Source: Eudoraea adriatica DSM 19308 (GTDB lineage: Bacteria; Bacteroidota; Bacteroidia; Flavobacteriales; Flavobacteriaceae). Taken from it: 64,000 nucleotides of DNA. Below the pieces are notes generated by a model that did no database searches, had not been told where the DNA came from, and saw nothing but the letters and a program-made list of their open reading frames with translations. The DNA is taken from contig NZ_KB907553.1 in the NCBI RefSeq assembly GCF_000382125.1, forward strand, positions 62,001-126,000, in the 5' to 3' direction. This document shows positions 1 to 64,000 of this stretch, one piece after another (the first letter of the stretch is position 1; each line of letters begins with the position of its first letter). A program made the position numbers and the translations under genes.

Positions 1-1
1 T

Positions 2-466
2 GTAAGCAATACTACAAACGGTGTTACCCAACGGCAAATCCTGACAGAAAGTTTTAGCGGAACCTGGAGCATCTCTTATGCTTTCAGAGCTCTGGATCTT
101 ACTTTCGATTATACAGGGAACCTCTATGGCCCAATGCGCCTTCCCCTTTTGGGTGAGCTCGATCCCAGGCAGGAATATTCTCCAACCTGGAGTATACAAA
201 ATATCCAATTTACATATTCTGGCGTGAAAGATTTTGAGTTCTATGTTGGAATAAAAAACTTGCTGGACTGGACTCCCAACAAGGGGAACCCGTTTATCAT
301 TGCCAGGGCCAATGACCCCTTCGATAAAAATGTTCAATTTGACAATTCAGGGAATGCCATACCCACAGCAGACAACCCATACGGCCTTACCTTTGATCCC
401 TCATATGTCTATGCTCCAAATCAGGGAATAAGAGGCTTTTTAGGCATGCGCTTCCGTTTGAATTAA
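2..466 (+). CDS. TonB-dependent receptor, C-terminal part (5' end outside window)
   Basis: The reading frame is open from the window edge and ends in TAA, so this is the 3' end of a larger gene. The residues alternate hydrophobic and polar in strands rich in Tyr, Phe and Gly, and the protein finishes with a beta-barrel closing strand ending in Arg-Phe-Arg-Leu-Asn. This is typical of outer-membrane TonB-dependent receptors of Bacteroidota, which import ligands across the outer membrane using energy from TonB. Substrate and N-terminal domains are not visible. The lycopene cyclase follows closely on the same strand, but no functional link is evident. Confidence 0.75.
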   Translation, partial: VSNTTNGVTQRQILTESFSGTWSISYAFRALDLTFDYTGNLYGPMRLPLLGELDPRQEYSPTWSIQNIQFTYSGVKDFEFYVGIKNLLDWTPNKGNPFIIARANDPFDKNVQFDNSGNAIPTADNPYGLTFDPSYVYAPNQGIRGFLGMRFRLN

Positions 467-518
467 AGGAAGAGTACTACTTGGACTGTAATTTGTACTT
501 TTGGTATTTTTCATATTT

Positions 519-1664
519 GTGCAGAAACACTACGACTATATTATAATAGGTGCAGGAGCCTCCGGCCTGATGCTTGCCAATGCCCTTGGCAATGATCCTT
601 ATTTTAGGGGGAAAACCGTATTATTGATCGACAAGGATGCTAAAAAGACCAACGACCGTACCTGGTGCTTTTGGGAGAAGAATGAGGGCGATTTCGATAC
701 TATCATTACAAAAAGCTGGAGTCAAATTCAATTTTATGGCGAGAATTATGGCGCAGCTCAGGAGATAGCACCATATAAATATAAAATGTTACGGGGACTT
801 GATTTTTATAACAGCTATCTCAATAGCATTCGATCCTATGATAATGTTACCTTTTTGCAGGCTTTGGTAACGGCGGTTGAAGATCACAAAAATTATGTGG
901 AAGTAACCACACAAAATACAGTCTTTAGGGGAACTAAAGTCTTTAATAGTATTTTTAATTATAAGTTGCTGCATCAACAAACAAAATATCCCGTTTTACA
1001 GCAGCATTTCATAGGATGGTTTATTAAATCTGATAAGCCCATTTTCAATGCGGAAAAGGCCACTTTTATGGATTTTTCGATCCCTCAAAAAGGTAATACG
1101 CGTTTCATGTACGTTTTGCCGTTTTCGGAAACGGAGGGATTGGTGGAGTATACTTTGTTCTCTGCGGACACATTAGCTGAACAAGAGTATGAAAATGCCA
1201 TTAAAAAATATATTGAAGAAACTCTCAGGTGCACTGAATACGAGATAGTAGAGAAAGAAAAAGGAAACATTCCCATGAGCTGCTATGATTTTTCTGCAAA
1301 GAACGGCAATAGCCTTTTACATATTGGAATAGCAGGAGGATGGGCAAAGGCCAGCACGGGATATACTTTTATGAGCACATACAGAAAGACCAAAGAATTG
1401 GTGGCTTTTCTCAAAAAGAATAAACCCCTTTCATCATTCACTCATAAAGATCGATATTGGTACTATGATTTACTTTTATTAGATATTCTGTACGAAGATA
1501 ACAGCAAAGGCAGACGTATTTTTGAATCGTTATTCAGAGGTAGCAGCCCCCAACTTATTTTTAAATTTCTGGACGAAGAAACCAATATCAGAGAAGATCT
1601 TAAGATTATTTCAAGTTGTCCAAAGAGTTATTTTATCAAGGCGCTATTTAACAGGCTGCTTTAG
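519..1664 (+). CDS. crtY: lycopene beta-cyclase
   Basis: Flavoprotein that closes the ends of lycopene to beta-carotene, a late step of carotenoid synthesis at the inner membrane. The protein begins with a dinucleotide-binding segment (IIIGAGASGLML, about residues 8-19), has the family motif DRTWCFW near residue 47, and a second conserved glycine-rich stretch (IGIAGGWAKASTGY) near residue 270. The length of about 381 residues fits the family. The frame can start at TTG 501, but GTG 519 gives the usual short N-terminus directly before the FAD motif and is preferred. Its TAG overlaps the stop of the convergent prenyl synthase in a shared TTAG. Confidence 0.9.
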   Translation: MQKHYDYIIIGAGASGLMLANALGNDPYFRGKTVLLIDKDAKKTNDRTWCFWEKNEGDFDTIITKSWSQIQFYGENYGAAQEIAPYKYKMLRGLDFYNSYLNSIRSYDNVTFLQALVTAVEDHKNYVEVTTQNTVFRGTKVFNSIFNYKLLHQQTKYPVLQQHFIGWFIKSDKPIFNAEKATFMDFSIPQKGNTRFMYVLPFSETEGLVEYTLFSADTLAEQEYENAIKKYIEETLRCTEYEIVEKEKGNIPMSCYDFSAKNGNSLLHIGIAGGWAKASTGYTFMSTYRKTKELVAFLKKNKPLSSFTHKDRYWYYDLLLLDILYEDNSKGRRIFESLFRGSSPQLIFKFLDEETNIREDLKIISSCPKSYFIKALFNRLL

Positions 1665-2635
1665 ACTTCTCTGTTCATTAGTTTGTTGCCAAATCGCTGA
1701 AGTATCCCTTTCTTTTTTTCCGGTGCATCCAAAGATTCCAATATTTGGAATGCCTGTTTTGTATACTTTTCAATTTCTTTCCGAGTTAGTTCGGCCGCAC
1801 CACTTTTTATGAATATCTGCTTTACAGTTTGAATTTTTTCATGAGGGTTCTGAGGTTTTATTGAAAAAAGATTTTTCAATTCACGCTTCTCTTCTTCAGT
1901 AGCTAATTCCATTGCCCTTATATACAAAAAGGTTTTTTTATTTTCTATAATGTCCCCCCCTACCTGTTTTCCAAAATTCTCCGGATCACCGAACGCATCC
2001 AAATAGTCATCCTGAAGCTGAAAGGCTATGCCAAGATTTATGCCGTAATCATAAATTGCACTCTGTAATTCTTCTGAGGACCTGGCAATAATTGCACCCA
2101 TTTTCATGGCTGCAGCAACTAAAACGGCTGTCTTATAGGTTATCATTTTGAGGTAATCCGGAACCGTAACATCGTCCCTTATTTCAAAGTCCATGTCGTA
2201 CTGCTGTCCCTCACACACCTCAATTGCGGTTTTGCTAAATACTTCTATGAGCGATTTAAATAAATCTGCCGGATAGCTTTCAAAATACTGATAAGAATTA
2301 ATAAGCATGACGTCTCCAGACAAAATACCAGTATTGACATCCCATTTTTTGTGTACGGTTATTTCACCTCTTCTTAGTGGTGCTGCATCCATAATGTCAT
2401 CATGCACAAGGGAAAAATTATGAAAAATTTCAATTGCAAGGGCTGCATCGAGGGCATCTTCATATTTACCCCCAAACACATCCGTACTAATAAGCGTTAA
2501 TATTGGTCTGAGTCTCTTACCACCCAAATCCATTATATATACTATGGGATCGTACAAATTCTGAGGTTCTTTGGTTCTGATTTTTTTTTCCAGATAGGAA
2601 TTAAAACATCCCCGGTAAAACTCAACGTTTGGCAT
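1661..2635 (-). CDS. polyprenyl (geranylgeranyl/farnesyl) diphosphate synthase
   Basis: Cytosolic trans-prenyltransferase that condenses isopentenyl diphosphate with allylic diphosphates, supplying precursors for carotenoids and quinones. The 324-residue protein has both aspartate-rich motifs, DDIMD at residues 79-83 followed by RR, and DDYLD at 209-213, plus the GGKRLRP substrate motif at 38-44. Phe74 sits five residues before the first motif, which suggests a short to medium chain product such as GGPP, but chain length cannot be fixed by eye. It converges on the lycopene cyclase and overlaps it by four bases, which fits a carotenoid link. Confidence 0.88.
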   Translation of the reverse strand: MPNVEFYRGCFNSYLEKKIRTKEPQNLYDPIVYIMDLGGKRLRPILTLISTDVFGGKYEDALDAALAIEIFHNFSLVHDDIMDAAPLRRGEITVHKKWDVNTGILSGDVMLINSYQYFESYPADLFKSLIEVFSKTAIEVCEGQQYDMDFEIRDDVTVPDYLKMITYKTAVLVAAAMKMGAIIARSSEELQSAIYDYGINLGIAFQLQDDYLDAFGDPENFGKQVGGDIIENKKTFLYIRAMELATEEEKRELKNLFSIKPQNPHEKIQTVKQIFIKSGAAELTRKEIEKYTKQAFQILESLDAPEKKKGILQRFGNKLMNREV

Positions 2636-2782
2636 TTTGAATTTTTTTCAAAAATACATTAAAAGCCGGCACTTAAGAACATTTATGTAAATTTCCTGTA
2701 AACAAAACAGGGCCTGAATCAAGTGGTTTGTTAAAAAAATGTAAAACTTTGGAAACTTTTTATGTTTTTATAGTTTCCTGGT

Positions 2783-2790
2783 TATATTTG
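2783..2790 (+). promoter_or_regulatory. candidate -7 box of the tetR-efflux operon
   Basis: The octamer TATATTTG matches the Bacteroidota -7 consensus TAnnTTTG and lies ten bases before the ATG of the TetR gene, implying a very short leader. No good -33 TTTG was seen at the usual spacing, so the call is tentative. Confidence 0.35.
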
Positions 2791-2800
2791 GCCACTGATT

Positions 2801-3406
2801 ATGAAAGAAAAAATACTGATTAAAGCCACAGACCTGTTTTTAAATCTGGGATTTAAAAGCGTTACTATGGACGACCTTGCTCAGGCAATGGGTATTTCCA
2901 AGAAAACCATCTATTCCCATTTTGAAAACAAAACCAAGCTGGTGGAAGCATGTACAATGCATGTATTTGATTCTGTTTCCTGCGGGATTGATGAAATATG
3001 TTTACTAAAAAAGAACCCCATTGAAGAACTCTATGAGATTAAAAGGCTCGTAATGGAACATTTAAATGAGGAGAAAACCTCTCCTCAGTATCAACTTCAA
3101 AAATACTACCCCAGAATTTTTAATACGCTTCGAAATAAACAATTTGAAATGATGCATGGCTGTGTCATCAATAATGTAAAGAAAGGCATAGATCAGGGCA
3201 TATACAGGGGTAATTTAAATATAGAGTTCGTGGCCCGAATCTACTTTTCAGGAGTAACAAGTATAAAGGATAGCCGACTATTCCCGGTTGCTAAATTTCC
3301 GGTGGCTGATCTCATGGATAACTATCTGGAATATCATCTCAGGGGAATTGTTACGCCAAAAGGAAGAAAAATTCTAAACAATATAATCAACTCTAATCAA
3401 AATTAA
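2801..3406 (+). CDS. TetR/AcrR-family transcriptional regulator
   Basis: Probable repressor of the downstream efflux operon. The N-terminal third carries a TetR helix-turn-helix (MDDLAQAMGISKKTIYSHF, residues 24-42); the remainder is a helical ligand-binding domain without recognisable specificity. At 201 residues it has the usual family length. Its TAA is immediately followed by the ATG of the TolC-like gene, so it is the first gene of a four-gene operon and probably autoregulates. The inducer is unknown. Confidence 0.88.
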   Translation: MKEKILIKATDLFLNLGFKSVTMDDLAQAMGISKKTIYSHFENKTKLVEACTMHVFDSVSCGIDEICLLKKNPIEELYEIKRLVMEHLNEEKTSPQYQLQKYYPRIFNTLRNKQFEMMHGCVINNVKKGIDQGIYRGNLNIEFVARIYFSGVTSIKDSRLFPVAKFPVADLMDNYLEYHLRGIVTPKGRKILNNIINSNQN

Positions 3407-4741
3407 ATGAAAGTTCAATTTTTAAGCTTTATAGCATTCCTGTTTGTAGGTTGGTCTTTTTCACAGGAACAACCCAACAGCTTTTCATTGGAAGAGGCCA
3501 TTGCTTATGCCCTTGAATATAACTATAGCGTTATTAATGCTGATAGAGAAATATTAGATGCCCAAAAGCAAAAATGGGAAGTTATTGCTACAGGATTACC
3601 TCAAATTGACGGTAGCCTTAGCTACCAAAATCAGTTAAAACAGCCTGTTACTCTACTCCCCGGAGAAATTGTCGGAGGCGAACCGGGATCTTTTCTTCCT
3701 GTTGTATTTGGACAACAAAATCAGGTTAATGCAACTGCTACACTTAAACAGCAAATTTTTGATGGTTCCTACATAGTAGGAGTGCAAGCCACTGAAGCCT
3801 TTCTTAGATACAGTCAAAACAACAAGGAAAAAACAGATCAGGAAATCAGGAAAGCGGTCATAGAGGCGTATGGCAATGTTCTGCTGGCAAAGGAAACCGT
3901 TGCTATCCTGGAAAACAATAAGTCTACCTTAGAGAAGAATCTCTTTGAAACTGAAAAACTTTTTGAAAATGGCCTAGGTGATGAAGAGAGTGTGGAACAA
4001 CTTCAAATTACATTATCCTCCATTGAAAGTGCATTAAAAAACTCAATCCGGTTTCAAGACATTACGATGCAAATGCTGAATTTAATTATGGGGCTTCCCA
4101 TTGAAAGCCAGACATTGTTAACCGAGAATCTGGATGACCTGGTATTGAAACAAATTGATTTTGATCTTTTGGAATCGGAATTCTTTATGGAAAACAATGT
4201 GGATTACAAGTTGGTGCTAAACCTGAATGAACAACGATATTACGAATTAAAGCTTGCCAAAAGCAAAGCCTTGCCAACACTTAATGCATTTGTAAATTAT
4301 GGAACCTCCGCCTTTAGCAATACATTCACTTTTTTTGAGAATGAACAACAATGGTATGGATCATCTGTTTTAGGCTTCGACTTAAAAATTCCTATTTTCA
4401 GTTCACTCAACAGAAGCGCAACCACACAAAGAGCGAAAATTGCCTACGACCAGGCAAAAACGCAATTGACAGAAACTGAAGAACAGATCAGGCTTCAGCT
4501 TGAGCGGGCTAAAAGCGATTACATATTTGCCATTGAAGAATACCAGACTACAAAAAACAATCTCAACCTGGCTGAGCGGATCGAAAAGAAAAATCAAACA
4601 AAATATTTTGAAGGTCTGGCTACCAGCTTTGAACTAAGGCAGGCACAAATTCAACTATATACCGCACAGCAGGATTACCTTGAAGCTATGGTAGAAGTAA
4701 TCAATAGAAAAACAGAATTGGAAACTGTTCTTAACAACTAA
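3407..4741 (+). CDS. TolC-family outer-membrane efflux protein
   Basis: Outer-membrane channel of a tripartite efflux pump. A signal peptide (about residues 1-19, ending WSFSQ) precedes two repeats of long helices and short beta-strands typical of the OEP family; the second repeat begins near residue 270. The length of 444 residues is normal. The gene starts directly after the TetR stop codon and lies 25 bp before the membrane-fusion protein gene, consistent with one transcript. Substrate range cannot be inferred. Confidence 0.9.
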   Translation: MKVQFLSFIAFLFVGWSFSQEQPNSFSLEEAIAYALEYNYSVINADREILDAQKQKWEVIATGLPQIDGSLSYQNQLKQPVTLLPGEIVGGEPGSFLPVVFGQQNQVNATATLKQQIFDGSYIVGVQATEAFLRYSQNNKEKTDQEIRKAVIEAYGNVLLAKETVAILENNKSTLEKNLFETEKLFENGLGDEESVEQLQITLSSIESALKNSIRFQDITMQMLNLIMGLPIESQTLLTENLDDLVLKQIDFDLLESEFFMENNVDYKLVLNLNEQRYYELKLAKSKALPTLNAFVNYGTSAFSNTFTFFENEQQWYGSSVLGFDLKIPIFSSLNRSATTQRAKIAYDQAKTQLTETEEQIRLQLERAKSDYIFAIEEYQTTKNNLNLAERIEKKNQTKYFEGLATSFELRQAQIQLYTAQQDYLEAMVEVINRKTELETVLNN

Positions 4742-4766
4742 ATCGCAACGCACAAAACCGAATAAG

Positions 4767-5936
4767 ATGAAAAATACCTTTATAATAATACTAATTTCAT
4801 TACTGATCACATCCTGCGGAAATGGATCAGTTGATTCCGTTGAAACTTTAATTGCAGAAGGTAATTTGGAAGCTATAAAATTAAAAAAACAGGAAATTAC
4901 TGAAAAACAAAAGCTATTAACCGCAGAACTCAGACAGCTTGATTCCTTTATCAAAATAAAGGATAGCAATTCTAAATTAGCCCTGGTAACCACCATTAAA
5001 ACAGAAGAAAGGGAGTTTAGGCACTATCTGGATCTTCAGGGGAATGTAATGACCAAACAAAATGTGTTGATTTATCCGGAAATGGCCGGAACTTTAATTA
5101 AGGTATATGTTAAGGAAGGTCAAAATGTCAAAAAAGGTCAGCTTTTAGCAACGATAGATGATGGCGGAATGAGCAGCCAACTTGAACAGCTCAAAACTCA
5201 GGCCGCACTTGCAAAAACTACCTTTGAACGTCAAAAAAGGCTATGGGAACAAAAAATCGGATCTGAAATTCAATATCTCCAGGCTGAAACCAACTATCAG
5301 GCCGTAATGAATTCTGTTAAACAAGCGGAAAGCCAGTTGGCAAAATCAAGCATCAGAGCTCCTTTCTCAGGAATAATAGATAATGTTATCCAGGAACAGG
5401 GAACTGTTGTGTCACCCGCCAGCGGACAAGCTATATTCCGCATTATTAACCTCTCTGATATGTATATAGAAGTAGACGTGCCTGAGAGTTATATAAATGG
5501 GGTAACCGTTGGGAAGGAAGTAAACATTTATTTTCCGGTTCTGGGCGACAGCATTACCTCTACCATCCGGCAAACAGGGAATTTTATTAACCCAACCAAC
5601 CGATCTTTTCGAGTGGAAATAGCGGTGCCAAACACAAAGAATACCATAAAACCAAATCTGACGGCTCGTGTCCAGATTAACGATTATTCGAATACAAACG
5701 CCATTTTAATTCCACAGAGTTTGATATCTGAAAATGCAGAAGGAGAACAATATGTTTATGTAGCAACAGAGGTAGATTCTGATAACATGGCTGTAGCCAA
5801 AAAACAAATAATTCGTACAGGGCTTACACAGGGAGACTATGTAGAAGTATTAGCAGGAATTACACCAGAGGTTCAGGTAGTAATGGAAGGTGCCCGAAAT
5901 GTCCGGGAAAATCAGAAAGTAAAAATAATTCAATAG
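4767..5936 (+). CDS. RND efflux periplasmic adaptor (membrane-fusion) lipoprotein
   Basis: Links the RND pump to the TolC channel. A lipobox (LLITSC, Cys17) indicates a lipoprotein anchored in the inner membrane. A coiled-coil segment follows (about 30-70), then the split biotinyl-lipoyl domain (GTLIKVYVKEGQNVKKGQLL near 110-130 and its second half around SSIRAPFSGIID near 195), a helical hairpin, and C-terminal beta-barrel and membrane-proximal domains. The RND gene starts four bases after its stop, so the two are translationally coupled. Confidence 0.9.
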   Translation: MKNTFIIILISLLITSCGNGSVDSVETLIAEGNLEAIKLKKQEITEKQKLLTAELRQLDSFIKIKDSNSKLALVTTIKTEEREFRHYLDLQGNVMTKQNVLIYPEMAGTLIKVYVKEGQNVKKGQLLATIDDGGMSSQLEQLKTQAALAKTTFERQKRLWEQKIGSEIQYLQAETNYQAVMNSVKQAESQLAKSSIRAPFSGIIDNVIQEQGTVVSPASGQAIFRIINLSDMYIEVDVPESYINGVTVGKEVNIYFPVLGDSITSTIRQTGNFINPTNRSFRVEIAVPNTKNTIKPNLTARVQINDYSNTNAILIPQSLISENAEGEQYVYVATEVDSDNMAVAKKQIIRTGLTQGDYVEVLAGITPEVQVVMEGARNVRENQKVKIIQ

Positions 5937-5940
5937 TCTT

Positions 5941-8900
5941 ATGAGCAAGCAAAAGAGAAACGCAAATAAGGAATTCCGATTATCTTCCTGGGCTATTGAT
6001 AACCCTTCGGTCATTTATGTAATGATTGGAATCTTCTTTTTCATTGGTTTATCTTCCTATTTTTCCATGCCCAGAGAAGACTTCCCTGAAGTTAAGGAAA
6101 CCAAGATTTACATTAGTACAATTTATCCCGGAAATACGGCAGAAGATATTGAACGCTTGCTTACAGATCCACTGGAGGACAGATTAAAGGACGTGAGTAA
6201 TCTGGTGGAAATTACCTCTACCTCGCAGGAAGATTATTCTATGATTGTTGTGGAATTTGATGAGGATATAACCGTTGAAAATGCGAAACAAAAGGTCAAG
6301 GATGAAGTAGACAGTGAAAAGGCGAGTGAAGACTGGCCTATTTTTAATGGTGCTAAAGTAGAACCGGATGTCTTTGACCTGAATTTGTCTGAATCTTTTC
6401 CCATAATGAATGTTAACCTTACGGGGGATTATCCTGTTGACAAATTAAAGGAATTTGGGGAATACCTGGAAGATGAAATTGAAGATTTACCGGAGATTAA
6501 AGCTGTAGATATAAGGGGAGCCCAGGATAAGGAAGTAGAGGTGGCTGTAGATATTTATAAAATGATGGCGGCCAAGGTAAGCTTTGACGATGTAATACAG
6601 GCTATAAGCAATGGGAATATGACTATGTCTGCCGGAAATTTAAAGACTAGCGGTCAGCGTCGTACAATTCGGGTTTTAGGCGAAATTGAAGACCCGGCAG
6701 AACTTGAAGACTTTGTGGTAAAATGGGAAAATAATGATGCCGTATACCTTAAGGATATTGCCGAGGTTTCTTTCAGGGAAGAAGAAAAAATCACATATGC
6801 CAGGGAACGGGGAAAAAGTGTGGTTATGCTCGATATTAAAAAACGAGCAGGTAAAAATGCAATTACCGCCGCAGATCGAATAAAGGAAATTGTAAAGGAA
6901 TCAAAAGAGAACTATTTTCCGGCAGACTTGCAGGTAACTATCGCCAATGATTCCTCAAACCGAACATTGAATCAGGTTGACGACCTGGTGAACAATATTA
7001 TTTTCGGGATCATCCTGGTGGTAACCGTTTTAATGTTCTTTCTAGGTTTCCGCAACGCTCTTTTTGTAGGGTTTGCAATTCCTATGTCTATGTTCATGTC
7101 CTTTATGATATTATCTGCCATGGGATATACTTTAAATACCATGATCTTGTTCGGTCTAATTATGGGTCTGGGTATGCTGGTAGACAATGGAATTGTAGTT
7201 GTTGAAAATGTCTACAGGCTTATTGAAGAAGAAGGAATGCCTCGTATTGAAGCGGCTAAAAAAGGTATTGGAGAAATTGCTTTTCCAATAATTATATCTA
7301 CTGCCACCACGGTGGCCGCCTTTGTACCGCTAGGGCTTTGGCCCGGTCTTTTTGGGGAATTTATGATCTATTTCCCAATAACCTTATCGGTTGTGCTTGG
7401 CTCTTCATTATTTGTGGCCATCTTTATGAACTCCATGTTAGTATCGAGCTTTATGGAGGTAGGAGATAAAGAACTGACGAGAAAACAGCTAATTCGCCTT
7501 AGTATTGTCCTTGGTGGGTTTGGTCTGTTTATCCTCATATTTGGTGGAGCTGTTCGCGGTTTGGGTTCCCTGATGATCGTAGTGGCAATCTTATTCTGGA
7601 TTTATAAATACGGACTTAAAAAAGCGGCTTTAAAATTTCAGAAAAAATACCTGTCACGATTTGAAAATTGGTATGAAAATCTATTGAGAACTGCTTTGAG
7701 GGGAAGAAATGTGTATGCTTTCTTTGGTTTTACAGTACTTTTATTAATAGTAGCCTTTATTGCTTTTGGCATATCACTTGGGAGTGGCCGAACCAAAGTG
7801 GAGTTTTTTCCTGATAATGTACCTAATGAGATTTATGTGTATATAGAATATCCACAGGGTACGTCGATAGAAAAAACCAATGAAATAACTAAAAATATTG
7901 AAAAAAGGGTCTACGCCATTGCAGACGATCCTAAATATATGGATGGTGAAAATAATTTACTTGTCGCATCAAGTGTTTCACAAGTAGGTAAAGGCGCAGA
8001 AAATCCGTTTACCGAAGGAGGGTCAGCAGCAGAAATGCCTCATAGGGGTAAAATAACTATTTCTATGGAGGAGTATAAATTTAGAAATGGCAGAGATACC
8101 GAAGCGCTTCGCAAAGAAATTCAGGATGGATTAAAGGGCATTTATCCGGGAATTGCTATTTCTGTTGAAAAAGATCAGGTTGCTCCTCCTTCAGGGTATC
8201 CAATAAATATTGAAATTGAAGGTAAGGATTACAACGTTTTAATAAATACGGCAGAGCAAATGCGTAATTTCCTTAATTCGAAAAATATAGAGGGTATTGA
8301 AGAATTAAAGATTGATGTTAATACAGGGAAACCCAGTATGCAGGTTACTGTAGATCGGCAAAAAGCCGGTGAACTTGGGGTGTCTGTAGGACAGGTGGGC
8401 TTGCAGTTAAGACGTTCCCTTTTTGGAGACAAAGCCGGCATTTATAAAGCAGGTGGCGAAGACTATGACATTAATGTTCGTTTTAATAAAGATCTCAGGT
8501 ATAATACCAGTGCTTTATTTAATCAGAATATAATTTTCAGGGACCAGTCAACAGGTCGTATAAAAGAAGTTCCTGTTTCTGCGGTAGCATCACAGAGAAA
8601 CACCTCAAGTTTCAGCGCCATAAAACACAAGGACACAAAACGTGTTGTTACACTTTATTCCGGACTTAGGCCTGGATTTACAGATGCCGGCGCTATTGTA
8701 GCTGAGATAAAAAAGGAAATGGAAGAATTTACCGGTGTTCCGGCCGATGTAAAAATTGACTATACCGGTCAAATTGAAGAGCAAAACAAACAAATGAATT
8801 TTTTGGTTGGTGCATTCTTTTCCGGACTTGGATTAATAATGCTAATCCTTATCTTCCAATTTGGTGGTATTTCGAAGCCCGCTATTATAATGACGGCCAT

Positions 8901-9447
8901 CTTCCTGAGTTTTATAGGGGTTTTTGGCGGATTAATGATAACCGGATGGCCTTTTGTTATTATGATGTCTATGATGGGAATAATATCCTTAGCCGGTATT
9001 GTAGTTAATAATGGCGTTGTTCTTCTGGATTATACCCAAATTCTTATAGATCGCAAAAAATTAGCACTAGGAATGGAAGATAAAGCACTTCTATCCCTGG
9101 AACAGGTCACAGAATTAATTGTCAAAGGTGGAAAAGCCCGGATGAGACCTGTATTGCTAACCGCAATAACTACAGTCCTCGGTCTTATTCCTTTAGCTAT
9201 TGGTCTGAATCTGGATTTCTTTTCGCTTTTTACGGAGTTTGACCCGAAAATTTATATAGGTGGAGACAATGTCATTTTCTGGGGGCCTCTGGCCTGGACA
9301 GTCATTTTTGGATTGATTGTAGCTACCTTCCTAACGCTTATAATAGTCCCCGTACTATTTAATATCGTTTATAGAATAAAGATTAAACTCAGAGGAGGAG
9401 TTAAAAAAACCCCTTCAAAAAGCAAAGATCTGGAAATAGCTGCGTAA
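5941..9447 (+). CDS. RND efflux transporter permease (HAE1-like)
   Basis: Inner-membrane proton-driven pump of 1168 residues with twelve membrane segments in two halves, each with a large periplasmic loop. The porter-domain motif YPGNTAEDIE lies near residue 50. Segment 4 carries GMLVDNGIVVVENV and segment 10 GIVVNNGVVLLDY. Compared with E. coli AcrB, Asp408 and Lys940 are both Asn here. Asn at both sites recurs in a known RND subgroup, so this points to the subgroup and not to loss of function. Four-gene operon with regulator, channel and adaptor; a terminator follows. Confidence 0.92.
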   Translation: MSKQKRNANKEFRLSSWAIDNPSVIYVMIGIFFFIGLSSYFSMPREDFPEVKETKIYISTIYPGNTAEDIERLLTDPLEDRLKDVSNLVEITSTSQEDYSMIVVEFDEDITVENAKQKVKDEVDSEKASEDWPIFNGAKVEPDVFDLNLSESFPIMNVNLTGDYPVDKLKEFGEYLEDEIEDLPEIKAVDIRGAQDKEVEVAVDIYKMMAAKVSFDDVIQAISNGNMTMSAGNLKTSGQRRTIRVLGEIEDPAELEDFVVKWENNDAVYLKDIAEVSFREEEKITYARERGKSVVMLDIKKRAGKNAITAADRIKEIVKESKENYFPADLQVTIANDSSNRTLNQVDDLVNNIIFGIILVVTVLMFFLGFRNALFVGFAIPMSMFMSFMILSAMGYTLNTMILFGLIMGLGMLVDNGIVVVENVYRLIEEEGMPRIEAAKKGIGEIAFPIIISTATTVAAFVPLGLWPGLFGEFMIYFPITLSVVLGSSLFVAIFMNSMLVSSFMEVGDKELTRKQLIRLSIVLGGFGLFILIFGGAVRGLGSLMIVVAILFWIYKYGLKKAALKFQKKYLSRFENWYENLLRTALRGRNVYAFFGFTVLLLIVAFIAFGISLGSGRTKVEFFPDNVPNEIYVYIEYPQGTSIEKTNEITKNIEKRVYAIADDPKYMDGENNLLVASSVSQVGKGAENPFTEGGSAAEMPHRGKITISMEEYKFRNGRDTEALRKEIQDGLKGIYPGIAISVEKDQVAPPSGYPINIEIEGKDYNVLINTAEQMRNFLNSKNIEGIEELKIDVNTGKPSMQVTVDRQKAGELGVSVGQVGLQLRRSLFGDKAGIYKAGGEDYDINVRFNKDLRYNTSALFNQNIIFRDQSTGRIKEVPVSAVASQRNTSSFSAIKHKDTKRVVTLYSGLRPGFTDAGAIVAEIKKEMEEFTGVPADVKIDYTGQIEEQNKQMNFLVGAFFSGLGLIMLILIFQFGGISKPAIIMTAIFLSFIGVFGGLMITGWPFVIMMSMMGIISLAGIVVNNGVVLLDYTQILIDRKKLALGMEDKALLSLEQVTELIVKGGKARMRPVLLTAITTVLGLIPLAIGLNLDFFSLFTEFDPKIYIGGDNVIFWGPLAWTVIFGLIVATFLTLIIVPVLFNIVYRIKIKLRGGVKKTPSKSKDLEIAA

Positions 9448-9469
9448 ATCTAATGGTATTATTCAATAC

Positions 9470-9494
9470 AAAACCCCGCAAATTGCGGGGTTTT
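9470..9494. terminator. bidirectional intrinsic terminator
   Basis: Stem AAAACCCCGC pairs with GCGGGGTTTT around a five-base loop and is T-rich on both sides. It separates the RND gene from the convergent SusD gene. Confidence 0.85.
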
Positions 9495-9519
9495 GGTTTT
9501 ATTTAATCTGAAAGCACGC

Positions 9520-10851
9520 CTATTCATTTTCAGAAAGCGGAACAGGCAAAACATTGTAAATCTGGTCTCCGTCCCTGTCAATTGGCAAGGTGCTGGACAA
9601 TCCATAGCGCCTTAGGTCAAACATTCTATGGTTTTCAGACCACAAAGAATACCTCCTTTGATTCAATAATTCTGTAGTAAGTGCATCGGCTGTTTGTGCT
9701 CCTGCGTAATCCGTGAGAGATGCAGAATTACGAATCGTATTTAAAGCGTCTTCGGCATCCTGAAGATTATTTGCCAAAATACTTGCTTCTGCATATAGCA
9801 GTATCAACTCCTCGTTCCGAAGGATTTCAACATCTGATACATTAGTAGCATATAAACGCGTTTCATGGGTTCCTGTAAGGCCATCCTGGGAGCTGGGATC
9901 CGGCCTTGGTGCAGCCTTGGTTGCTACACGTGTATCGCCTGCCTCAGCCTCATTAATCCAGCTATCATGCACAATAATCTGATCCCCGTTGTTTACATTT
10001 TCCGGGGTAGATGGAACCCTGAAAACCGGATTTGCCTGGTCTCCTCCTCCCAGCCCAAAAATATGGTTGGGACCCAGATCCAAAGCACCGGCAAGATCAA
10101 AATAAGACCCGGTAAGTGCGGTTAATGCAGATGTGCCATCACCCGCATATACAGCTGCCAGAGCGGCTACAGCCCTGTTAAATTCAGTAAAAGTGGCCGG
10201 AGTGTCAAATCCGCTAAACCCGCTACTCAAAGGAAAGGCAAAACTATTCCCTGCACTTGACAGATTTCCCTCAGCTTCGTCTAACAAAGCACGGATTTGT
10301 GCTATTGCCTCGTTAAAATCTAATATTGGGCCCAGATTATCAGGGTCGGCTACATCCAATCTGGCACTGCCATAGGATTTTAAAACCTGGATTAATTCAT
10401 AAGCCTGCATTGTTTTTGCAAACCCAATATATCCATTAGATTCAGCATCTGTAACAAATTCCGTATTAGATGCAGCTTCTATCAACAAATTGGCATTCTT
10501 TGTAGCACGGTAACTACCGTTCCATTGTTGCGTACTGTAAAACGAATTATTGTCTAAACCAATTCCTTCTTTTCCCAGAAGATCTCCGGTATTACGAGGA
10601 TCTGCATCAAATAAATAAAGTTCCCTAGCCATAGTACCACTGGCCGTAACTTCAACACCCAAACCATCTCTGATGGTAGATTCTATTCCTACTACCAGTT
10701 CGTTTAATTGTCCTTTTGAAGCATTTTGTTGCACTCCACTGACACTGGGTCCGTCAGGATCTTGTACTTTATCAATTGAGCATGAGTACACTATTACTAT
10801 AATAGAAAAGGTCCATGCTAACGTAGTTATCTTTTTGATAATATTTTTCAT
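9520..10851 (-). CDS. SusD/RagB-family outer-membrane nutrient-binding lipoprotein
   Basis: Surface lipoprotein that caps a SusC channel and captures the substrate. The lipobox VIVYSC places the acylated Cys at residue 24 of the chosen start. The body is a helical TPR-like fold with the usual SusD features: a C-terminal NTIRNSASL-type helix and LLNQRRYSLWSENHRMFDLRR near the end. The frame also has an ATG at 10875 inside susC, but the ATG at 10851, ten bases after the SusC stop, gives a proper signal peptide and is preferred. Ligand unknown. Confidence 0.88.
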   Translation of the reverse strand: MKNIIKKITTLAWTFSIIVIVYSCSIDKVQDPDGPSVSGVQQNASKGQLNELVVGIESTIRDGLGVEVTASGTMARELYLFDADPRNTGDLLGKEGIGLDNNSFYSTQQWNGSYRATKNANLLIEAASNTEFVTDAESNGYIGFAKTMQAYELIQVLKSYGSARLDVADPDNLGPILDFNEAIAQIRALLDEAEGNLSSAGNSFAFPLSSGFSGFDTPATFTEFNRAVAALAAVYAGDGTSALTALTGSYFDLAGALDLGPNHIFGLGGGDQANPVFRVPSTPENVNNGDQIIVHDSWINEAEAGDTRVATKAAPRPDPSSQDGLTGTHETRLYATNVSDVEILRNEELILLYAEASILANNLQDAEDALNTIRNSASLTDYAGAQTADALTTELLNQRRYSLWSENHRMFDLRRYGLSSTLPIDRDGDQIYNVLPVPLSENE

Positions 10852-10861
10852 CGTCAATTTT

Positions 10862-13792
10862 TTAAAAGTTAACATTCAAGTGAAAGTAGAATTGCCTTGA
10901 ACTGGGAAATGGAGTTACCTCTATTCCACTGGAAAGTCCGGCACCACCATTAACGGATACTTCAGGATCATAACTGCTATAATCCGTTATGGTAAAAATA
11001 TTTCTGCCTGAAAATCCAAATTTAACACCCTCCACGGTTTCACCAAAAATATTGTTCACGATTTGGGTTGGCAATCTATAATAGACTGCGGCTTCCCTCA
11101 AGCGCACATAACCAGCCGGTTCTACAAATCGCAATGCATTGGCAGGTGTCGCCAATCTTGCCTGACCTTCAGCAGTTTCCAGATCCGGGGTTACACCTCC
11201 CAAATCCGTCAGGAAAGTAGAAAGGTTGAGATTCTCACCACCTTGTTTCCATTGAAGAAGAAACAATACATCAAATTGTTTAAACAATGTCAGGTTGTTA
11301 CTGAATGCCATCTGAAAATCCGGCTCAACATTTCCAACTTGTGTTTGAGCACCGTCTATGTTTCCAACCAATTGGGTTACCGGTTTTCCTTCCTCTATAA
11401 AGAAGGTTCCTAAACCAAGTCCAAAACCTGCCCCGGGCTGTGGAAAGGCCGGTACATCTAAACGGGTAATTTCAGATCGGTTCAGATAAAATAGAACCCC
11501 TGTATTCCATCTAACGTTCTGATTGCTCAGAACATCTGCTCTTAAGCCCAATTCTAACCCTTTGTTCCTCAGGTCTGCAAGATTTGTGGTTTCCTGAGTA
11601 AACCCTGTTGAGGCAGGGAGTGCTCTGGTAAGAATTAAATCCTTAACTTGTTTATTATAATAAGTGGCTTCAAAAGTAATGCGGTTTTGGAACAGTCCAA
11701 GATCAAATCCCATTTCGATTTCCTTGGCCGTTTCCGGCTCAACATCCGGGTCACCCTTGGCCGCTAAAACCGATTGTCCTATATTACCGCCAATATTATC
11801 TGCTCCAAAACTGGTAAAAGTGGCTCCAAAACCGGCCGGATTTCCTGTTTCACCATAAGCAATTCTAAGCTTTAACTGGCTTATATCCTCAATACTCCAA
11901 AAATCGAAATTATTAAGGTTTACTGCTAAAGAGGCTTTTGGAAAACCATAGAATTTATTTGGATCTCCATTCCTGCTGGATTTATCCATACGATACCCTA
12001 AAGTGGCAATAAACTGATCCCTGTAGTTTCCTTCCACCTGCGCAAAGAATCCAAAATCCTCCTCTTCTGTCCTGTTCTGATCTACAACCTGGTTTACCGA
12101 TTGATCCACACTTGTTTGACCTGCTGCAAGAAGTGACCCACGGCTATTGACCAAATTCGACTCCTGGCTCAGATACGTTACACCTGCCTGTGTAGTTAAG
12201 CCCAGGTCTCCTCCCATTGCATCATGATCCCATACAGCAATGGCTTGTGCATTATACTGTGTAAAGTTATTCTTTCCTACAGCAACAAAACCACCCTGAC
12301 CACCTATCTGAGCCTGATGTGTTTCGGGAACATAAACATTAGTCTCATTGGCCAAATAATCCAGTCCGCCGCTTAAAACTAATTTTACACGGTTTACATC
12401 GGTCGTTAAGATATTGGTATTTAAGGCCAGTCCCTGAACTATACGATTGTTAGTATCATCATTTCTGGCATTGTCTCTTACAAAAATTGGATTCCCCGGA
12501 TAATTGGGATTATTCGGATAGTTGCCATTAGCATCAGGAAACAAATTATTCCATGGCCTGGTGAACGCCAAAGTATAACCATAACTAAGTCCGCCTTCGT
12601 TCTCGTTACCGGTAAAACTCCGACTGGAATTACTTCTGGTGTAATTCGTAGTAGAGGTAAAATCAAAAACATCAGAAATTTTGTGTTCTATATTTGTACG
12701 CAGTGAAAGACGGTCAAACCCGGTATTTTTGATAATACCATCCTCGTCTCTGTAGGCACCTCCAACATAGAATTTGGTTTTTTCATTTCCTCCGGTCGCA
12801 TTCAACCTTGTTTCTGTAATAAGACCTGTTTCCCCATAAATAATGTCTTCAAAATTATAAAGGCTGCCCCGTTCGGCAATTGTTGCATCGTATTTGGCTC
12901 TCTCGCCGGCGTCAAATGTCGCCTCCACGGAATCTCCGGTCCAGGGTCTTATCCCCAGAGGGTTCGCAATTTTATTACTGCCTAAATCCTGGCTAAAACT
13001 GATTTTGGTTTTCCCGATTTTACCTCGTTTTGTAGTAATTATGATTACCCCTGCATTTCCTCTCTGTCCATAAATTGCCGCTGCAGAAGATCCTTTTAAA
13101 ACTTCGACATTCTGAATATCATTTGGATCCAGATCCGCCAAACGGTTGCTGGAGTTTTCTTCATTTTCCCTGTTTGCCCCTGAGGCAAACCTTAAACCGG
13201 AGGGCACCTCCACATTGTTATAGTAAACGCCGTCTACTATTATCAGAGGCTGGTTGTTTCCATTGATGGAAGAAACACCTCTGAGTCTTAAGGCAAAACC
13301 ACCACCGGGAGCTCCCGAAGATGCAGTTATATTAACGCCCGGCACTTTTCCATATAGAGCCCCATCTACCGTAGACTGGCTTGTTGTGCCCACCAATTCC
13401 TGTGATGAAACTGTGGAAACCGCATTCGCCAAATTTTCTCGTTTTACGGATGTTGCCAAACCGGTAATAACAACCTCGTCCAGCCCGGTTGCAGATTCAG
13501 CTAAAACGACATCCAATGTTGTTGCATCCGTAACCCTAATTTCCCTGGTTTCAAATCCCAGAGAGGAAAAAACCAGGATTGCCGGGAAACTGCTGACGGT
13601 AATTTCATATTTTCCATCAAAGTCGCTCGTAGTCCCCGTATTGGTCCCTTTTATTACAACATTTACCCCGGGTAAGGGTGATCCATCCAGTTCATCCTGG
13701 ATATATCCACTGACAGTTGCCTGCGAAAATGCCAGGAATGGCAGCGCAAGAAAAAGCCACAGGAATACCTTGTTAAGTACAGTTTTTTTCAT
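10862..13792 (-). CDS. SusC/RagA-family TonB-linked outer-membrane protein
   Basis: TonB-dependent outer-membrane importer of 976 residues. It has a signal peptide (1-23), a carboxypeptidase-like regulatory domain (about 26-105), a TonB-box-like LDEVVITG near 107, a plug domain with the SusC signature (LRGVSSINGNNQPLIIVDG) near 165-185, then a 22-strand barrel ending in FHLNVNF. It forms an operon with the SusD gene. No glycoside hydrolase, peptidase or sigma/anti-sigma pair is adjacent, so the substrate cannot be read from context. Confidence 0.92.
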   Translation of the reverse strand: MKKTVLNKVFLWLFLALPFLAFSQATVSGYIQDELDGSPLPGVNVVIKGTNTGTTSDFDGKYEITVSSFPAILVFSSLGFETREIRVTDATTLDVVLAESATGLDEVVITGLATSVKRENLANAVSTVSSQELVGTTSQSTVDGALYGKVPGVNITASSGAPGGGFALRLRGVSSINGNNQPLIIVDGVYYNNVEVPSGLRFASGANRENEENSSNRLADLDPNDIQNVEVLKGSSAAAIYGQRGNAGVIIITTKRGKIGKTKISFSQDLGSNKIANPLGIRPWTGDSVEATFDAGERAKYDATIAERGSLYNFEDIIYGETGLITETRLNATGGNEKTKFYVGGAYRDEDGIIKNTGFDRLSLRTNIEHKISDVFDFTSTTNYTRSNSSRSFTGNENEGGLSYGYTLAFTRPWNNLFPDANGNYPNNPNYPGNPIFVRDNARNDDTNNRIVQGLALNTNILTTDVNRVKLVLSGGLDYLANETNVYVPETHQAQIGGQGGFVAVGKNNFTQYNAQAIAVWDHDAMGGDLGLTTQAGVTYLSQESNLVNSRGSLLAAGQTSVDQSVNQVVDQNRTEEEDFGFFAQVEGNYRDQFIATLGYRMDKSSRNGDPNKFYGFPKASLAVNLNNFDFWSIEDISQLKLRIAYGETGNPAGFGATFTSFGADNIGGNIGQSVLAAKGDPDVEPETAKEIEMGFDLGLFQNRITFEATYYNKQVKDLILTRALPASTGFTQETTNLADLRNKGLELGLRADVLSNQNVRWNTGVLFYLNRSEITRLDVPAFPQPGAGFGLGLGTFFIEEGKPVTQLVGNIDGAQTQVGNVEPDFQMAFSNNLTLFKQFDVLFLLQWKQGGENLNLSTFLTDLGGVTPDLETAEGQARLATPANALRFVEPAGYVRLREAAVYYRLPTQIVNNIFGETVEGVKFGFSGRNIFTITDYSSYDPEVSVNGGAGLSSGIEVTPFPSSRQFYFHLNVNF

Positions 13793-13951
13793 GTTTGGTA
13801 GTATTTAGTTAGCTAATATTCTTTCCAAGGTAATGAAGAAAAGGTGTAATCAAAATTAATTTTAAGTTTTTTTTAACATAATTGCCCTTGCAATAATGAA
13901 GAATATGAGAGAAAACATGTTCAAGGAGTATGGCTTACAAGCATATCTTCT

Positions 13952-13959
13952 TACATTTG
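13952..13959 (+). promoter_or_regulatory. candidate -7 box of aspS
   Basis: TACATTTG matches the Bacteroidota TAnnTTTG -7 element, 25 bases before the aspS ATG, in the divergent region between susC and aspS. A matching -33 element was not clear. Confidence 0.4.
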
Positions 13960-13984
13960 CGGCGATAAAAACAAGGCACTTAAA

Positions 13985-15739
13985 ATGTACAGGAATCATA
14001 CTTGTGGTGAATTAAGGTCATCACACATCAATAAAGAAGTTACGCTGTCTGGTTGGGTACAGAAAACAAGGGACAAAGGGTTTGTGGTCTGGGTAGACCT
14101 CAGAGATCGGTATGGCATTACCCAATTGGTTTTTGATGAAGAAAGGAGTGATCCTGAAATATTTGAAAAAGCCAGGGCTTTAGGTCGTGAATTTGTTTTA
14201 CAGGTACGGGGAACTGTTATTGAAAGAACTTCTAAAAACCCGAATCTCCCAACCGGCGATATCGAAATATTAGTTACAGAACTCAATGTCCTGAACGAAT
14301 CATTGGTACCTCCGTTTACTATTGAAGATAAAACGGATGGTGGTGAGGATCTAAGAATGAAATATCGCTATCTGGATATTCGAAGAAATCCGGTTAAGGA
14401 AAATCTTATTTTTCGAAGTAAAGTAACCCTGGAGGTCAGGAATTATCTTACCCATCAAGGCTTTATAGAAGTAGAAACCCCATATTTAATAAAATCTACC
14501 CCGGAAGGGGCCCGGGATTTTGTTGTGCCGAGCAGGATGAATGAGGGCCAGTTTTATGCATTGCCCCAATCTCCCCAAACTTTTAAACAGCTGCTCATGG
14601 TTGGCGGGCTGGATAAGTATTTTCAGATTGTAAAATGTTTCAGGGACGAGGATTTGCGTGCAGACAGGCAACCTGAATTTACGCAGATAGATTGTGAAAT
14701 GGCTTTTGTGGAACAGGATGATATTTTAAATGCTTTTGAAGGACTTACGCGGCATTTGCTTCGTGAAATAAATGGCGTTGACACCGGAGAATTCCCCAGG
14801 CTGACTTATGATGAGGCCATGCAAAAATATGGCAACGACAAACCGGATATCCGGTTCGGAATGGAATTTGGCGAATTAAATGATATCGCGCAAAACAGAG
14901 ATTTCAATGTTTTTAATTCTGCTGAATTGGTTGTCGGGTTAGCGGTACCAGGTGCTGCATCCTATACCAGAAAGGAAATAGATCTTTTGATAGAATGGAT
15001 GCGCCGTCCGCAGATAGGAGCAAAAGGCATGGTGTATGTTAAATGCAATGAAGACGGAAGTTATAAATCTTCTGTCGACAAATTCTACGAACAGGAAGAC
15101 CTTTCCAATTGGGCGCAACGTACCGGTGCAAAACCGGGAGATCTTATATTTATCCTGTCGGGAAATGCAAATGAAACAAGAACTCAGTTAAGTGCATTGC
15201 GCATGGAAATGGCAGGACGCCTGGGACTTAGAAATCCGAAAGAATTTGCTCCATTGTGGGTTGTAGATTTTCCATTACTGGAGTTGGATGAAGAAACTGG
15301 CAATTACCATGCCATGCATCACCCATTTACTTCCCCCAAGCCGGGGCAGCTGGAATTGCTTGAAACCGATCCGGCTGCAGTAAGAGCTAATGCCTATGAT
15401 TTGGTTTTAAATGGAAATGAAATTGGTGGTGGATCCATACGAATTCATGATAAAGAAACACAGGCCACCATGTTCAGACATCTGGGTTTTAGCCCGGAAG
15501 AAGCCAAAGAACAATTCGGCTTTTTAATGGATGCTTTCCAGTACGGCGCACCACCACATGGTGGTATTGCATTTGGCCTGGACCGGCTGGTGGCTATTCT
15601 TGGAGGACAGGAGACTATCCGGGATTTTATTGCATTTCCAAAAAACAATAGCGGAAGGGATGTCATGATAGATGCTCCTGCTTTTATTGCTGAGGAGCAA
15701 TTGAAGGAGCTAAATTTAAAATTAGATATTCAATCTTAG
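13985..15739 (+). CDS. aspS: aspartyl-tRNA synthetase
   Basis: Cytosolic class II synthetase that charges tRNA-Asp. The N-terminal OB-fold anticodon-binding domain (about 1-105) is followed by the catalytic core with motif 2 ([14 protein letters not shown], near 219-232) and motif 3 ([15 protein letters not shown], near 530-545). The bacterial GAD insertion domain is present between them. The length of 584 residues equals that of typical bacterial AspRS. Single gene between the SusC promoter region and the CLC gene. Confidence 0.97.
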
Positions 15740-15795
15740 CATAAAGCCCCCTTAAAAGTGGCATTTTTTAATACCTTTAAACGTATAATCTAATA

Positions 15796-17592
15796 ATGCC
15801 CAACCTAATTACACGCTTGTTTACAAGGTTTCTTAAATGGAGGTATAAACATATTTCCAATAAAACCTTTACGCAGCTGATGAGTGTGGTTGTTGGATTT
15901 TTGGCCGGCCTTGCAGCGGTTACCCTAAAAAACATTACCTACTTTATAGAATCCCTTCTGGAAAAGGGAATCGTTTTTTCAAACAATCAACTCTATTTTA
16001 TCACGCCAATTATTGGCCTTACCCTTGTTTATCTCTATGTAAAGTTTGTGCATAAAGAAAAATTGGAGCACGCCATTTCCTCTATACTTTTTGCCTTGTC
16101 TAAAAAGAAAGGAATTATTGGGGTAAAGAAAATATATTTACCCCTGGTTACAGCCCCGTTGACCGTCGGTTTTGGGGGTTCAGTGGGTCTTTTAGGCCCT
16201 GCGGTTGCATCCGGAGCGGCCATAAGTTCAAATGTTGCAAGGTTATTACATATTAATGCCAAAACAAGGTCCCTTCTTATAGCCTGTGCTTCTGCCGGAG
16301 CCATTTCCTCTATATTCCAATCTCCCATAGCAGCCATAATTTTTGCCGTAGAAGTTTTTAGCCTTGATCTGACCATGATCTCAATGCTCCCATTATTACT
16401 GGCTTCCATTTCTGGTGTTCTGACCTCTTATTTTTTTCTTGGTGATGAATCGCTATTTAGTTATTCAATAACTGAAAAGTTTGAAATAAAAGATACCTTT
16501 TTCTATATCGTTTTAGGTGTAGGCACGGCTTTCGCATCTATTTATTTTACAAAGATGTATTTTGGAATACTGGCTTTCTTTGAAAGATTCAAAAGTCCAA
16601 AATACAAACTCCTGGTCGGGGGGTTAGCCATTGGAATTATGCTCTATTTCATTCCCCCGCTCTATGGGGAAGGTTTTGGTTTTATAAATAATTTGCTGCA
16701 TGGTGAACATGCTATTGCTTTGGGTAAAACACCTTTCGATAGCTATACAAATAACATATGGGTAGTGATAGCCCTTCTGTTTGGCATTACAATTTTTAAA
16801 GCTGTGGCAATGACTACTACTTTTGCGGCAGGTGGTTCCGGAGGTATATTTATCCCTACGATGGTTATGGGAAGTGCTTTGGGCAATGTTGTTGCCAAAG
16901 TAATAAATAACCTGGGGCTGGGGCTTTCTGTAAATGAAAGTAATTTTACCCTGATTGGAATGGCAGGTCTTATTGCGGGCGTGCTTCAGGCTCCTTTAAC
17001 CGCCATCTTTTTAATTGCTGAAATAACCGGGGGCTATGAGCTTTTTGTTCCCCTGATGATTACATCGGCAATATCTTTTCTTCTGACAAAAAATGCAATT
17101 GATTATACCATATACACCCGGGAATTAGCGGAACAGGACGCACTTATTACACATGACAAAGATCAGGCTGTTCTTACTTTAATGCAACTCGATGAGATCA
17201 TTGAACGGAATTTTAAAACCATCCGGCAGGATATGACATTGGGTGAGCTTGTCCATAAAACAGTTGCAAAATCTACAAGGAATATTTTTCCGGTAATAGA
17301 CGCAAAGGATGCGCTTGTTGGGATCGTATCCTTAGATGACATTCGTGAATTTATGTTCGACACATCAATGTATAACAAAATAACGGTCGAATCCTTTATG
17401 CACAACGCGCCAGAGCTTATATTCTATGAAACGGACTCCATGAAGAAGGTAATGCAGAAATTCCAGGATAGCAACGCGTGGAACCTTCCTGTCATAAAAA
17501 ATGGAAAATATTCAGGATTTATTTCAAAATCCAAGTTGCTGACCGCATATAGAAGGAAGTTGATTAACTTTACTCAGGAAGATGCGAATTAG
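15796..17592 (+). CDS. CLC-family chloride channel/transporter with two CBS domains
   Basis: Inner-membrane CLC protein of 598 residues: about eleven helices (30-440) and a C-terminal CBS pair (about 465-590). The filter region reads GLLGP (131-135) where transporters have GxEGP, so Leu133 replaces the gating glutamate. Val187 occupies the position of the internal proton glutamate (FAVEV for FxIEE). The GGIFIP motif and the filter tyrosine (GGYEL) are kept. By analogy with animal CLC channels this suggests passive chloride conduction and not proton-coupled exchange; that is inference. The last eleven bases overlap the next gene. Confidence 0.9.
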   Translation: MPNLITRLFTRFLKWRYKHISNKTFTQLMSVVVGFLAGLAAVTLKNITYFIESLLEKGIVFSNNQLYFITPIIGLTLVYLYVKFVHKEKLEHAISSILFALSKKKGIIGVKKIYLPLVTAPLTVGFGGSVGLLGPAVASGAAISSNVARLLHINAKTRSLLIACASAGAISSIFQSPIAAIIFAVEVFSLDLTMISMLPLLLASISGVLTSYFFLGDESLFSYSITEKFEIKDTFFYIVLGVGTAFASIYFTKMYFGILAFFERFKSPKYKLLVGGLAIGIMLYFIPPLYGEGFGFINNLLHGEHAIALGKTPFDSYTNNIWVVIALLFGITIFKAVAMTTTFAAGGSGGIFIPTMVMGSALGNVVAKVINNLGLGLSVNESNFTLIGMAGLIAGVLQAPLTAIFLIAEITGGYELFVPLMITSAISFLLTKNAIDYTIYTRELAEQDALITHDKDQAVLTLMQLDEIIERNFKTIRQDMTLGELVHKTVAKSTRNIFPVIDAKDALVGIVSLDDIREFMFDTSMYNKITVESFMHNAPELIFYETDSMKKVMQKFQDSNAWNLPVIKNGKYSGFISKSKLLTAYRRKLINFTQEDAN

Positions 17593-17845
17593 ACTCAAAC
17601 ATATTGTACTTATAATTGTTTTGGCTTCGCTGGGAGCAATCATTTATGGCTTCACACTTGGGGAAGAGCAATCCCAAATTGCCAATAAATTTATAGGTTT
17701 TGGCACCGTTGGATTATTTTTAATAGCTATGCCCCTATTTCTTATAAAGGAGAGCAAAAGCAGGAAAGTAAAGGACTATATGCTCACCGAAGAAAATATT
17801 CGCAAAATGCAAGGTAAAGCTCCCAAAAAGACTGAAAATCAATAA
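17582..17845 (+). CDS. small two-helix membrane protein, unknown function
   Basis: The 87-residue protein has two hydrophobic segments (about 6-24 and 39-56) and a basic, charged C-terminal tail, so both termini are probably on the same side of the membrane. It overlaps the end of the CLC gene by eleven bases in another frame, which argues for co-translation and perhaps a shared role. I do not recognise a family. Confidence 0.7.
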   Translation: MRIRLKHIVLIIVLASLGAIIYGFTLGEEQSQIANKFIGFGTVGLFLIAMPLFLIKESKSRKVKDYMLTEENIRKMQGKAPKKTENQ

Positions 17846-17892
17846 ATTTGGTCAAATTTTACCTTTTCTTTAAAGAGGTCTGCCCAAAAAAT

Positions 17893-17906
17893 CATACTTT
17901 CGTATG
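17893..17906 (+). other. small hairpin before the cold-shock gene
   Basis: CATAC and GTATG pair around a four-base loop and are followed after three bases by a T-rich run. It could end the CLC transcript or form part of the cold-shock mRNA leader; the stem is short. Confidence 0.35.
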
Positions 17907-17935
17907 GTAATTTTTTTATTTTAATACTTATTTTA

Positions 17936-18130
17936 ATGACAGGAACTGTAAAATTTTTCAATGAATCCAAAGGATACGGGTTTATTACCAACGACGACAC
18001 CGGGAAAGACATCTTTGTTCATGCAACAGCATTGAACGGAGTGGAACTAAACGAAGGCGACAAAGTAGAATACCAAGAAGAAGAAGGTAGAAAGGGCATG
18101 GTTGCGGCACAAGTGCAAGTAATCGGATAA
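17936..18130 (+). CDS. cold-shock domain protein (CspA family)
   Basis: Single-stranded nucleic-acid-binding protein of 64 residues, one OB fold. RNP1 (KGYGFI, residues 13-18) and RNP2 (DIFVH, 27-31) are intact. It acts as an RNA chaperone in the cytosol. It is a single gene between an upstream hairpin and a strong downstream terminator; the AT-rich leader may regulate it, but no defined cold-shock box was recognised. Confidence 0.95.
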   Translation: MTGTVKFFNESKGYGFITNDDTGKDIFVHATALNGVELNEGDKVEYQEEEGRKGMVAAQVQVIG

Positions 18131-18154
18131 CAATATTTTATTTTGAATTGAACC

Positions 18155-18185
18155 ATCCCCGATATAGTATCGGGGATTTTTTTTT
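18155..18185. terminator. intrinsic terminator
   Basis: A ten-base perfect stem (ATCCCCGATA with TATCGGGGAT), a three-base loop and a run of T residues follow the cold-shock gene. The tadA gene converges on it from the other side. Confidence 0.9.
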
Positions 18186-18189
18186 GCCT

Positions 18190-18645
18190 TTAATTTAAAC
18201 TTCGTTTCTGAATAAAAAATCGTTTTAAAAGTTCTGAACACTCCTCTTCCAAAACACCTCCGCTTATAGTTGCTTTAGGATGCAATTGCCCTCCCATAGC
18301 AGAAAACCCTCTTTGCGGGTCATAGGCACCAAAAACAATTTTTGAAATTTGACTCCAAAAAAGTGCTCCAGCGCACATTTGGCATGGTTCCAGAGTAACA
18401 TATAAGGTACAGTTACGCAGGTATTTCCCTCCCAGAAAATTAGCTGCCGCGGTTATTGCCTGCATTTCTGCATGCGCAGTCACATCGTGAAGTTGCTCGG
18501 TTAAATTATGTGCCCTTGCAATTATTCTATCCTTTACTACAATTATAGCCCCAATGGGTACCTCTCCTTTCTCAAAAGCAGTCTCTGCTTCCTGTAATGC
18601 CTTTTTCATAAAATAGGCGTCGTCGTATGTAAGATCAAAAGACAT
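18190..18645 (-). CDS. tadA: tRNA-specific adenosine deaminase
   Basis: Deaminates the wobble adenosine of tRNA to inosine. The 151-residue cytidine-deaminase-fold protein shows the zinc site: HAE (His and catalytic Glu) and PCQMC (two Cys). The frame extends upstream to 18702, but the ATG at 18645 starts the conserved MSFDLTYDD region and the upstream part looks like promoter DNA, so the shorter start is used. It is transcribed divergently from dxs. Confidence 0.92.
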   Translation of the reverse strand: MSFDLTYDDAYFMKKALQEAETAFEKGEVPIGAIIVVKDRIIARAHNLTEQLHDVTAHAEMQAITAAANFLGGKYLRNCTLYVTLEPCQMCAGALFWSQISKIVFGAYDPQRGFSAMGGQLHPKATISGGVLEEECSELLKRFFIQKRSLN

Positions 18646-18697
18646 AATAGTACAATAATAGGTATAGATCTGGTTATAACAAAAAAATGAATTAATG

Positions 18698-18705
18698 TAC
18701 ATTTG
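18698..18705 (+). promoter_or_regulatory. candidate -7 box of dxs
   Basis: TACATTTG fits the TAnnTTTG consensus and lies nine bases before the dxs ATG, which would give an almost leaderless message. No clear -33 partner. Confidence 0.35.
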
Positions 18706-18714
18706 CTACTTCTT

Positions 18715-20484
18715 ATGAAACTATTAAATTCCATCAATTATCCTGCGGACATTCGCAAATTAAAAGCGAAAGAATTACCACTTCTTGCCAAAGAATTAAG
18801 GGAATTTATAATTGGCATAGTGGCCGTTAAGGAAGGACATCTTGGCGCAAGCCTTGGTGTGGTAGAATTAACCCTGGCAATTCATTATGTATTCAATACC
18901 CCCTTCGACAAATTAATCTGGGATGTGGGGCATCAGGCTTATGGCCATAAAATCATTACAGGTCGCAAAGATGTCTTTAACACCAACAGGCAAATGGGCG
19001 GAATTAGCGGTTTTCCAAAAATAGATGAAAGCGAGTATGATTCGTTTGGAACAGGACACAGCTCTACTTCAATATCCGCAATTCTGGGGATGGCCATTGC
19101 ATCAAAATTAAAAGGAGATAACAAAAGACAACATATTGCGGTTATTGGTGACGCGTCTATTGCCAGTGGGATGGCTTTTGAAGGATTGAACCATGCCGGT
19201 GTTTCCAATACGAATGTTCTCATTATCCTTAATGATAATGCCATTGGCATTGATCCAAGTGTGGGGGCACTAAAAAAATACCTTACCAATGTCAAAAAAG
19301 GTACCGCAAAAGATGAAAATATTTTTGAATGCCTGAATTTTGATTATACAGGTCCTGTTGACGGACATGACATTGGTTTACTGATAAAAGAATTGGAGCG
19401 GCTTAAGGGGGTGAATGGCCCTAAATTACTCCATATCATAACTACCAAGGGGAAAGGACTAAAAAAAGCAGAGGAAAATCAGGTAATTTACCACGCCCCC
19501 GGGAAATTTAACAGTAAGACTGGCGATTTGCTGGCTGCAAATAGTGGAGATAAGCCTCCTAAATACCAGGATGTGTTTGGACAGACACTGGTGGAACTGG
19601 CCTTAAAAAATGATAAAATTATTGGTATTACCCCTGCTATGCCTACCGGAAGTTCTTTGAAGTTTATGATGGACCAGATTCCGGAAAGAGCTTTTGACGT
19701 AGGTATTGCGGAACAACACGCGGTTACAATGGCCGCAGGGATGGCGGTGGAAGGCTTATTGCCATTTTGTGCAATATATTCTACCTTCTTACAAAGGGCT
19801 TATGACCAGGTAATTCATGATGTAGCTTTACAGAATCTTCAGGTAGCCTTCTTTCTGGACAGATCCGGACTGGTAGGACAGGATGGCGCTACGCATCATG
19901 GAGTTTATGACATAGCTTATTTAAGGTGTATCCCAAATCTCATTATTTTTTCACCCATGAATGAGGTGGAACTCCGCAATATGATGTATACTGTTCAAAA
20001 AGGCATGTCCGGACCTATAGCTATTCGCTATCCAAGAGGCCATGGCACGATGACCAATTGGAAACAAGCTTTCCAAAAAATGGAAATCGGGGTTGCAGAA
20101 GAATTGATAAAAGGAAATAAAGTTGCCATACTTTCTATTGGGCACATCGGAAATGTTGTTAGTAAAGTTGTCGAAGATTTGAATTTGCAGGGAAAAATAG
20201 GCCATTATAATATGCGTTTTGTAAAACCTCTGGATGAAAAAATGCTACGGTATATTTTTAATACTTATGAGCAGGTAGTTACAGTTGAAAATGGCTGCAA
20301 AATAGGGGGCTTTGGAAGTGCTATAATAGAATTTGCTAATTCCATAAACAATCGTATCCCAATATCAGTATTAGGAATTGAAGATGTTTTCATTGAACAC
20401 GGTACAGTAGAACAATTGCATAAGAAGGCGCATATAGATTCGCTTGCTATCAAAAAGCGTATCATAGAATTATTAAAATTATAA
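18715..20484 (+). CDS. dxs: 1-deoxy-D-xylulose-5-phosphate synthase
   Basis: Thiamine-diphosphate enzyme that condenses pyruvate and glyceraldehyde 3-phosphate, the first step of the MEP isoprenoid pathway, and so feeds the carotenoid genes of this genome. At 589 residues it is slightly shorter than the E. coli enzyme. The N-terminal domain has GHQAYGHK and the ThDP-binding motif starting GDASIASGMAFEG and ending with NDN; the pyrimidine domain has GIAEQHAVTMAAGMA; a C-terminal transketolase domain follows. TTG 18703 is an alternative start, but ATG 18715 is the conserved one. One base separates it from the DUF3078 gene. Confidence 0.95.
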   Translation: MKLLNSINYPADIRKLKAKELPLLAKELREFIIGIVAVKEGHLGASLGVVELTLAIHYVFNTPFDKLIWDVGHQAYGHKIITGRKDVFNTNRQMGGISGFPKIDESEYDSFGTGHSSTSISAILGMAIASKLKGDNKRQHIAVIGDASIASGMAFEGLNHAGVSNTNVLIILNDNAIGIDPSVGALKKYLTNVKKGTAKDENIFECLNFDYTGPVDGHDIGLLIKELERLKGVNGPKLLHIITTKGKGLKKAEENQVIYHAPGKFNSKTGDLLAANSGDKPPKYQDVFGQTLVELALKNDKIIGITPAMPTGSSLKFMMDQIPERAFDVGIAEQHAVTMAAGMAVEGLLPFCAIYSTFLQRAYDQVIHDVALQNLQVAFFLDRSGLVGQDGATHHGVYDIAYLRCIPNLIIFSPMNEVELRNMMYTVQKGMSGPIAIRYPRGHGTMTNWKQAFQKMEIGVAEELIKGNKVAILSIGHIGNVVSKVVEDLNLQGKIGHYNMRFVKPLDEKMLRYIFNTYEQVVTVENGCKIGGFGSAIIEFANSINNRIPISVLGIEDVFIEHGTVEQLHKKAHIDSLAIKKRIIELLKL

Positions 20485-20485
20485 T

Positions 20486-21583
20486 ATGTCTTTTAGATTA
20501 ATATTATTGGGCTTGTTGTTATTGTCCTCTACCCGGGCATATTTTCAGGATAGTATTCCTCCTGTTACTGCCATCGACACCACAAAAATTGATACCATTG
20601 TAATCCGGGCAACCCAATACAAAGTCAAAGCAGTGCCCAGGGGAATACGTTTTATTAACCCTGATATTTCGTTTAATGATACCAAGGTGCTAAGCGAACC
20701 ATATGAACCCTTTGTAATTCCATCTTTTTGGACCAGAGAAAATAAATTGGGCTTAAACGTTAGTCAGGTTGCTTTTGTTAATTGGAATGCAGGTGGTGAA
20801 AATGCCGTTTCCGGCCTTGGAAACCTGAAATTTATAAGAAATTATAAATTCAGGTACCTAAAATGGAATAACGAGCTAATCCTCAAATATGGGATAAATG
20901 TGCAGGAAGGCAGGGAGTTAAGAAAGACAGAGGACGTTATCAGGTTTACCTCTACTTTTGGCTATCGCCGGGATACCCTGAGTAAATGGTATCATTCAGT
21001 AAACGTAAAATTTAATACACAAATAACAGATGGTTACAAGTATCCGGACACGGAGAATCGCATCTCCAGATTTATGGCCCCGGGCTATCTGTTTTTTGGT
21101 GGCGGCCCTTCCTATGCCCCTGAAGGTGAAAAATTCAACCTCTATCTGTCGCCTACAACGGTAAAAGCAACTTTTGTTCTGGATCAAACACTTGCTAACC
21201 AGGGTGCATTTGGAGTGAAAAGGGCGATATATGATGAGGAGGGTAACCTGGTGACCAGGGGAGAAAAAAAGTTTATTGAATTCGGGATATTAGTAACGAA
21301 TACCTGGGAGAAAGAAATCTCTAAGAATATTATTATGCAGCATCGTCTTAGTCTTTTTACAGATTATGTGAGGAGCTTTGGAAATATTGATATAGACTGG
21401 GAATTGAATTTTACATTTAAGGTGAACGACTTATTTGAGGCCAATTTTGGAACCCAGGTTATATATGATGACGATATACGCTTTGATCAGGTAATCGCTG
21501 ACACCGGAAATGTAATTGATCCGGGGGTGCCCAGAATACAGTTCAGACAGGCCCTGGCCATTGGCCTGGCTTATAATTTTTAA
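20486..21583 (+). CDS. DUF3078 outer-membrane-like protein
   Basis: The 365-residue secreted protein has a signal peptide (about 1-18) and a C-terminal half of alternating beta-strands that looks like a small outer-membrane barrel. WTRENKLGLNVSQVAFVNWN near residue 75-95 is the hallmark of the DUF3078 family of Bacteroidota; function unknown. Its ATG lies one base after the dxs stop, so the two are almost certainly cotranscribed. Its TAA overlaps the stop of the convergent dgt gene in a shared TTAA. Confidence 0.85.
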   Translation: MSFRLILLGLLLLSSTRAYFQDSIPPVTAIDTTKIDTIVIRATQYKVKAVPRGIRFINPDISFNDTKVLSEPYEPFVIPSFWTRENKLGLNVSQVAFVNWNAGGENAVSGLGNLKFIRNYKFRYLKWNNELILKYGINVQEGRELRKTEDVIRFTSTFGYRRDTLSKWYHSVNVKFNTQITDGYKYPDTENRISRFMAPGYLFFGGGPSYAPEGEKFNLYLSPTTVKATFVLDQTLANQGAFGVKRAIYDEEGNLVTRGEKKFIEFGILVTNTWEKEISKNIIMQHRLSLFTDYVRSFGNIDIDWELNFTFKVNDLFEANFGTQVIYDDDIRFDQVIADTGNVIDPGVPRIQFRQALAIGLAYNF

Positions 21584-22923
21584 AGTTGTTTCCCGCTTAT
21601 TTTATTATGTATATGAACTGCCGCACTGTCTGAAAGACTGGCAACAAAACAACTGGCATTCAACAAAACAGAATAGATAGAGCCTTGGGTATTTCTGTAT
21701 TCAGGGGGCAGGGTTTGTATTAGCAATTTATCATAATTGGTGGGTTTACCTTCCATTTGTCTCACCAGCGCCCTGGTAAATACCTCCAGAATATCCGAAA
21801 TAATCTTATAGCCGGCAATTTCTTTTTCTATTACTCCGGGAGAACAATAGATTTCATTCACGCTTAGCTGAATAATGTCCGCAACCTGAGCTTTATAATT
21901 GCTGCGATCCAAAAGTGACACGCCAAAGGTGCCATCTAGAATTACCTCCTCGTTCTCAATAAAAATTGATACCGCATCACTGATTAAGGTATTAATAGCC
22001 AAAGCCCTTAAATAGCTAAGCCTGTCGGCCATAATGGTCAGGGAATTATATTTTTTTGTATTAATGGTGTCTTTGACCAGTTTAATCAAATACTCCAGGG
22101 CGTACTCTTCAGAAATTAGTCCCAGGTTTATTCCATCCTCAAAATCAATTATGGTGTAACAGATGTCATCGGCAGCTTCAACCAAATAAGTCAGGGGATG
22201 CCGGGAATATGCAATGTCTTTCCCACGGCCTGTAGAGATAAGCCCCAATTCCCCGGCAACTTCTGTAAAGAATTCCTTTTGAGACTGGAAAAATCCAAAT
22301 TTTTTATCTGCTATATGGGCTGAAGGCTTTTTTGGAAGAGATTCCTTGGGATATTTCATAAAGGCCCCCAGGGTTGCATAGCTCAATCGAAGTCCTCCGG
22401 ATACACCCTCGCGTGATTCGGTAAGCAACTTAAACCCGTTTGCATTTCCTTCAAAATCAATAAGATCCTGATACTCCTTTGCGGACAAAAGAGATTGATA
22501 TCTTTTGCCTTCCCCATGTGCAAAGAATTCCCCGATTGCCTTTTCACCACTATGTCCAAATGGCGGATTTCCAATATCATGCGCCAGAGCGGCGGCGGCC
22601 ACAATAGCTCCAAAATCTCCAAATTTATACCCATGGGTTTCTTTTAAAAAGGGATGCTTTTGCAGCAGCTTTTCACCGGCAATCCTTCCAAGGCTACGCC
22701 CCACAACAGAAACTTCCAGGCTATGGGTTAAACGGGTATGAACAAAATCTGTTTTTGAGAGCGGTATTACCTGCGTTTTATCCTGTAGACTCCGGAAAGC
22801 TGCAGAAAATATTACCCGGTCATAGTCTACCTCAAAGCCCAGACGCGTCTCATTTTGTTCCCTGCGCAGTCTTTTACTCTGGTCCCCGTGACGCTTTAAT
22901 GAAAGTAATTTCTCCCACACCAT
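21580..22923 (-). CDS. dgt: deoxyguanosinetriphosphate triphosphohydrolase-like HD protein
   Basis: Cytosolic HD-domain dNTPase that removes triphosphate from dGTP or other dNTPs. The HD metal site is visible: His in FVHTRLTHSLEV, the AHDIGNPPFGHSGE motif, and a later Asp in VEAADDICY. The length of about 447 residues matches Dgt type-1/2 proteins. The frame can start at 22944, but ATG 22923 (MVWEKLLSLKRHGD) is the conserved N-terminus. Convergent with the DUF3078 gene and overlapping it by four bases. Confidence 0.9.
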   Translation of the reverse strand: MVWEKLLSLKRHGDQSKRLRREQNETRLGFEVDYDRVIFSAAFRSLQDKTQVIPLSKTDFVHTRLTHSLEVSVVGRSLGRIAGEKLLQKHPFLKETHGYKFGDFGAIVAAAALAHDIGNPPFGHSGEKAIGEFFAHGEGKRYQSLLSAKEYQDLIDFEGNANGFKLLTESREGVSGGLRLSYATLGAFMKYPKESLPKKPSAHIADKKFGFFQSQKEFFTEVAGELGLISTGRGKDIAYSRHPLTYLVEAADDICYTIIDFEDGINLGLISEEYALEYLIKLVKDTINTKKYNSLTIMADRLSYLRALAINTLISDAVSIFIENEEVILDGTFGVSLLDRSNYKAQVADIIQLSVNEIYCSPGVIEKEIAGYKIISDILEVFTRALVRQMEGKPTNYDKLLIQTLPPEYRNTQGSIYSVLLNASCFVASLSDSAAVHIHNKISGKQL

Positions 22924-23010
22924 TTTTAAACTTTTGGGGTACAAGTTACTTTTTTTAATTCAGGTAGTTAGTTCATATTCTTCTTTGTTTTCTATAGGGT
23001 TTAGGGTCCC

Positions 23011-23107
23011 TTAACCTTTAGTTAACTTCTTAACACAAATCTAACAATAAGAATATAAATGTTTAACCTGAGGGTAACACAGCTTTTACAACTGCTCACG
23101 TTATTTG
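23011..23107 (+). promoter_or_regulatory. Pho-box-like 11-bp hexamer array and promoter of the TonB receptor
   Basis: Hexamers of form NTWACM occur at 23011 TTAACC, 23022 TTAACT, 23030 TTAACA, 23041 CTAACA, 23063 TTAACC, 23074 GTAACA and 23085 TTTACA. The five from 23030 onward are all in one 11-bp phase with one repeat skipped at 23052; the first two form a separate 11-bp pair. A TTTG (23104-23107) lies 13 bases after the last hexamer and the ATG 38 bases after it. The 11-bp period equals that of E. coli PhoB and B. subtilis PhoP boxes. Binding by a PhoB-like regulator is inference. Confidence 0.7.
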
Positions 23108-23128
23108 CGGCGGTATTAAACATAGTAA

Positions 23129-25942
23129 ATGAAACAATTATTATTAAGTCTGCTATTTATAGCGACGATGGCATTCACGAGTAATGCACAAGAAACGGGA
23201 AGTATTTTAGGAAAACTTACCGATACAGAAGCCAACAATGAACCGCTGGCTTTTGCAAACGTAATAATCAAGGGTACTACAAAAGGAACTACATCAGATT
23301 TTGATGGTTTATATGAATTAAGCGATATAGAACCTGGCACGTATACCGTTGTTTTCAGTTTTTTAGGATACGAAACCGTAGAAATTCCAGATGTAACCGT
23401 CGTGGCCGGAAATGTAACCACCTTAGATATTCCAATGTCTGCCTCACAAGGGGTGTCTTTAGACGAGGTTGTTATAACAGTTCAGGCCAGAAAAGATTCT
23501 GAAGTGGCATTGTTATTAGATCAGAAACAAGCTGTGGAGATTAAAGAAAGTATTGGAGCCCAACAATTATCAAAAATTGGTGTAACGGACGTAGCCGTGG
23601 CTACTACAAAAATATCAGGTGTAACCAGTAGTGAGGCCTCTGGTGACATCTTTATTAGAGGTCTAGGAGATCGTTATCTTTCTACTACTCTTAACGGTTT
23701 GGCCGTACCCTCAGATGATGTAGAACGCAAAAACATCGACTTAGGCCTTTTTAACACAAGAGTTATTCAAAATGTAAGTGTTAGTAAAACCTATGATGTT
23801 AGCTCTTCAGCAGATCAATCCTCTGGTAATGTAAATATTACTTCTAGAGAATTAGCAGGAAATAGTGAATTGAATATTGGCTTACAATCTGGTTTCAACA
23901 CAAATATATTAAGTAATGGTGTTTATGGGAACTTCAAAGTTTCTCCTAACTCCAACAATACAGATTTTGGGTTTTACAATCAAAATTTAAATACCCAAGA
24001 ACTTATAACACAACAAGGTTGGAATACGGTAAAACGAGATAATCCAATAAACTACAGATTTAATGTAGCGGGAGGAAAACGAATTGCCGAAAAACTAGCT
24101 ATATTTTTCTCTGGTTCGCATTCTAGAAAATTTGAATATGGGGAAGGTATTTTTAGGCAATTCAGATCCAATTTTGTAGACGATACTATAACAGATGCTA
24201 GCAATTGGAGAGAAGAGGTTGTTACCTCTGGACTATTAGATCTAACCTATTATATTAATGATAAGAACAAACTTAAATCAAGTACCTTTTTTATAAATAC
24301 TTTAAATGAGGAGATTTATGAAGGAGGGAGAAATGGTGAAGGCTTTATTTTTGAAGAAACCGATCCTGCAGAAGGACTAGGTCAGTTTATCCGAGACCAA
24401 AATACAAAACAGACCCGATTAATCGTGACCCATTTAATTGGTACACATCAGATAGGGGATAAGAATACCCTGCATTGGGCTGGAGGTTACAATCTTGTCA
24501 ATGCCGATGAACCAAATAGGATACGTAACGAGGTAAACTTTGACCCCAATAGTGATTTTGTTCAATTGGGTAGAACTGGTGGGTTTCAACAAAGAAAGTC
24601 AAGTCAGACTATAGAGGATGTTGAATATAATGGATTTATCAAAGATGAATTCCGTATTAAGGAGGACGGTCCTAACCCAATGAAATTAGAATTTGGGGTA
24701 AACTTTAGAAAGAAAGAAAGAGATTTTAGATCAGAATTTGTAGGTGTTGAAGAAAGAACCACCAATACGATAAACCCACCATCCATAGATAATTTAGGAG
24801 CCATTTTTCAGCAATCAAACTTTGATTCAGGAGACTTACAATTAAATCTACTTCAGCCAGATTTATATGTCGGAAATTTAGATTCACAGGCAGCTTTTGT
24901 CGATTTTAATATCGGATTTAACAAGTTTAATGCAGATTTTGGTTTAAGGTATCAAAGAGATCAAATAGACGTAGCTTTTGATGTAGGAAACTTTCCAGGT
25001 AGGGTTGGTGAAAGTGTTAAAGAATATGATAACTTCTATCCTAGTGTAAATCTAAAGTATGATTTTAACGAGAAACAAGCCTTGCGCTTTGCATTTAGTA
25101 GAACCATTACACTTCCAGAATTTAAAGAAATAGCCCCGTTTGAATATGTTTCTCAAGTTGGACAAGTTACTCGTGGTAATCCAGATTTAGAAGCCTCTCG
25201 TGATCTAAATTTTGATCTTAAGTGGGAATTTTTTCCTTCCAACGACCAGCTAATCTCTGTTGCTGCATTTTATAAGAATATCAGTGATCCTATAAACAGA
25301 GCCCAAGATCGAGGTTCTGCAGGAGTTTTTTCTTATTTCAATACCGGAAATAAGGCAGAAGTCATTGGCATAGAAGCCGAAACAAAACTTAATCTCATAA
25401 ATGCCGAAATAAATGGGGAAACCAATGTTCCCAGTACTAGTGGGCTAAACCTGGTATTTAATGTGAGCAGAATGTGGCATAGCCAAGATTTAAAAGAAGT
25501 ATTTGATGAAGAGGGAAATTTCATCAGAACTTTTAGATATAAAGGCCTAACAGAAGAGGGCCTAGAAGGAGCTTCGGACTGGATATTAAATGCAAGTCTC
25601 AATTTTACCTCACCAGGTGAAAATCCATTTAATGCTTCCTTAACAGCAAATTATGCCTCAGATAAAATATTCGCGATTGGTGCTCCTGAAATACAAAGTG
25701 AAAGTGAAACATTTTATAATGACGCAATCGTAGAAAAAGGTTTTGTGGTGTTAGATGCCGTAATAAGCAAAGAATTTAGCGAGCACTGGCGCCTGCGATT
25801 TATTGGCCGGAACTTATTAAACCCTAGTATAGAAAGAACACAATTGGTTAAACCAAGTACTACAGGAATAGAAACCGAAGAATTGGTCCGATCCTATACC
25901 AGAGGTGCTCAGATAAATCTGGGACTGAGTTATACATTTTAA
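23129..25942 (+). CDS. TonB-dependent receptor with carboxypeptidase-like domain
   Basis: Outer-membrane receptor of 937 residues: signal peptide (1-20), carboxypeptidase-like regulatory domain (about 25-105), TonB-box-like LDEVVITV near 112, plug (about 140-240, with RGLGDRYLSTTLNGL) and a barrel ending in LGLSYTF. It is not SusC-like. It forms an operon with the beta-helix lipoprotein 46 bp downstream. The promoter carries a Pho-box-like array, so phosphate-limited expression and import of a phosphorus source are inferred. The gene reads more AT-rich and with fewer AGG and CTG codons than susC, which hints at transfer from another flavobacterium. Confidence 0.9.
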   Translation: MKQLLLSLLFIATMAFTSNAQETGSILGKLTDTEANNEPLAFANVIIKGTTKGTTSDFDGLYELSDIEPGTYTVVFSFLGYETVEIPDVTVVAGNVTTLDIPMSASQGVSLDEVVITVQARKDSEVALLLDQKQAVEIKESIGAQQLSKIGVTDVAVATTKISGVTSSEASGDIFIRGLGDRYLSTTLNGLAVPSDDVERKNIDLGLFNTRVIQNVSVSKTYDVSSSADQSSGNVNITSRELAGNSELNIGLQSGFNTNILSNGVYGNFKVSPNSNNTDFGFYNQNLNTQELITQQGWNTVKRDNPINYRFNVAGGKRIAEKLAIFFSGSHSRKFEYGEGIFRQFRSNFVDDTITDASNWREEVVTSGLLDLTYYINDKNKLKSSTFFINTLNEEIYEGGRNGEGFIFEETDPAEGLGQFIRDQNTKQTRLIVTHLIGTHQIGDKNTLHWAGGYNLVNADEPNRIRNEVNFDPNSDFVQLGRTGGFQQRKSSQTIEDVEYNGFIKDEFRIKEDGPNPMKLEFGVNFRKKERDFRSEFVGVEERTTNTINPPSIDNLGAIFQQSNFDSGDLQLNLLQPDLYVGNLDSQAAFVDFNIGFNKFNADFGLRYQRDQIDVAFDVGNFPGRVGESVKEYDNFYPSVNLKYDFNEKQALRFAFSRTITLPEFKEIAPFEYVSQVGQVTRGNPDLEASRDLNFDLKWEFFPSNDQLISVAAFYKNISDPINRAQDRGSAGVFSYFNTGNKAEVIGIEAETKLNLINAEINGETNVPSTSGLNLVFNVSRMWHSQDLKEVFDEEGNFIRTFRYKGLTEEGLEGASDWILNASLNFTSPGENPFNASLTANYASDKIFAIGAPEIQSESETFYNDAIVEKGFVVLDAVISKEFSEHWRLRFIGRNLLNPSIERTQLVKPSTTGIETEELVRSYTRGAQINLGLSYTF

Positions 25943-25988
25943 ATTAATTATACATTTTAAATTACTTATTAATATTAACACTTTAATT

Positions 25989-28034
25989 ATGAAGACGAAA
26001 ACAACAAAATTCTTAATGATGATTATGGCCATCACAACCCTAACAATAATAGGCTGTAGTAGTGATGATAACAACCCTGATCCTCCCGGGGAAGGAGGAG
26101 GTGAAGCTACTTGTACAGACGGAATCCAAAATGGAGATGAAGAAGGTATAGACTGTGGAGGCTCTTGTCCTAACGCCTGCGAGTCAGAAGAAGGAACTGA
26201 TCTTACAGGGTCAATAACCGAAGACCGCACACTAGACGCAAGTGTTTCCTATGTCTTAACAGGTACGCTTAGTGTTGAAAGTGGCGTTACTTTAACAATT
26301 CCTGCAGGAACAACTATTACTTCAGAAACTGGAACCGACAAATATATCGTAGTCCAAAAAGGTGGCTCTATAGATATTCAAGGTACCGCTGCCCAACCAG
26401 TTTTAATGACTTCGGCCGGTCAGAATCCTGGAGATTGGGGTGGCTTAGTTATTGCCGGCGATGCGACGACTACAGAAGGTATAGATGCTATTGCTGAAGT
26501 GGGTGGTATTATTTATGGTGGGACTACAGATACAGACAGCTCAGGATCCATCAACTATTTAATAATTGATTACGCAGGAGCACAGATTAACTCTGAATCA
26601 CAATATAATGGTCTATCTCTTTATGCCGTTGGATCTGGAACATCTATAGAGAATGTTGCCATCTTAAACGGAACAGATGATGGTGTTGAATTCTTTGGAG
26701 GTACCGTAAGTGTTACCAACTTATATCTTGAAAATAATGAGGACGATGCTGTAGATTGGACAGAGGGATGGAATGGTACTGTAGTTAACACCTATGTTCT
26801 TCATACTATTGAAGGTTTTTCTACAGCGGTAGAAGCAGATGGTATAAACGGGAATCCAACGCTTACTAATTTCACTGCCGTTTCTACAGAAAATGGTACA
26901 GCACTCCAATTCAAAAAAGAATCTGGAGCAACTATTACTGGGCTATCTTTAACAGGTTATGTTGTTTCTGTAGATATGAGAGATAACGGTGCCCTCGCAA
27001 ATGTTCAAATTGACGGAGCAACGGCAGATCCAAACTTAACTTATTTAGCTCCACCAACTGTTGATATTGATTTATTCTCATGGGTAGAAAATGCTTCAGA
27101 AGTGGAAACAATTGCTTTGTCGGGAACAATCACAACCGACACTTCTCTTGATGCCAATACAATCTATTTGTTAGATGGGAACCTTAGTGTTGAAGCACCC
27201 GCCAAATTAACTATCCCGGCTGGAACACTAATAATTGCAGATGCTGCTGGTACTGAAGCTACGGAGACTTATATTGTGGTTAAAAAAGGAGCTCAGATCG
27301 ATATTCTTGGTACAGAGTCCGACCCAGTTACAATGACTTCCACCGGACAGAACCCAGGTGACTGGGGTGGATTAGTAATCCTAGGAGATGCTACTACCAC
27401 GGAAGGTGTTGATGCGATTGCTGAAATTGGTGGATTCGTTTATGGAGGAACTAATGACGCAGATAATTCCGGAACTATTAACTACTTAATTATCAACTAT
27501 GCCGGAGCTCAAATAAATTCAGAATCCCAGTTTAATGGATTATCTCTTTATGCAGTTGGTTCTGGAACTACAATTGAAAATGTAGGTATACTAAACGGTA
27601 CGGATGACGGTGTTGAGTTCTTTGGTGGAACGGTAAATGCTTCAAATATTTACTTAGAAAATAACGAAGACGACGCAGTAGACTGGACGGAAGGATGGAA
27701 CGGTACATTAGTGGATACTTATGTATCTCATACTCTTGCAGGCTTTTCAACCGCTGTTGAAGCGGATGGAATTACCGCAGGGCCAACGATAACTAATTTT
27801 ACTGCCATATCCACTGCTGATCCTGGAGGAACTGCTTTACAGTTCAAAAAGGAAACTGGGGCTACAATGACAAATGTTCTTTTAACAGGATATGTAGTAA
27901 ATGTGGACATGAGAGACGCAGGTGACGTTGCAAATGTAGTCGTAGATGGTACTCCATTGACTAGCGTTGATGACGATGTCTTTAATGGCACTCCCGTAGA
28001 CATTACTATGTTTAGTTGGATAACTGGCGATTAG
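25989..28034 (+). CDS. surface lipoprotein with duplicated beta-helix-like domain
   Basis: The 681-residue protein has a lipobox (TIIGCSS, Cys23), then a Cys-rich linker with Cys at 42, 56, 60 and 64 of the pattern CTDGIQNGDEEGIDCGG seen in secreted Bacteroidota proteins. Two homologous domains follow (about 73-370 and 375-681), each with LTIPAG, NPGDWGGLVI, GLSLYAVGSGT, DDGVEFFGGT and EDAVDWTEGWNGT-like blocks, which suggests a right-handed beta-helix. It follows the TonB receptor and probably partners it at the cell surface. No catalytic motif is evident; function unknown. A strong terminator follows. Confidence 0.85.
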   Translation: MKTKTTKFLMMIMAITTLTIIGCSSDDNNPDPPGEGGGEATCTDGIQNGDEEGIDCGGSCPNACESEEGTDLTGSITEDRTLDASVSYVLTGTLSVESGVTLTIPAGTTITSETGTDKYIVVQKGGSIDIQGTAAQPVLMTSAGQNPGDWGGLVIAGDATTTEGIDAIAEVGGIIYGGTTDTDSSGSINYLIIDYAGAQINSESQYNGLSLYAVGSGTSIENVAILNGTDDGVEFFGGTVSVTNLYLENNEDDAVDWTEGWNGTVVNTYVLHTIEGFSTAVEADGINGNPTLTNFTAVSTENGTALQFKKESGATITGLSLTGYVVSVDMRDNGALANVQIDGATADPNLTYLAPPTVDIDLFSWVENASEVETIALSGTITTDTSLDANTIYLLDGNLSVEAPAKLTIPAGTLIIADAAGTEATETYIVVKKGAQIDILGTESDPVTMTSTGQNPGDWGGLVILGDATTTEGVDAIAEIGGFVYGGTNDADNSGTINYLIINYAGAQINSESQFNGLSLYAVGSGTTIENVGILNGTDDGVEFFGGTVNASNIYLENNEDDAVDWTEGWNGTLVDTYVSHTLAGFSTAVEADGITAGPTITNFTAISTADPGGTALQFKKETGATMTNVLLTGYVVNVDMRDAGDVANVVVDGTPLTSVDDDVFNGTPVDITMFSWITGD

Positions 28035-28058
28035 CCATTAAACCGATTAAATACCAAT

Positions 28059-28090
28059 GGAGGCCTTGCAATGCAAGGCCTCCTTATTTT
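28059..28090 (+). terminator. intrinsic terminator after beta-helix lipoprotein
   Basis: The twelve-base arms of GGAGGCCTTGCA and TGCAAGGCCTCC pair almost without loop, followed by TTATTTTTATT. It closes the receptor-lipoprotein operon. Confidence 0.9.
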
Positions 28091-28159
28091 TATTAAGCGT
28101 TTATCTTAAATAGCATAGAAAAAAATTTATAATATCATTTTTGACCTAATCGAAATTTT

Positions 28160-28255
28160 ATGACTGAGGATATTTATTTGTTTATGATTATCTCTCTAGC
28201 TGCCTTAGCCATTACCGCCGTGGTTGTTGGGTTAAGTAATGATGCGGTAAATTAG
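28160..28255 (+). pseudogene. 5' fragment of a second Pit phosphate transporter gene
   Basis: An ATG opens a 31-codon frame whose product starts MTEDIYLFMIISLAALAI and ends LSNDAVN before TAG. It aligns with the start of the intact Pit protein at 30185 (IYLFMII and SNDAVN identical), where the frame continues NFLNSAIGS. After this point the DNA switches to the 3' end of a different gene in another frame. The fragment is therefore a remnant of a second pit copy cut at codon 31. Confidence 0.75.
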
Positions 28256-28616
28256 TAACGACGCCGGATATTTCTCTTCTCCAAATGTTACCAATTTAAC
28301 TGTTGCCGGAGCTGATGATACAAGTGAGACAATCAGGCTTAGGGACGTTACCCAGGGTATATTCACCAATGTAGTTCTTAATGACTTTGATGAAGGGTTT
28401 GACCTAGACGGAGATACAGGAGATAACCCTACCGGGCAAGGTGTCCTGGACGGAGCTCTTGGTGTAATTGATGTAACTTTTAACAATGTAATTACAAAAC
28501 TAAAAAATGATACAGGTTTTAATTTCACAGAAGCCTATTTTATTTCAGGTGATGGTAATGGAACAGGTACAGATGTTTCTGCCTGGGGTACAGGCTGGAC
28601 CGTAGGTATTAACTAA
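28254..28616 (+). pseudogene. 3' fragment of another beta-helix lipoprotein gene
   Basis: A frame without its own start codon runs from the junction to TAA and encodes about 120 residues beginning SNDAGYFSSPNVTNLTV and ending WGTGWTVGIN. Composition and blocks (LRDVTQGIFTNVV, ALGVIDVTFNNV) resemble the C-terminal ends of the same beta-helix lipoprotein family as the gene at 25989, but it is not a copy of that gene's end. A terminator follows, as expected for the true 3' end of a once intact gene. It begins inside the pit fragment at a short imperfect repeat. Confidence 0.65.
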
Positions 28617-28639
28617 TAAAAAATTAAAATACGGATTAT

Positions 28640-28668
28640 AAAGCCCGGTAATACCGGGCTTTGTTTTG
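28640..28668 (+). terminator. intrinsic terminator after gene fragment
   Basis: AAAGCCCGGTA pairs with TACCGGGCTTT, followed by GTTTTG. It fits the native terminator of the truncated beta-helix gene. Confidence 0.8.
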
Positions 28669-28770
28669 AAGTAAGGGTACTTTGACTCTAAAGTTCGGGC
28701 GTAATTAGTTAGTTGGATGTTCAAGCAATGAAGTTCTTTACCTTTTGCTTTACTTTTGTCCCGCTTTTTA

Positions 28771-28837
28771 ATAACCTTTTTGTTACACAATAGTAATATT
28801 TGGTTAACCTTAATTTTACATTGAGGTCTTTCTTTTG
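28771..28837 (+). promoter_or_regulatory. Pho-box-like 11-bp hexamer array and promoter of the free-standing domain gene
   Basis: Five consecutive hexamers in strict 11-bp register: 28771 ATAACC, 28782 GTTACA, 28793 GTAATA, 28804 TTAACC, 28815 TTTACA. The last one ends 13 bases before TTTG (28834-28837) and 37 bases before the ATG at 28858, the same geometry as at the TonB receptor promoter. Confidence 0.7.
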
Positions 28838-28857
28838 CAATAAAATTTAAGTGAGCG

Positions 28858-29259
28858 ATGAAAGAATTGGTATTGGTATTTTCTCTTCTATTTACAGGGC
28901 TTCTGTTTTCACAGCACGAGGGTTCTGTTGCCGGAACAATACTGGACAAAGAAATGAATAATGAACCTATGCTTTTTGCTAACGTTCAACTTAAAAATAC
29001 CTCCAAAAGTATACAGACCAATTTCCATGGAAATTTTGAAATACATGACATTAAAGCCGGGGATCACATTCTGGTAGTTACTTACTTGGGATATGAGACT
29101 TTAGAAATCCCAATTAGTATTGAGGAAGATAAGACTACAAGAGTGATTGATGAACTCGTAGCCAAAAAAATAAGTCTCGATGAAATTGCGGGTTTGTATA
29201 AAAAATCAGAAGAAACTGCATACAGTACTACTATTTCTGAACAAAGTTCAGGTAAATAA
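28858..29259 (+). CDS. free-standing carboxypeptidase-like regulatory domain protein
   Basis: The 133-residue protein has a signal peptide (about 1-19) and one carboxypeptidase-like regulatory domain (about 22-100, with NNEPMLFANV and YLGYETLEIP) that matches the N-terminal domain of the TonB receptor at 23129. It ends about 30 residues after a SLDEI segment that aligns with the receptor TonB box, so plug and barrel are absent. Own promoter array and terminator argue that it is expressed and not debris. It may be a periplasmic partner of receptors, or the retained head of a lost receptor. Confidence 0.75.
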   Translation: MKELVLVFSLLFTGLLFSQHEGSVAGTILDKEMNNEPMLFANVQLKNTSKSIQTNFHGNFEIHDIKAGDHILVVTYLGYETLEIPISIEEDKTTRVIDELVAKKISLDEIAGLYKKSEETAYSTTISEQSSGK

Positions 29260-29282
29260 GAATTACTTTAGGCATTAAACTA

Positions 29283-29312
29283 AAACATCCCGCTATGAGC
29301 GGGATGTTTTTA
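29283..29312. terminator. bidirectional intrinsic terminator
   Basis: ACATCCCGC and GCGGGATGT form a nine-base stem with five-base loop and T run, between two convergent genes. Confidence 0.88.
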
Positions 29313-29333
29313 TTATGATTAGCTTTTTGTTGC

Positions 29334-29696
29334 TTACTTATTGCTATCAGCAAGTCTGGTAGCATTCTTAACACCATTTATACTCGCTATTTCATTATTG
29401 CTGTATACAACCTCCTTCATGGTATTATTGGACCAGAAAAGCCACTTGCCGGTTTTATCTCCATTTTTATAGCTGCCCTGGGAAATCTTATTGCCCGAAG
29501 CATCATAATTAATCCACTCTCCGTGTAATTGACCTTTTAGATTAAAAGTCCCTTCCTGGCTTACTATTCCATTGTCATGATAATCCGTAACTTCTATTAA
29601 GTTGGTTTTATCATTAAATTTCTGTTCTCTCCTATCCTGTCCATAGACAAATACCGCTGTAAATGCCAATACAATTAATAAAACTGTTTTCTTCAT
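29334..29696 (-). CDS. secreted MORN/YwqK-like repeat protein
   Basis: The 120-residue protein has a signal peptide (1-19, ending VYGQ) and repeated motifs of the type YHDNGIVSQEG, LHGEWINYDASG and KTGKWLFWSNN, which are the MORN/YwqK repeats common in secreted Bacteroidota proteins. The fold is a small beta-sheet; the molecular role is unknown. It sits between the free-standing domain gene and the Pit gene. A four-hexamer array lies 44 bases upstream of its start, reading on the opposite strand. Confidence 0.75.
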   Translation of the reverse strand: MKKTVLLIVLAFTAVFVYGQDRREQKFNDKTNLIEVTDYHDNGIVSQEGTFNLKGQLHGEWINYDASGNKISQGSYKNGDKTGKWLFWSNNTMKEVVYSNNEIASINGVKNATRLADSNK

Positions 29697-29740
29697 GATT
29701 ACTCCCTTTTCAATTTATAATAGTACAAAGATAAATAATT

Positions 29741-29779
29741 TTAACTTTAAATCAACTATTACTTAACATTAAATTTACA
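29741..29779 (+). promoter_or_regulatory. Pho-box-like array of four hexamers, orientation away from nearest gene
   Basis: Perfect 11-bp register: 29741 TTAACT, 29752 TCAACT, 29763 TTAACA, 29774 TTTACA. On this strand it points toward the Pit gene 400 bp away, while the nearest gene (MORN-like) runs leftward. An ATTG lies about 15 bases downstream where the other arrays have TTTG at 13. It could activate in either direction, or drive a short untranslated transcript. Confidence 0.6.
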
Positions 29780-30116
29780 TTGAAAACGAAAAATATTGAT
29801 TATTAGTATCTTACCAACTTAATTTTTTTAAAATATTCGTTAGATTTTGTGCTCTCTAAGTTTTAAGAACCTGTCTTTGCAGATTATTTGAAATAAATAG
29901 AATTTGATCTTACATAAAACCTGAATAACCCACTTCCATAAATTCGCTGTGAAAAATAAATTTCTATAGGGTGGTAAAAAAACCTGTTTATAGCTTTCCA
30001 AATATCTTATGGTCTCAAATGTAACATTAAAGAGAATATCCTTACTTTGCAATAGACTTGGAAACAGACTTTATAGTTTAAGCATTAGAGATAAATCTCA
30101 ATTTTAATTATAAATG
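29780..30116. other. gene-free stretch upstream of Pit
   Basis: No convincing gene. A 70-codon leftward frame (29840-30052) contains LFFTANLWKW, which faintly recalls the start of Y1 (IS200-like/RAYT) transposases, but lacks the HUH motif and is probably decayed or accidental. Confidence 0.5.
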
Positions 30117-30144
30117 ATAACTTTAAGGTAACACATCAAAAATA
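30117..30144 (+). promoter_or_regulatory. Pho-box-like hexamers at the Pit promoter
   Basis: ATAACT (30117) and GTAACA (30128) are 11 bp apart; a degenerate third site (AAAATA, 30139) would keep the register. From that third site, TTTA at 30158 is again 13 bases away and the ATG is 40 bases away, close to the geometry of the two clear arrays. Confidence 0.5.
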
Positions 30145-30184
30145 CATACTTAGGATATTTACCAATTAATCCTTTTTACTCTTA

Positions 30185-32446
30185 ATGGATAATATTTACT
30201 TATTTATGATAATAGCATTGGCCTTCCTGGCCATTGCGGATCTTGTAGTTGGCGTTAGTAACGATGCAGTAAATTTTTTGAATTCAGCTATAGGGTCAAA
30301 GGCCATTTCTTTCAATACTATAATGATAGTAGCCAGTGTTGGGATTGCATTTGGTGCAATGTCTTCCAGCGGAATGATGGAGGTGGCGCGCAAGGGGATC
30401 TTCAATCCTGGTGAATTCTTCTTTGCTGAAATAATTATAATATTTATGGCCGTGATGATTACAGATATCCTGTTACTGGATTTCTTTAACACTCTGGGCA
30501 TGCCAACCTCAACCACAGTTTCAATTGTATTTGAATTATTAGGAGCTGCTGTGGCCGTATCCCTTCTAAAAATATGGGCAGCAGATGGGAGTTTCGCAGA
30601 TTTGAGCATGTATATCAATACTGATAAAGCCACGGAAATTATACTGGGTATCATCCTTTCTGTTATAATAGCCTTTACTATTGGGGCCCTTATACAATTT
30701 ATTGCCCGATTACTGATTACTTTCAGATTTGAAGACAAACCCAAGTGGCGTGGGGCTATTTTTGGTGGTTTTGCATTAACGGCTATCGTGTACTTTATCC
30801 TTATAAAAGGGCTTAAAAGTGCAAACCTTTTTGGTGGAATAATTACAGATTACGTTGCCCAGCAACCTGAACTATTTATTCTGTCAAATTTAATTTTTTG
30901 GTCCATCATATCCCGCATTTTTACCGGTGTCTTTAAATGGAATATTTATACTGTAATTATTGTTGTAGGTACCTTTGCGCTAGCCATGGCCTTTGCCGGA
31001 AATGATTTGGTAAATTTCATTGGTGTCCCAATTGCTGCGTTGCAGTCTTTTCAGGATTGGCAGGGAACCGGAATTCCAGCATCAGAATATACTATGGAAA
31101 GCTTATCTGCAGCGGTTCGAACTCCTGTGATGCTTTTGCTTCTGGCAGGAATTATTATGATAATTACCCTGTGGTTTTCTTCAAAAGCAAGGAGTGTTGT
31201 AAAAACGAGTGTTGATCTGTCAAGACAAAATCAGGGTGAAGAAAAATTTCAACCAAACTTCCTGTCCAGGCAGGTAGTTAAATATTCTATTAAGGTTTTT
31301 GATAAGGTAAATGATGTCTTCCCTAAAAGTTTACAAAAAAAGGTAAATCAGCAATTCGCCCAAACCTATGATTATTCATTAACAAGTAAGGTTAAAGATT
31401 TACCCGCCTTCGACCTGGTTCGCGCTGCCGTAAATCTTATGGTGGCAAGTGTTTTGATTTCCATTGCTCCCTCAATGAAATTACCTCTTTCCACCACTTA
31501 TGTGACCTTTATGGTGGCTATGGGGACCTCACTGGCCGATCGTGCCTGGGGTACAGAAAGTGCTGTCTACAGGGTTGCAGGTGTGTTTAATGTAATTGGT
31601 GGTTGGTTCCTAACCGCAATTATTGCATTTTCGGCAGCAGCTCTGGTGGCCCTAATAATCCATTTTGGCGGTATAATTGCAGTTGGATTTCTATTGTTAT
31701 TTGCCGCAATTCTGATAACCAGAAATTATTTGAATCACAGAAAATCCAACAGACTTGCCAAGTTGGAATATGGTCTGAAAAGAGCTGAGAGCAGTTCTAT
31801 TCAAGGGGTAATTGAAGAAAGTGCGGATAACATAACCAGTGTTATTAAGCGAAGTAATAAAATCTATACACATGCTATAGATGGCCTTGCAAGACATGAT
31901 TTGGAAATGCTAAAGAAAAGCAAGAAACAAGTTTTAAAACTTTCGGCTGAAATAGATGATCTCAGGGATAATATATTTTATTTTATAAAGAACCTGGATG
32001 AGAATAATATTGGTGCCAGTAATTTTTATTTAAATATTTTGGACTATCTTCAGGATATTGCGCAATCACTTGAATATATTGGAAAGATCAGCTATAAACA
32101 TGTAAACAATAATCATAAAAAACTTACCTACAGCCAGATTAAGGAATTAAAAGAATTGGATATCGAAATGGAATCGCTTTTTGACAAAACAAAAGTTGCT
32201 TTTGAAGACCGGCAGTTTCAGAAAATCGCTGAAGTGCTGGCTCATAAAGAAGATATGTTTAATTTATTGACTCAAAAAATTTCAAGACAAATCACAAGAA
32301 CAAGGGGAGAAGAGTCCAGTCCTAAAAATACTACCTTATATTTCAATATTTTAACTGAGACCAAGGATCTCGTAACAGCAACCCTGAATTTAATGGAAAT
32401 ATACTACCAGGAATACGACAGCAATATTCAGCCGGCAACCTTATAG
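30185..32446 (+). CDS. inorganic phosphate transporter (Pit/PHO4 family) with PhoU-like C-terminus
   Basis: Inner-membrane low-affinity phosphate symporter of 753 residues. The PHO4 signature occurs in both halves (GVSNDAVNFLNSAIGSKA near 24-41; STTYVTFMVAMGTSLADRAWG near 438-458), within about a dozen hydrophobic segments up to residue 520. The last 200 residues are helical and charged, like PhoU/DUF47 proteins that are separate genes in other bacteria; the fused domain may sense or gate transport. Convergent with the Na/Pi cotransporter gene. The promoter carries Pho-box-like hexamers. Confidence 0.92.
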   Translation: MDNIYLFMIIALAFLAIADLVVGVSNDAVNFLNSAIGSKAISFNTIMIVASVGIAFGAMSSSGMMEVARKGIFNPGEFFFAEIIIIFMAVMITDILLLDFFNTLGMPTSTTVSIVFELLGAAVAVSLLKIWAADGSFADLSMYINTDKATEIILGIILSVIIAFTIGALIQFIARLLITFRFEDKPKWRGAIFGGFALTAIVYFILIKGLKSANLFGGIITDYVAQQPELFILSNLIFWSIISRIFTGVFKWNIYTVIIVVGTFALAMAFAGNDLVNFIGVPIAALQSFQDWQGTGIPASEYTMESLSAAVRTPVMLLLLAGIIMIITLWFSSKARSVVKTSVDLSRQNQGEEKFQPNFLSRQVVKYSIKVFDKVNDVFPKSLQKKVNQQFAQTYDYSLTSKVKDLPAFDLVRAAVNLMVASVLISIAPSMKLPLSTTYVTFMVAMGTSLADRAWGTESAVYRVAGVFNVIGGWFLTAIIAFSAAALVALIIHFGGIIAVGFLLLFAAILITRNYLNHRKSNRLAKLEYGLKRAESSSIQGVIEESADNITSVIKRSNKIYTHAIDGLARHDLEMLKKSKKQVLKLSAEIDDLRDNIFYFIKNLDENNIGASNFYLNILDYLQDIAQSLEYIGKISYKHVNNNHKKLTYSQIKELKELDIEMESLFDKTKVAFEDRQFQKIAEVLAHKEDMFNLLTQKISRQITRTRGEESSPKNTTLYFNILTETKDLVTATLNLMEIYYQEYDSNIQPATL

Positions 32447-32562
32447 TTCATCAACTAAGTCAGCTGTTATAATTGAATTCCCCCTTCCTTAAATTCTAAA
32501 TTATACTATAAAAAAGTTAGCCTAAGGACTCCTTATACAAAGTCATTTTAAGGTTGAGCCAA

Positions 32563-34338
32563 TTATGCTGCAGTATTCATATGGTTTACTCCTTCTTGTA
32601 TTTCATTTAACAATGGATCTTTCGATGTGTATAAAATCTGAGCAACCTCTATTAGTTTCTCCATAAGAACTTTTACATTATCGTGGTCATTAACCAGTGA
32701 TGATGCCATATCCGTAGTTATCAGATCTTCCCTGATTAGTCTATCGATATTAACATTTTCTTTTTCTAAACTATATTCAATTTTGTTGCGAAGAACATTT
32801 AATTCCTTGTGAAATTCCTCTCTTGATAATTCAGTCCTATACAGAAATATAACCCTTAAAACGGTTATAACCAACTTTCTATAATTATTGTATCTGTCTT
32901 TTATATAGGTGTTTTCGGACCCCAAATATTTTGAAACATTCCGGTTTAATTCCCTGACGTCGCGAATGATTTCCACCATATTCCTGTTTGCCAGTTTTAG
33001 TTGCATAATTCGACTATTCTGGGTCTCGGTTAAATTTAGAGTACTTTGGGCCAGGGTAGCATATTTAATAATTTCGCCGTAAATAGTCTTCACTTTAGAC
33101 AGGTATAAGGCTCTTACATCTGTCTTAAAATCTTCCACAGATTTCTTAATTACTTTTTTGGTCTTTAAATCCGACAAAATATCCGATCGATGAATATTCA
33201 GTGCGTGAGTAACAATTTCAAAAATTGCATTCTTGTATAGATAATCTGTCTCTTTAAACAAGGTTGCTATGGCGGTCTCCGGATACTTTAACATTTTATC
33301 ATCCAAATATTTTGGTACTTCTATGGCCTTTTCGGGGAGTATTATCTCCGGGACCATTTTCTCAACAAGACGGGCTATAGGCTTAATAAGCCAAACCAGT
33401 ATAAATGTATTCAGGACATTGAAAATCGTGTGGAATAAGGAAATCGCAACCGGAGCTGCTGCAACGTTTACAAATGGTGATGCAGAACCTAATTTCTGTA
33501 CTATCAGGCTAATTAACTGCAAAAAGGGATAGAACACCGCAAGCATCCAGATTACACCCAAAATATTAAAAATAAAATGGGCCCTTGCCGTTCTTTTGGC
33601 CTGGTAATTCCCGACTATTGAAGCAATATTGGCAGTTATGGTAGTACCAATATTTTCGCCGAGAACCATGGCCGCAGCCAATTCAAATGGAATAAGGCCC
33701 TGTGCAGTCATTAATAATGTCAATGCCATAGTAGCACTGGAAGATTGAATAATCAGGGTTAGAAATGTGCCAATTAATAAAAATAGAAGTACAGACCAAA
33801 ATCCTGCATCGGTATACCTCGTAAGAAATTCAAGGATTTGGGGGTTATCATCTATATTGGGCATGGCCTCCTTTAAAAACTGCAATCCAATGAATAAAAT
33901 GGCAAATCCGATGATAAATTCTCCCCAATTTTTTGAATTTTCTTTTTTTGAAAACGTAATTAAAAACCCAACCCCCACTAATGGCAGCGCAATTGCACTC
34001 ATGCTTACTTTAAATCCCAATATTGTAATTAACCATGCTGTAATGGTAGTACCTATATTAGCTCCCATGATTACGCTAATAGCCTCCGGTAAGGTTAGTA
34101 AAGAAGCATTCGAAAAGCTTACCACCATAAGTGTAGTGGCGGAGGAAGATTGTATTACCGATGTGATAAGAAAGCCGGTTGCTATGCCCAAAAACCGTTT
34201 AGATGCCATGGTTGCAAGAATAGACCGCATTTTATTACCCGCAAGCTTTATCAAGGCATCGCTCATTACTTTCATTCCAAAGAGGAATAAGCCCAGAGAG
34301 CCTATCAATTGCAAAATATCTGTAAAACCGTATGCCAT
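32563..34338 (-). CDS. Na/Pi cotransporter family protein with PhoU-like domain
   Basis: Inner-membrane sodium-phosphate symporter (NptA/YjbB type), 591 residues. The inverted-repeat signature QSSSAT occurs twice (63-68 and 198-203), each followed by a GANIGTTIT or GENIGTTITA segment. About eight membrane helices end near residue 330, and a helical PhoU-like domain follows (about 345-565). It is the second phosphate transporter of the locus, convergent with Pit. Two hexamers 11 bp apart lie 41 bases before its ATG. Confidence 0.9.
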   Translation of the reverse strand: MAYGFTDILQLIGSLGLFLFGMKVMSDALIKLAGNKMRSILATMASKRFLGIATGFLITSVIQSSSATTLMVVSFSNASLLTLPEAISVIMGANIGTTITAWLITILGFKVSMSAIALPLVGVGFLITFSKKENSKNWGEFIIGFAILFIGLQFLKEAMPNIDDNPQILEFLTRYTDAGFWSVLLFLLIGTFLTLIIQSSSATMALTLLMTAQGLIPFELAAAMVLGENIGTTITANIASIVGNYQAKRTARAHFIFNILGVIWMLAVFYPFLQLISLIVQKLGSASPFVNVAAAPVAISLFHTIFNVLNTFILVWLIKPIARLVEKMVPEIILPEKAIEVPKYLDDKMLKYPETAIATLFKETDYLYKNAIFEIVTHALNIHRSDILSDLKTKKVIKKSVEDFKTDVRALYLSKVKTIYGEIIKYATLAQSTLNLTETQNSRIMQLKLANRNMVEIIRDVRELNRNVSKYLGSENTYIKDRYNNYRKLVITVLRVIFLYRTELSREEFHKELNVLRNKIEYSLEKENVNIDRLIREDLITTDMASSLVNDHDNVKVLMEKLIEVAQILYTSKDPLLNEIQEGVNHMNTAA

Positions 34339-34379
34339 GTATCTAATGCTTGTCTATTTTTTAAATTTAAGTAACAAAT

Positions 34380-34396
34380 AGTTAATTCTAAGTAAA
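34380..34396 (-). promoter_or_regulatory. weak Pho-box-like pair upstream of the Na/Pi gene
   Basis: Read on the minus strand, TTTACT and TTAACT are spaced 11 bp, 41 bases before the ATG, with TTTA 14 bases downstream. The region is very AT-rich, so a chance match is possible. Confidence 0.35.
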
Positions 34397-34437
34397 TTTA
34401 AGATATTGTAATTCTATCTATTGAAAATAATCAAAAC

Positions 34438-35163
34438 ATGACAAAAGCTTTCTTACTGTTATTTTGTGCCTGGAGTACCACTCTCCTATATGGGCAGCAC
34501 CTTTCTCCTAATCAGGTACTCAACAAAGCCATAGCCTATCACGATCCGCAGGGAAACTGGGTTGATTTTAAAGGGCAGCTCTTCATTACCATGAAGACAC
34601 CTAACAGCAGCGATAGATTAAGTGAAATAACCATTGACCTGCCACGACAATATTTTAAGTTAGTTACCAAAAAAGACAACATAATTACAGAGCAAATTAT
34701 AAATAAGGGGAATTGTAAATTTCTGCTTAATGGCTCTGAAACACTTTCTGAGGATGAAATTGCCAAACACAGATTGACCTGCGAACGTGCCCGGACCATG
34801 AGGAACTATTACACCTATTTATACGGGCTTCCAATGAAACTAAAAAATCCGGGGACCTTACTGGATCGAAAAGTATATCGAAAAACATTTCAGGGAAAAC
34901 TTTATGAGGTGCTCAGGGTTACCTATAAAGAAGCTGTTGGAAAAGATACCTGGTATTTCTATTTTGATTCTGAAACGTATGCCCTTGAAGTTTATCAGTT
35001 TTACCACGATGAAGAAAAAAATGATGGCGAATACATCATTCTTAGTGGTCTGGAAGAAATTAACGGCATTAAAATGCCAAAAATTAGAGCATGGTACTAC
35101 AATAAGGATGATAAATATTTAGGCACGGACACCCTTACCAAAACAAGCCCGCTCAAAGACTGA
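34438..35163 (+). CDS. secreted DUF6503-like protein
   Basis: The 241-residue protein has a signal peptide (1-19, ending LLYGQ). The mature part is beta-rich (EITIDLPRQYFKLV, LYEVLRVTYKEAVGKDTWYFYFD) like the DUF6503 family, which resembles lipoprotein-carrier (LolA/LolB) half-barrels. A role in binding a lipid or lipophilic ligand in the periplasm is plausible but unproven. Divergent from the Na/Pi gene with about 100 bp between them. Confidence 0.7.
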   Translation: MTKAFLLLFCAWSTTLLYGQHLSPNQVLNKAIAYHDPQGNWVDFKGQLFITMKTPNSSDRLSEITIDLPRQYFKLVTKKDNIITEQIINKGNCKFLLNGSETLSEDEIAKHRLTCERARTMRNYYTYLYGLPMKLKNPGTLLDRKVYRKTFQGKLYEVLRVTYKEAVGKDTWYFYFDSETYALEVYQFYHDEEKNDGEYIILSGLEEINGIKMPKIRAWYYNKDDKYLGTDTLTKTSPLKD

Positions 35164-35333
35164 TTAAGAGGTTCGGATAAGCGGATATTCGGGCATTATT
35201 CATACCGTATTATCTCATTTCAGCCCGGTACTTTAACTGACCAAGATCATTTCACAAGAATAAATGCTTTTTTACTTTTAACCAGAGTTATGCTACAAAG
35301 CGTAAAATTTTACAACATCTAAAATCTGGAATT

Positions 35334-35840
35334 ATGAAAAAATTTATTCTAAGTTTATTAGTTATTGGCCTTACTAGCCAGGTATACTCACAGATTACCA
35401 AGGTAGAAGAATTATCAGAGGTTGTAGTTACCGCTGTTAACTACAAATATTTAAATCAAACAGACAACAAAGAGGCCGCTGTTCCTGTTCAAATGTTACA
35501 ACGCAAGGTTGCTGCCTATGATGTAACAACAAAAGATTATTATCAGGATGATTACGAATACTATACCGTGGAATTTTATATTCCTGACGGTAAAATAGTT
35601 GCCGCCTATGATCCTGACGGTAAGATTTTAAGGACTATTGAAAAATTTAATAATATTAAATTACCCACTGCTGTATCTGAAGCTCTATTAGATCGATTCC
35701 CTAACTGGACAGTTGCAAGTGATGTTTATCGGGTTACTTATACAGAAAAAATGGGCGCCAAAAAAGTTTATAAGCTTAAGTTAGAAAATGGTGACAAAGA
35801 AATGAAGATTAAGATGAATGAAGACGGGGAGTTTCTTTAA
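35334..35840 (+). CDS. secreted PepSY-like protein, copy 1
   Basis: The 168-residue protein has a signal peptide (about 1-19), a short LSEVVVTAVNYKYLN segment like a TonB-box or plug start, then a beta-alpha domain with VAAYDPDGKILRTIE and a C-terminal PepSY-like hairpin (KVYKLKLENGDKEMKIKM). It is followed by a close paralog of the same length. Related PepSY-like domain proteins of Bacteroidota are periplasmic; the function here is unknown. Confidence 0.78.
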   Translation: MKKFILSLLVIGLTSQVYSQITKVEELSEVVVTAVNYKYLNQTDNKEAAVPVQMLQRKVAAYDVTTKDYYQDDYEYYTVEFYIPDGKIVAAYDPDGKILRTIEKFNNIKLPTAVSEALLDRFPNWTVASDVYRVTYTEKMGAKKVYKLKLENGDKEMKIKMNEDGEFL

Positions 35841-35898
35841 AATGCAGCAAAGGTAACTCTGATTACATTTACCAGTAATATGTAGTTGTCTTATTGAA

Positions 35899-35934
35899 AA
35901 AAAGGTTCTGCCTTAGTTAGCGGCAGAACCTTTT
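35899..35934 (+). terminator. intrinsic terminator between PepSY-like paralogs
   Basis: AAAAGGTTCTGCC pairs with GGCAGAACCTTTT around a short loop, so each paralog has its own transcript. Confidence 0.88.
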
Positions 35935-36020
35935 AATTTTTAGTATTTTCTTTTTTACAATTTGATCAATTGGCTGAGGCACGACTGATCCAAATCATTT
36001 CAGGAAACTTTGAGGGACGA

Positions 36021-36028
36021 TATCTTTG
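36021..36028 (+). promoter_or_regulatory. candidate -7 box of the second PepSY-like gene
   Basis: TATCTTTG matches TAnnTTTG and lies 50 bases before the preferred ATG at 36079. It supports the downstream start, since the ATG at 36010 would precede the promoter. Confidence 0.45.
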
Positions 36029-36078
36029 TACTATTAATGCCAGAAAGTGGCTATATATTAACTTTAAAACGTACTACC

Positions 36079-36585
36079 ATGAAAAAATTTTGTATCGGTT
36101 TATTGGCTTTTGGGATAGCCGGCCTGACATATTCTCAAGAGGTCAAAGTAGAGGAACTATCTGAAGTTGTTATTGAGGCTGTAAATTATAAGTATTTAAA
36201 TACGTCAGACAACAAAGAAGCTCCGGTACCTGTTAAATTACTCGAGCGTAAAGCGGCGGCATATGATGTTACCACCAAGGATTATTATCAGGATAATTAT
36301 GACTATTACACTGTTTCCTTTGTTATCCCCGACGGGAAATTAGTTGCTGCTTATGGTCCTGATGGTAAAATTTTGAGAACCATTGAAAAATACAACGACG
36401 TTCCATTACCAGATGAAGTTCGTCAAGCATTGCAGGACAGATTCCCAAGCTGGGAGATTGTCAAGGATGTTTATAGAATCAGGTATGAGGATAGAGAAGG
36501 TGCCAAAAAGAACTATAAGATTAAATTAAAAAATGGGGATAAAACAATGAGAGTAATGATGAGTGAGAACGGAGAATTTCTATAA
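36079..36585 (+). CDS. secreted PepSY-like protein, copy 2
   Basis: A 168-residue paralog of the preceding protein, with the same order: signal peptide, LSEVVIEAVNYKYLN, the block AAAYDVTTKDYYQD, GPDGKILRTIE and a C-terminal NGDKTMRVMMSENGEFL. Most of the sequence is conserved, with changes concentrated in the signal peptide and the middle. The frame is open from 36010, but the ATG at 36079 gives a signal peptide and equal length, so it is used. Confidence 0.78.
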   Translation: MKKFCIGLLAFGIAGLTYSQEVKVEELSEVVIEAVNYKYLNTSDNKEAPVPVKLLERKAAAYDVTTKDYYQDNYDYYTVSFVIPDGKLVAAYGPDGKILRTIEKYNDVPLPDEVRQALQDRFPSWEIVKDVYRIRYEDREGAKKNYKIKLKNGDKTMRVMMSENGEFL

Positions 36586-36635
36586 AATCCGTTTTTAATT
36601 GATGTCAAAGTTTACCCCTGATGTTGCTATTTTGC

Positions 36636-36667
36636 AAGGCCCGGGATTCTGTGTTCCGGGCCTTTTT
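36636..36667. terminator. intrinsic terminator
   Basis: AAGGCCCGG pairs with CCGGGCCTT around an eleven-base loop, with a T run; it lies between the PepSY-like gene and convergent nadD. Confidence 0.85.
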
Positions 36668-36680
36668 AATTGAGATACAA

Positions 36681-37265
36681 CTATCTATAAAAATTCATTT
36701 CATCCAAATAGGTCCAGACGGCATCTGGCAGCATTGCCCTGATATTTTTCCCCAGTCTATGTTGCTTTCGTATAAATGTGGATGAGATTTCCATTATAGG
36801 TGCATTCACCTGTCTTATTTTCGGATGGCCTTTAATTTCAGGCTCTGAGGAACCCTTAGAAATCCGGGGATACACATAAATTTCATGATTTTCCAATATT
36901 AGCTCGTAATTTTTCCATTTGTGAAAGCTCTTTAAATTATCCTCCCCCATTATCAGGCAGAATTCATAGTCATTGCCAAACTTTTCTTCCAGGTGCACCA
37001 ATGTATTTATCGTATAATTTGGCTGTGGTAAATCAAATTCTATTTTGCTGGCCTTAAGTTTAGGATATTCTTTTACAGCCTCAAACACCATTTGATAACG
37101 ATGATTGTTATCCAGTAAAGTTTTCTTGACTTTAAACGGACTCTGAGGTGTAATCACAAACCAAACTTCATCAAGATCAGAAAACTCAACCAAATAATTT
37201 GCTATGACCAAATGACCCACATGTATTGGGTTGAAAGTCCCAAAAAAAAGTCCGGTTTTCTTCAT
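36681..37265 (-). CDS. nadD: nicotinate-nucleotide adenylyltransferase
   Basis: Adenylates nicotinate mononucleotide in NAD synthesis. The 194-residue nucleotidyltransferase has GTFNPIHVGH (residues 9-18, the HxGH catalytic motif) and ISSTFIRKQ near 160 (the ISSTxxR motif). It is last in the yicC-gmk-nadD run; 80 bp separate it from gmk. Start ATG fits the conserved N-terminus. Confidence 0.95.
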   Translation of the reverse strand: MKKTGLFFGTFNPIHVGHLVIANYLVEFSDLDEVWFVITPQSPFKVKKTLLDNNHRYQMVFEAVKEYPKLKASKIEFDLPQPNYTINTLVHLEEKFGNDYEFCLIMGEDNLKSFHKWKNYELILENHEIYVYPRISKGSSEPEIKGHPKIRQVNAPIMEISSTFIRKQHRLGKNIRAMLPDAVWTYLDEMNFYR

Positions 37266-37345
37266 GAATAGCCTCTAAATTTTATTCATCCAATATTTCA
37301 AGCAAGATTTTTTTAAAGCTTTGCCAGGGTCTTTCCCTAAAGGAA

Positions 37346-37927
37346 TTATTTTCTTTCTACCCCAACAAAATTTGCGACTAATTCATAGGCTTCTTTAAGT
37401 GCCGTATCCAAATCGTAGTTTTTAATTACTTTGTCAAACTGGGGTGCCGTGGCTAATTCTACGGAAGCCTTGGCGATTCGCATATTAATCTTATCATCGC
37501 TTTCCGTACTCCGCTTTTTAAGCCTTATTTTTAGTTCGTCTACACTAGGGGGCTTTACAAATACTGCCAGTGTCTTATTGGGGTATTTACGTTTTATTCG
37601 CAATCCCCCCGCAACGTCAATATCAAATATGACATTTTTCCCTTCAGCCCATAATCGTTCTACTTCAGTTTTTAATGTGCCATAAAAATTATCTCTGTAA
37701 ACTTCTTCCCATTCAAGAAAATCATCGTTTTTTATATGCCTTTTAAATTCATTTATGGTTATGAAATAGTAGTTTACCCCATGCTTTTCTTTCCCCCTCC
37801 TTGGCCTTGAAGTAGCAGAAACGGAAAAGGCCAGGTTAAGCTCTTCCTGCTTTAGCAAATATTCTACTATTGTAGTTTTTCCACTACCTGAAGGAGCCGC
37901 AAAAATGATAAGCTTACCTCCTCCCAT
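37346..37927 (-). CDS. gmk: guanylate kinase
   Basis: Phosphorylates GMP to GDP. The P-loop APSGSGKTT lies at residues 11-19; the GMP-binding region has TSRPRRGKEKHGVNYYF, and the lid follows with the KKRSTES segment. The length of 193 residues is normal. Its ATG shares one base with the stop of the yicC gene (TAATG), so they are translationally coupled. Confidence 0.95.
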   Translation of the reverse strand: MGGGKLIIFAAPSGSGKTTIVEYLLKQEELNLAFSVSATSRPRRGKEKHGVNYYFITINEFKRHIKNDDFLEWEEVYRDNFYGTLKTEVERLWAEGKNVIFDIDVAGGLRIKRKYPNKTLAVFVKPPSVDELKIRLKKRSTESDDKINMRIAKASVELATAPQFDKVIKNYDLDTALKEAYELVANFVGVERK

Positions 37928-38784
37928 TACAGTACATTGAGCATTTGTTCCTTAATTTTTTCCAACTCATCTTTCATTTGAACCACCAACTGTTGCATGG
38001 GTGCATAATTTGCCTTCGAACCTATGGTATTTATCTCCCTGCCTATTTCCTGGCTGATAAAGCCTAATTTTTTACCATTGGAATCAGCAGATTTCATTGT
38101 CTCGGTAAAATAGTTTAAATGGTTGTCTAGGCGAACTTTCTCCTCTGTTATATCATATTTTTCCAGGTAATAAATCAGCTCCTGCTCAAAACGGTTAGCA
38201 TCTATTTCGGTCTTCAAATCGGCTACGGCTTTCTCCAGTCGCTCACGAATAGTTGCCAATCTATCCGGATCCATATTTACTACTTCAGCTAAAAGGTTCT
38301 TTATTGTTGAAATCCTATCTGTAAAATCCTTTTCAAGTACCTGTCCTTCTTTTGTGCGAAAACCAATTATTTCTTCCAGAGCCTTCTCAAGGGCATCTTG
38401 TATGATTTTGTACTCGGAATCATCAATATCTTCCCTTTCTGTTTTAAGAGCGTCCGGTAATCTGAGTGCCATTTCCATTAGCTTTATATCATCGCCATCT
38501 GCGATAGATCTCAGCTGTTTTATGTATTGCCTGACCACCCCTTCATTCACAACAGAAGATACTTCGTCTCCCGTAATTTCTACATATAAACCAAAATCTA
38601 TTTTACCACGCACCAGGGAATCGGCAATTGTCTTTCGAAGCTGCAATTCCTTCTCGCGGTAGGCCGAGGGCATACGGGCATTGATATCGAGATTTTTACT
38701 ATTCAGGGATTTTAATTCGATGGTGATTTTTTTGGATGGAAGCTGCACCACATGCTTCCCAAACCCTGTCATGGATTGGATCAT
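37927..38784 (-). CDS. YicC-family endoribonuclease-like protein
   Basis: The 285-residue protein begins MIQSMTGFGK, the signature of the YicC family, and ends with DELEKIKEQMLNVL, also conserved; the C-terminal third is the DUF1732 domain. E. coli YicC takes part in RNA decay. Its position directly before gmk is a widely conserved gene order. Confidence 0.92.
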   Translation of the reverse strand: MIQSMTGFGKHVVQLPSKKITIELKSLNSKNLDINARMPSAYREKELQLRKTIADSLVRGKIDFGLYVEITGDEVSSVVNEGVVRQYIKQLRSIADGDDIKLMEMALRLPDALKTEREDIDDSEYKIIQDALEKALEEIIGFRTKEGQVLEKDFTDRISTIKNLLAEVVNMDPDRLATIRERLEKAVADLKTEIDANRFEQELIYYLEKYDITEEKVRLDNHLNYFTETMKSADSNGKKLGFISQEIGREINTIGSKANYAPMQQLVVQMKDELEKIKEQMLNVL

Positions 38785-38852
38785 AAACTCTATTTAATTT
38801 TGATAAAGGTACTAAAATCTAAAAGGGATTTTTTAGAACCCAACCTAATTTA

Positions 38853-39665
38853 CTACAATTCCCTGATCCAAATATTCCTGAAGCTTACCCGGCTATTATC
38901 GCCATGATCCTGAAGCTTCAATGGCCCTTTGCCATGAGGCGGGTTTTTTGGCCAACCTATATAGGTCATGGCCCCTTTTATTTCCACATGATCCTGTACC
39001 AGCACACCATTATGAATAACCGTTATTGTCCCCGATTTGGTTTTACCGCCCTCCGAATTGAATTCCGGGGCATGGTAAATAATATCATAAGTGTTCCATT
39101 CTCCGGTAGGAACCGAGGCTTTTGCCAAAGGCACATGCTGCTTGTAAATCGAAGCTACCTGCCCGTTTACATAAGTGTCATTGTCATTATTATCCAAAAC
39201 CTGAACTTCATAAAGGCCCGCTAAAAATATGCCGCTATTTCCCCTGTTCTGTCCATCTCTTTGTATTTCAGCCGGAGATCTCCATTCAATATGCAACTGT
39301 ACATCCCCAAATTTTTGTTTGGTCTGTATATCCCCCGCTTTATCTTTTACGGTCATACTTCCGTCATCGTTCAGATGCCATACAACCTCTGAACTATCCT
39401 TAGCCATCTCCCAATTATCGAAATTACTTCCGTCAAAAAGAACAATGGCATCGCTTGGAACACCATTATTTCCAAATGGATCTACAACGGGTGGTACAGG
39501 TTCGTAGATCTCGGTCTGTTCAGGTTCCGTGGGTTCTTCCCCCATATATTCCTCATAAACTATTACATCATCAGAAGTGTCTTCCTGAAGTTCATGCATA
39601 TCCTGAGATCCTTGTTTGCAACTTACAATCGCAAGTATTAACAACAACAAATAGTATCGATTCAT
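38853..39665 (-). CDS. DUF1080 (3-keto-disaccharide hydrolase family) lipoprotein, copy 1
   Basis: The 270-residue protein has a lipobox (AIVSCK, Cys16), an acidic linker (about 20-65) and one concanavalin-like DUF1080 domain (about 72-270) with LFDGSNFDNWEM, GNSGIFLAGLYEVQVLD and NDNDTY near the middle. Members of this family act on 3-keto-glycosides. Two bases separate it from the second DUF1080 gene, so both are in one operon with the TIM-barrel gene. Substrate unknown; probably exported to the periplasm or surface. Confidence 0.88.
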   Translation of the reverse strand: MNRYYLLLLILAIVSCKQGSQDMHELQEDTSDDVIVYEEYMGEEPTEPEQTEIYEPVPPVVDPFGNNGVPSDAIVLFDGSNFDNWEMAKDSSEVVWHLNDDGSMTVKDKAGDIQTKQKFGDVQLHIEWRSPAEIQRDGQNRGNSGIFLAGLYEVQVLDNNDNDTYVNGQVASIYKQHVPLAKASVPTGEWNTYDIIYHAPEFNSEGGKTKSGTITVIHNGVLVQDHVEIKGAMTYIGWPKNPPHGKGPLKLQDHGDNSRVSFRNIWIREL

Positions 39666-39667
39666 AC

Positions 39668-40432
39668 CTACAATTCTTTTATCTTAATGTTTCTGTATCC
39701 TATACTTATCTTTTCCCCATGATCCTGCAAAGCAATCTTTCCGGTCTGGTGCTTTCCAAAATCTTCCCAGTCTGCAAATTTGGAATTGGCCACCATGGTA
39801 TCCCATCCCTCACCCGTGACCGGGAACTCAACGATTTTTGTTCCATTCAGCACTACAATGCCTTCATTGGTCTTATGGTTGATCGTAATTTCACAGGTAT
39901 TCCACTCTCCAATTGGCTTAACCACATCCTCTGCCGGTGCAACCAAATCATATAGGGCGCCTGCCTGGTGTGTAGTGCCGTTTTTGGCATCGGGATGATT
40001 TATATTATCTAAAACCTGTATTTCAGGTCCTGTATAATAAGGCTCAATGTATTTAGGATCCTCAACAACTCCCCACATGATACCGCTGTTTGCCCCCTCT
40101 GTAACCATCCATTCGAGCTGTAATACAAAATCCGTGTACTCCTTATCCGTTACCAAATTAAACCTGTTCCCATCCGTTCTGGTGTCATCCGGTCTCAACC
40201 TCATAGCCCCGTCTTCCAATTTCCATGCATCCGGCACTTCCCCGCCCGGATAAACGTGCCAGCCATCAAAGGAGGTGCCATCGAAAAGGACGGTCCATTC
40301 GCTTTCTTTACTAGTGTTCATAGTTGATTCAATATTGGAGGAGCTGACATTTTCTTTATCCTGATCCTTTGATTTTTCCTTACACCCAATTAAAAGACAG
40401 GCAAATAAAATAACCCCTAACATATTTTTCAT
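39668..40432 (-). CDS. DUF1080 (3-keto-disaccharide hydrolase family) lipoprotein, copy 2
   Basis: The 254-residue lipoprotein (lipobox LIGCKE, Cys17) has a DUF1080 domain over about 45-254, with LFDGTSFDGWHVYPGG, GANSGIMWGV and GPEIQVLDNINHPDAKNG. It is clearly divergent from copy 1 and so is not a recent duplication. Twelve bases separate it from the upstream TIM-barrel gene. It likely cleaves an oxidised glycoside made by the nearby GMC enzymes; that is inferred from context. Confidence 0.88.
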   Translation of the reverse strand: MKNMLGVILFACLLIGCKEKSKDQDKENVSSSNIESTMNTSKESEWTVLFDGTSFDGWHVYPGGEVPDAWKLEDGAMRLRPDDTRTDGNRFNLVTDKEYTDFVLQLEWMVTEGANSGIMWGVVEDPKYIEPYYTGPEIQVLDNINHPDAKNGTTHQAGALYDLVAPAEDVVKPIGEWNTCEITINHKTNEGIVVLNGTKIVEFPVTGEGWDTMVANSKFADWEDFGKHQTGKIALQDHGEKISIGYRNIKIKEL

Positions 40433-40444
40433 AGCTCTGTTTTT

Positions 40445-41497
40445 TTAAGTTCCGAGGATTTTTTTAAGCATTTCTTTGTCAATATCGCCCCCCGCGAAAT
40501 CATCAAAGGTCTTTTCTGTGGCCTCAATTATATGATCCTGAATAAACACAGCCCCTTCCCTGGCTCCTTGTTCCGGACTCTTTATGCAACACTCCCATTC
40601 CATAACTGCCCAAACATCACAGCCGTATTGGGTTAATTTAGAGAATATAGACTTAAAATCTATTTGACCATCCCCAAGCGAGCGATAGCGGCCGGCGCGT
40701 TCACCCCAATCATTATAGCCTCCAAAAGCACCTTTTTTGCCTGTTGGGTTAAACTCCGAATCTTTTACATGAAAGGACTTAATAAATTCGTGATAATGGT
40801 CTATATAGGTTATATAATCTAATTGCTGTAAAACAAAATGGCTTGGATCATACAGAATGTTGGCACGCTTATGATTTCCCGTGGCTTTCAGGAAGCGCTC
40901 AAAGGTATCTCCATCATGTAAATCCTCCCCGGGATGTATTTCATAGCAGACATCTACCCCTTCTTCATCAAAATGATTCAATATTGGAAGCCATCTTTTA
41001 GCAAGCTCTTCAAAACCCATCTCTACCAATCCGGGTGGACGTTGTGGCCATGGATGCCAGGTATGCCACAGCAATGCTCCGGAAAATGTTGCGTGCGCAC
41101 TAATTCCGAGTCTTCGGCTCGCGGTTGCTGCTTTCTTAACAACATCAACGGCCCATTCCGTGCGCGCTTTGGGGTTGTTTTTTACGGCATCGGGGGCAAA
41201 ATTATCAAACATTAGATCATAAGCGGGGTTTACAGCAACTAACTGTCCCTGTAAATGGGTAGAAAGTTCGGTAATCTCCAAACCGTATGAATTTATGGTC
41301 CCTTTTAACTCATCACAATATGCCTGACTTTCAGCAGCCTTGTCCAAATCAATTAAAAAATGTTCCCAGGTAGGGATTTGAATTCCCTTATATCCTAAAT
41401 CGGAGGCCCATTTGCACATCCCTTCCAGTGAATTAAAAGGGGCTTTACTATCTACGAATTGGGCTAAAAATACGGCGGGTCCTTTAATTGTTTTCAT
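40445..41497 (-). CDS. sugar phosphate isomerase/epimerase-like TIM barrel 1
   Basis: Cytosolic AP-endonuclease-2/xylose-isomerase-like barrel of 350 residues with no signal peptide. Metal-ligand candidates are present: Glu in YEIHPGED, Asp and His in DPSHF, His in FHVKDSE and Glu in MEWE. First gene of an operon with the two DUF1080 lipoproteins. It is divergent from the first GMC oxidoreductase, which suggests joint regulation from the 150-bp region between them. Confidence 0.88.
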   Translation of the reverse strand: MKTIKGPAVFLAQFVDSKAPFNSLEGMCKWASDLGYKGIQIPTWEHFLIDLDKAAESQAYCDELKGTINSYGLEITELSTHLQGQLVAVNPAYDLMFDNFAPDAVKNNPKARTEWAVDVVKKAATASRRLGISAHATFSGALLWHTWHPWPQRPPGLVEMGFEELAKRWLPILNHFDEEGVDVCYEIHPGEDLHDGDTFERFLKATGNHKRANILYDPSHFVLQQLDYITYIDHYHEFIKSFHVKDSEFNPTGKKGAFGGYNDWGERAGRYRSLGDGQIDFKSIFSKLTQYGCDVWAVMEWECCIKSPEQGAREGAVFIQDHIIEATEKTFDDFAGGDIDKEMLKKILGT

Positions 41498-41647
41498 GAT
41501 ACAGTTCTACTTGGTTAATCAAATTTCTATTTTGTTACGTTTCAAGAATTAAATCCTATATTTAATGGGTAAAAATTCTACTAATATTTCTTCAATTGGG
41601 AAGTGTTAAATATAGCAATTACATCAGAATTAAAAGAACAATATAGC

Positions 41648-43351
41648 ATGAATCAGACGGAGAAATATGACGCCATAGTTGTAGGCACCGGAATAAGCGG
41701 AGGATGGGCTGCCAAGGAATTATGTGAAAAAGGGCTAAAAACCCTGGTTCTCGAACGAGGTAGAATGGTAAAGCATATTGAAGATTATCCCACGATGAAT
41801 ATGGATACATGGGATCTGCCTAACAACAATGAGTTATCCCGGGAAGATCGGAAAAAATACCACAAGCAAAGCAGGGTAAACTGGGCCCCTAAAGAAGACG
41901 TGAAACATTTTTTTGTGAATGATTTGGAACACCCTTATGTGGAGACAAAACGTTTTGACTGGATTCGCGGCTACCATGTAGGAGGACGTTCACTAACATG
42001 GGGACGGCAGAGTTATAGATGGAGCGACCTGGACTTTGAAGCTAACTTAAAAGAAAGTATTGGCGTAGACTGGCCGGTGCGTTATAAGGATATTGCACCC
42101 TGGTATGATAAGGTAGAAGAATATATAGGGGTTAGTGGCGAAAAACTTGGATTAAGCCATCTCCCTGATGGCAAGTTTCACCCCCCAATGGATCTTATGT
42201 GCCCGGAAGAAGATTTGAAAAATGTATTATCTGAGGAGTTTGATGATGGCCGGCTACTCACCATTGGACGCGTCGCAAATATTACTGATAAAGCAGGTAA
42301 TATAGAAGGCAGAAATCCTTGTCAGTTTAGAAACAGATGTTGGCGTGGATGTCCTTTCGGAGGCTATTTCAGCAGTAATTCTTCCACACTTCCTGCCGCA
42401 GAACGAACGGGAAACATGACATTGCGCGCAAACTCCATTGTTTATGAAATCATTTACGATGATAATACCAAAAGGGCAACCGGCGTTAGGGTTATTGATA
42501 GTGAGACCCATGAAAAATATGAATTTGAGGCAAAAGTGATCTTCTTATGTGCCTCTTCTATGGCTTCTGTGGGAATCCTACTGCAATCCAAATCTGATCG
42601 TTTCCCGAATGGTATTGGTAATAATCATGACCAATTGGGAAGAAACATAATGGACCATCACTATCAATTAGGTGCTTCTGCCAGGGTAGAAGGGCATCTG
42701 GATAAATTTTATAAGGGCAGGCGCCCTAATGGTTTTTACATTCCCCGATTTGTGAATTTAGATTCAAAGAATTCAAAGAAAGAATACCTAAGGGGTTTTG
42801 GCTACCAGGGTGGGGCAAGCAGAGAAGACTGGACACTATCCGTCGCAGAATTGAATTATGGAAGAGATTTAAAAGAAGCCATTTTAAAACCCGGAAGCTG
42901 GGAAATAGGCGCTACCGGATTTGGTGAGATGCTGCCATACCATGACAACAGAGTAACCCTCAGTGCCACTGAAAAAGACCAATGGGGATTACCACAGTTA
43001 GACTTTGATGTTGAGTTTAAGGAAAATGAATATAAAATGCGGGAAGATATTATCAAACAAATTACGGAAATGTTTTCTGCCGCAGGATTCAAAGACATAG
43101 AACCCTATGAAAGAAGTACCGGGCCGGGTCTTGGTATTCATGAAATGGGTGGGGCACGTATGGGGCGGAATCCGGAAACATCTGTAGTTAATAAACATAA
43201 TCAGATTCATGATGTACCAAATATTTATGTTACAGATGGTGCATTTATGACCTCAGCCAGCTGTGTTAACCCTTCCCTGACGTATATGGCATTTACAGCC
43301 AGGGCAGTCAGCCATGCAGCAAAAGAGATCAATACAGGTAAATTTTCATAA
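41648..43351 (+). CDS. GMC-family oxidoreductase 1
   Basis: FAD-dependent sugar or polyol dehydrogenase, 567 residues. FAD motif GTGISGG (about 14-20), Glu at the end of VLERG, a middle Cys cluster (CQFRNRCWRGCPFG), and a C-terminal catalytic His in GIHEMGGARMG and Asn in CVNPSLTYMAF. GTG 41603 is an alternative start, but ATG 41648 matches the paralog at 48101. No signal peptide. Unlike copy 2, it has no subunit-3 gene next to it. It may share that subunit or use another acceptor. Confidence 0.9.
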   Translation: MNQTEKYDAIVVGTGISGGWAAKELCEKGLKTLVLERGRMVKHIEDYPTMNMDTWDLPNNNELSREDRKKYHKQSRVNWAPKEDVKHFFVNDLEHPYVETKRFDWIRGYHVGGRSLTWGRQSYRWSDLDFEANLKESIGVDWPVRYKDIAPWYDKVEEYIGVSGEKLGLSHLPDGKFHPPMDLMCPEEDLKNVLSEEFDDGRLLTIGRVANITDKAGNIEGRNPCQFRNRCWRGCPFGGYFSSNSSTLPAAERTGNMTLRANSIVYEIIYDDNTKRATGVRVIDSETHEKYEFEAKVIFLCASSMASVGILLQSKSDRFPNGIGNNHDQLGRNIMDHHYQLGASARVEGHLDKFYKGRRPNGFYIPRFVNLDSKNSKKEYLRGFGYQGGASREDWTLSVAELNYGRDLKEAILKPGSWEIGATGFGEMLPYHDNRVTLSATEKDQWGLPQLDFDVEFKENEYKMREDIIKQITEMFSAAGFKDIEPYERSTGPGLGIHEMGGARMGRNPETSVVNKHNQIHDVPNIYVTDGAFMTSASCVNPSLTYMAFTARAVSHAAKEINTGKFS

Positions 43352-43369
43352 ACCAAAAGTGAATATTCT

Positions 43370-43831
43370 ATGAAAAATGCATCAGCTAGAAATTTGTGGG
43401 GAGACTATTTAGACAAACACCTGGAGTACGCCTTTTCGCATGAACCTAAGGTTACGCATTTTGGAAATAGTGAAAATGAAGTAAACGAAGCTCTAAAACT
43501 GATCTTATCGGGAAAAAAAAGAGCTATCTCTCATTCCCTGTTAGGGCTGCAGTACAGAAAAGAACCGCTTCCGAAAATTGGAGATTTTACCGTACTTACA
43601 GATTGGAAAGGAGAGGCCAAATGTATTTTAAGGACAGTAGCTGTTAGGCTTAAGCCGTTTTTTAGTATCAGGGAATCTTATTCAAAAATTGAAGGTGAGG
43701 GGGATTTGTCCTTAACCTATTGGAAAAATAAGTACTGGGATGCATACACCAAAGAGCTGGAGGCTTTTGGCAGAGTTCCCAGAGAGAGCATGATCGTAGT
43801 ATGTGAATATTTTGAAAAGGTTTTTGAATGA
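43370..43831 (+). CDS. ASCH-domain protein
   Basis: The 153-residue cytosolic protein has an ASCH (PUA-like RNA-binding) domain over most of its length, with KKRAISHSLLGLQY, PKIGDFTVLTDWKGEAKCI and GEGDLSLTYWKNKYW. The family binds RNA or modified nucleosides; the role is unknown. It lies 18 bp after GMC oxidoreductase 1, but a role in sugar metabolism is not evident. A bidirectional terminator follows. Confidence 0.88.
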   Translation: MKNASARNLWGDYLDKHLEYAFSHEPKVTHFGNSENEVNEALKLILSGKKRAISHSLLGLQYRKEPLPKIGDFTVLTDWKGEAKCILRTVAVRLKPFFSIRESYSKIEGEGDLSLTYWKNKYWDAYTKELEAFGRVPRESMIVVCEYFEKVFE

Positions 43832-43846
43832 TCATTCAGTAAATAA

Positions 43847-43875
43847 AAAAACCCCGAAATTTCGGGGTTTTTTTA
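43847..43875. terminator. bidirectional intrinsic terminator
   Basis: AAAACCCCGAAA and TTTCGGGGTTTT pair perfectly with A and T tracts on both sides, between ASCH and Gfo/Idh/MocA genes. Confidence 0.92.
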
Positions 43876-43891
43876 TTTACTATCAGCGCAG

Positions 43892-45028
43892 TTATTCCAT
43901 ATCTACCCAGACATTACCCTCTTTATTGGATTGAACAGTGGCTTCAATAAAATTAAGCCCGCGAACACCATCTAACATAGTTGGGAATTCGCCGTCATTA
44001 TACTCTTCTCCGCGAATAGCCCTGGCAGCTCCCAAATAAATATTGGCCATAGAATCGAATATACCTTCGGGATGCCCCGGGGGTAATTTAGTGCCGTCAA
44101 GAGATAGCTTTGAATTATATTCATGACCCGGTTTATATATTTGAGTTGGTTCTGTATCGCTTAGCTTATAGAGGAAATTAGGTCTTTCCTGCTCCCAGAC
44201 AAATGCAGCTTTCTCCCCATAAATTCTTATGGCCAAGCCATTTTCTTCACCCGTAGCCACCTGGCTACCTCTTATTACTCCCTTAACATGATCTCCCATT
44301 CGTATTAAAACGGTTCCATCTACATCCATTTGATTGTCCTCATAGAGGTAATTAAAATCGCACAATAAGGATTTTATCTTCAAACCAGTAGTATACTCTA
44401 TAAGATTGAACGCATGAACACCAATGTCGCCCATACAGGAACTTATCCCTGCCTTTTTGGGATCCAGTCTCCAAACAGAAGAGCGTTTTTCCCGGTCGTG
44501 GATTATTGTGTTAATCCATCCCTGATAATATCGGGCATCTACTTTATGAATTTTTCCCAGAGCTCCTTCTTTGATCATCTCACGCATTTGGCGAACCATA
44601 GGATAGCCTGTATAGGTATGCGTTACAGCAAAAACGGTTCCTGCTTTTTTGTGGGCTTCCTGTAAAATTTTTGCCTCTTCCAGGGTAGTGGTCATCGGTT
44701 TTTCACAGATCACATGAAACCCATTGTCTAAAAGTTTCTTGGCCATGGGAAAATGCAGGAAATTTGGAGTAAGTACGGAGCAAACCTGTATTCTTTCTTC
44801 TTTTGGCAGTTTTAGTTCTTCCTCGATAAGAGTGTCAAAATCCTTATATATCCTATTTGTAGGAACATCAATTTCTTTTGCAAATTCCATGTTCAATTCA
44901 AATACGGGATTAAAAACGCCCCCTACTATCTGGTAATTGTCATTGATGTGCGAAGCTACCCTGTGCAATACCCCGATAAGAGAATCACCACCGCCACCAA
45001 TTATTCCTAATCTAATTTTTTTTGCCAT
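43892..45028 (-). CDS. Gfo/Idh/MocA-family NAD(P)-dependent oxidoreductase
   Basis: Cytosolic dehydrogenase of 378 residues. N-terminal Rossmann fold with GIIGGGGDS (about 9-17) and the family EKP motif (CEKPMTTT, near 110) whose Lys is catalytic; a C-terminal alpha-beta substrate domain follows. Enzymes of this family oxidise or reduce sugars at C3 or related positions. The surrounding DUF1080, TIM-barrel and GMC genes suggest it works on keto-sugars. 129 bp separate it from the permease gene. Confidence 0.9.
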   Translation of the reverse strand: MAKKIRLGIIGGGGDSLIGVLHRVASHINDNYQIVGGVFNPVFELNMEFAKEIDVPTNRIYKDFDTLIEEELKLPKEERIQVCSVLTPNFLHFPMAKKLLDNGFHVICEKPMTTTLEEAKILQEAHKKAGTVFAVTHTYTGYPMVRQMREMIKEGALGKIHKVDARYYQGWINTIIHDREKRSSVWRLDPKKAGISSCMGDIGVHAFNLIEYTTGLKIKSLLCDFNYLYEDNQMDVDGTVLIRMGDHVKGVIRGSQVATGEENGLAIRIYGEKAAFVWEQERPNFLYKLSDTEPTQIYKPGHEYNSKLSLDGTKLPPGHPEGIFDSMANIYLGAARAIRGEEYNDGEFPTMLDGVRGLNFIEATVQSNKEGNVWVDME

Positions 45029-45157
45029 TTTTATATCTCTTTTTTTATTATTCCAATATCCAATTCTATTCCAAAAGCCTCACAAAATATAGTATTTTCT
45101 TCTCCATGAGCTTCTCCTGCATTTATCAATAAAGCCGGTTCAATTTATATAAAATAT

Positions 45158-46387
45158 CTAAGACTTATAAGCAATTCTCTCGTTTTTAAACAAGAACATA
45201 AACAACAGCGAAACTCCAAATGCAAAAGCAGCAGGAAATAACCAGATCCTTTCCCAGTTATGTGAGATATCTTCCAGCGTAAAATAATCCGTTATTCTTC
45301 CGGCTATCCAAAAGCCAATTAACATCCCAACCCCATAAGTGGCTAATGTAATTAAGCCCTGAGCTGCACTTTTATATTTTGGCCCTGCTTTGCTATCGGT
45401 ATATATCTGGCCCGATACAAAAAAGAAATCATAGCAAATACCGTGCAAGGCAATCCCCATAAGGAGAAGAAAGGAAAATTCCCCTGCATTTCCGTAGGCA
45501 AAACAGATATAGCGAAAAGACCAGGCCAACATAGCAACTATCATTGTTTTTTTAAAGCCAAACCTTTTAAAAAAGTATGGCAAAAGGAGCATAAACAGAA
45601 TTTCTGAAATTTGCCCTATCGTCATTTTGCCAGCAGGGTTTGAGATTCCTATTTCCCCTAAAAACTGTCCGGCATGCTGGTAGTAAAAAGCCAGGGGAAT
45701 GCAAATAAAAACAGAAGCCAGAAAAAAAACTAAAAAATTCCTATCCTTTAAAAGCTTTAAGGCTTCCAATCCAATAATATCTGCTATCCTTATTTTTCTT
45801 TTCCCGCTTATGGCGGGAGGTGTTTTGGGTAAGGTAAAACTAAAAAAACCTAAAACGCCTGAAGCAAATGCAGTCATTAAGAAGGTGTTTTTCAGATGCC
45901 CATTAGCTAATCCCTCCACAGAATCCCAGTGAAAAAAGTAGCTAATCGCTAAACCGGCAACTATCCAACCTGTGGTTCCAAAAACACGGACCAGGGAGAA
46001 TTGCTTTGCCGGGTCATCCATTTGATTAAAGGATACTGAGTTTACAAGCGCCAGGGTTGGCATATATAAAATCATATAACCTAAAATATAAGGGTAAAAC
46101 CCATTAAAACTGGTTGCATAAGCCAACTGCACCATTAAAACTGCACCAATTAGATGCAGCACTCCCAAAATCCTTTCCGCATTAAAATAACGATCTGCTA
46201 TCAGCCCAATAATAAATGGGGCAATTATTGCCCCCCAGGATTGCGTAGAATAAGCCATGGCGATTTCAGGATCGCTTGCTCCCAAGCTATTCGGTAAATA
46301 TATCCCCATCGTAACATACCAGCTGCCCCAAATAAAAAATTCTAAGAACATCATTACGGAAAGCTGTACCTGAATTATTTTATTCAT
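45158..46387 (-). CDS. MFS permease of the nucleoside:proton symporter (NupG-like) family
   Basis: Inner-membrane transporter of 409 residues with twelve hydrophobic segments. The start (QLSVMMFLEFFIWGSWYV) and the segment LALVNSVSFNQMDDPAKQF are typical of NupG/XapB-like proteins; in Bacteroidota such members often sit in sugar clusters and may carry glycosides and not nucleosides. Eleven bp separate it from the DinB gene upstream. Confidence 0.88.
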   Translation of the reverse strand: MNKIIQVQLSVMMFLEFFIWGSWYVTMGIYLPNSLGASDPEIAMAYSTQSWGAIIAPFIIGLIADRYFNAERILGVLHLIGAVLMVQLAYATSFNGFYPYILGYMILYMPTLALVNSVSFNQMDDPAKQFSLVRVFGTTGWIVAGLAISYFFHWDSVEGLANGHLKNTFLMTAFASGVLGFFSFTLPKTPPAISGKRKIRIADIIGLEALKLLKDRNFLVFFLASVFICIPLAFYYQHAGQFLGEIGISNPAGKMTIGQISEILFMLLLPYFFKRFGFKKTMIVAMLAWSFRYICFAYGNAGEFSFLLLMGIALHGICYDFFFVSGQIYTDSKAGPKYKSAAQGLITLATYGVGMLIGFWIAGRITDYFTLEDISHNWERIWLFPAAFAFGVSLLFMFLFKNERIAYKS

Positions 46388-46398
46388 GAAATTTTCTG

Positions 46399-46842
46399 CT
46401 ATCTTTTATAAGAAATATAGTCTAATGAAAGTGGTTCCAATTCATTATCCCTGAAATTCATGGCTATCTGGGACCTGTGATGTGTTGAATGGTTTATTAT
46501 ATGAAATAAAATGTCCTGTAAGGTATTTGTGAAAAGCCTGCCTTCTGCATTCTCATAATCTATCCTTAGTTCGAAATCTGCAGCATTCGTAGTTATTTCA
46601 AAAGAGCTTCGCTGATTTTCATAATGAATATCTCCCCATTCCTGGATAGGGTGAATCTGCCAAACTTTGTATTCTGCTGCTTTTCCGAGTATTCTTGAGT
46701 TCCATATGTTATGTGCGTTAAGGATATGGCTGAATAACATTGTGCTTTTCTCAGGTACCTTTTCGAGTTTTATACACTCCTCGATGAGTTTTTTATTGCA
46801 ATAAAAATTGTAATCAAAAAGTTGATTAAAAAAAACTTTCAT
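46399..46842 (-). CDS. DinB-family four-helix protein
   Basis: The 147-residue cytosolic helical bundle shows the putative metal triad: His in HILNAHNIW near 50 and the HSTHHRSQIAM motif near 125. DinB/YfiT proteins are metal-binding, and some are thiol-dependent transferases. It is translated between the TIM barrel and the permease (16 and 11 bp gaps), so it belongs to that operon; its contribution is unknown. Confidence 0.85.
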   Translation of the reverse strand: MKVFFNQLFDYNFYCNKKLIEECIKLEKVPEKSTMLFSHILNAHNIWNSRILGKAAEYKVWQIHPIQEWGDIHYENQRSSFEITTNAADFELRIDYENAEGRLFTNTLQDILFHIINHSTHHRSQIAMNFRDNELEPLSLDYISYKR

Positions 46843-46858
46843 AGGGCATGATAAGTGG

Positions 46859-47863
46859 TTAGGTTATTTCTTTGGATGCTCTAAGCAATAAATCTCTTGT
46901 TGCAATAATACCCTCTTCTTCGGATAATTCTCTTCCTTCATATTCAACTCCAATATAACCCGTATAACCGGCATCCTTTACAATTTGCAGCATCCGAACG
47001 TAGTCTATTACGGTCTCGTTTCCATTTGCGTCAAAATTATGCGACTTGGCGCTAACAGCCTTGGCATGAACCATTAGCTCCTCTACGCCTTGATAAATAT
47101 CATAATTCTCTGCACAACCGGCAGCATAATCTTTCGGATCTTTTCTTTTGATACAGAAATTACCAAAATCTGGCAAAGTACCGCAATTAGGCATGTTAAC
47201 ACTGGTCATAACCTCAGAGAGCATCGCGGCATTTGATGAGAGGCCTCCGTGGTTTTCCACAAGGATATTTATATTCTTAGTTTTCGCATAGGCAGATAGC
47301 ATAGAAAGACCGTCTATTGAATTTGCTTTCCATTCCACCGGATCAGAACTTCCGGCCAGATTAACCCTAATAGCATGGCAGCCCATGGAAGCCGCGGCGT
47401 CCACCCATTTATAATGATTTTCAACGGCTTTCTTACGTTCTGCAGGATCGGAAGTGGCTAAGTCTCCCTGCCCGTCAATCATAATCAAGAGATTCTTTAA
47501 ACCGTGTTTCTCTGCCTCAGCATTGCATTTATCCACAAAAGATTGCATTGCTTCCTTAGAGTAATTCGCAGCTTCTAACTCCTTATCATAAAGCTGACTT
47601 ACATATTCCAGCCCTTCAAACCCCCAATTCTTTGCTTTCTCAGCGAAAGTATAAGGATCAACCCCGTCTGAATTGATCATATTGTGAATAGACCATTGCG
47701 CCAGAGATAATTTAAAAAAAGGTGTTGCAGTTTTCAAAACATTTTCTTCAACCGCTTCTTCTTTTTTTACATCTTTCTTTGCATCCCTGCAGGAGTAAAT
47801 GCCCAATAAGGAAAAACCTATCCCTGCACCGGCACTGTTTCTAATAAAGTTTCTTCTTTTCAT
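46859..47863 (-). CDS. exported sugar phosphate isomerase/epimerase-like TIM barrel 2
   Basis: The 334-residue protein opens with MKRRNFIRNSAGAGIGF and a lipobox-like YSCRD at residue 25. This is a Tat-like twin-arginine start combined with a possible lipoprotein site, so it is probably periplasmic. The barrel domain (about 50-330) has VENHGG, LPDFGNF, HAKAVSAKSHNF and GVEYEG as candidate metal sites. Divergent from GMC oxidoreductase 2, mirroring TIM barrel 1 and GMC 1. Confidence 0.87.
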   Translation of the reverse strand: MKRRNFIRNSAGAGIGFSLLGIYSCRDAKKDVKKEEAVEENVLKTATPFFKLSLAQWSIHNMINSDGVDPYTFAEKAKNWGFEGLEYVSQLYDKELEAANYSKEAMQSFVDKCNAEAEKHGLKNLLIMIDGQGDLATSDPAERKKAVENHYKWVDAAASMGCHAIRVNLAGSSDPVEWKANSIDGLSMLSAYAKTKNINILVENHGGLSSNAAMLSEVMTSVNMPNCGTLPDFGNFCIKRKDPKDYAAGCAENYDIYQGVEELMVHAKAVSAKSHNFDANGNETVIDYVRMLQIVKDAGYTGYIGVEYEGRELSEEEGIIATRDLLLRASKEIT

Positions 47864-48100
47864 AAATATGATTCTCTTGAATAGTTAAGGTGTTGTTTAA
47901 GCGTACTTATATTAAAATTATTGACTTGTATTTTCAATGTTTAAGAGGTGAAAATTATCGTTCAGCCTTAAATAAAACATACATTTTAATATCCTCAGTT
48001 TACATTCTATTTAAATGCAGAATCCATAAGTTAATAAGCCTTTAAATGTAAAAAATTAATTTTATATTTGATGCCTTTAGCATATAAACAATAGAGCTAT

Positions 48101-49819
48101 ATGAGTAAATTTTATTACAATGAAGAACAGGAATCTTATGATGCCATTGTTGTAGGGACCGGTATTAGTGGTGGTTGGGCAGCAAAAGAGTTATGTGAAA
48201 AAGGACTTAAAACTCTGGTACTGGAACGTGGGCGAATGGTAAAACATCGGGAAGATTACCCCACCGCAAATATGGACACCTGGGACTTTCCAAATAACGG
48301 AGAACTTCCCCCTGAAGAAGCAGCCAAACAATCAAAACAGGCGCGTACGGGCTATACCGTTAGAGCCCCACATAATTTTTGGTTTGTAAATGATATAGAA
48401 CATCCATACAATGAAATAAAACGATTCGACTGGATGCGTGGCTATCATGTAGGAGGAAGATCCTTGCTCTGGGGCCGGCATAGCTACCGCTGGAGCGATA
48501 TCGATTTTGAAGCAAATAAAAAGGAAGGCATTGCCGTGGACTGGCCGGTTCGTTATAAAGATATTGCCCCGTGGTATTCTAAAGTAGAAACCTATGTGGG
48601 GATATCCGGGGAAACTTTAGGACTGCCACAGTTGCCCGATAGTGTGTTTGAACCCATGATGGAATTGAATTGCGTAGAGCAACACGTGAGGGAAAAAGTA
48701 GCGGAGAATTTTGATGGTCGTGTAATCACGGCAGGTCGTGTAGCCCACATAAATAGCAGCAAACAATTTGAAGGTGACGGGAGAAGCAAATGTCAATATA
48801 GGAACCGTTGTATTCGGGGATGTCCTTTTGGCGCCTATTTCAGCAGTAACTCATCTACCTTGCCGGCAGCAGAAGCCACCGGAAATATGACCCTGAGACC
48901 TGATTCTATTGTTCATGAAGTTATGTACGACCCCGATACAAAAAAGGCAAGCGGAGTAAAAGTGATCGACAGGGTTACCAAAGAAACCTTTGAATTTAAA
49001 GCCAAGGTAATCTTTTTATGTGCTTCGGCCATTGCTTCTACTTCAATACTAATGCAATCTAAATCGGAACGGTTCCCTAATGGGATGGGAAATGATTCAG
49101 ATCAATTGGGCCGCAATATTATGGACCACCATCTTGGGGTAGGTGCTTCGGGTAAATATGACGGATTTGATGACAAATTTTATAAGGGCAGAAAACCCAA
49201 CGGCATTTATGTGCCACGGTTCCGGAATATAGGAGGCAATTCCAATGTAGATACTTTTAAGCGCGGATATGGCTACCAGGGAAGCGGCAGCAGAAGTAAC
49301 TGGGATGAGGCTGTTTCTGAATTGTCTCACGGTAAAGACCTGAAAGAAGCTATCCTTAAACCCGGGGGCTGGACCATAGGGATGGGTGGTTTTGGAGAAG
49401 TATTGCCTTATGAAGATAACCGAATGACCCTTGATTATGATAAATTGGATAGTTGGGGGCTGCCTACGGTGACCTTTGATGCCGAGCTGAAAGAAAACGA
49501 ATTGAAAATGCGTGAGGATATGAAAGAGCAGGCATTTGAGATGCTGACAAAAGCCGGTATCAGGGATGTTGAAGCTTTTGATAAACCTGTGGCCCTTGGT
49601 TTGGGGATCCACGAAATGGGAACTGCAAGGATGGGAAGGGACCCGGAAACTTCCGTAGTTAACGGATTTAACCAGGTCCATACTGTTAAAAATGTTTATG
49701 TAACGGACGGGGCCTTTATGACCTCATCTGCCTGTGTAAACCCATCATTAACCTATATGGCATTTACAGCCAGGGCAGCCAACCATGCTGCTGAACAACT
49801 TAAAAAAGGATTATTATAA
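48101..49819 (+). CDS. GMC-family oxidoreductase 2
   Basis: A 572-residue paralog of the enzyme at 41648, with FAD motif GTGISGG near residue 18, Cys cluster CQYRNRCIRGCPFG, and catalytic His (GIHEMGTARMG) and Asn (CVNPSLTYMAF). The Cys spacing (C-x5-C-x3-C) might hold an iron-sulfur cluster, as in some FAD sugar dehydrogenases; this is not certain. Its TAA shares one base with the ATG of the subunit-3 gene, so the two are made together. No Tat signal on this protein, so export might depend on the partner. Confidence 0.9.
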   Translation: MSKFYYNEEQESYDAIVVGTGISGGWAAKELCEKGLKTLVLERGRMVKHREDYPTANMDTWDFPNNGELPPEEAAKQSKQARTGYTVRAPHNFWFVNDIEHPYNEIKRFDWMRGYHVGGRSLLWGRHSYRWSDIDFEANKKEGIAVDWPVRYKDIAPWYSKVETYVGISGETLGLPQLPDSVFEPMMELNCVEQHVREKVAENFDGRVITAGRVAHINSSKQFEGDGRSKCQYRNRCIRGCPFGAYFSSNSSTLPAAEATGNMTLRPDSIVHEVMYDPDTKKASGVKVIDRVTKETFEFKAKVIFLCASAIASTSILMQSKSERFPNGMGNDSDQLGRNIMDHHLGVGASGKYDGFDDKFYKGRKPNGIYVPRFRNIGGNSNVDTFKRGYGYQGSGSRSNWDEAVSELSHGKDLKEAILKPGGWTIGMGGFGEVLPYEDNRMTLDYDKLDSWGLPTVTFDAELKENELKMREDMKEQAFEMLTKAGIRDVEAFDKPVALGLGIHEMGTARMGRDPETSVVNGFNQVHTVKNVYVTDGAFMTSSACVNPSLTYMAFTARAANHAAEQLKKGLL

Positions 49820-50466
49820 TGGACAGAAGAATCGCAATTAAAAATATGGGGTTGGCACTTGGTTATACCGTGGCCACCCCAACATTGTTAAGCCTTGTTC
49901 AGGGATGTAAAACTGCAGATACCGTTGCCTGGACTCCAGATTTTTTTACAAAGGAACAGGGTAACGTACTTCTTAAGCTGGTAGATATCATCCTTCCTAA
50001 AACAGACACACCTTCGGCTTCTGAAGTTAATGTGCATATATTCATAGATCGTTTTACCAACGAGATCATGGAAGACATACAACAAACCGTAACAAAATTG
50101 TCTTTTGATAAATTTATTGTAAAGGCGCTTAAGGATTCCGGTAAAGATGAAGCGAATGATTTAACTTCTGAAGACCTGGAGCCCGTCCTGGCAGAAGCTC
50201 TTAAACTAAGCGAAGAAGAGGAGATAATGAATGAGGATCTGGTTATAAAGAACCCCTCAGCCATGATTAAAGGTGAAAATGATGCAGTATCAGAGGAACC
50301 AGTTACTTATAACTTTGCGAAGAATATTCGGGATATGACAATTTGGGGTTATAAAACTTCGGAATATGTTGGGGAAGAAGTTCTTGCATATTTACCGGTT
50401 CCAGGTGAATATATTGGATGTGGCGATCTTAATGAACTTACAGGGGGTAAAGATTGGTCACTATAA
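49819..50466 (+). CDS. gluconate 2-dehydrogenase subunit 3 family protein
   Basis: Small subunit of 215 residues for the GMC oxidoreductase. The start MDRRIAIKNMGLALGYTVA looks like a Tat-type signal with an RR pair, and CKTAD at 30 could be a lipobox. The rest (about 40-200) is helical with VDIILPKTDTPSAS, typical of the family. In Caulobacter LacA-type systems the small subunit carries the catalytic subunit out by Tat; the same is inferred here. No cytochrome c gene is adjacent. Confidence 0.88.
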   Translation: MDRRIAIKNMGLALGYTVATPTLLSLVQGCKTADTVAWTPDFFTKEQGNVLLKLVDIILPKTDTPSASEVNVHIFIDRFTNEIMEDIQQTVTKLSFDKFIVKALKDSGKDEANDLTSEDLEPVLAEALKLSEEEEIMNEDLVIKNPSAMIKGENDAVSEEPVTYNFAKNIRDMTIWGYKTSEYVGEEVLAYLPVPGEYIGCGDLNELTGGKDWSL

Positions 50467-50476
50467 AGAATATAAA

Positions 50477-51397
50477 TTGAAAAGAAGAAATTTCATAAAT
50501 AAGACGGCTTTTGCGGCAAGTGCCTTGTCTCTGACAGGTTCTTCGGCTTTTGGTTTTTCCTCAAAAGAAGACGCAAAACATTCTTTTCACCTGAAATATG
50601 CTCCCCATATTGGCATGTTCAAACACCATGCCGGAGAAGATCCTATCTCCCAACTGCATTTTATGGCAGATCAGGGGTTTACTGCCTTTGAGGATAATGG
50701 TATGGCCGACCGTAAAATTGAATTACAGGAAAGCATGGCCCGGACTATGCGGGAAAGGAAGATAGAAATGGGTGTTTTTGTTGCCCATAAAATCTATTGG
50801 ACCGAGCCAAATCTGGCGTCCGGAGATAGAGATAAACGCCAAGAATTCCTTAATGATATCAGAAAAGCCATTGATGTTGCAAAAAGGGTCAACGCAAAAT
50901 GGATGACAGTAGTCCCTGGTCATGTGGATCTCAGATTGTCAATGGGCTACCAGACCGCTAATGTCATTGAATCTCTTAAACAAGCCAGTGCACTTTTGGA
51001 ACCCCATAATTTAATTATGGTACTGGAACCACTGAACTTCCGTAACCACCCCGGTTTATTTCTTTCTGGTTCTCCACAGGCCTATGAAATTTGTAAGGCG
51101 GTTGATTCTCCTTCCTGCAAAATACTTTTTGATATTTATCACCAACAAATCCAGGAAGGCAACCTCATACCCAATATTGAAGCCTGCTGGGATGAAATTG
51201 CCTATTTTCAGATCGGGGACAACCCCGGCAGAAATGAGCCTACTACGGGAGAGATAAATTATAAAAACGTTTTTAAGTTTATCCATGAAAAAGGTTTTAA
51301 TGGCATTATGGGGATGGAACATGGAAATTCTATTCCTGGTAAAAATGGTGAATTAGCTGTAATAAATGCCTATAAAACAGTGGATGCCTTTATATAA
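50477..51397 (+). CDS. exported hydroxypyruvate-isomerase-like TIM barrel 3
   Basis: The 306-residue protein is read from TTG 50477, ten bases after the subunit-3 stop, because this gives a Tat-like leader (KRRNFINKTAFAASALS). The in-frame ATG at 50366 lies inside the previous gene. The barrel has Glu in VLEPLNF, Asp and His in FDIYHQQI, and Glu in GMEHG as metal ligands, as in hydroxypyruvate isomerase and tagatose-epimerase-like enzymes. Third gene of the GMC 2 operon; probably periplasmic, acting on the oxidised sugar. Confidence 0.85.
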   Translation: MKRRNFINKTAFAASALSLTGSSAFGFSSKEDAKHSFHLKYAPHIGMFKHHAGEDPISQLHFMADQGFTAFEDNGMADRKIELQESMARTMRERKIEMGVFVAHKIYWTEPNLASGDRDKRQEFLNDIRKAIDVAKRVNAKWMTVVPGHVDLRLSMGYQTANVIESLKQASALLEPHNLIMVLEPLNFRNHPGLFLSGSPQAYEICKAVDSPSCKILFDIYHQQIQEGNLIPNIEACWDEIAYFQIGDNPGRNEPTTGEINYKNVFKFIHEKGFNGIMGMEHGNSIPGKNGELAVINAYKTVDAFI

Positions 51398-51972
51398 ACT
51401 ACCGATCACCCTAAACAGTACTATCCGGTTATTACAACAGTAAAATCTCTTTATTCAAAAAAAGGGAATTCGTTGCCCTTTGGTAATTAAATTGTTGTCT
51501 TAACATTTTTTATATCTTTTTTTTACAATTTCGTAATCTTTATATGGATTTGATGCGTATATAAGATTGTTGGATGTAATATAATTCACCGATTAATGGA
51601 TAACTATTTTATTATTTTATTGATTTACACAGCATTGATTATCATATCTTATAATGTTGTGCGACCTAACTTCAAAAATTAGGATAAAAGCCTTTTTAAT
51701 AGATTAAAAATCCGGCTTAGAAGGTTTTCCTACCCCTAAATTTAAAATCAATCCCCTATTTAAGGACTCATCCCTAATGTAAAGAAGCAATTATTTATTG
51801 CTTTGTGCACTATTTTGAACTTCAGAGTGCAATCCATAAAAAAACACCTGCAGAACCGGTCTTTAAGATGGGGTAGACCTGCCCGAGGTGTTTTTTAATC
51901 AATAAACACTATTACACTATAACTGAAACGATATAGTATAGTCAGCCAATTGCATTTCAGTATAGGTTACGT
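51398..51972. other. intergenic stretch before nrdA
   Basis: AT-rich. A weak hairpin (AAAGGG 51462-51467 with CCCTTT 51477-51482) follows the TIM-barrel gene. A possible 28-codon frame (51596-51682) would encode a single hydrophobic helix. A hairpin at 51841-51896 ends the nrdA transcript. Nothing else recognised. Confidence 0.6.
51841..51896 (-). terminator. terminator of the nrdBA operon
   Basis: AAAACACCT and AGGTGTTTT form the outer stem; GGTCT and AGACC pair within, giving a branched hairpin ending in an A/T run on both strands. Confidence 0.65.
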
Positions 51973-54450
51973 TCATGAACCGCACATAAGACAATCATCA
52001 TCTGCTTGCCCTTCCTTAGAGCGTGCGATCAATTCTTTCATTTCAGCTTGTGACATTGGTTCCACATCCGGTTCCTGTTGTCCAACTGGTGTTGTTTCAA
52101 CAGGCAATGCTCCTGCAGCTTCAGGTGACGCGGCTGTGACTTCTGCTTCCGCTGCAACACTAACCGGAATTTCCTTTTTCTTGGTATTATCCAATGTAAA
52201 CTTAATGGCGTCTACTGCGGCTTTTGTGCGCAGGTAATACATTCCTGTTTTCAGACCACTCTTCCAGGCATAAAAATGCATAGAAGTTAGTTTCCCGTAA
52301 TTGGCGTTCTCCATAAAGAGGTTTAGCGACTGGCTTTGATCTATAAAATAGCCCCGTTGCCTGGACATATCAATAATGTCCTTCATACTTAGTTCCCATA
52401 CTGTTTTATAAAGCTCCTTAATATCGTCCGGAATATTATCTATATGCTGAACAGAACCATTGGCGCGCATTAATTCCTGTTTGAGGGTTTCATTCCATAA
52501 TCCCAGTTTAACAAGGTCTTCCAACAAATGTTTATTTACTACAATAAATTCGCCGGAAAGTACTCTGCGCGTGTAAATATTCGATGTATAGGGCTCAAAG
52601 CATTCATTATTGCCTAATATCTGCGACGTAGAAGCCGTTGGCATCGGTGCTACTAAAAGCGAATTGCGAACTCCGTGCTTTTCTATTTTATTACGCAATT
52701 TTTCCCAATCCCATCTGCCGGATAATTCTTCATCCTTAATACCCCAAAGGTTATGTTGAAATTGACCCTGAGAAATAGGTGATCCTTTATAAGTAGAATA
52801 AGCTCCCTCTTCTTTTGCCTGTTCCATTGATGCTGTTACAGCTGCATAATAGAGTGTTTCAAAGATATCCTGGTTTAATTGCTTGGCTTCATCACTTGTA
52901 AAAGGCAGGCGCAACATTATAAAAGCATCTGCAAGACCCTGTACCCCCAAACCTATAGGGCGGTGGCGCATATTAGAATTTTCGGCCTCTTTAACAGGGT
53001 AATAGTTTCTGTCAATTACCCTATTTAGATTTTTTGTTACTCTTTTGGTTACTCTGTAGAGCTCTTTATGGTCAAATTCTCCATTTTTAATGAACATTGG
53101 CAACGCTATAGATGCCAGGTTACAAACAGCTACTTCATCAGGAGAAGTATATTCCAATATTTCTGTGCATAAGTTGGAAGAGCGGATGGTTCCCAAATTC
53201 TTTTGATTGCTCTTCCTGTTCGCTGCATCCTTATAGAGCATATACGGTGTCCCGGTCTCTATTTGCGACTCAAGGATTTTTTCCCATAATTCACGTGCTC
53301 TAATCGTTTTCCTGCCCTTCCCAGCCGCTTCATAACCAGTATATAATTTTTCAAAATCCTCACTGTGATTTGTAAATAAGCCGGGGCATTCATTCGGGCA
53401 CATTAAAGTCCATTCTGCATCGGCCTCTACTCTTTTCATAAAAAGATCTGGCACCCACATGGCATAGAAAAGGTCTCTTGCCCTCATTTCTTCTTTCCCG
53501 TGATTTTTTTTAAGGTCTAAAAAATCAAAAATATCCGCATGCCAGGGCTCAACATATATTGCAAAACTCCCTTTTCGCTTTCCGCCGCCCTGGTCAACAT
53601 AGCGGGCCGTATCGTTAAATACCTGCAACATGGGTACAATTCCATTAGATGTGCCGTTTGTTCCTGCTATATAAGACCCGGTTGCCCTTACATTATGGAT
53701 AGAAAGGCCTATACCTCCGGCAGATTGAGAAATTTTCGCAGTCTGCTTTAGCGTATCATAGATACCATCTATACTGTCGTCTTTCATTGCCAATAAGAAA
53801 CATGAAGACATTTGTGGTTTAGGCGTGCCCGAATTAAATAATGTAGGAGTTGCATGCGTAAAGTACTTCTTGGACATAAGCTCATAGGTCTCTATGGCCG
53901 ACTCCATATCATTAAGATGTATCCCAACAGCAACACGCATTAGCATATGCTGTGGTCGTTCTGCTATTTTTCCATTTAATTTTAAGAGGTAAGAACGCTC
54001 AAGCGTTTTAAATCCAAAATAATCATACCCAAAGTCCCGATTATATATTATAGTGGAATCTAACTTGTCAGCATTTTCAGAGATAACCTTAAAAACCTCA
54101 TCAGATAACAACGGTGCTTTTTTTCCGGTTCTGGGATTTACGTATTCATATAAATCCTTCATTGTTTCAAAGAAAGACTTTTTTGTGTTTTTATGTAAGT
54201 TAGAGACAGATATTCGGGCCGCCAATTTCGCATAATCCGGGTGTGCCGTGGTCATTGTGGCTGCAATTTCGGCAGCCAGATTATCCAGTTCGGACGTTGT
54301 CACACCATCGTACAGGCCTTCAATTACCCTCATGGCAACTTTAACAGGATCTACCAGGTTGTTAAGGCCATAACAAAGTTTACGTACTCTGGCCGTGATC
54401 TTATCGAACATCATCGGCTCTTTTCTTCCATCTCTTTTAACTACATACAT
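51973..54450 (-). CDS. nrdA: ribonucleoside-diphosphate reductase class Ia, alpha subunit
   Basis: Reduces ribonucleotides to deoxyribonucleotides in the cytosol. The 825-residue protein has an N-terminal ATP-cone (about 1-90), the catalytic barrel with [15 protein letters not shown] (first redox Cys) near 215, the NLCTEILEY loop (radical Cys) near 430, and a C-terminal CLMCGS carrying the second Cys pair. An Ala/Pro/Glu-rich linker near 770-800 is unlike the compact E. coli tail. It is downstream of nrdB with 107 bp between the genes. Confidence 0.95.
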
Positions 54451-54571
54451 GTGTTTCTAATTATTTTTTAAGTCTTAAGTTGATTATTGAAAGCTTACAC
54501 CAGTCAAATACGCCAAATAAATGACCTGAATATCCCTTATAGAAACCGGAAAAAATCCCTGGTTCTATAAT

Positions 54572-55558
54572 TTAGAAATCCGCGTCGAAACTGATTTTTT
54601 GTGCATCTACGTCTTTATCCTTATTGAGGACACCCGCCTTTTGGTATTCTGAAACACGTTTCTCAAAGAAATTGGTTTTTCCCTGAAGAGAAATCATATC
54701 CATAAAATCAAACGGATTTGTAGAGTTGTATACCTTATCACATTCCAGCTCAACCAATAACCTGTCCGTAACAAATTCGAGGTATTGTGTCATGAGCTTG
54801 GCATTCATCCCTATAAGGCTCACGGGAAGTGACTCGGTAATAAATTCGCGTTCTATATTCAAGGCATCAACGAGTATATCCGTAATTCGCTTTTTGGGAA
54901 CCTTGTTAATCAAGTGTTTATTGTGAAGGTGAACTGCATAATCACAGTGCATTCCCTCATCTCTGGAAATTAGTTCGTTGGAGAACGTAAGCCCCGGCAT
55001 CAATCCTCTTTTTTTCAACCAAAAAATAGAGCAGAAAGCCCCGGAAAAAAAGATACCTTCAACAGCGGCAAAAGCAATTAATCTCTCTGCAAAGCTTGGA
55101 GATTCTATCCATTTTAAAGCCCAGTCTGCCTTTTTCTTAATGGCCGGAAAATTTTCAATTGCTTTAAATAAAATCCCTTTTTCCTTTTCATCTTTGACAT
55201 AGGTGTCGATCAATAGAGAATATGTTTCCGAGTGGATATTCTCCATCATAATCTGGAAACCATAAAAGAATTTAGCTTCGGAATATTGCACTTCATTCAC
55301 AAAATTCTCTGCAAGGTTTTCATTTACTATTCCGTCTGAAGCAGCAAAAAATGCAAGTATATGCTTGATGAAATATTTTTCATCATCACTGAGTTTATTG
55401 TTCCAGTCCGTTAAGTCCTCATGAAGGTCTATCTCTTCTGCAGTCCAAAAACAAGCTTCACATTTTTTATACCATTCCCACAAATCATGGTGTTGTATAG
55501 GGAATATGACAAATCTATCTTCGTTTTCTTCTAAAATTGGCTCGAGGGCTGCAGACAT
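54572..55558 (-). CDS. nrdB: ribonucleoside-diphosphate reductase class Ia, beta subunit
   Basis: Diiron-tyrosyl radical subunit of 328 residues. Metal ligands lie in HEDLTDW, MENIHSE and RDEGMHCDY; the radical Tyr is in FFYGFQ, and the [15 protein letters not shown] helix matches the eukaryote-like R2 subgroup. The frame is open to 55660, but ATG 55558 ([15 protein letters not shown]) is preferred. Followed by nrdA on the same strand. Confidence 0.94.
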
Positions 55559-55779
55559 TATATATATTTTTTTAAGTGTTAATGAAGGATGTGAATTCCT
55601 GATTGTTGGGGGTAACAAAGATTCAAAAATGTTATCAAATTGTAAAGAAGGTTTTATCAAATACTACTCAAAGTTTTTAACACAGCATGTTGAAATCTAC
55701 GTTGGCCATTGATGTTTGCTGACTTTTCTGGAAAGTCAGTCTTTGATAAATAAATGAACTTTTTTGAGTTCGAAAAATT

Positions 55780-55815
55780 AAACCATAAAGTATAATAAAC
55801 CATACTTTTTGGTTT
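55780..55815. repeat. 14-bp imperfect inverted repeat
   Basis: AAACCATAAAGTAT and ATACTTTTTGGTTT pair with one mismatch around an eight-base loop, about 220 bp upstream of nrdB. It could be a terminator or operator; no T run follows. Confidence 0.5.
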
Positions 55816-56548
55816 ATTAGAAAATGAAAAATTAGTAATTCCATTCTAACTCTTCGGCAGTAAGCTAATTACATAAAATATGAGCTTAAAATTACAATTC
55901 TGAATAATTTGGAAATGCCTGTATCTATGAAGATTATACGGGCTCCTATTAAATTCTTCTATTCTTGAGATATTCGGGGCTTATTACACTGCATTCCTTA
56001 AAATTTTAATATGCCAAAGAAAATATAGTGTAAAAGGCGGTCTTATTTTTTACGCATATTCATAAAACTGACAAACCGTACGACTCACTAGATGTTTATA
56101 ATTTTAATTACTTTTTGGTTCTGCTGATCTAGGTAGTTCCCCCGAAACCTAAAAATCGAGCAAATTTCATGACCAACATGATTGGTATGGTTATCCAATT
56201 AGCAACTGCACCTATGGGCCTGCATCAAAGCAATGGTATTTCCATATAGAAAATACCCCCCGGAGTCGTACATAATGGTTTGACAGATTTATTTATACTT
56301 CTAACTGTACAACTGTATTAACCTTCAAAGAACTTAATTTCACCAAGTATTTCTTATTCCGTAAAATTAATTGACGACAATATCCTTCTGGCATTTCTTC
56401 TCCTCTTACGTTTCATAATTTGAAATGTCAGAAGTTAAATCAGGTAAAAAATAACCCATAAAACAATCCTGAGGGCTTTGATTAAGAGACCCGGAAGGAC
56501 GCATCTTATATAGTTCTACTCCGCACACATTTCTGTTATCAGCCTCTG

Positions 56549-56689
56549 CTATTTAGCCAAAAGATTATCCACGCCGTTTTCCGTAACCACTACTTCATCC
56601 AGCAATTCAAAATGTTCATTCTTATCCGTATGAACCGCTAACAAAAGCGCTAAAATTAAAAGGATAAAAAAAATAACACATTTTTTCAT
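56549..56689 (-). CDS. putative 46-residue exported peptide
   Basis: ATG at 56689 opens a frame ending in TAG at 56549. The product has MKKC then a hydrophobic stretch (about 5-19) ending AVHT, and an acidic mature part with FELLDEVVVTENGVD. The LDEVVVT segment looks like a TonB box or the junction seen in the receptors of this window. The signal-like start supports a real gene, but size and isolation keep this tentative. Confidence 0.4.
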   Translation of the reverse strand: MKKCVIFFILLILALLLAVHTDKNEHFELLDEVVVTENGVDNLLAK

Positions 56690-57054
56690 TTTTATACTGA
56701 AATTAACAAGCGTTCAATGATGTTATTGTCAAATATTTCCAGCGCCAAAATATGCACATAAAAGTAATATTAACACCCTATATGTATAATTGGTATAGGA
56801 TTATGTATGCATTGCCACAGACCAACTTATCTAAGTTTAGTTTTATTGGTCTTTTAACAGCTAATTGTTATATCCATAACAATTTGTTTGTTTCAAAAAT
56901 CAATACAGTGTATATCCGCTTAAATTTTCCTTTAAACCCCGACTTTAAGTGTTTTAGGGCAGGTCGTACATCTATTTAATCTAACTATACATAATTAAAA
57001 AAGTATTGACAGTAGTACCCCTAATTTTGTAACTTTCAAGAATATTATATTGTG

Positions 57055-57789
57055 ATGTTACAAGCTGTTATTGTAGATGATGAAAAAAAGGCAATTCAAA
57101 GCCTTGCATGGGAATTGACCAACTTCAGTGATGAAATAAATGTAGTTGCTTCTTTTACCGATCCCTTTGAAGCGCTGCGGTTTCTGAATAATAATTCTCC
57201 GGACTGCTTGTTTTTGGATATTGAAATGCCCACCATGGATGGGTTTCAATTCATTAAAAAATTAGGCAATAAGGAATTTCCCGTTGTGATAACCACCGCT
57301 TACAATCAATATGCGATAAAAGCGCTTAAAAATGAGGCTGTTGATTATCTGTTAAAACCAATAGATACAGACGACCTAAAGGATACAATTGTAAAGATTA
57401 AAAAGTTCAACGCCAGAACTTACACCTCGGATAGAATGGAAAAAATTCTTTTGAATTTTAATGCTAATGAAAAGCATAAAAAAATTACTTTCAATACCGA
57501 CGGGAAACTGATTTTCCTGGAGAGCGAGGAAATCCTATATGCGGAATCCGACGGCAATTACAGCACAATTTACCTTTCGGATGGTCAAAAGATCGTACTT
57601 ACCAAAAAATTGAAAGAGGTTAATAAGTTGCTGCCGGGTGATTCCTTTTTCAGGATACACAACTCGTACATAATTAATCTTACAAAAATTAAGGAGTTCC
57701 TAAAAACAGACGGGTATGTTGTGCTTCAATCCAATCATAAAATACCCGTGTCCCGGCAAAAAAAGAGTGATTTTTTGGATCTGTTCTAA
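57055..57789 (+). CDS. LytTR-family response regulator
   Basis: Cytosolic DNA-binding regulator of about 244 residues. The receiver domain (1-120) has the acidic pair in VDDEKKA, the phosphorylated Asp in FLDIEMPTMDG and Lys in LLKPID; the C-terminal LytTR domain (about 145-244) has RIHNSYIIN and VSRQKK. GTG 57052 is also possible, three bases before. The kinase gene starts 18 bp downstream, so they form a two-component pair. Target unknown. Confidence 0.92.
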   Translation: MLQAVIVDDEKKAIQSLAWELTNFSDEINVVASFTDPFEALRFLNNNSPDCLFLDIEMPTMDGFQFIKKLGNKEFPVVITTAYNQYAIKALKNEAVDYLLKPIDTDDLKDTIVKIKKFNARTYTSDRMEKILLNFNANEKHKKITFNTDGKLIFLESEEILYAESDGNYSTIYLSDGQKIVLTKKLKEVNKLLPGDSFFRIHNSYIINLTKIKEFLKTDGYVVLQSNHKIPVSRQKKSDFLDLF

Positions 57790-57807
57790 TCAATTGTAGA
57801 ATTCCCT

Positions 57808-59775
57808 ATGTCAATTCGTTGTAAAATCCCCTGTAGCACGTCATTTTTTTTTAAAACTTCCCTGGTTTTTTGTTTTAGCATCACCCTTTTTCTAAATGAA
57901 ACAAATGCACAATTAAACGGTAAAAATTTCAGGGAAACAACCGAAAACCTTATTTCAAAGGCCCCTCAGTCTTATTATGATCTGGATATTGCACTTAAGC
58001 CAATTCAGCGTGATACAAGTTTGATGCGTTATTTTGCAAATGCCTCAGCCATTGCAAACTATTATGTGGGTGAATCCTATGCATTGAACATGTTAGGCAT
58101 TGCCTACAGAGATTATGCGCAATACGGCAAAGCAATTAAACTGCACCAACTGGCTTTAGATACAGCAGTGAAAAACAACAATACCGAATTTCAAATTTAC
58201 AGTTTAGCAATGTTAAGCACTGTCTACAGGCAAACAGTGGCTATTCCATCCGCCCTCGACTGTGCACAAACAGCAATAAATCTGGCAGAGACCGTTGAAC
58301 AGCCCAGTAAAGACATAAAAAGAAGCTTAAATTATTCTCTGAACAGTATTGGCCATATCTATAGAACTTTAGGTGAATTTGATCTTGCCATAGCTAATTT
58401 CCGGAAATCAATAGTGCTGGAGACCGAACTGGGAAATAACAGGGGCATTGCCACAAATTATAAGGATATAGGGGAATGTCTTGAGGCAGTGGGCGAGCTG
58501 GAAGAAGCGCTTGAAAATTATGAAAAATCCTTAGCTCTTAATGAAAAGGTCGGATCCAGTAGGATTCATGTCGAAGCAAGTCTGGGGTTAGCTCATACAT
58601 ACGTTCATCAGGGAAAAACCGAAGAAGCCCTGGATATTTTCAAATCTATTCTTGAAATATCAGAAGATTTGGGCGACATGAAAATCATTTCTGAGATACA
58701 TCTCAATATAGGCTGGGCACAGATCCAAAATAATAATATTAAAGAAGCCAATTCCCACTTGAATAAAGGCCTGGAAATAGCCAAAAAATATAATCTGATA
58801 ACTGAGATGGAAGAGGCATACTCCTTTTTAGCGGATTTATGGGCAACCCAGGATGATTTCAAAAAGTCTAAAGAATTCTTTATGAAGGCCTCACAGGTGG
58901 AGGATAGTATTTCAAATGATCGCAATAAGCGCTATGTAGCTGATTTAATTACGCGTTCTGAGACAGATAAAAAGAATAATCAGATTCAAGTGCTTGCAAA
59001 AGAGAATGAAATAATCAATCTAAAGCTGCGCAGAAATCAAAATACCTTATTGGTTAGCGCACTATTAATATGCCTGTTTACATTATTACTTTATATTTTA
59101 TACAGGCAAACCCAGCTAAAAAGCGATAAGAAATTGCTGACCCTTGAGCAGAGTATGCTGCGCAGCCAGATGAATCCACATTTTTTATTCAATTCACTAA
59201 ATTCTATAAAACACTATATCATAAACAATGAACAAAAGAATGCTGTTCAATACCTTAATAAGTTTTCGAAGTTAGTGCGTAAAATACTGGAATCTTCCTC
59301 AGTCAGGGAGATTCCTTTATCTGAAGAACTGGAAACTGTTGCGTTGTATATGAACATTGAAAATATTCGATTTTCCAATGAAATAAATTTCAAAATAATC
59401 GTAGATGAGGATATCGATCCCTATATAATCAGAATTCCATCTCTTATTCTTCAGCCTTTTTTGGAAAATGCACTATGGCATGGCCTCTCTTCAAAAGAAG
59501 GTGAAAAATCTATAGTCTTGCAAATAAGTAAAGAAAAAAAGGGGTTCATAAATATAGCTATAACGGATAACGGAGTGGGTAGAGAAATAGCTGAAAAACT
59601 CAAAGAAAGCAAGGTTTTAAAAAGAAAATCAGTTGGGATTAGTATTACAAAGGAGCGTTTGGCTAATTTTTCAAAGGATTATCAAAATAACTTTGAATTA
59701 GAAATTCATGACCTTTTTGATTCGCGGGGTGAAGCTTCCGGAACCCGGGTAATTTTAAATATTCCTACTATTTAG
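57808..59775 (+). CDS. TPR-containing LytS-type sensor histidine kinase
   Basis: The 655-residue protein has an exported N-terminus (hydrophobic 13-34), about seven TPR repeats in the periplasm (about 70-390), one membrane helix (LVSALLICLFTLLLYILY, near 413-430), then a His-kinase domain with QMNPHFLFNSLNSIKHYI (phospho-accepting His) near 455, and an HATPase with DNGVGR and SVGISITKERL. It pairs with the LytTR regulator. Its 3' end overlaps the convergent DUF3109 gene by eight bases. Confidence 0.92.
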   Translation: MSIRCKIPCSTSFFFKTSLVFCFSITLFLNETNAQLNGKNFRETTENLISKAPQSYYDLDIALKPIQRDTSLMRYFANASAIANYYVGESYALNMLGIAYRDYAQYGKAIKLHQLALDTAVKNNNTEFQIYSLAMLSTVYRQTVAIPSALDCAQTAINLAETVEQPSKDIKRSLNYSLNSIGHIYRTLGEFDLAIANFRKSIVLETELGNNRGIATNYKDIGECLEAVGELEEALENYEKSLALNEKVGSSRIHVEASLGLAHTYVHQGKTEEALDIFKSILEISEDLGDMKIISEIHLNIGWAQIQNNNIKEANSHLNKGLEIAKKYNLITEMEEAYSFLADLWATQDDFKKSKEFFMKASQVEDSISNDRNKRYVADLITRSETDKKNNQIQVLAKENEIINLKLRRNQNTLLVSALLICLFTLLLYILYRQTQLKSDKKLLTLEQSMLRSQMNPHFLFNSLNSIKHYIINNEQKNAVQYLNKFSKLVRKILESSSVREIPLSEELETVALYMNIENIRFSNEINFKIIVDEDIDPYIIRIPSLILQPFLENALWHGLSSKEGEKSIVLQISKEKKGFINIAITDNGVGREIAEKLKESKVLKRKSVGISITKERLANFSKDYQNNFELEIHDLFDSRGEASGTRVILNIPTI

Positions 59776-60337
59776 AAGTATCCAAAGCAATATTTTCCAA
59801 TTTTTGATACCATTCCTTTCCAAACTTTCTAATCAGTGCTTCCTTTACAAACCTGTAAATCGGAATTTTTAATTCTTCTCCCAGAGAACATGCAGGGTCA
59901 CAGATTTGCCATTTATGATAATTCACCGCAGTGAGTTCTTCATATTCTGTTATTCTTACAGGATACAAATGACAGGAAACCGGTTTTCTCCATTTTGTAG
60001 CACCATTATTATACGCTTCTTCTATTCCGCATTTTGCGATCCCCTTTTCTGAATAAACGACATATGCACATTCTTCTTTATTAATCAATGGTGTTTCCCA
60101 TTCCCCATCGGCACCCTTTATAAATGCACCTTGCTCTTCAATAGCCGAAACCCCCTCAGCCCTGAGGAAAGGCTTAACATCCGCATAAATGTCTACCAGA
60201 ATTTCGGTCTCCTTATCCTCCAATGGAGCTCCTGCCTCCCCATCTATGCAGCATGCGCCCTTGCATGCAGATAAATTACATACAAATTCCTTTTCCAAAA
60301 TATCATCAGAGACAATGGCTTTCCCAATTTGAAACAT
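59768..60337 (-). CDS. DUF3109 family protein
   Basis: The 189-residue cytosolic protein is Cys-rich, with CNLSACKGACC near 18-28, EECAYVVY, KCGIEEA and CHLYPVR, and a DPACSLG near 155. These fit the DUF3109 family and resemble the metal-binding YkgJ-type zinc/iron-chelating proteins. Function unknown. Convergent with the kinase gene; probably monocistronic. Confidence 0.88.
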   Translation of the reverse strand: MFQIGKAIVSDDILEKEFVCNLSACKGACCIDGEAGAPLEDKETEILVDIYADVKPFLRAEGVSAIEEQGAFIKGADGEWETPLINKEECAYVVYSEKGIAKCGIEEAYNNGATKWRKPVSCHLYPVRITEYEELTAVNYHKWQICDPACSLGEELKIPIYRFVKEALIRKFGKEWYQKLENIALDTSK

Positions 60338-60460
60338 CTTACAGATTTAAGGTGGTAAAGATAATTATTGAATTTTACATTTATAAAATATTTGTCTTTG
60401 TATGATCCAACTAACTTTGGTAAAACGTAAATTTGCGAGTTTATTAAATTTGCACGTCTA

Positions 60461-61033
60461 ATGAATTTTAACTTAAGAGAAATAGCTTCTGCAAGCATGA
60501 TCCTTTTTGCAGTTATAGACATTATAGGAAGCATTCCTATAATTATTAGCCTTAGAAATAAAGTAGGCCACATACAATCTGGGAAAGCTACTTTAGTGGC
60601 AGCAGCCATAATGGTCGCTTTTCTTTTTATTGGCGAAGAAATTTTAAAACTTATAGGGATAGATGTAAATTCATTCGCAGTGGCAGGTGCCTTTGTTTTG
60701 TTCTTTTTAGCAATTGAGATGATCCTGGGGATTGCGCTTTACAAAGATGATGAACCGGAAAGTGCATCTATTGTCCCGATTGCATTCCCTCTGATTGCCG
60801 GCGCGGGCACTATGACTGCCCTCCTTTCTTTAAGGGCAGAATTTCATGTGGAGAATATCATTGTGGCTATTATAATTAATATTATTTTTGTCTATATAGT
60901 TCTAAAATCGTCTAAAGCAATCGAAAGGGTGCTTGGAAGGAACGGTATTAACATAATCCGGAAAGTCTTTGGAGTTATCTTGCTGGCAATAGCGGTTAAG
61001 TTATTTACTTCAAATATCAATCAGCTTTTTTAG
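60461..61033 (+). CDS. MarC-family integral membrane protein
   Basis: The 190-residue protein has six hydrophobic segments; FAVIDIIGSIPI near 18-29 and VPIAFPLIAGAGTMTALL near 105-122 are the MarC (UPF0056) signatures. Inner-membrane protein of unknown function; despite its name the family is not shown to confer antibiotic resistance. About 50 bp precede the next small gene, so they may be cotranscribed. Confidence 0.92.
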   Translation: MNFNLREIASASMILFAVIDIIGSIPIIISLRNKVGHIQSGKATLVAAAIMVAFLFIGEEILKLIGIDVNSFAVAGAFVLFFLAIEMILGIALYKDDEPESASIVPIAFPLIAGAGTMTALLSLRAEFHVENIIVAIIINIIFVYIVLKSSKAIERVLGRNGINIIRKVFGVILLAIAVKLFTSNINQLF

Positions 61034-61082
61034 AATTTGTGGTTCCGAAGCCAGAGCGTAAAAAAATCCAGAAACAACAAAA

Positions 61083-61286
61083 ATGAACAAAAAATTCTCC
61101 ATAGTTCTTATAATCCTAGGACTAGTGTTAATTACCTACAATAGTACACTTATTGATTTTGACGAGCCCTTTAAAGGAAATAGTATCGTTGCTTTAATTG
61201 GGATTGTGGCTTCTTTATGCGCTATATTATTGCTGTTAATATATATGACTTCCAAAAAAATTCAGAGAAAAATAGAGGATAATTAG
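61083..61286 (+). CDS. small two-helix membrane protein
   Basis: The 67-residue protein has two hydrophobic segments (about 6-21 and 35-56) and a basic tail. No family recognised. It follows marC by 49 bp and shares TTAG with the stop of the convergent protease gene. Confidence 0.65.
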   Translation: MNKKFSIVLIILGLVLITYNSTLIDFDEPFKGNSIVALIGIVASLCAILLLLIYMTSKKIQRKIEDN

Positions 61287-62899
61287 TTGCTGAATTCGAT
61301 TTTTTCTTTTGACTGAATTGTAGGCTTATCCAATTCCAGTACTTTTTGTAGCATCTTGTCTGAACTTCCTTTGATCCTGGCATTCAGGTTGGATGTAAAT
61401 AGCTGCTCTGCCAAAGCCCCTTTTAAATAGAGTTTTATTTTATCCTCAAAATCATAGAAATTGATTTTAATATTTCGATCTATTGCATAGTCCACAAACC
61501 TTTCAAAAACAATATCATCTACACGAAAATCCCGTACAAATTCCGCTTCGGTATAATTGGAATATCTGGTTCTGTCTTCTTCTAAATGTTCAAATATAAA
61601 CCTGGACATAAACCCAAGGCTTTCCAGGCTTTCAACCGCTTCTTCTTCATTTGAGCCAATTGGCACAAAAATATCGGGAATAATACCTCCGCCTCCGTAA
61701 ACCACTTTACCATTGGGCGTTGTAAATTTTAAGGAATCTGCTACTTTAATGCTATCTACAGAAATAAGCTCGCCGTTGTGGTAGCGATCTGTAAATTTTT
61801 GATAATAATCTTTACTTCCGTTTTTGTACGTCTTTTGAATAGAACGCCCGGTAGGCGTGTAATACCTGGACACTGTCAGCCGCACGGCAGAGCCGTCTCC
61901 CAATTCCATTTCACGCTGAACCAGTCCTTTCCCGAAGGATCTGCGACCAATTATTGTCCCTATATCATTGTCTTGCAGGGCGCCGGCAATGATTTCACTT
62001 GCAGAGGCAGATCGTTCGTTTATTAATACATAGACCGGTTTATTTTCAAAACTGCCTTTTTTGGTTGCAAAAGTTTTTTCTATTTCCCCTTTCTTATTTT
62101 TTGTGTAAAGGATTAACTTACCATCCTGCAAAAATTCGTCGGCCAATTGTTCGGCAATTCCAAGATAGCCCCCGGGGTTATCCCTAAGGTCCAAGGCCAG
62201 CTTTTTTGCACCCTGCCGCTGCAGTATGCGCAGGGCCATATTAAATTCTTTATAAGTTGATTCGGCAAATCTGTTTATCTTAATATATCCCATTTCCGGC
62301 GTAAGCATATAATAGGCCTGCACGCTTTTTATAGGTATCCTGTCTCTTTTAAGATTTACTCTGAACATTTTGTTCTCGGATTTTCGATAAACCTTAAGTT
62401 CAACAGAAGAACCGTTTTGCCCTTTTAACCTTTCTACAATAACCTCACTCGCCAATCTTTTACCATAAAGAGTGTCGTTGCCTGCCATGAGTATTCTGTC
62501 TCCCGGCTTAATCCCTTTAAGGAAACTGGGGCCCTTTTCCACGGTACGAATTACCGTTATCGTATCCTTATACATATAAAAATTAATCCCTATCCCTACA
62601 AAATCTCCCTTCATATTTTCAGCCACACGCCTCATTTCACTTTTGGGAATATAAACTGAATGAGGATCCAGTTTGTCCAGAATATTATTTACAGTGATAT
62701 CTACTATACTATCTGTATTAATCTCATCAACATATTCATAATCAATATAATCGATTAGCCTGTTGAGTTTATCCTTTTTGGAATTAGTAGTAAATAATTT
62801 CTCAGGTGTGTCGTTAAAATGAAGTTTTCCGCCCACAAAAATTCCAAGCGATAAAGCTAGTGCGATAATTGTTGGCCATATATAATAATTTTTCTTCAT
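61283..62899 (-). CDS. S41-family C-terminal processing peptidase
   Basis: Membrane-anchored periplasmic serine protease of 538 residues. An N-terminal helix (7-24) anchors it; a PDZ domain (about 85-165) with GIGINFYM and GIKPGDRI precedes the S41 core with LDLRDNPGGYL near 238, catalytic Ser in SASASEI near 300 and Lys in RRSFGKGLVQ near 325. A C-terminal helical region follows. It is cotranscribed with the dCMP deaminase gene 15 bp upstream. Substrates unknown. Confidence 0.92.
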   Translation of the reverse strand: MKKNYYIWPTIIALALSLGIFVGGKLHFNDTPEKLFTTNSKKDKLNRLIDYIDYEYVDEINTDSIVDITVNNILDKLDPHSVYIPKSEMRRVAENMKGDFVGIGINFYMYKDTITVIRTVEKGPSFLKGIKPGDRILMAGNDTLYGKRLASEVIVERLKGQNGSSVELKVYRKSENKMFRVNLKRDRIPIKSVQAYYMLTPEMGYIKINRFAESTYKEFNMALRILQRQGAKKLALDLRDNPGGYLGIAEQLADEFLQDGKLILYTKNKKGEIEKTFATKKGSFENKPVYVLINERSASASEIIAGALQDNDIGTIIGRRSFGKGLVQREMELGDGSAVRLTVSRYYTPTGRSIQKTYKNGSKDYYQKFTDRYHNGELISVDSIKVADSLKFTTPNGKVVYGGGGIIPDIFVPIGSNEEEAVESLESLGFMSRFIFEHLEEDRTRYSNYTEAEFVRDFRVDDIVFERFVDYAIDRNIKINFYDFEDKIKLYLKGALAEQLFTSNLNARIKGSSDKMLQKVLELDKPTIQSKEKIEFSN

Positions 62900-62914
62900 T
62901 AGTCTAATTATAAT

Positions 62915-63355
62915 TTAAACAACGTCTTCTATTGCAGGGAGGTGCTGCAATTCCACTCCTGCCCTTTTCAGAAAGTCCAATCCTGAATTATCCTTATACG
63001 CAATTTGATATACAACGCGTTTAATGCCGGATTGGTGTATTAGTTTGCTGCATTCCCTGCAGGGCGATAAGGTAATATACAAGGTAGCCCCTTCGCAAGA
63101 CTGAGTTGAGGCAGCTACTTTGGAGAGGGCATTGGCTTCTGCGTGTAAAACATACCACTTGGTATAACCTTCTTCGTCTTCACAAAAATTCTCAAACCCG
63201 GTAGGCGTCCCGTTATACCCATCAGAGATAATCATCCTATCCTTAACCACAATAGCTCCGACCTGCTTTCGCTTGCAATAGGATAATTTACCCCATTCCA
63301 GAGCCATTCTCAAATAAGCCTTATCGTATTTTTCCTGTTTACTTTGTTTCACCAA
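62915..63355 (-). CDS. deoxycytidylate (dCMP) deaminase
   Basis: Converts dCMP to dUMP for thymidylate synthesis. The 146-residue protein has the zinc site HAEANAL (catalytic Glu) near 71 and PCRECSK near 98. The ComEB-like length and the DGYNGTPTGFENF loop identify the dCMP deaminase subgroup. It lies between the HupE-like gene and the S41 protease gene, a common flavobacterial order. Confidence 0.92.
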   Translation of the reverse strand: MVKQSKQEKYDKAYLRMALEWGKLSYCKRKQVGAIVVKDRMIISDGYNGTPTGFENFCEDEEGYTKWYVLHAEANALSKVAASTQSCEGATLYITLSPCRECSKLIHQSGIKRVVYQIAYKDNSGLDFLKRAGVELQHLPAIEDVV

Positions 63356-63512
63356 ACAGAATTTTTTATGCGCTAATTAATTCAGGTAAAGCACTAAGAT
63401 ACCCGCTTTGGGAAAGTCCTACAACCTTATACGGTTAATTTTTATTTAAAACCGTTGTCTGACACAAAACATTTTAGTCTTCAGACTAAAGCCCGCGTAC
63501 AGAATATCTCTC

Positions 63513-64000
63513 CTACCAGGGCCAGCTATCTATTAACATGGGTATTGTAAGAAGAACTATGGACGCCGAAACCAGGCCTGTGAATACCACCCTTTTAACT
63601 CCAAGTATATTTTGAAAGATAAAGGCCAGCAAGAGTATGGAAAATATTACTATAATCTGCGAAATCTCTATTCCACTTGCAAAACCCAGCAAAGGCCCTA
63701 TTTTTTCATTTTCTTCACTCATCAACATATTGAAGTAATTAGAGAATCCAAACCCGTGAATTAACCCAAAAAAAGTTGTACTAAATTCAAGCAGATATCC
63801 TTTTTTTTCGGATTGAAACGCATAGGCCTGAATCAGATTAAAAGATGCAGTTAACACTATGGTCAAAGGAATTAAAAATTCAACCAGTTCCACATCAGCA
63901 TGGACAATCGAATAGGCAGATAAAGCTAAGGAAAGACAATGAGCGACTGTAAATAATGTAGCCAATACAATTACTTTCTTCCAGTACTTAAATGTAAAAG
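63513..64000 (-). CDS. HupE/UreJ-family membrane protein (5' end outside window)
   Basis: The frame has no stop or certain start up to the window edge; a TTG at 63965 is not needed, because the in-frame upstream residues (FTFKYWKKV) fit the family. At least 162 residues with four hydrophobic segments are visible, including TVAHCLSLALSAY and LIHGFGFSNYF, typical of the HupE/UreJ_2 family, which may move nickel or another metal. It ends 157 bp before the deaminase gene on the same strand. Confidence 0.85.
   Translation of the reverse strand, partial: FTFKYWKKVIVLATLFTVAHCLSLALSAYSIVHADVELVEFLIPLTIVLTASFNLIQAYAFQSEKKGYLLEFSTTFFGLIHGFGFSNYFNMLMSEENEKIGPLLGFASGIEISQIIVIFSILLLAFIFQNILGVKRVVFTGLVSASIVLLTIPMLIDSWPW

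Follow-up and report, generated by a model that had tools for sequence, protein, structure and literature searches.

The 184 bases that separate a divergent HD-domain gene from a TonB-dependent receptor in Eudoraea adriatica DSM 19308 contain a run of short hexamers repeated every 11 bp and followed by TTTG. The question raised by this locus is which regulator reads these repeats and in response to what signal. The window analysed here is a stretch of 64,000 nucleotides, to whose numbering all positions refer; in it the HD-domain gene, dgt-like by reading, occupies 21580-22944 on the minus strand and the receptor (CarbopepD_reg_2, Plug and barrel domains) 23129-25942 on the plus strand. A first-pass annotation had proposed a response regulator of the OmpR/PhoB class as the reader and phosphate as the signal. 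Our comparison with related genomes leads to a similar answer: the element is very likely the Pho box of a phosphate-starvation promoter, through which PhoB would drive the receptor/lipoprotein operon.

Six hexamers in the intergenic region match NTWACM strictly (23011, 23030, 23041, 23063, 23074 and 23085). This is one fewer than the seven originally counted, since the hexamer at 23022, TTAACT, agrees with NTWAC but not with the final M. Five of the six (23030, 23041, 23063, 23074 and 23085) share a single 11-bp phase. The upstream pair TTAACC-N5-TTAACT (23011-23027, plus strand) is itself spaced at 11 bp, as had been noticed before, but stands off the phase of the other hexamers; a similar TTAAC-N6-TTAAT pair is found in the corresponding region of some relatives. 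TTTG lies at 23104-23107, exactly the 13 bases past the last hexamer (23085-23090) that had been claimed for it. The slot at 23052 holds a degenerate unit, so that the core element is better described as six phased units, 14 bases and TTTGC than as seven hexamers.

The phasing itself is well founded, as 5000 dinucleotide shuffles of the intergenic region never gave five in-phase hexamers, their maximum being three. The total of six hexamers, taken alone, has a p value of 0.0074 in the same shuffled region, and periods of 8 to 14 other than 11 bring at most two hexamers into phase. Across the whole window, 11-bp pairs were seen 11 times against 2.81 expected, a number reached in none of 100 shuffles. 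Two more 11-bp TWAC pairs occur at 2686-2744 on the minus strand, between polyprenyl synthetase and TetR-type genes. Scored with a matrix built from 57 promoters of other genomes, the window being excluded, the array at 23030 has the highest six-unit score in the window (24.7) and a register starting at 28771 the second highest (20.9), whilst the largest six-unit score among 20 shuffled windows is -1.4. The three-unit score of the array at 23030 (19.6) is level with the largest obtained from 20 shuffled windows (19.4).

Short forms of the array are not enriched in the 3.9-Mb genome of E. adriatica. Three phased units gave eight matches, with eight for the reversed pattern, and a pair plus TTTG gave five against four for the control, two of the five being inside the window. 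Of the three pair-plus-TTTG matches outside the window, the first falls inside a frame of gene length, the second runs over a frame's 3' end and the third precedes a 274-aa frame that is HAD-type hydrolase-like by reading. Among the other three-unit matches, one precedes a SusC-like receptor frame (L002) by 40 bases and another a secreted-protein frame (L005) by 214 bases. A large regulon in this genome was rejected, as the short forms equal their reversed controls.

For the family we used a strict composite of the promoter-proximal part, TAAC-N6-TTTAC-N14-TTTGC, with the reversed pattern as control. In 149 Flavobacteriaceae genomes (148 genera) the composite occurs at 83 sites and the reversed pattern at 15. 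The composite is present in 72 of the 149 genomes and absent from 77, and in 192 genomes from outside Flavobacteriaceae it is not enriched (12 sites, 24 control sites). The 83 classified sites comprise two in the window, 60 fetched first with a preference for good-looking sites, and the remaining 21, added later so that all were counted. Target genes were recognised by blastp at E <= 1e-5; identities to the receptor and the lipoprotein were 26-70% and 29-70% in the first batch, 33-91% and 38-89% in the second. By this measure 64 of the 83 sites precede a TonB receptor/lipoprotein operon, in which either gene may be first, and four precede a small plug-like gene near PiT. The other 15 stand before neither gene type, a figure that equals the reversed-control count; 12 sites of this kind came from the second batch, nine of them overlapping an open frame of at least 100 aa.

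Conservation extends to bases that the search did not specify. We aligned 59 promoters, consisting of 57 of the first 60 fetched sites and the two window sites (three sites without target genes were left out), and numbered each unit by its T, counted from the end of TTTGC. Six units follow one another in exact 11-bp steps: those at -78, -67 and -45 and the A at -54 vary little or not at all, and none of them belongs to the search pattern, whose own units stand at -34 and -23. The corresponding T positions in the window are 23031, 23042, 23053, 23064, 23075 and 23086, all units being on the plus strand. Unit 1 (TTAACA, 23030-23035) falls in columns that read T in 56, A in 58, A in 57 and C in 57 of the 59 promoters, and unit 2 (CTAACA, 23041-23046) in columns with T in 55, A in 58, A in 59 and C in 54; both are outside the pattern. 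Unit 3 (AATATA, 23052-23057) is the degenerate one. Its T column holds T in 43 of the 59 promoters and A in the window, and base 23055 sits in the column that is A in all 59. Unit 4 (TTAACC, 23063-23068), again outside the pattern, has TAA in 59 of 59. Unit 5 (GTAACA, 23074-23079) and unit 6 (TTTACA, 23085-23090) are those of the search pattern, with 14 bases from the TTTAC of unit 6 to TTTGC. Between the units, T at -73, -72 and -61 and A at -50 are partly conserved and the other columns weakly so.

The putative -7 element, GTTATTTGC (23100-23108, plus strand), keeps a fixed spacing to the array. The consensus of this element in Bacteroidota is TAnnTTTG, and we take TTTGC at 23104-23108 to be its counterpart, with a presumed core-promoter role. 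The bases directly before TTTGC are mostly TTTC in the promoter set and GTTA in the window. The lack of a consensus TA before TTTGC would be in keeping with a weak promoter, dependent on an activator. TTAC-N14-TTTG is found at receptor, plug-like, porin and pstS genes.

The second gene of the operon (25989-28034, plus strand) encodes a secreted protein of 681 aa, a lipoprotein by reading of its start. Its predicted structure (mean pLDDT 86.1, 19 sequences) has its best matches among solved structures in GH55 glucanases, PL6 lyases and tailspikes. The TM-scores are low, at most 0.24 for the query among the best 50 matches, possibly owing to an angle between two helices. Judged from its strands and from these matches, the product is predicted to consist of two beta-helix domains; a sequence search of the lipoprotein family against solved structures returned nothing at E <= 1.

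The window holds a second phased array (28760-28838, plus strand; TTTGC at 28834-28838), which precedes a gene for a secreted CarbopepD_reg domain protein of 133 aa (28858-29259, plus strand), a free-standing plug-like domain. Its six-unit score is 18.1 in the register of its TTTGC and 20.9 one unit on, at 28771. The composite also fronts the plug-like gene in three other genomes, G120 (L120), G104 (L243) and G050 (L255), and the gene recurs near PiT in relatives. The 133-aa protein resembles a domain of the receptor without the barrel, and its promoter is of the same type as the receptor's. Further along are genes for a PiT-type phosphate transporter (PHO4; 30185-32446, plus strand) and a Na/Pi cotransporter (32563-34338, minus strand), and many of the fetched relatives have a PHO4 homologue downstream within 7 kb. 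A weak two-unit repeat before the PiT gene (30117-30138, plus strand) scores within the range of shuffled windows. About 420 bases before the same gene, at 29741-29785 on the plus strand, there are phased units with three-unit scores of 17.1 and 17.3 and no TTTG at the usual distance. The stretch between the operon and the plug-like gene, 28150-28620, contains relics: by eye, one frame shows a piece of about 30 aa that is like the N-terminus of PiT and ends in stops, and another frame an apparent C-terminal part of a second secreted protein. These are perhaps the remains of a decayed duplicate of the receptor/lipoprotein/PiT unit. The genome gives no match to PstS (PF12849) or PhoX (PF05787), yet it has PhoB/PhoR-like genes, the PiT transporter and the Na/Pi cotransporter. 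Since the short forms of the array are unenriched and no PstS or PhoX match was found, the regulon in this organism may be very small.

Phosphate genes of relatives provided an independent test, for which both matrix and pattern were derived from receptor promoters. The PstS set has 21 loci (E <= 1e-20) from 20 of 299 genomes and 15 genera, so that not all are independent; 30 iron-type binding-protein loci and 15 weak PBP-like loci served as controls. In the 200 bases preceding the start, 7 of the 21 pstS loci and none of 44 controls carry a looser composite, TWAY-N7-TWAC-N14-TTTG, one control without a start having been left out. A two-unit score with p <= 0.01 was obtained for 9 of the 21 loci and, again, for 0 of 44 controls. 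The pstS gene comes second in several of the loci. A scan of 1500 bases, upstream of pstS or of the preceding gene, found the looser composite at 11 of the 21 loci and at 0 of 45 controls; the other 10 pstS loci lack it. The preceding gene is a phosphate-selective porin (PF07396) in five of six tested pstS loci; four of these porins have the composite in front and the fifth (L209) only a high three-unit score. PhoX promoters were tried as a further set and put aside, as clear PhoX genes were few and the result weak: two of 13 were dropped because they had no start codon in frame, one had 75 bases of upstream sequence plus start, and among the 11 with a start p <= 0.01 was reached in L162 only, two more being marginal. 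The pstS result, together with the PiT and Na/Pi cotransporter genes near the array, supports the proposal that the receptor operon is under phosphate control, as far as comparison of sequences can.

The candidate readers are few, as only two OmpR/PhoB-class (PF00486) regulators were found in the genome. The first, which has a histidine kinase as its neighbour, is best matched among NCBIfam models by PhoB, at 216.9 bits against a curated cut-off of 296.2; the score of PhoR is also below its curated cut-off. The other (G000:C3) has RprY as its best model, likewise below the curated cut-off. This putative phoB-phoR pair is located at G000:C2:346832-348579, away from the array. Relatives bring the two together. 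Of 42 loci with a gene for a relative of the receptor, 23 have phoB, then phoR, placed divergently on the far side of the promoter, and three have phoB 3-6.4 kb away; a dgt-like gene occupies the divergent place in 11, as in the window, and five have neither. The looser composite is present in 12 of the 23 phoB-divergent loci, in all three with phoB nearby, in 8 of the 11 dgt-type loci and in one of the five others. In four loci, three from Aquimarina and one from a MAG (L034, L035, L042 and L050), a second receptor/lipoprotein unit lies upstream, at about 4300-8150 in the numbering of the loci, and the promoter of the unit that was found carries no six-unit array. The PhoB proteins of array loci are 70-87% identical to that of E. 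adriatica. The E. adriatica protein and five aligned array-side PhoB proteins agree in the stretch that we take to be the recognition helix; the RprY-type regulator differs there. These comparisons favour the OmpR/PhoB-class reader proposed at the outset, and the reader is very probably PhoB itself. Apart from the curated PhoB score, the array has the features of a Pho box that can be checked without experiment.

A reader of the RprY type (G000:C3), responding to a signal other than phosphate, is improbable but is the alternative that survives best. In its favour, an 11-bp period is common to regulators of the OmpR/PhoB class. The case for such a reader draws also on Riemerella anatipestifer, another source of a flavobacterial two-component regulator, where a protein named PhoP binds a TTTAACA motif in vitro, including at a TonB-receptor promoter; the available text does not state whether it is an orthologue of PhoB or of RprY (PMC9603813). 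The same source reports that PhoPR rises on phosphate starvation, which would fit a PhoB orthologue. In our own data 23 of 42 loci have phoB next to the array, no separate RprY-type match was seen in any of the 42, the composite is found at pstS and the phosphate porin, and the DNA-binding stretches of PhoB and the RprY-type protein differ.

The shared intergenic region of phoB and receptor in those 23 loci allows another reading, that the array serves autoregulation of phoB and that the receptor merely borrowed it where the two genes are divergent. This is very unlikely. Array and TTTGC are oriented towards the receptor and are kept in the window and, as the looser composite, in 8 of the 11 loci of the dgt type, and the array also fronts pstS and the plug-like gene. 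The region upstream of phoB in E. adriatica has no array, and autoregulation of this phoB was rejected on that ground. Chance clustering of AT-rich words between two genes can effectively be dismissed: isolated words and pairs are frequent in DNA rich in AT and the short forms equal their controls genome-wide, but no shuffle in 5000 reproduced the phasing, units outside the search pattern are conserved and 68 of the 83 sites stand at the same gene set.

A Pho box read by PhoB thus remains the preferred interpretation, and the array may be set beside known operators. The PhoP box of Bacillus subtilis consists of TTAACA repeats, nearly the same word at the same period as in the window, but it belongs to another phylum and differs in promoter element and number of units. 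As described in the accessible part of PMC4415409, the Pho box is the operator of PhoB and PhoP and is made of two 11-nt direct repeat units, in each of which seven positions are conserved and four are loose; the units precede phosphate genes and are bound head-to-tail. Tandem 11-nt direct repeats are common to the Pho box and the window array; the E. coli word CTGTCAT given there does not match NTWAC (TTAAC or TTTAC). The array is further unlike the classical Pho box in having six units in one phase and TTTGC at a fixed distance.

Nearer relatives provide the functional parallel. PUSIV of F. johnsoniae (Fjoh_0541-0549) combines a TonB receptor, Fjoh_0545, and an FII lipoprotein (IPR011050), Fjoh_0546, in the same cluster as phoBR, and Table 1 of PMC8115612 gives them FC values of 8.02 and 9.91 (FC read as log2) on Pi depletion. 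The window has a receptor and a predicted beta-helix protein, whose likeness to FII is by description. The phoBR clustering of PUSIV matches the neighbourhood of 23 of the 42 related loci, whereas the window has the dgt-like HD-domain neighbour and phoBR elsewhere. By analogy, the Pi-inducible pair of F. johnsoniae supports phosphate control of the receptor operon in E. adriatica, the status of Fjoh_0545 and Fjoh_0546 as counterparts resting on domains and context, not on F. johnsoniae sequence. The terms 'pho box', 'promoter', 'motif' and 'binding site' are absent from the main text of PMC8115612 as available, which describes no DNA motif.

For the motif, the point of comparison is again Riemerella PhoP. 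The most conserved bases of its motif match the unit in the window; its authors liken the motif to that of ArcA, and its 583 in vitro peaks (DAP-seq) cover a broad target set (PMC9603813, from the portion at hand). The word 'pst' is absent from its text, and neither an 11-bp array nor a phosphate regulon was found in the portion at hand. In Bacteroides fragilis PhoB is required for expression of pstC, in an account (PMC3547664) whose available text lacks 'motif', 'consensus' and 'binding site'. In the consulted part of PMC4796936 marine bacteria are said to have putative Pho boxes close to plcP, whose sequence is not given there, and 'PhoB' does not occur in the accessible text of PMC9723704 or PMC12872454. 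The open literature searched, outside which fall subscription papers and preprints, yielded no other candidate for a Pho box in Bacteroidota; in it the Riemerella regulator motif alone comes close to a defined Pho box of Flavobacteriaceae. The earlier interpretation needs correcting on two further points: phosphate control of this type of receptor/lipoprotein operon is already known, and a TTTAACA motif has, according to the same Riemerella source, been reported for a flavobacterial regulator named PhoP. As far as searched, three things are new: the form that the element takes across the family, with six phased NTWAC units ahead of TTTGC at constant spacing; the predominance of the outer-membrane receptor/lipoprotein operon among its targets; and its retention in loci that lack an adjacent phoBR.

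We propose a model that starts from what is observed, namely the array, its conservation, the fixed distance to TTTGC, the target operon and, in relatives, the tie to phoBR and to pst and phosphate-porin promoters. Low phosphate would lead PhoR to phosphorylate PhoB. Phosphorylated PhoB would then bind head-to-tail, with up to three tandem dimers on the six 11-bp units (23030-23090). As the proximal units cover the upstream promoter region, bound PhoB could recruit RNA polymerase to the weak -7 element TTTGC (23104-23108) and so turn on the TonB receptor and the beta-helix lipoprotein, from a transcript start expected at about 23113-23116. The pair would be expected to form an outer-membrane uptake system, with phosphorus compounds as the probable substrate. 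The second array (28760-28838) would act likewise on the small plug-like gene near PiT.

A wider proposal can be put forward more tentatively, and may well prove wrong. In Flavobacteriaceae, PhoB could have as its main high-occupancy output this family-specific Pho operator of six phased units with a Bacteroidota-type TTTG element, mostly serving the receptor and beta-helix lipoprotein and not pst; where no PstS or PhoX is found, the surface system and PiT might be close to the whole starvation regulon. Flavobacteriaceae are major degraders of polymers in the sea and in soil, and how they sense and take up phosphorus bears on carbon and phosphorus cycling. The composite of phased NTWAC units, 14 bases and TTTG can be scanned for in any genome of the family, and may help to separate receptors for phosphorus from those for iron or glycans.
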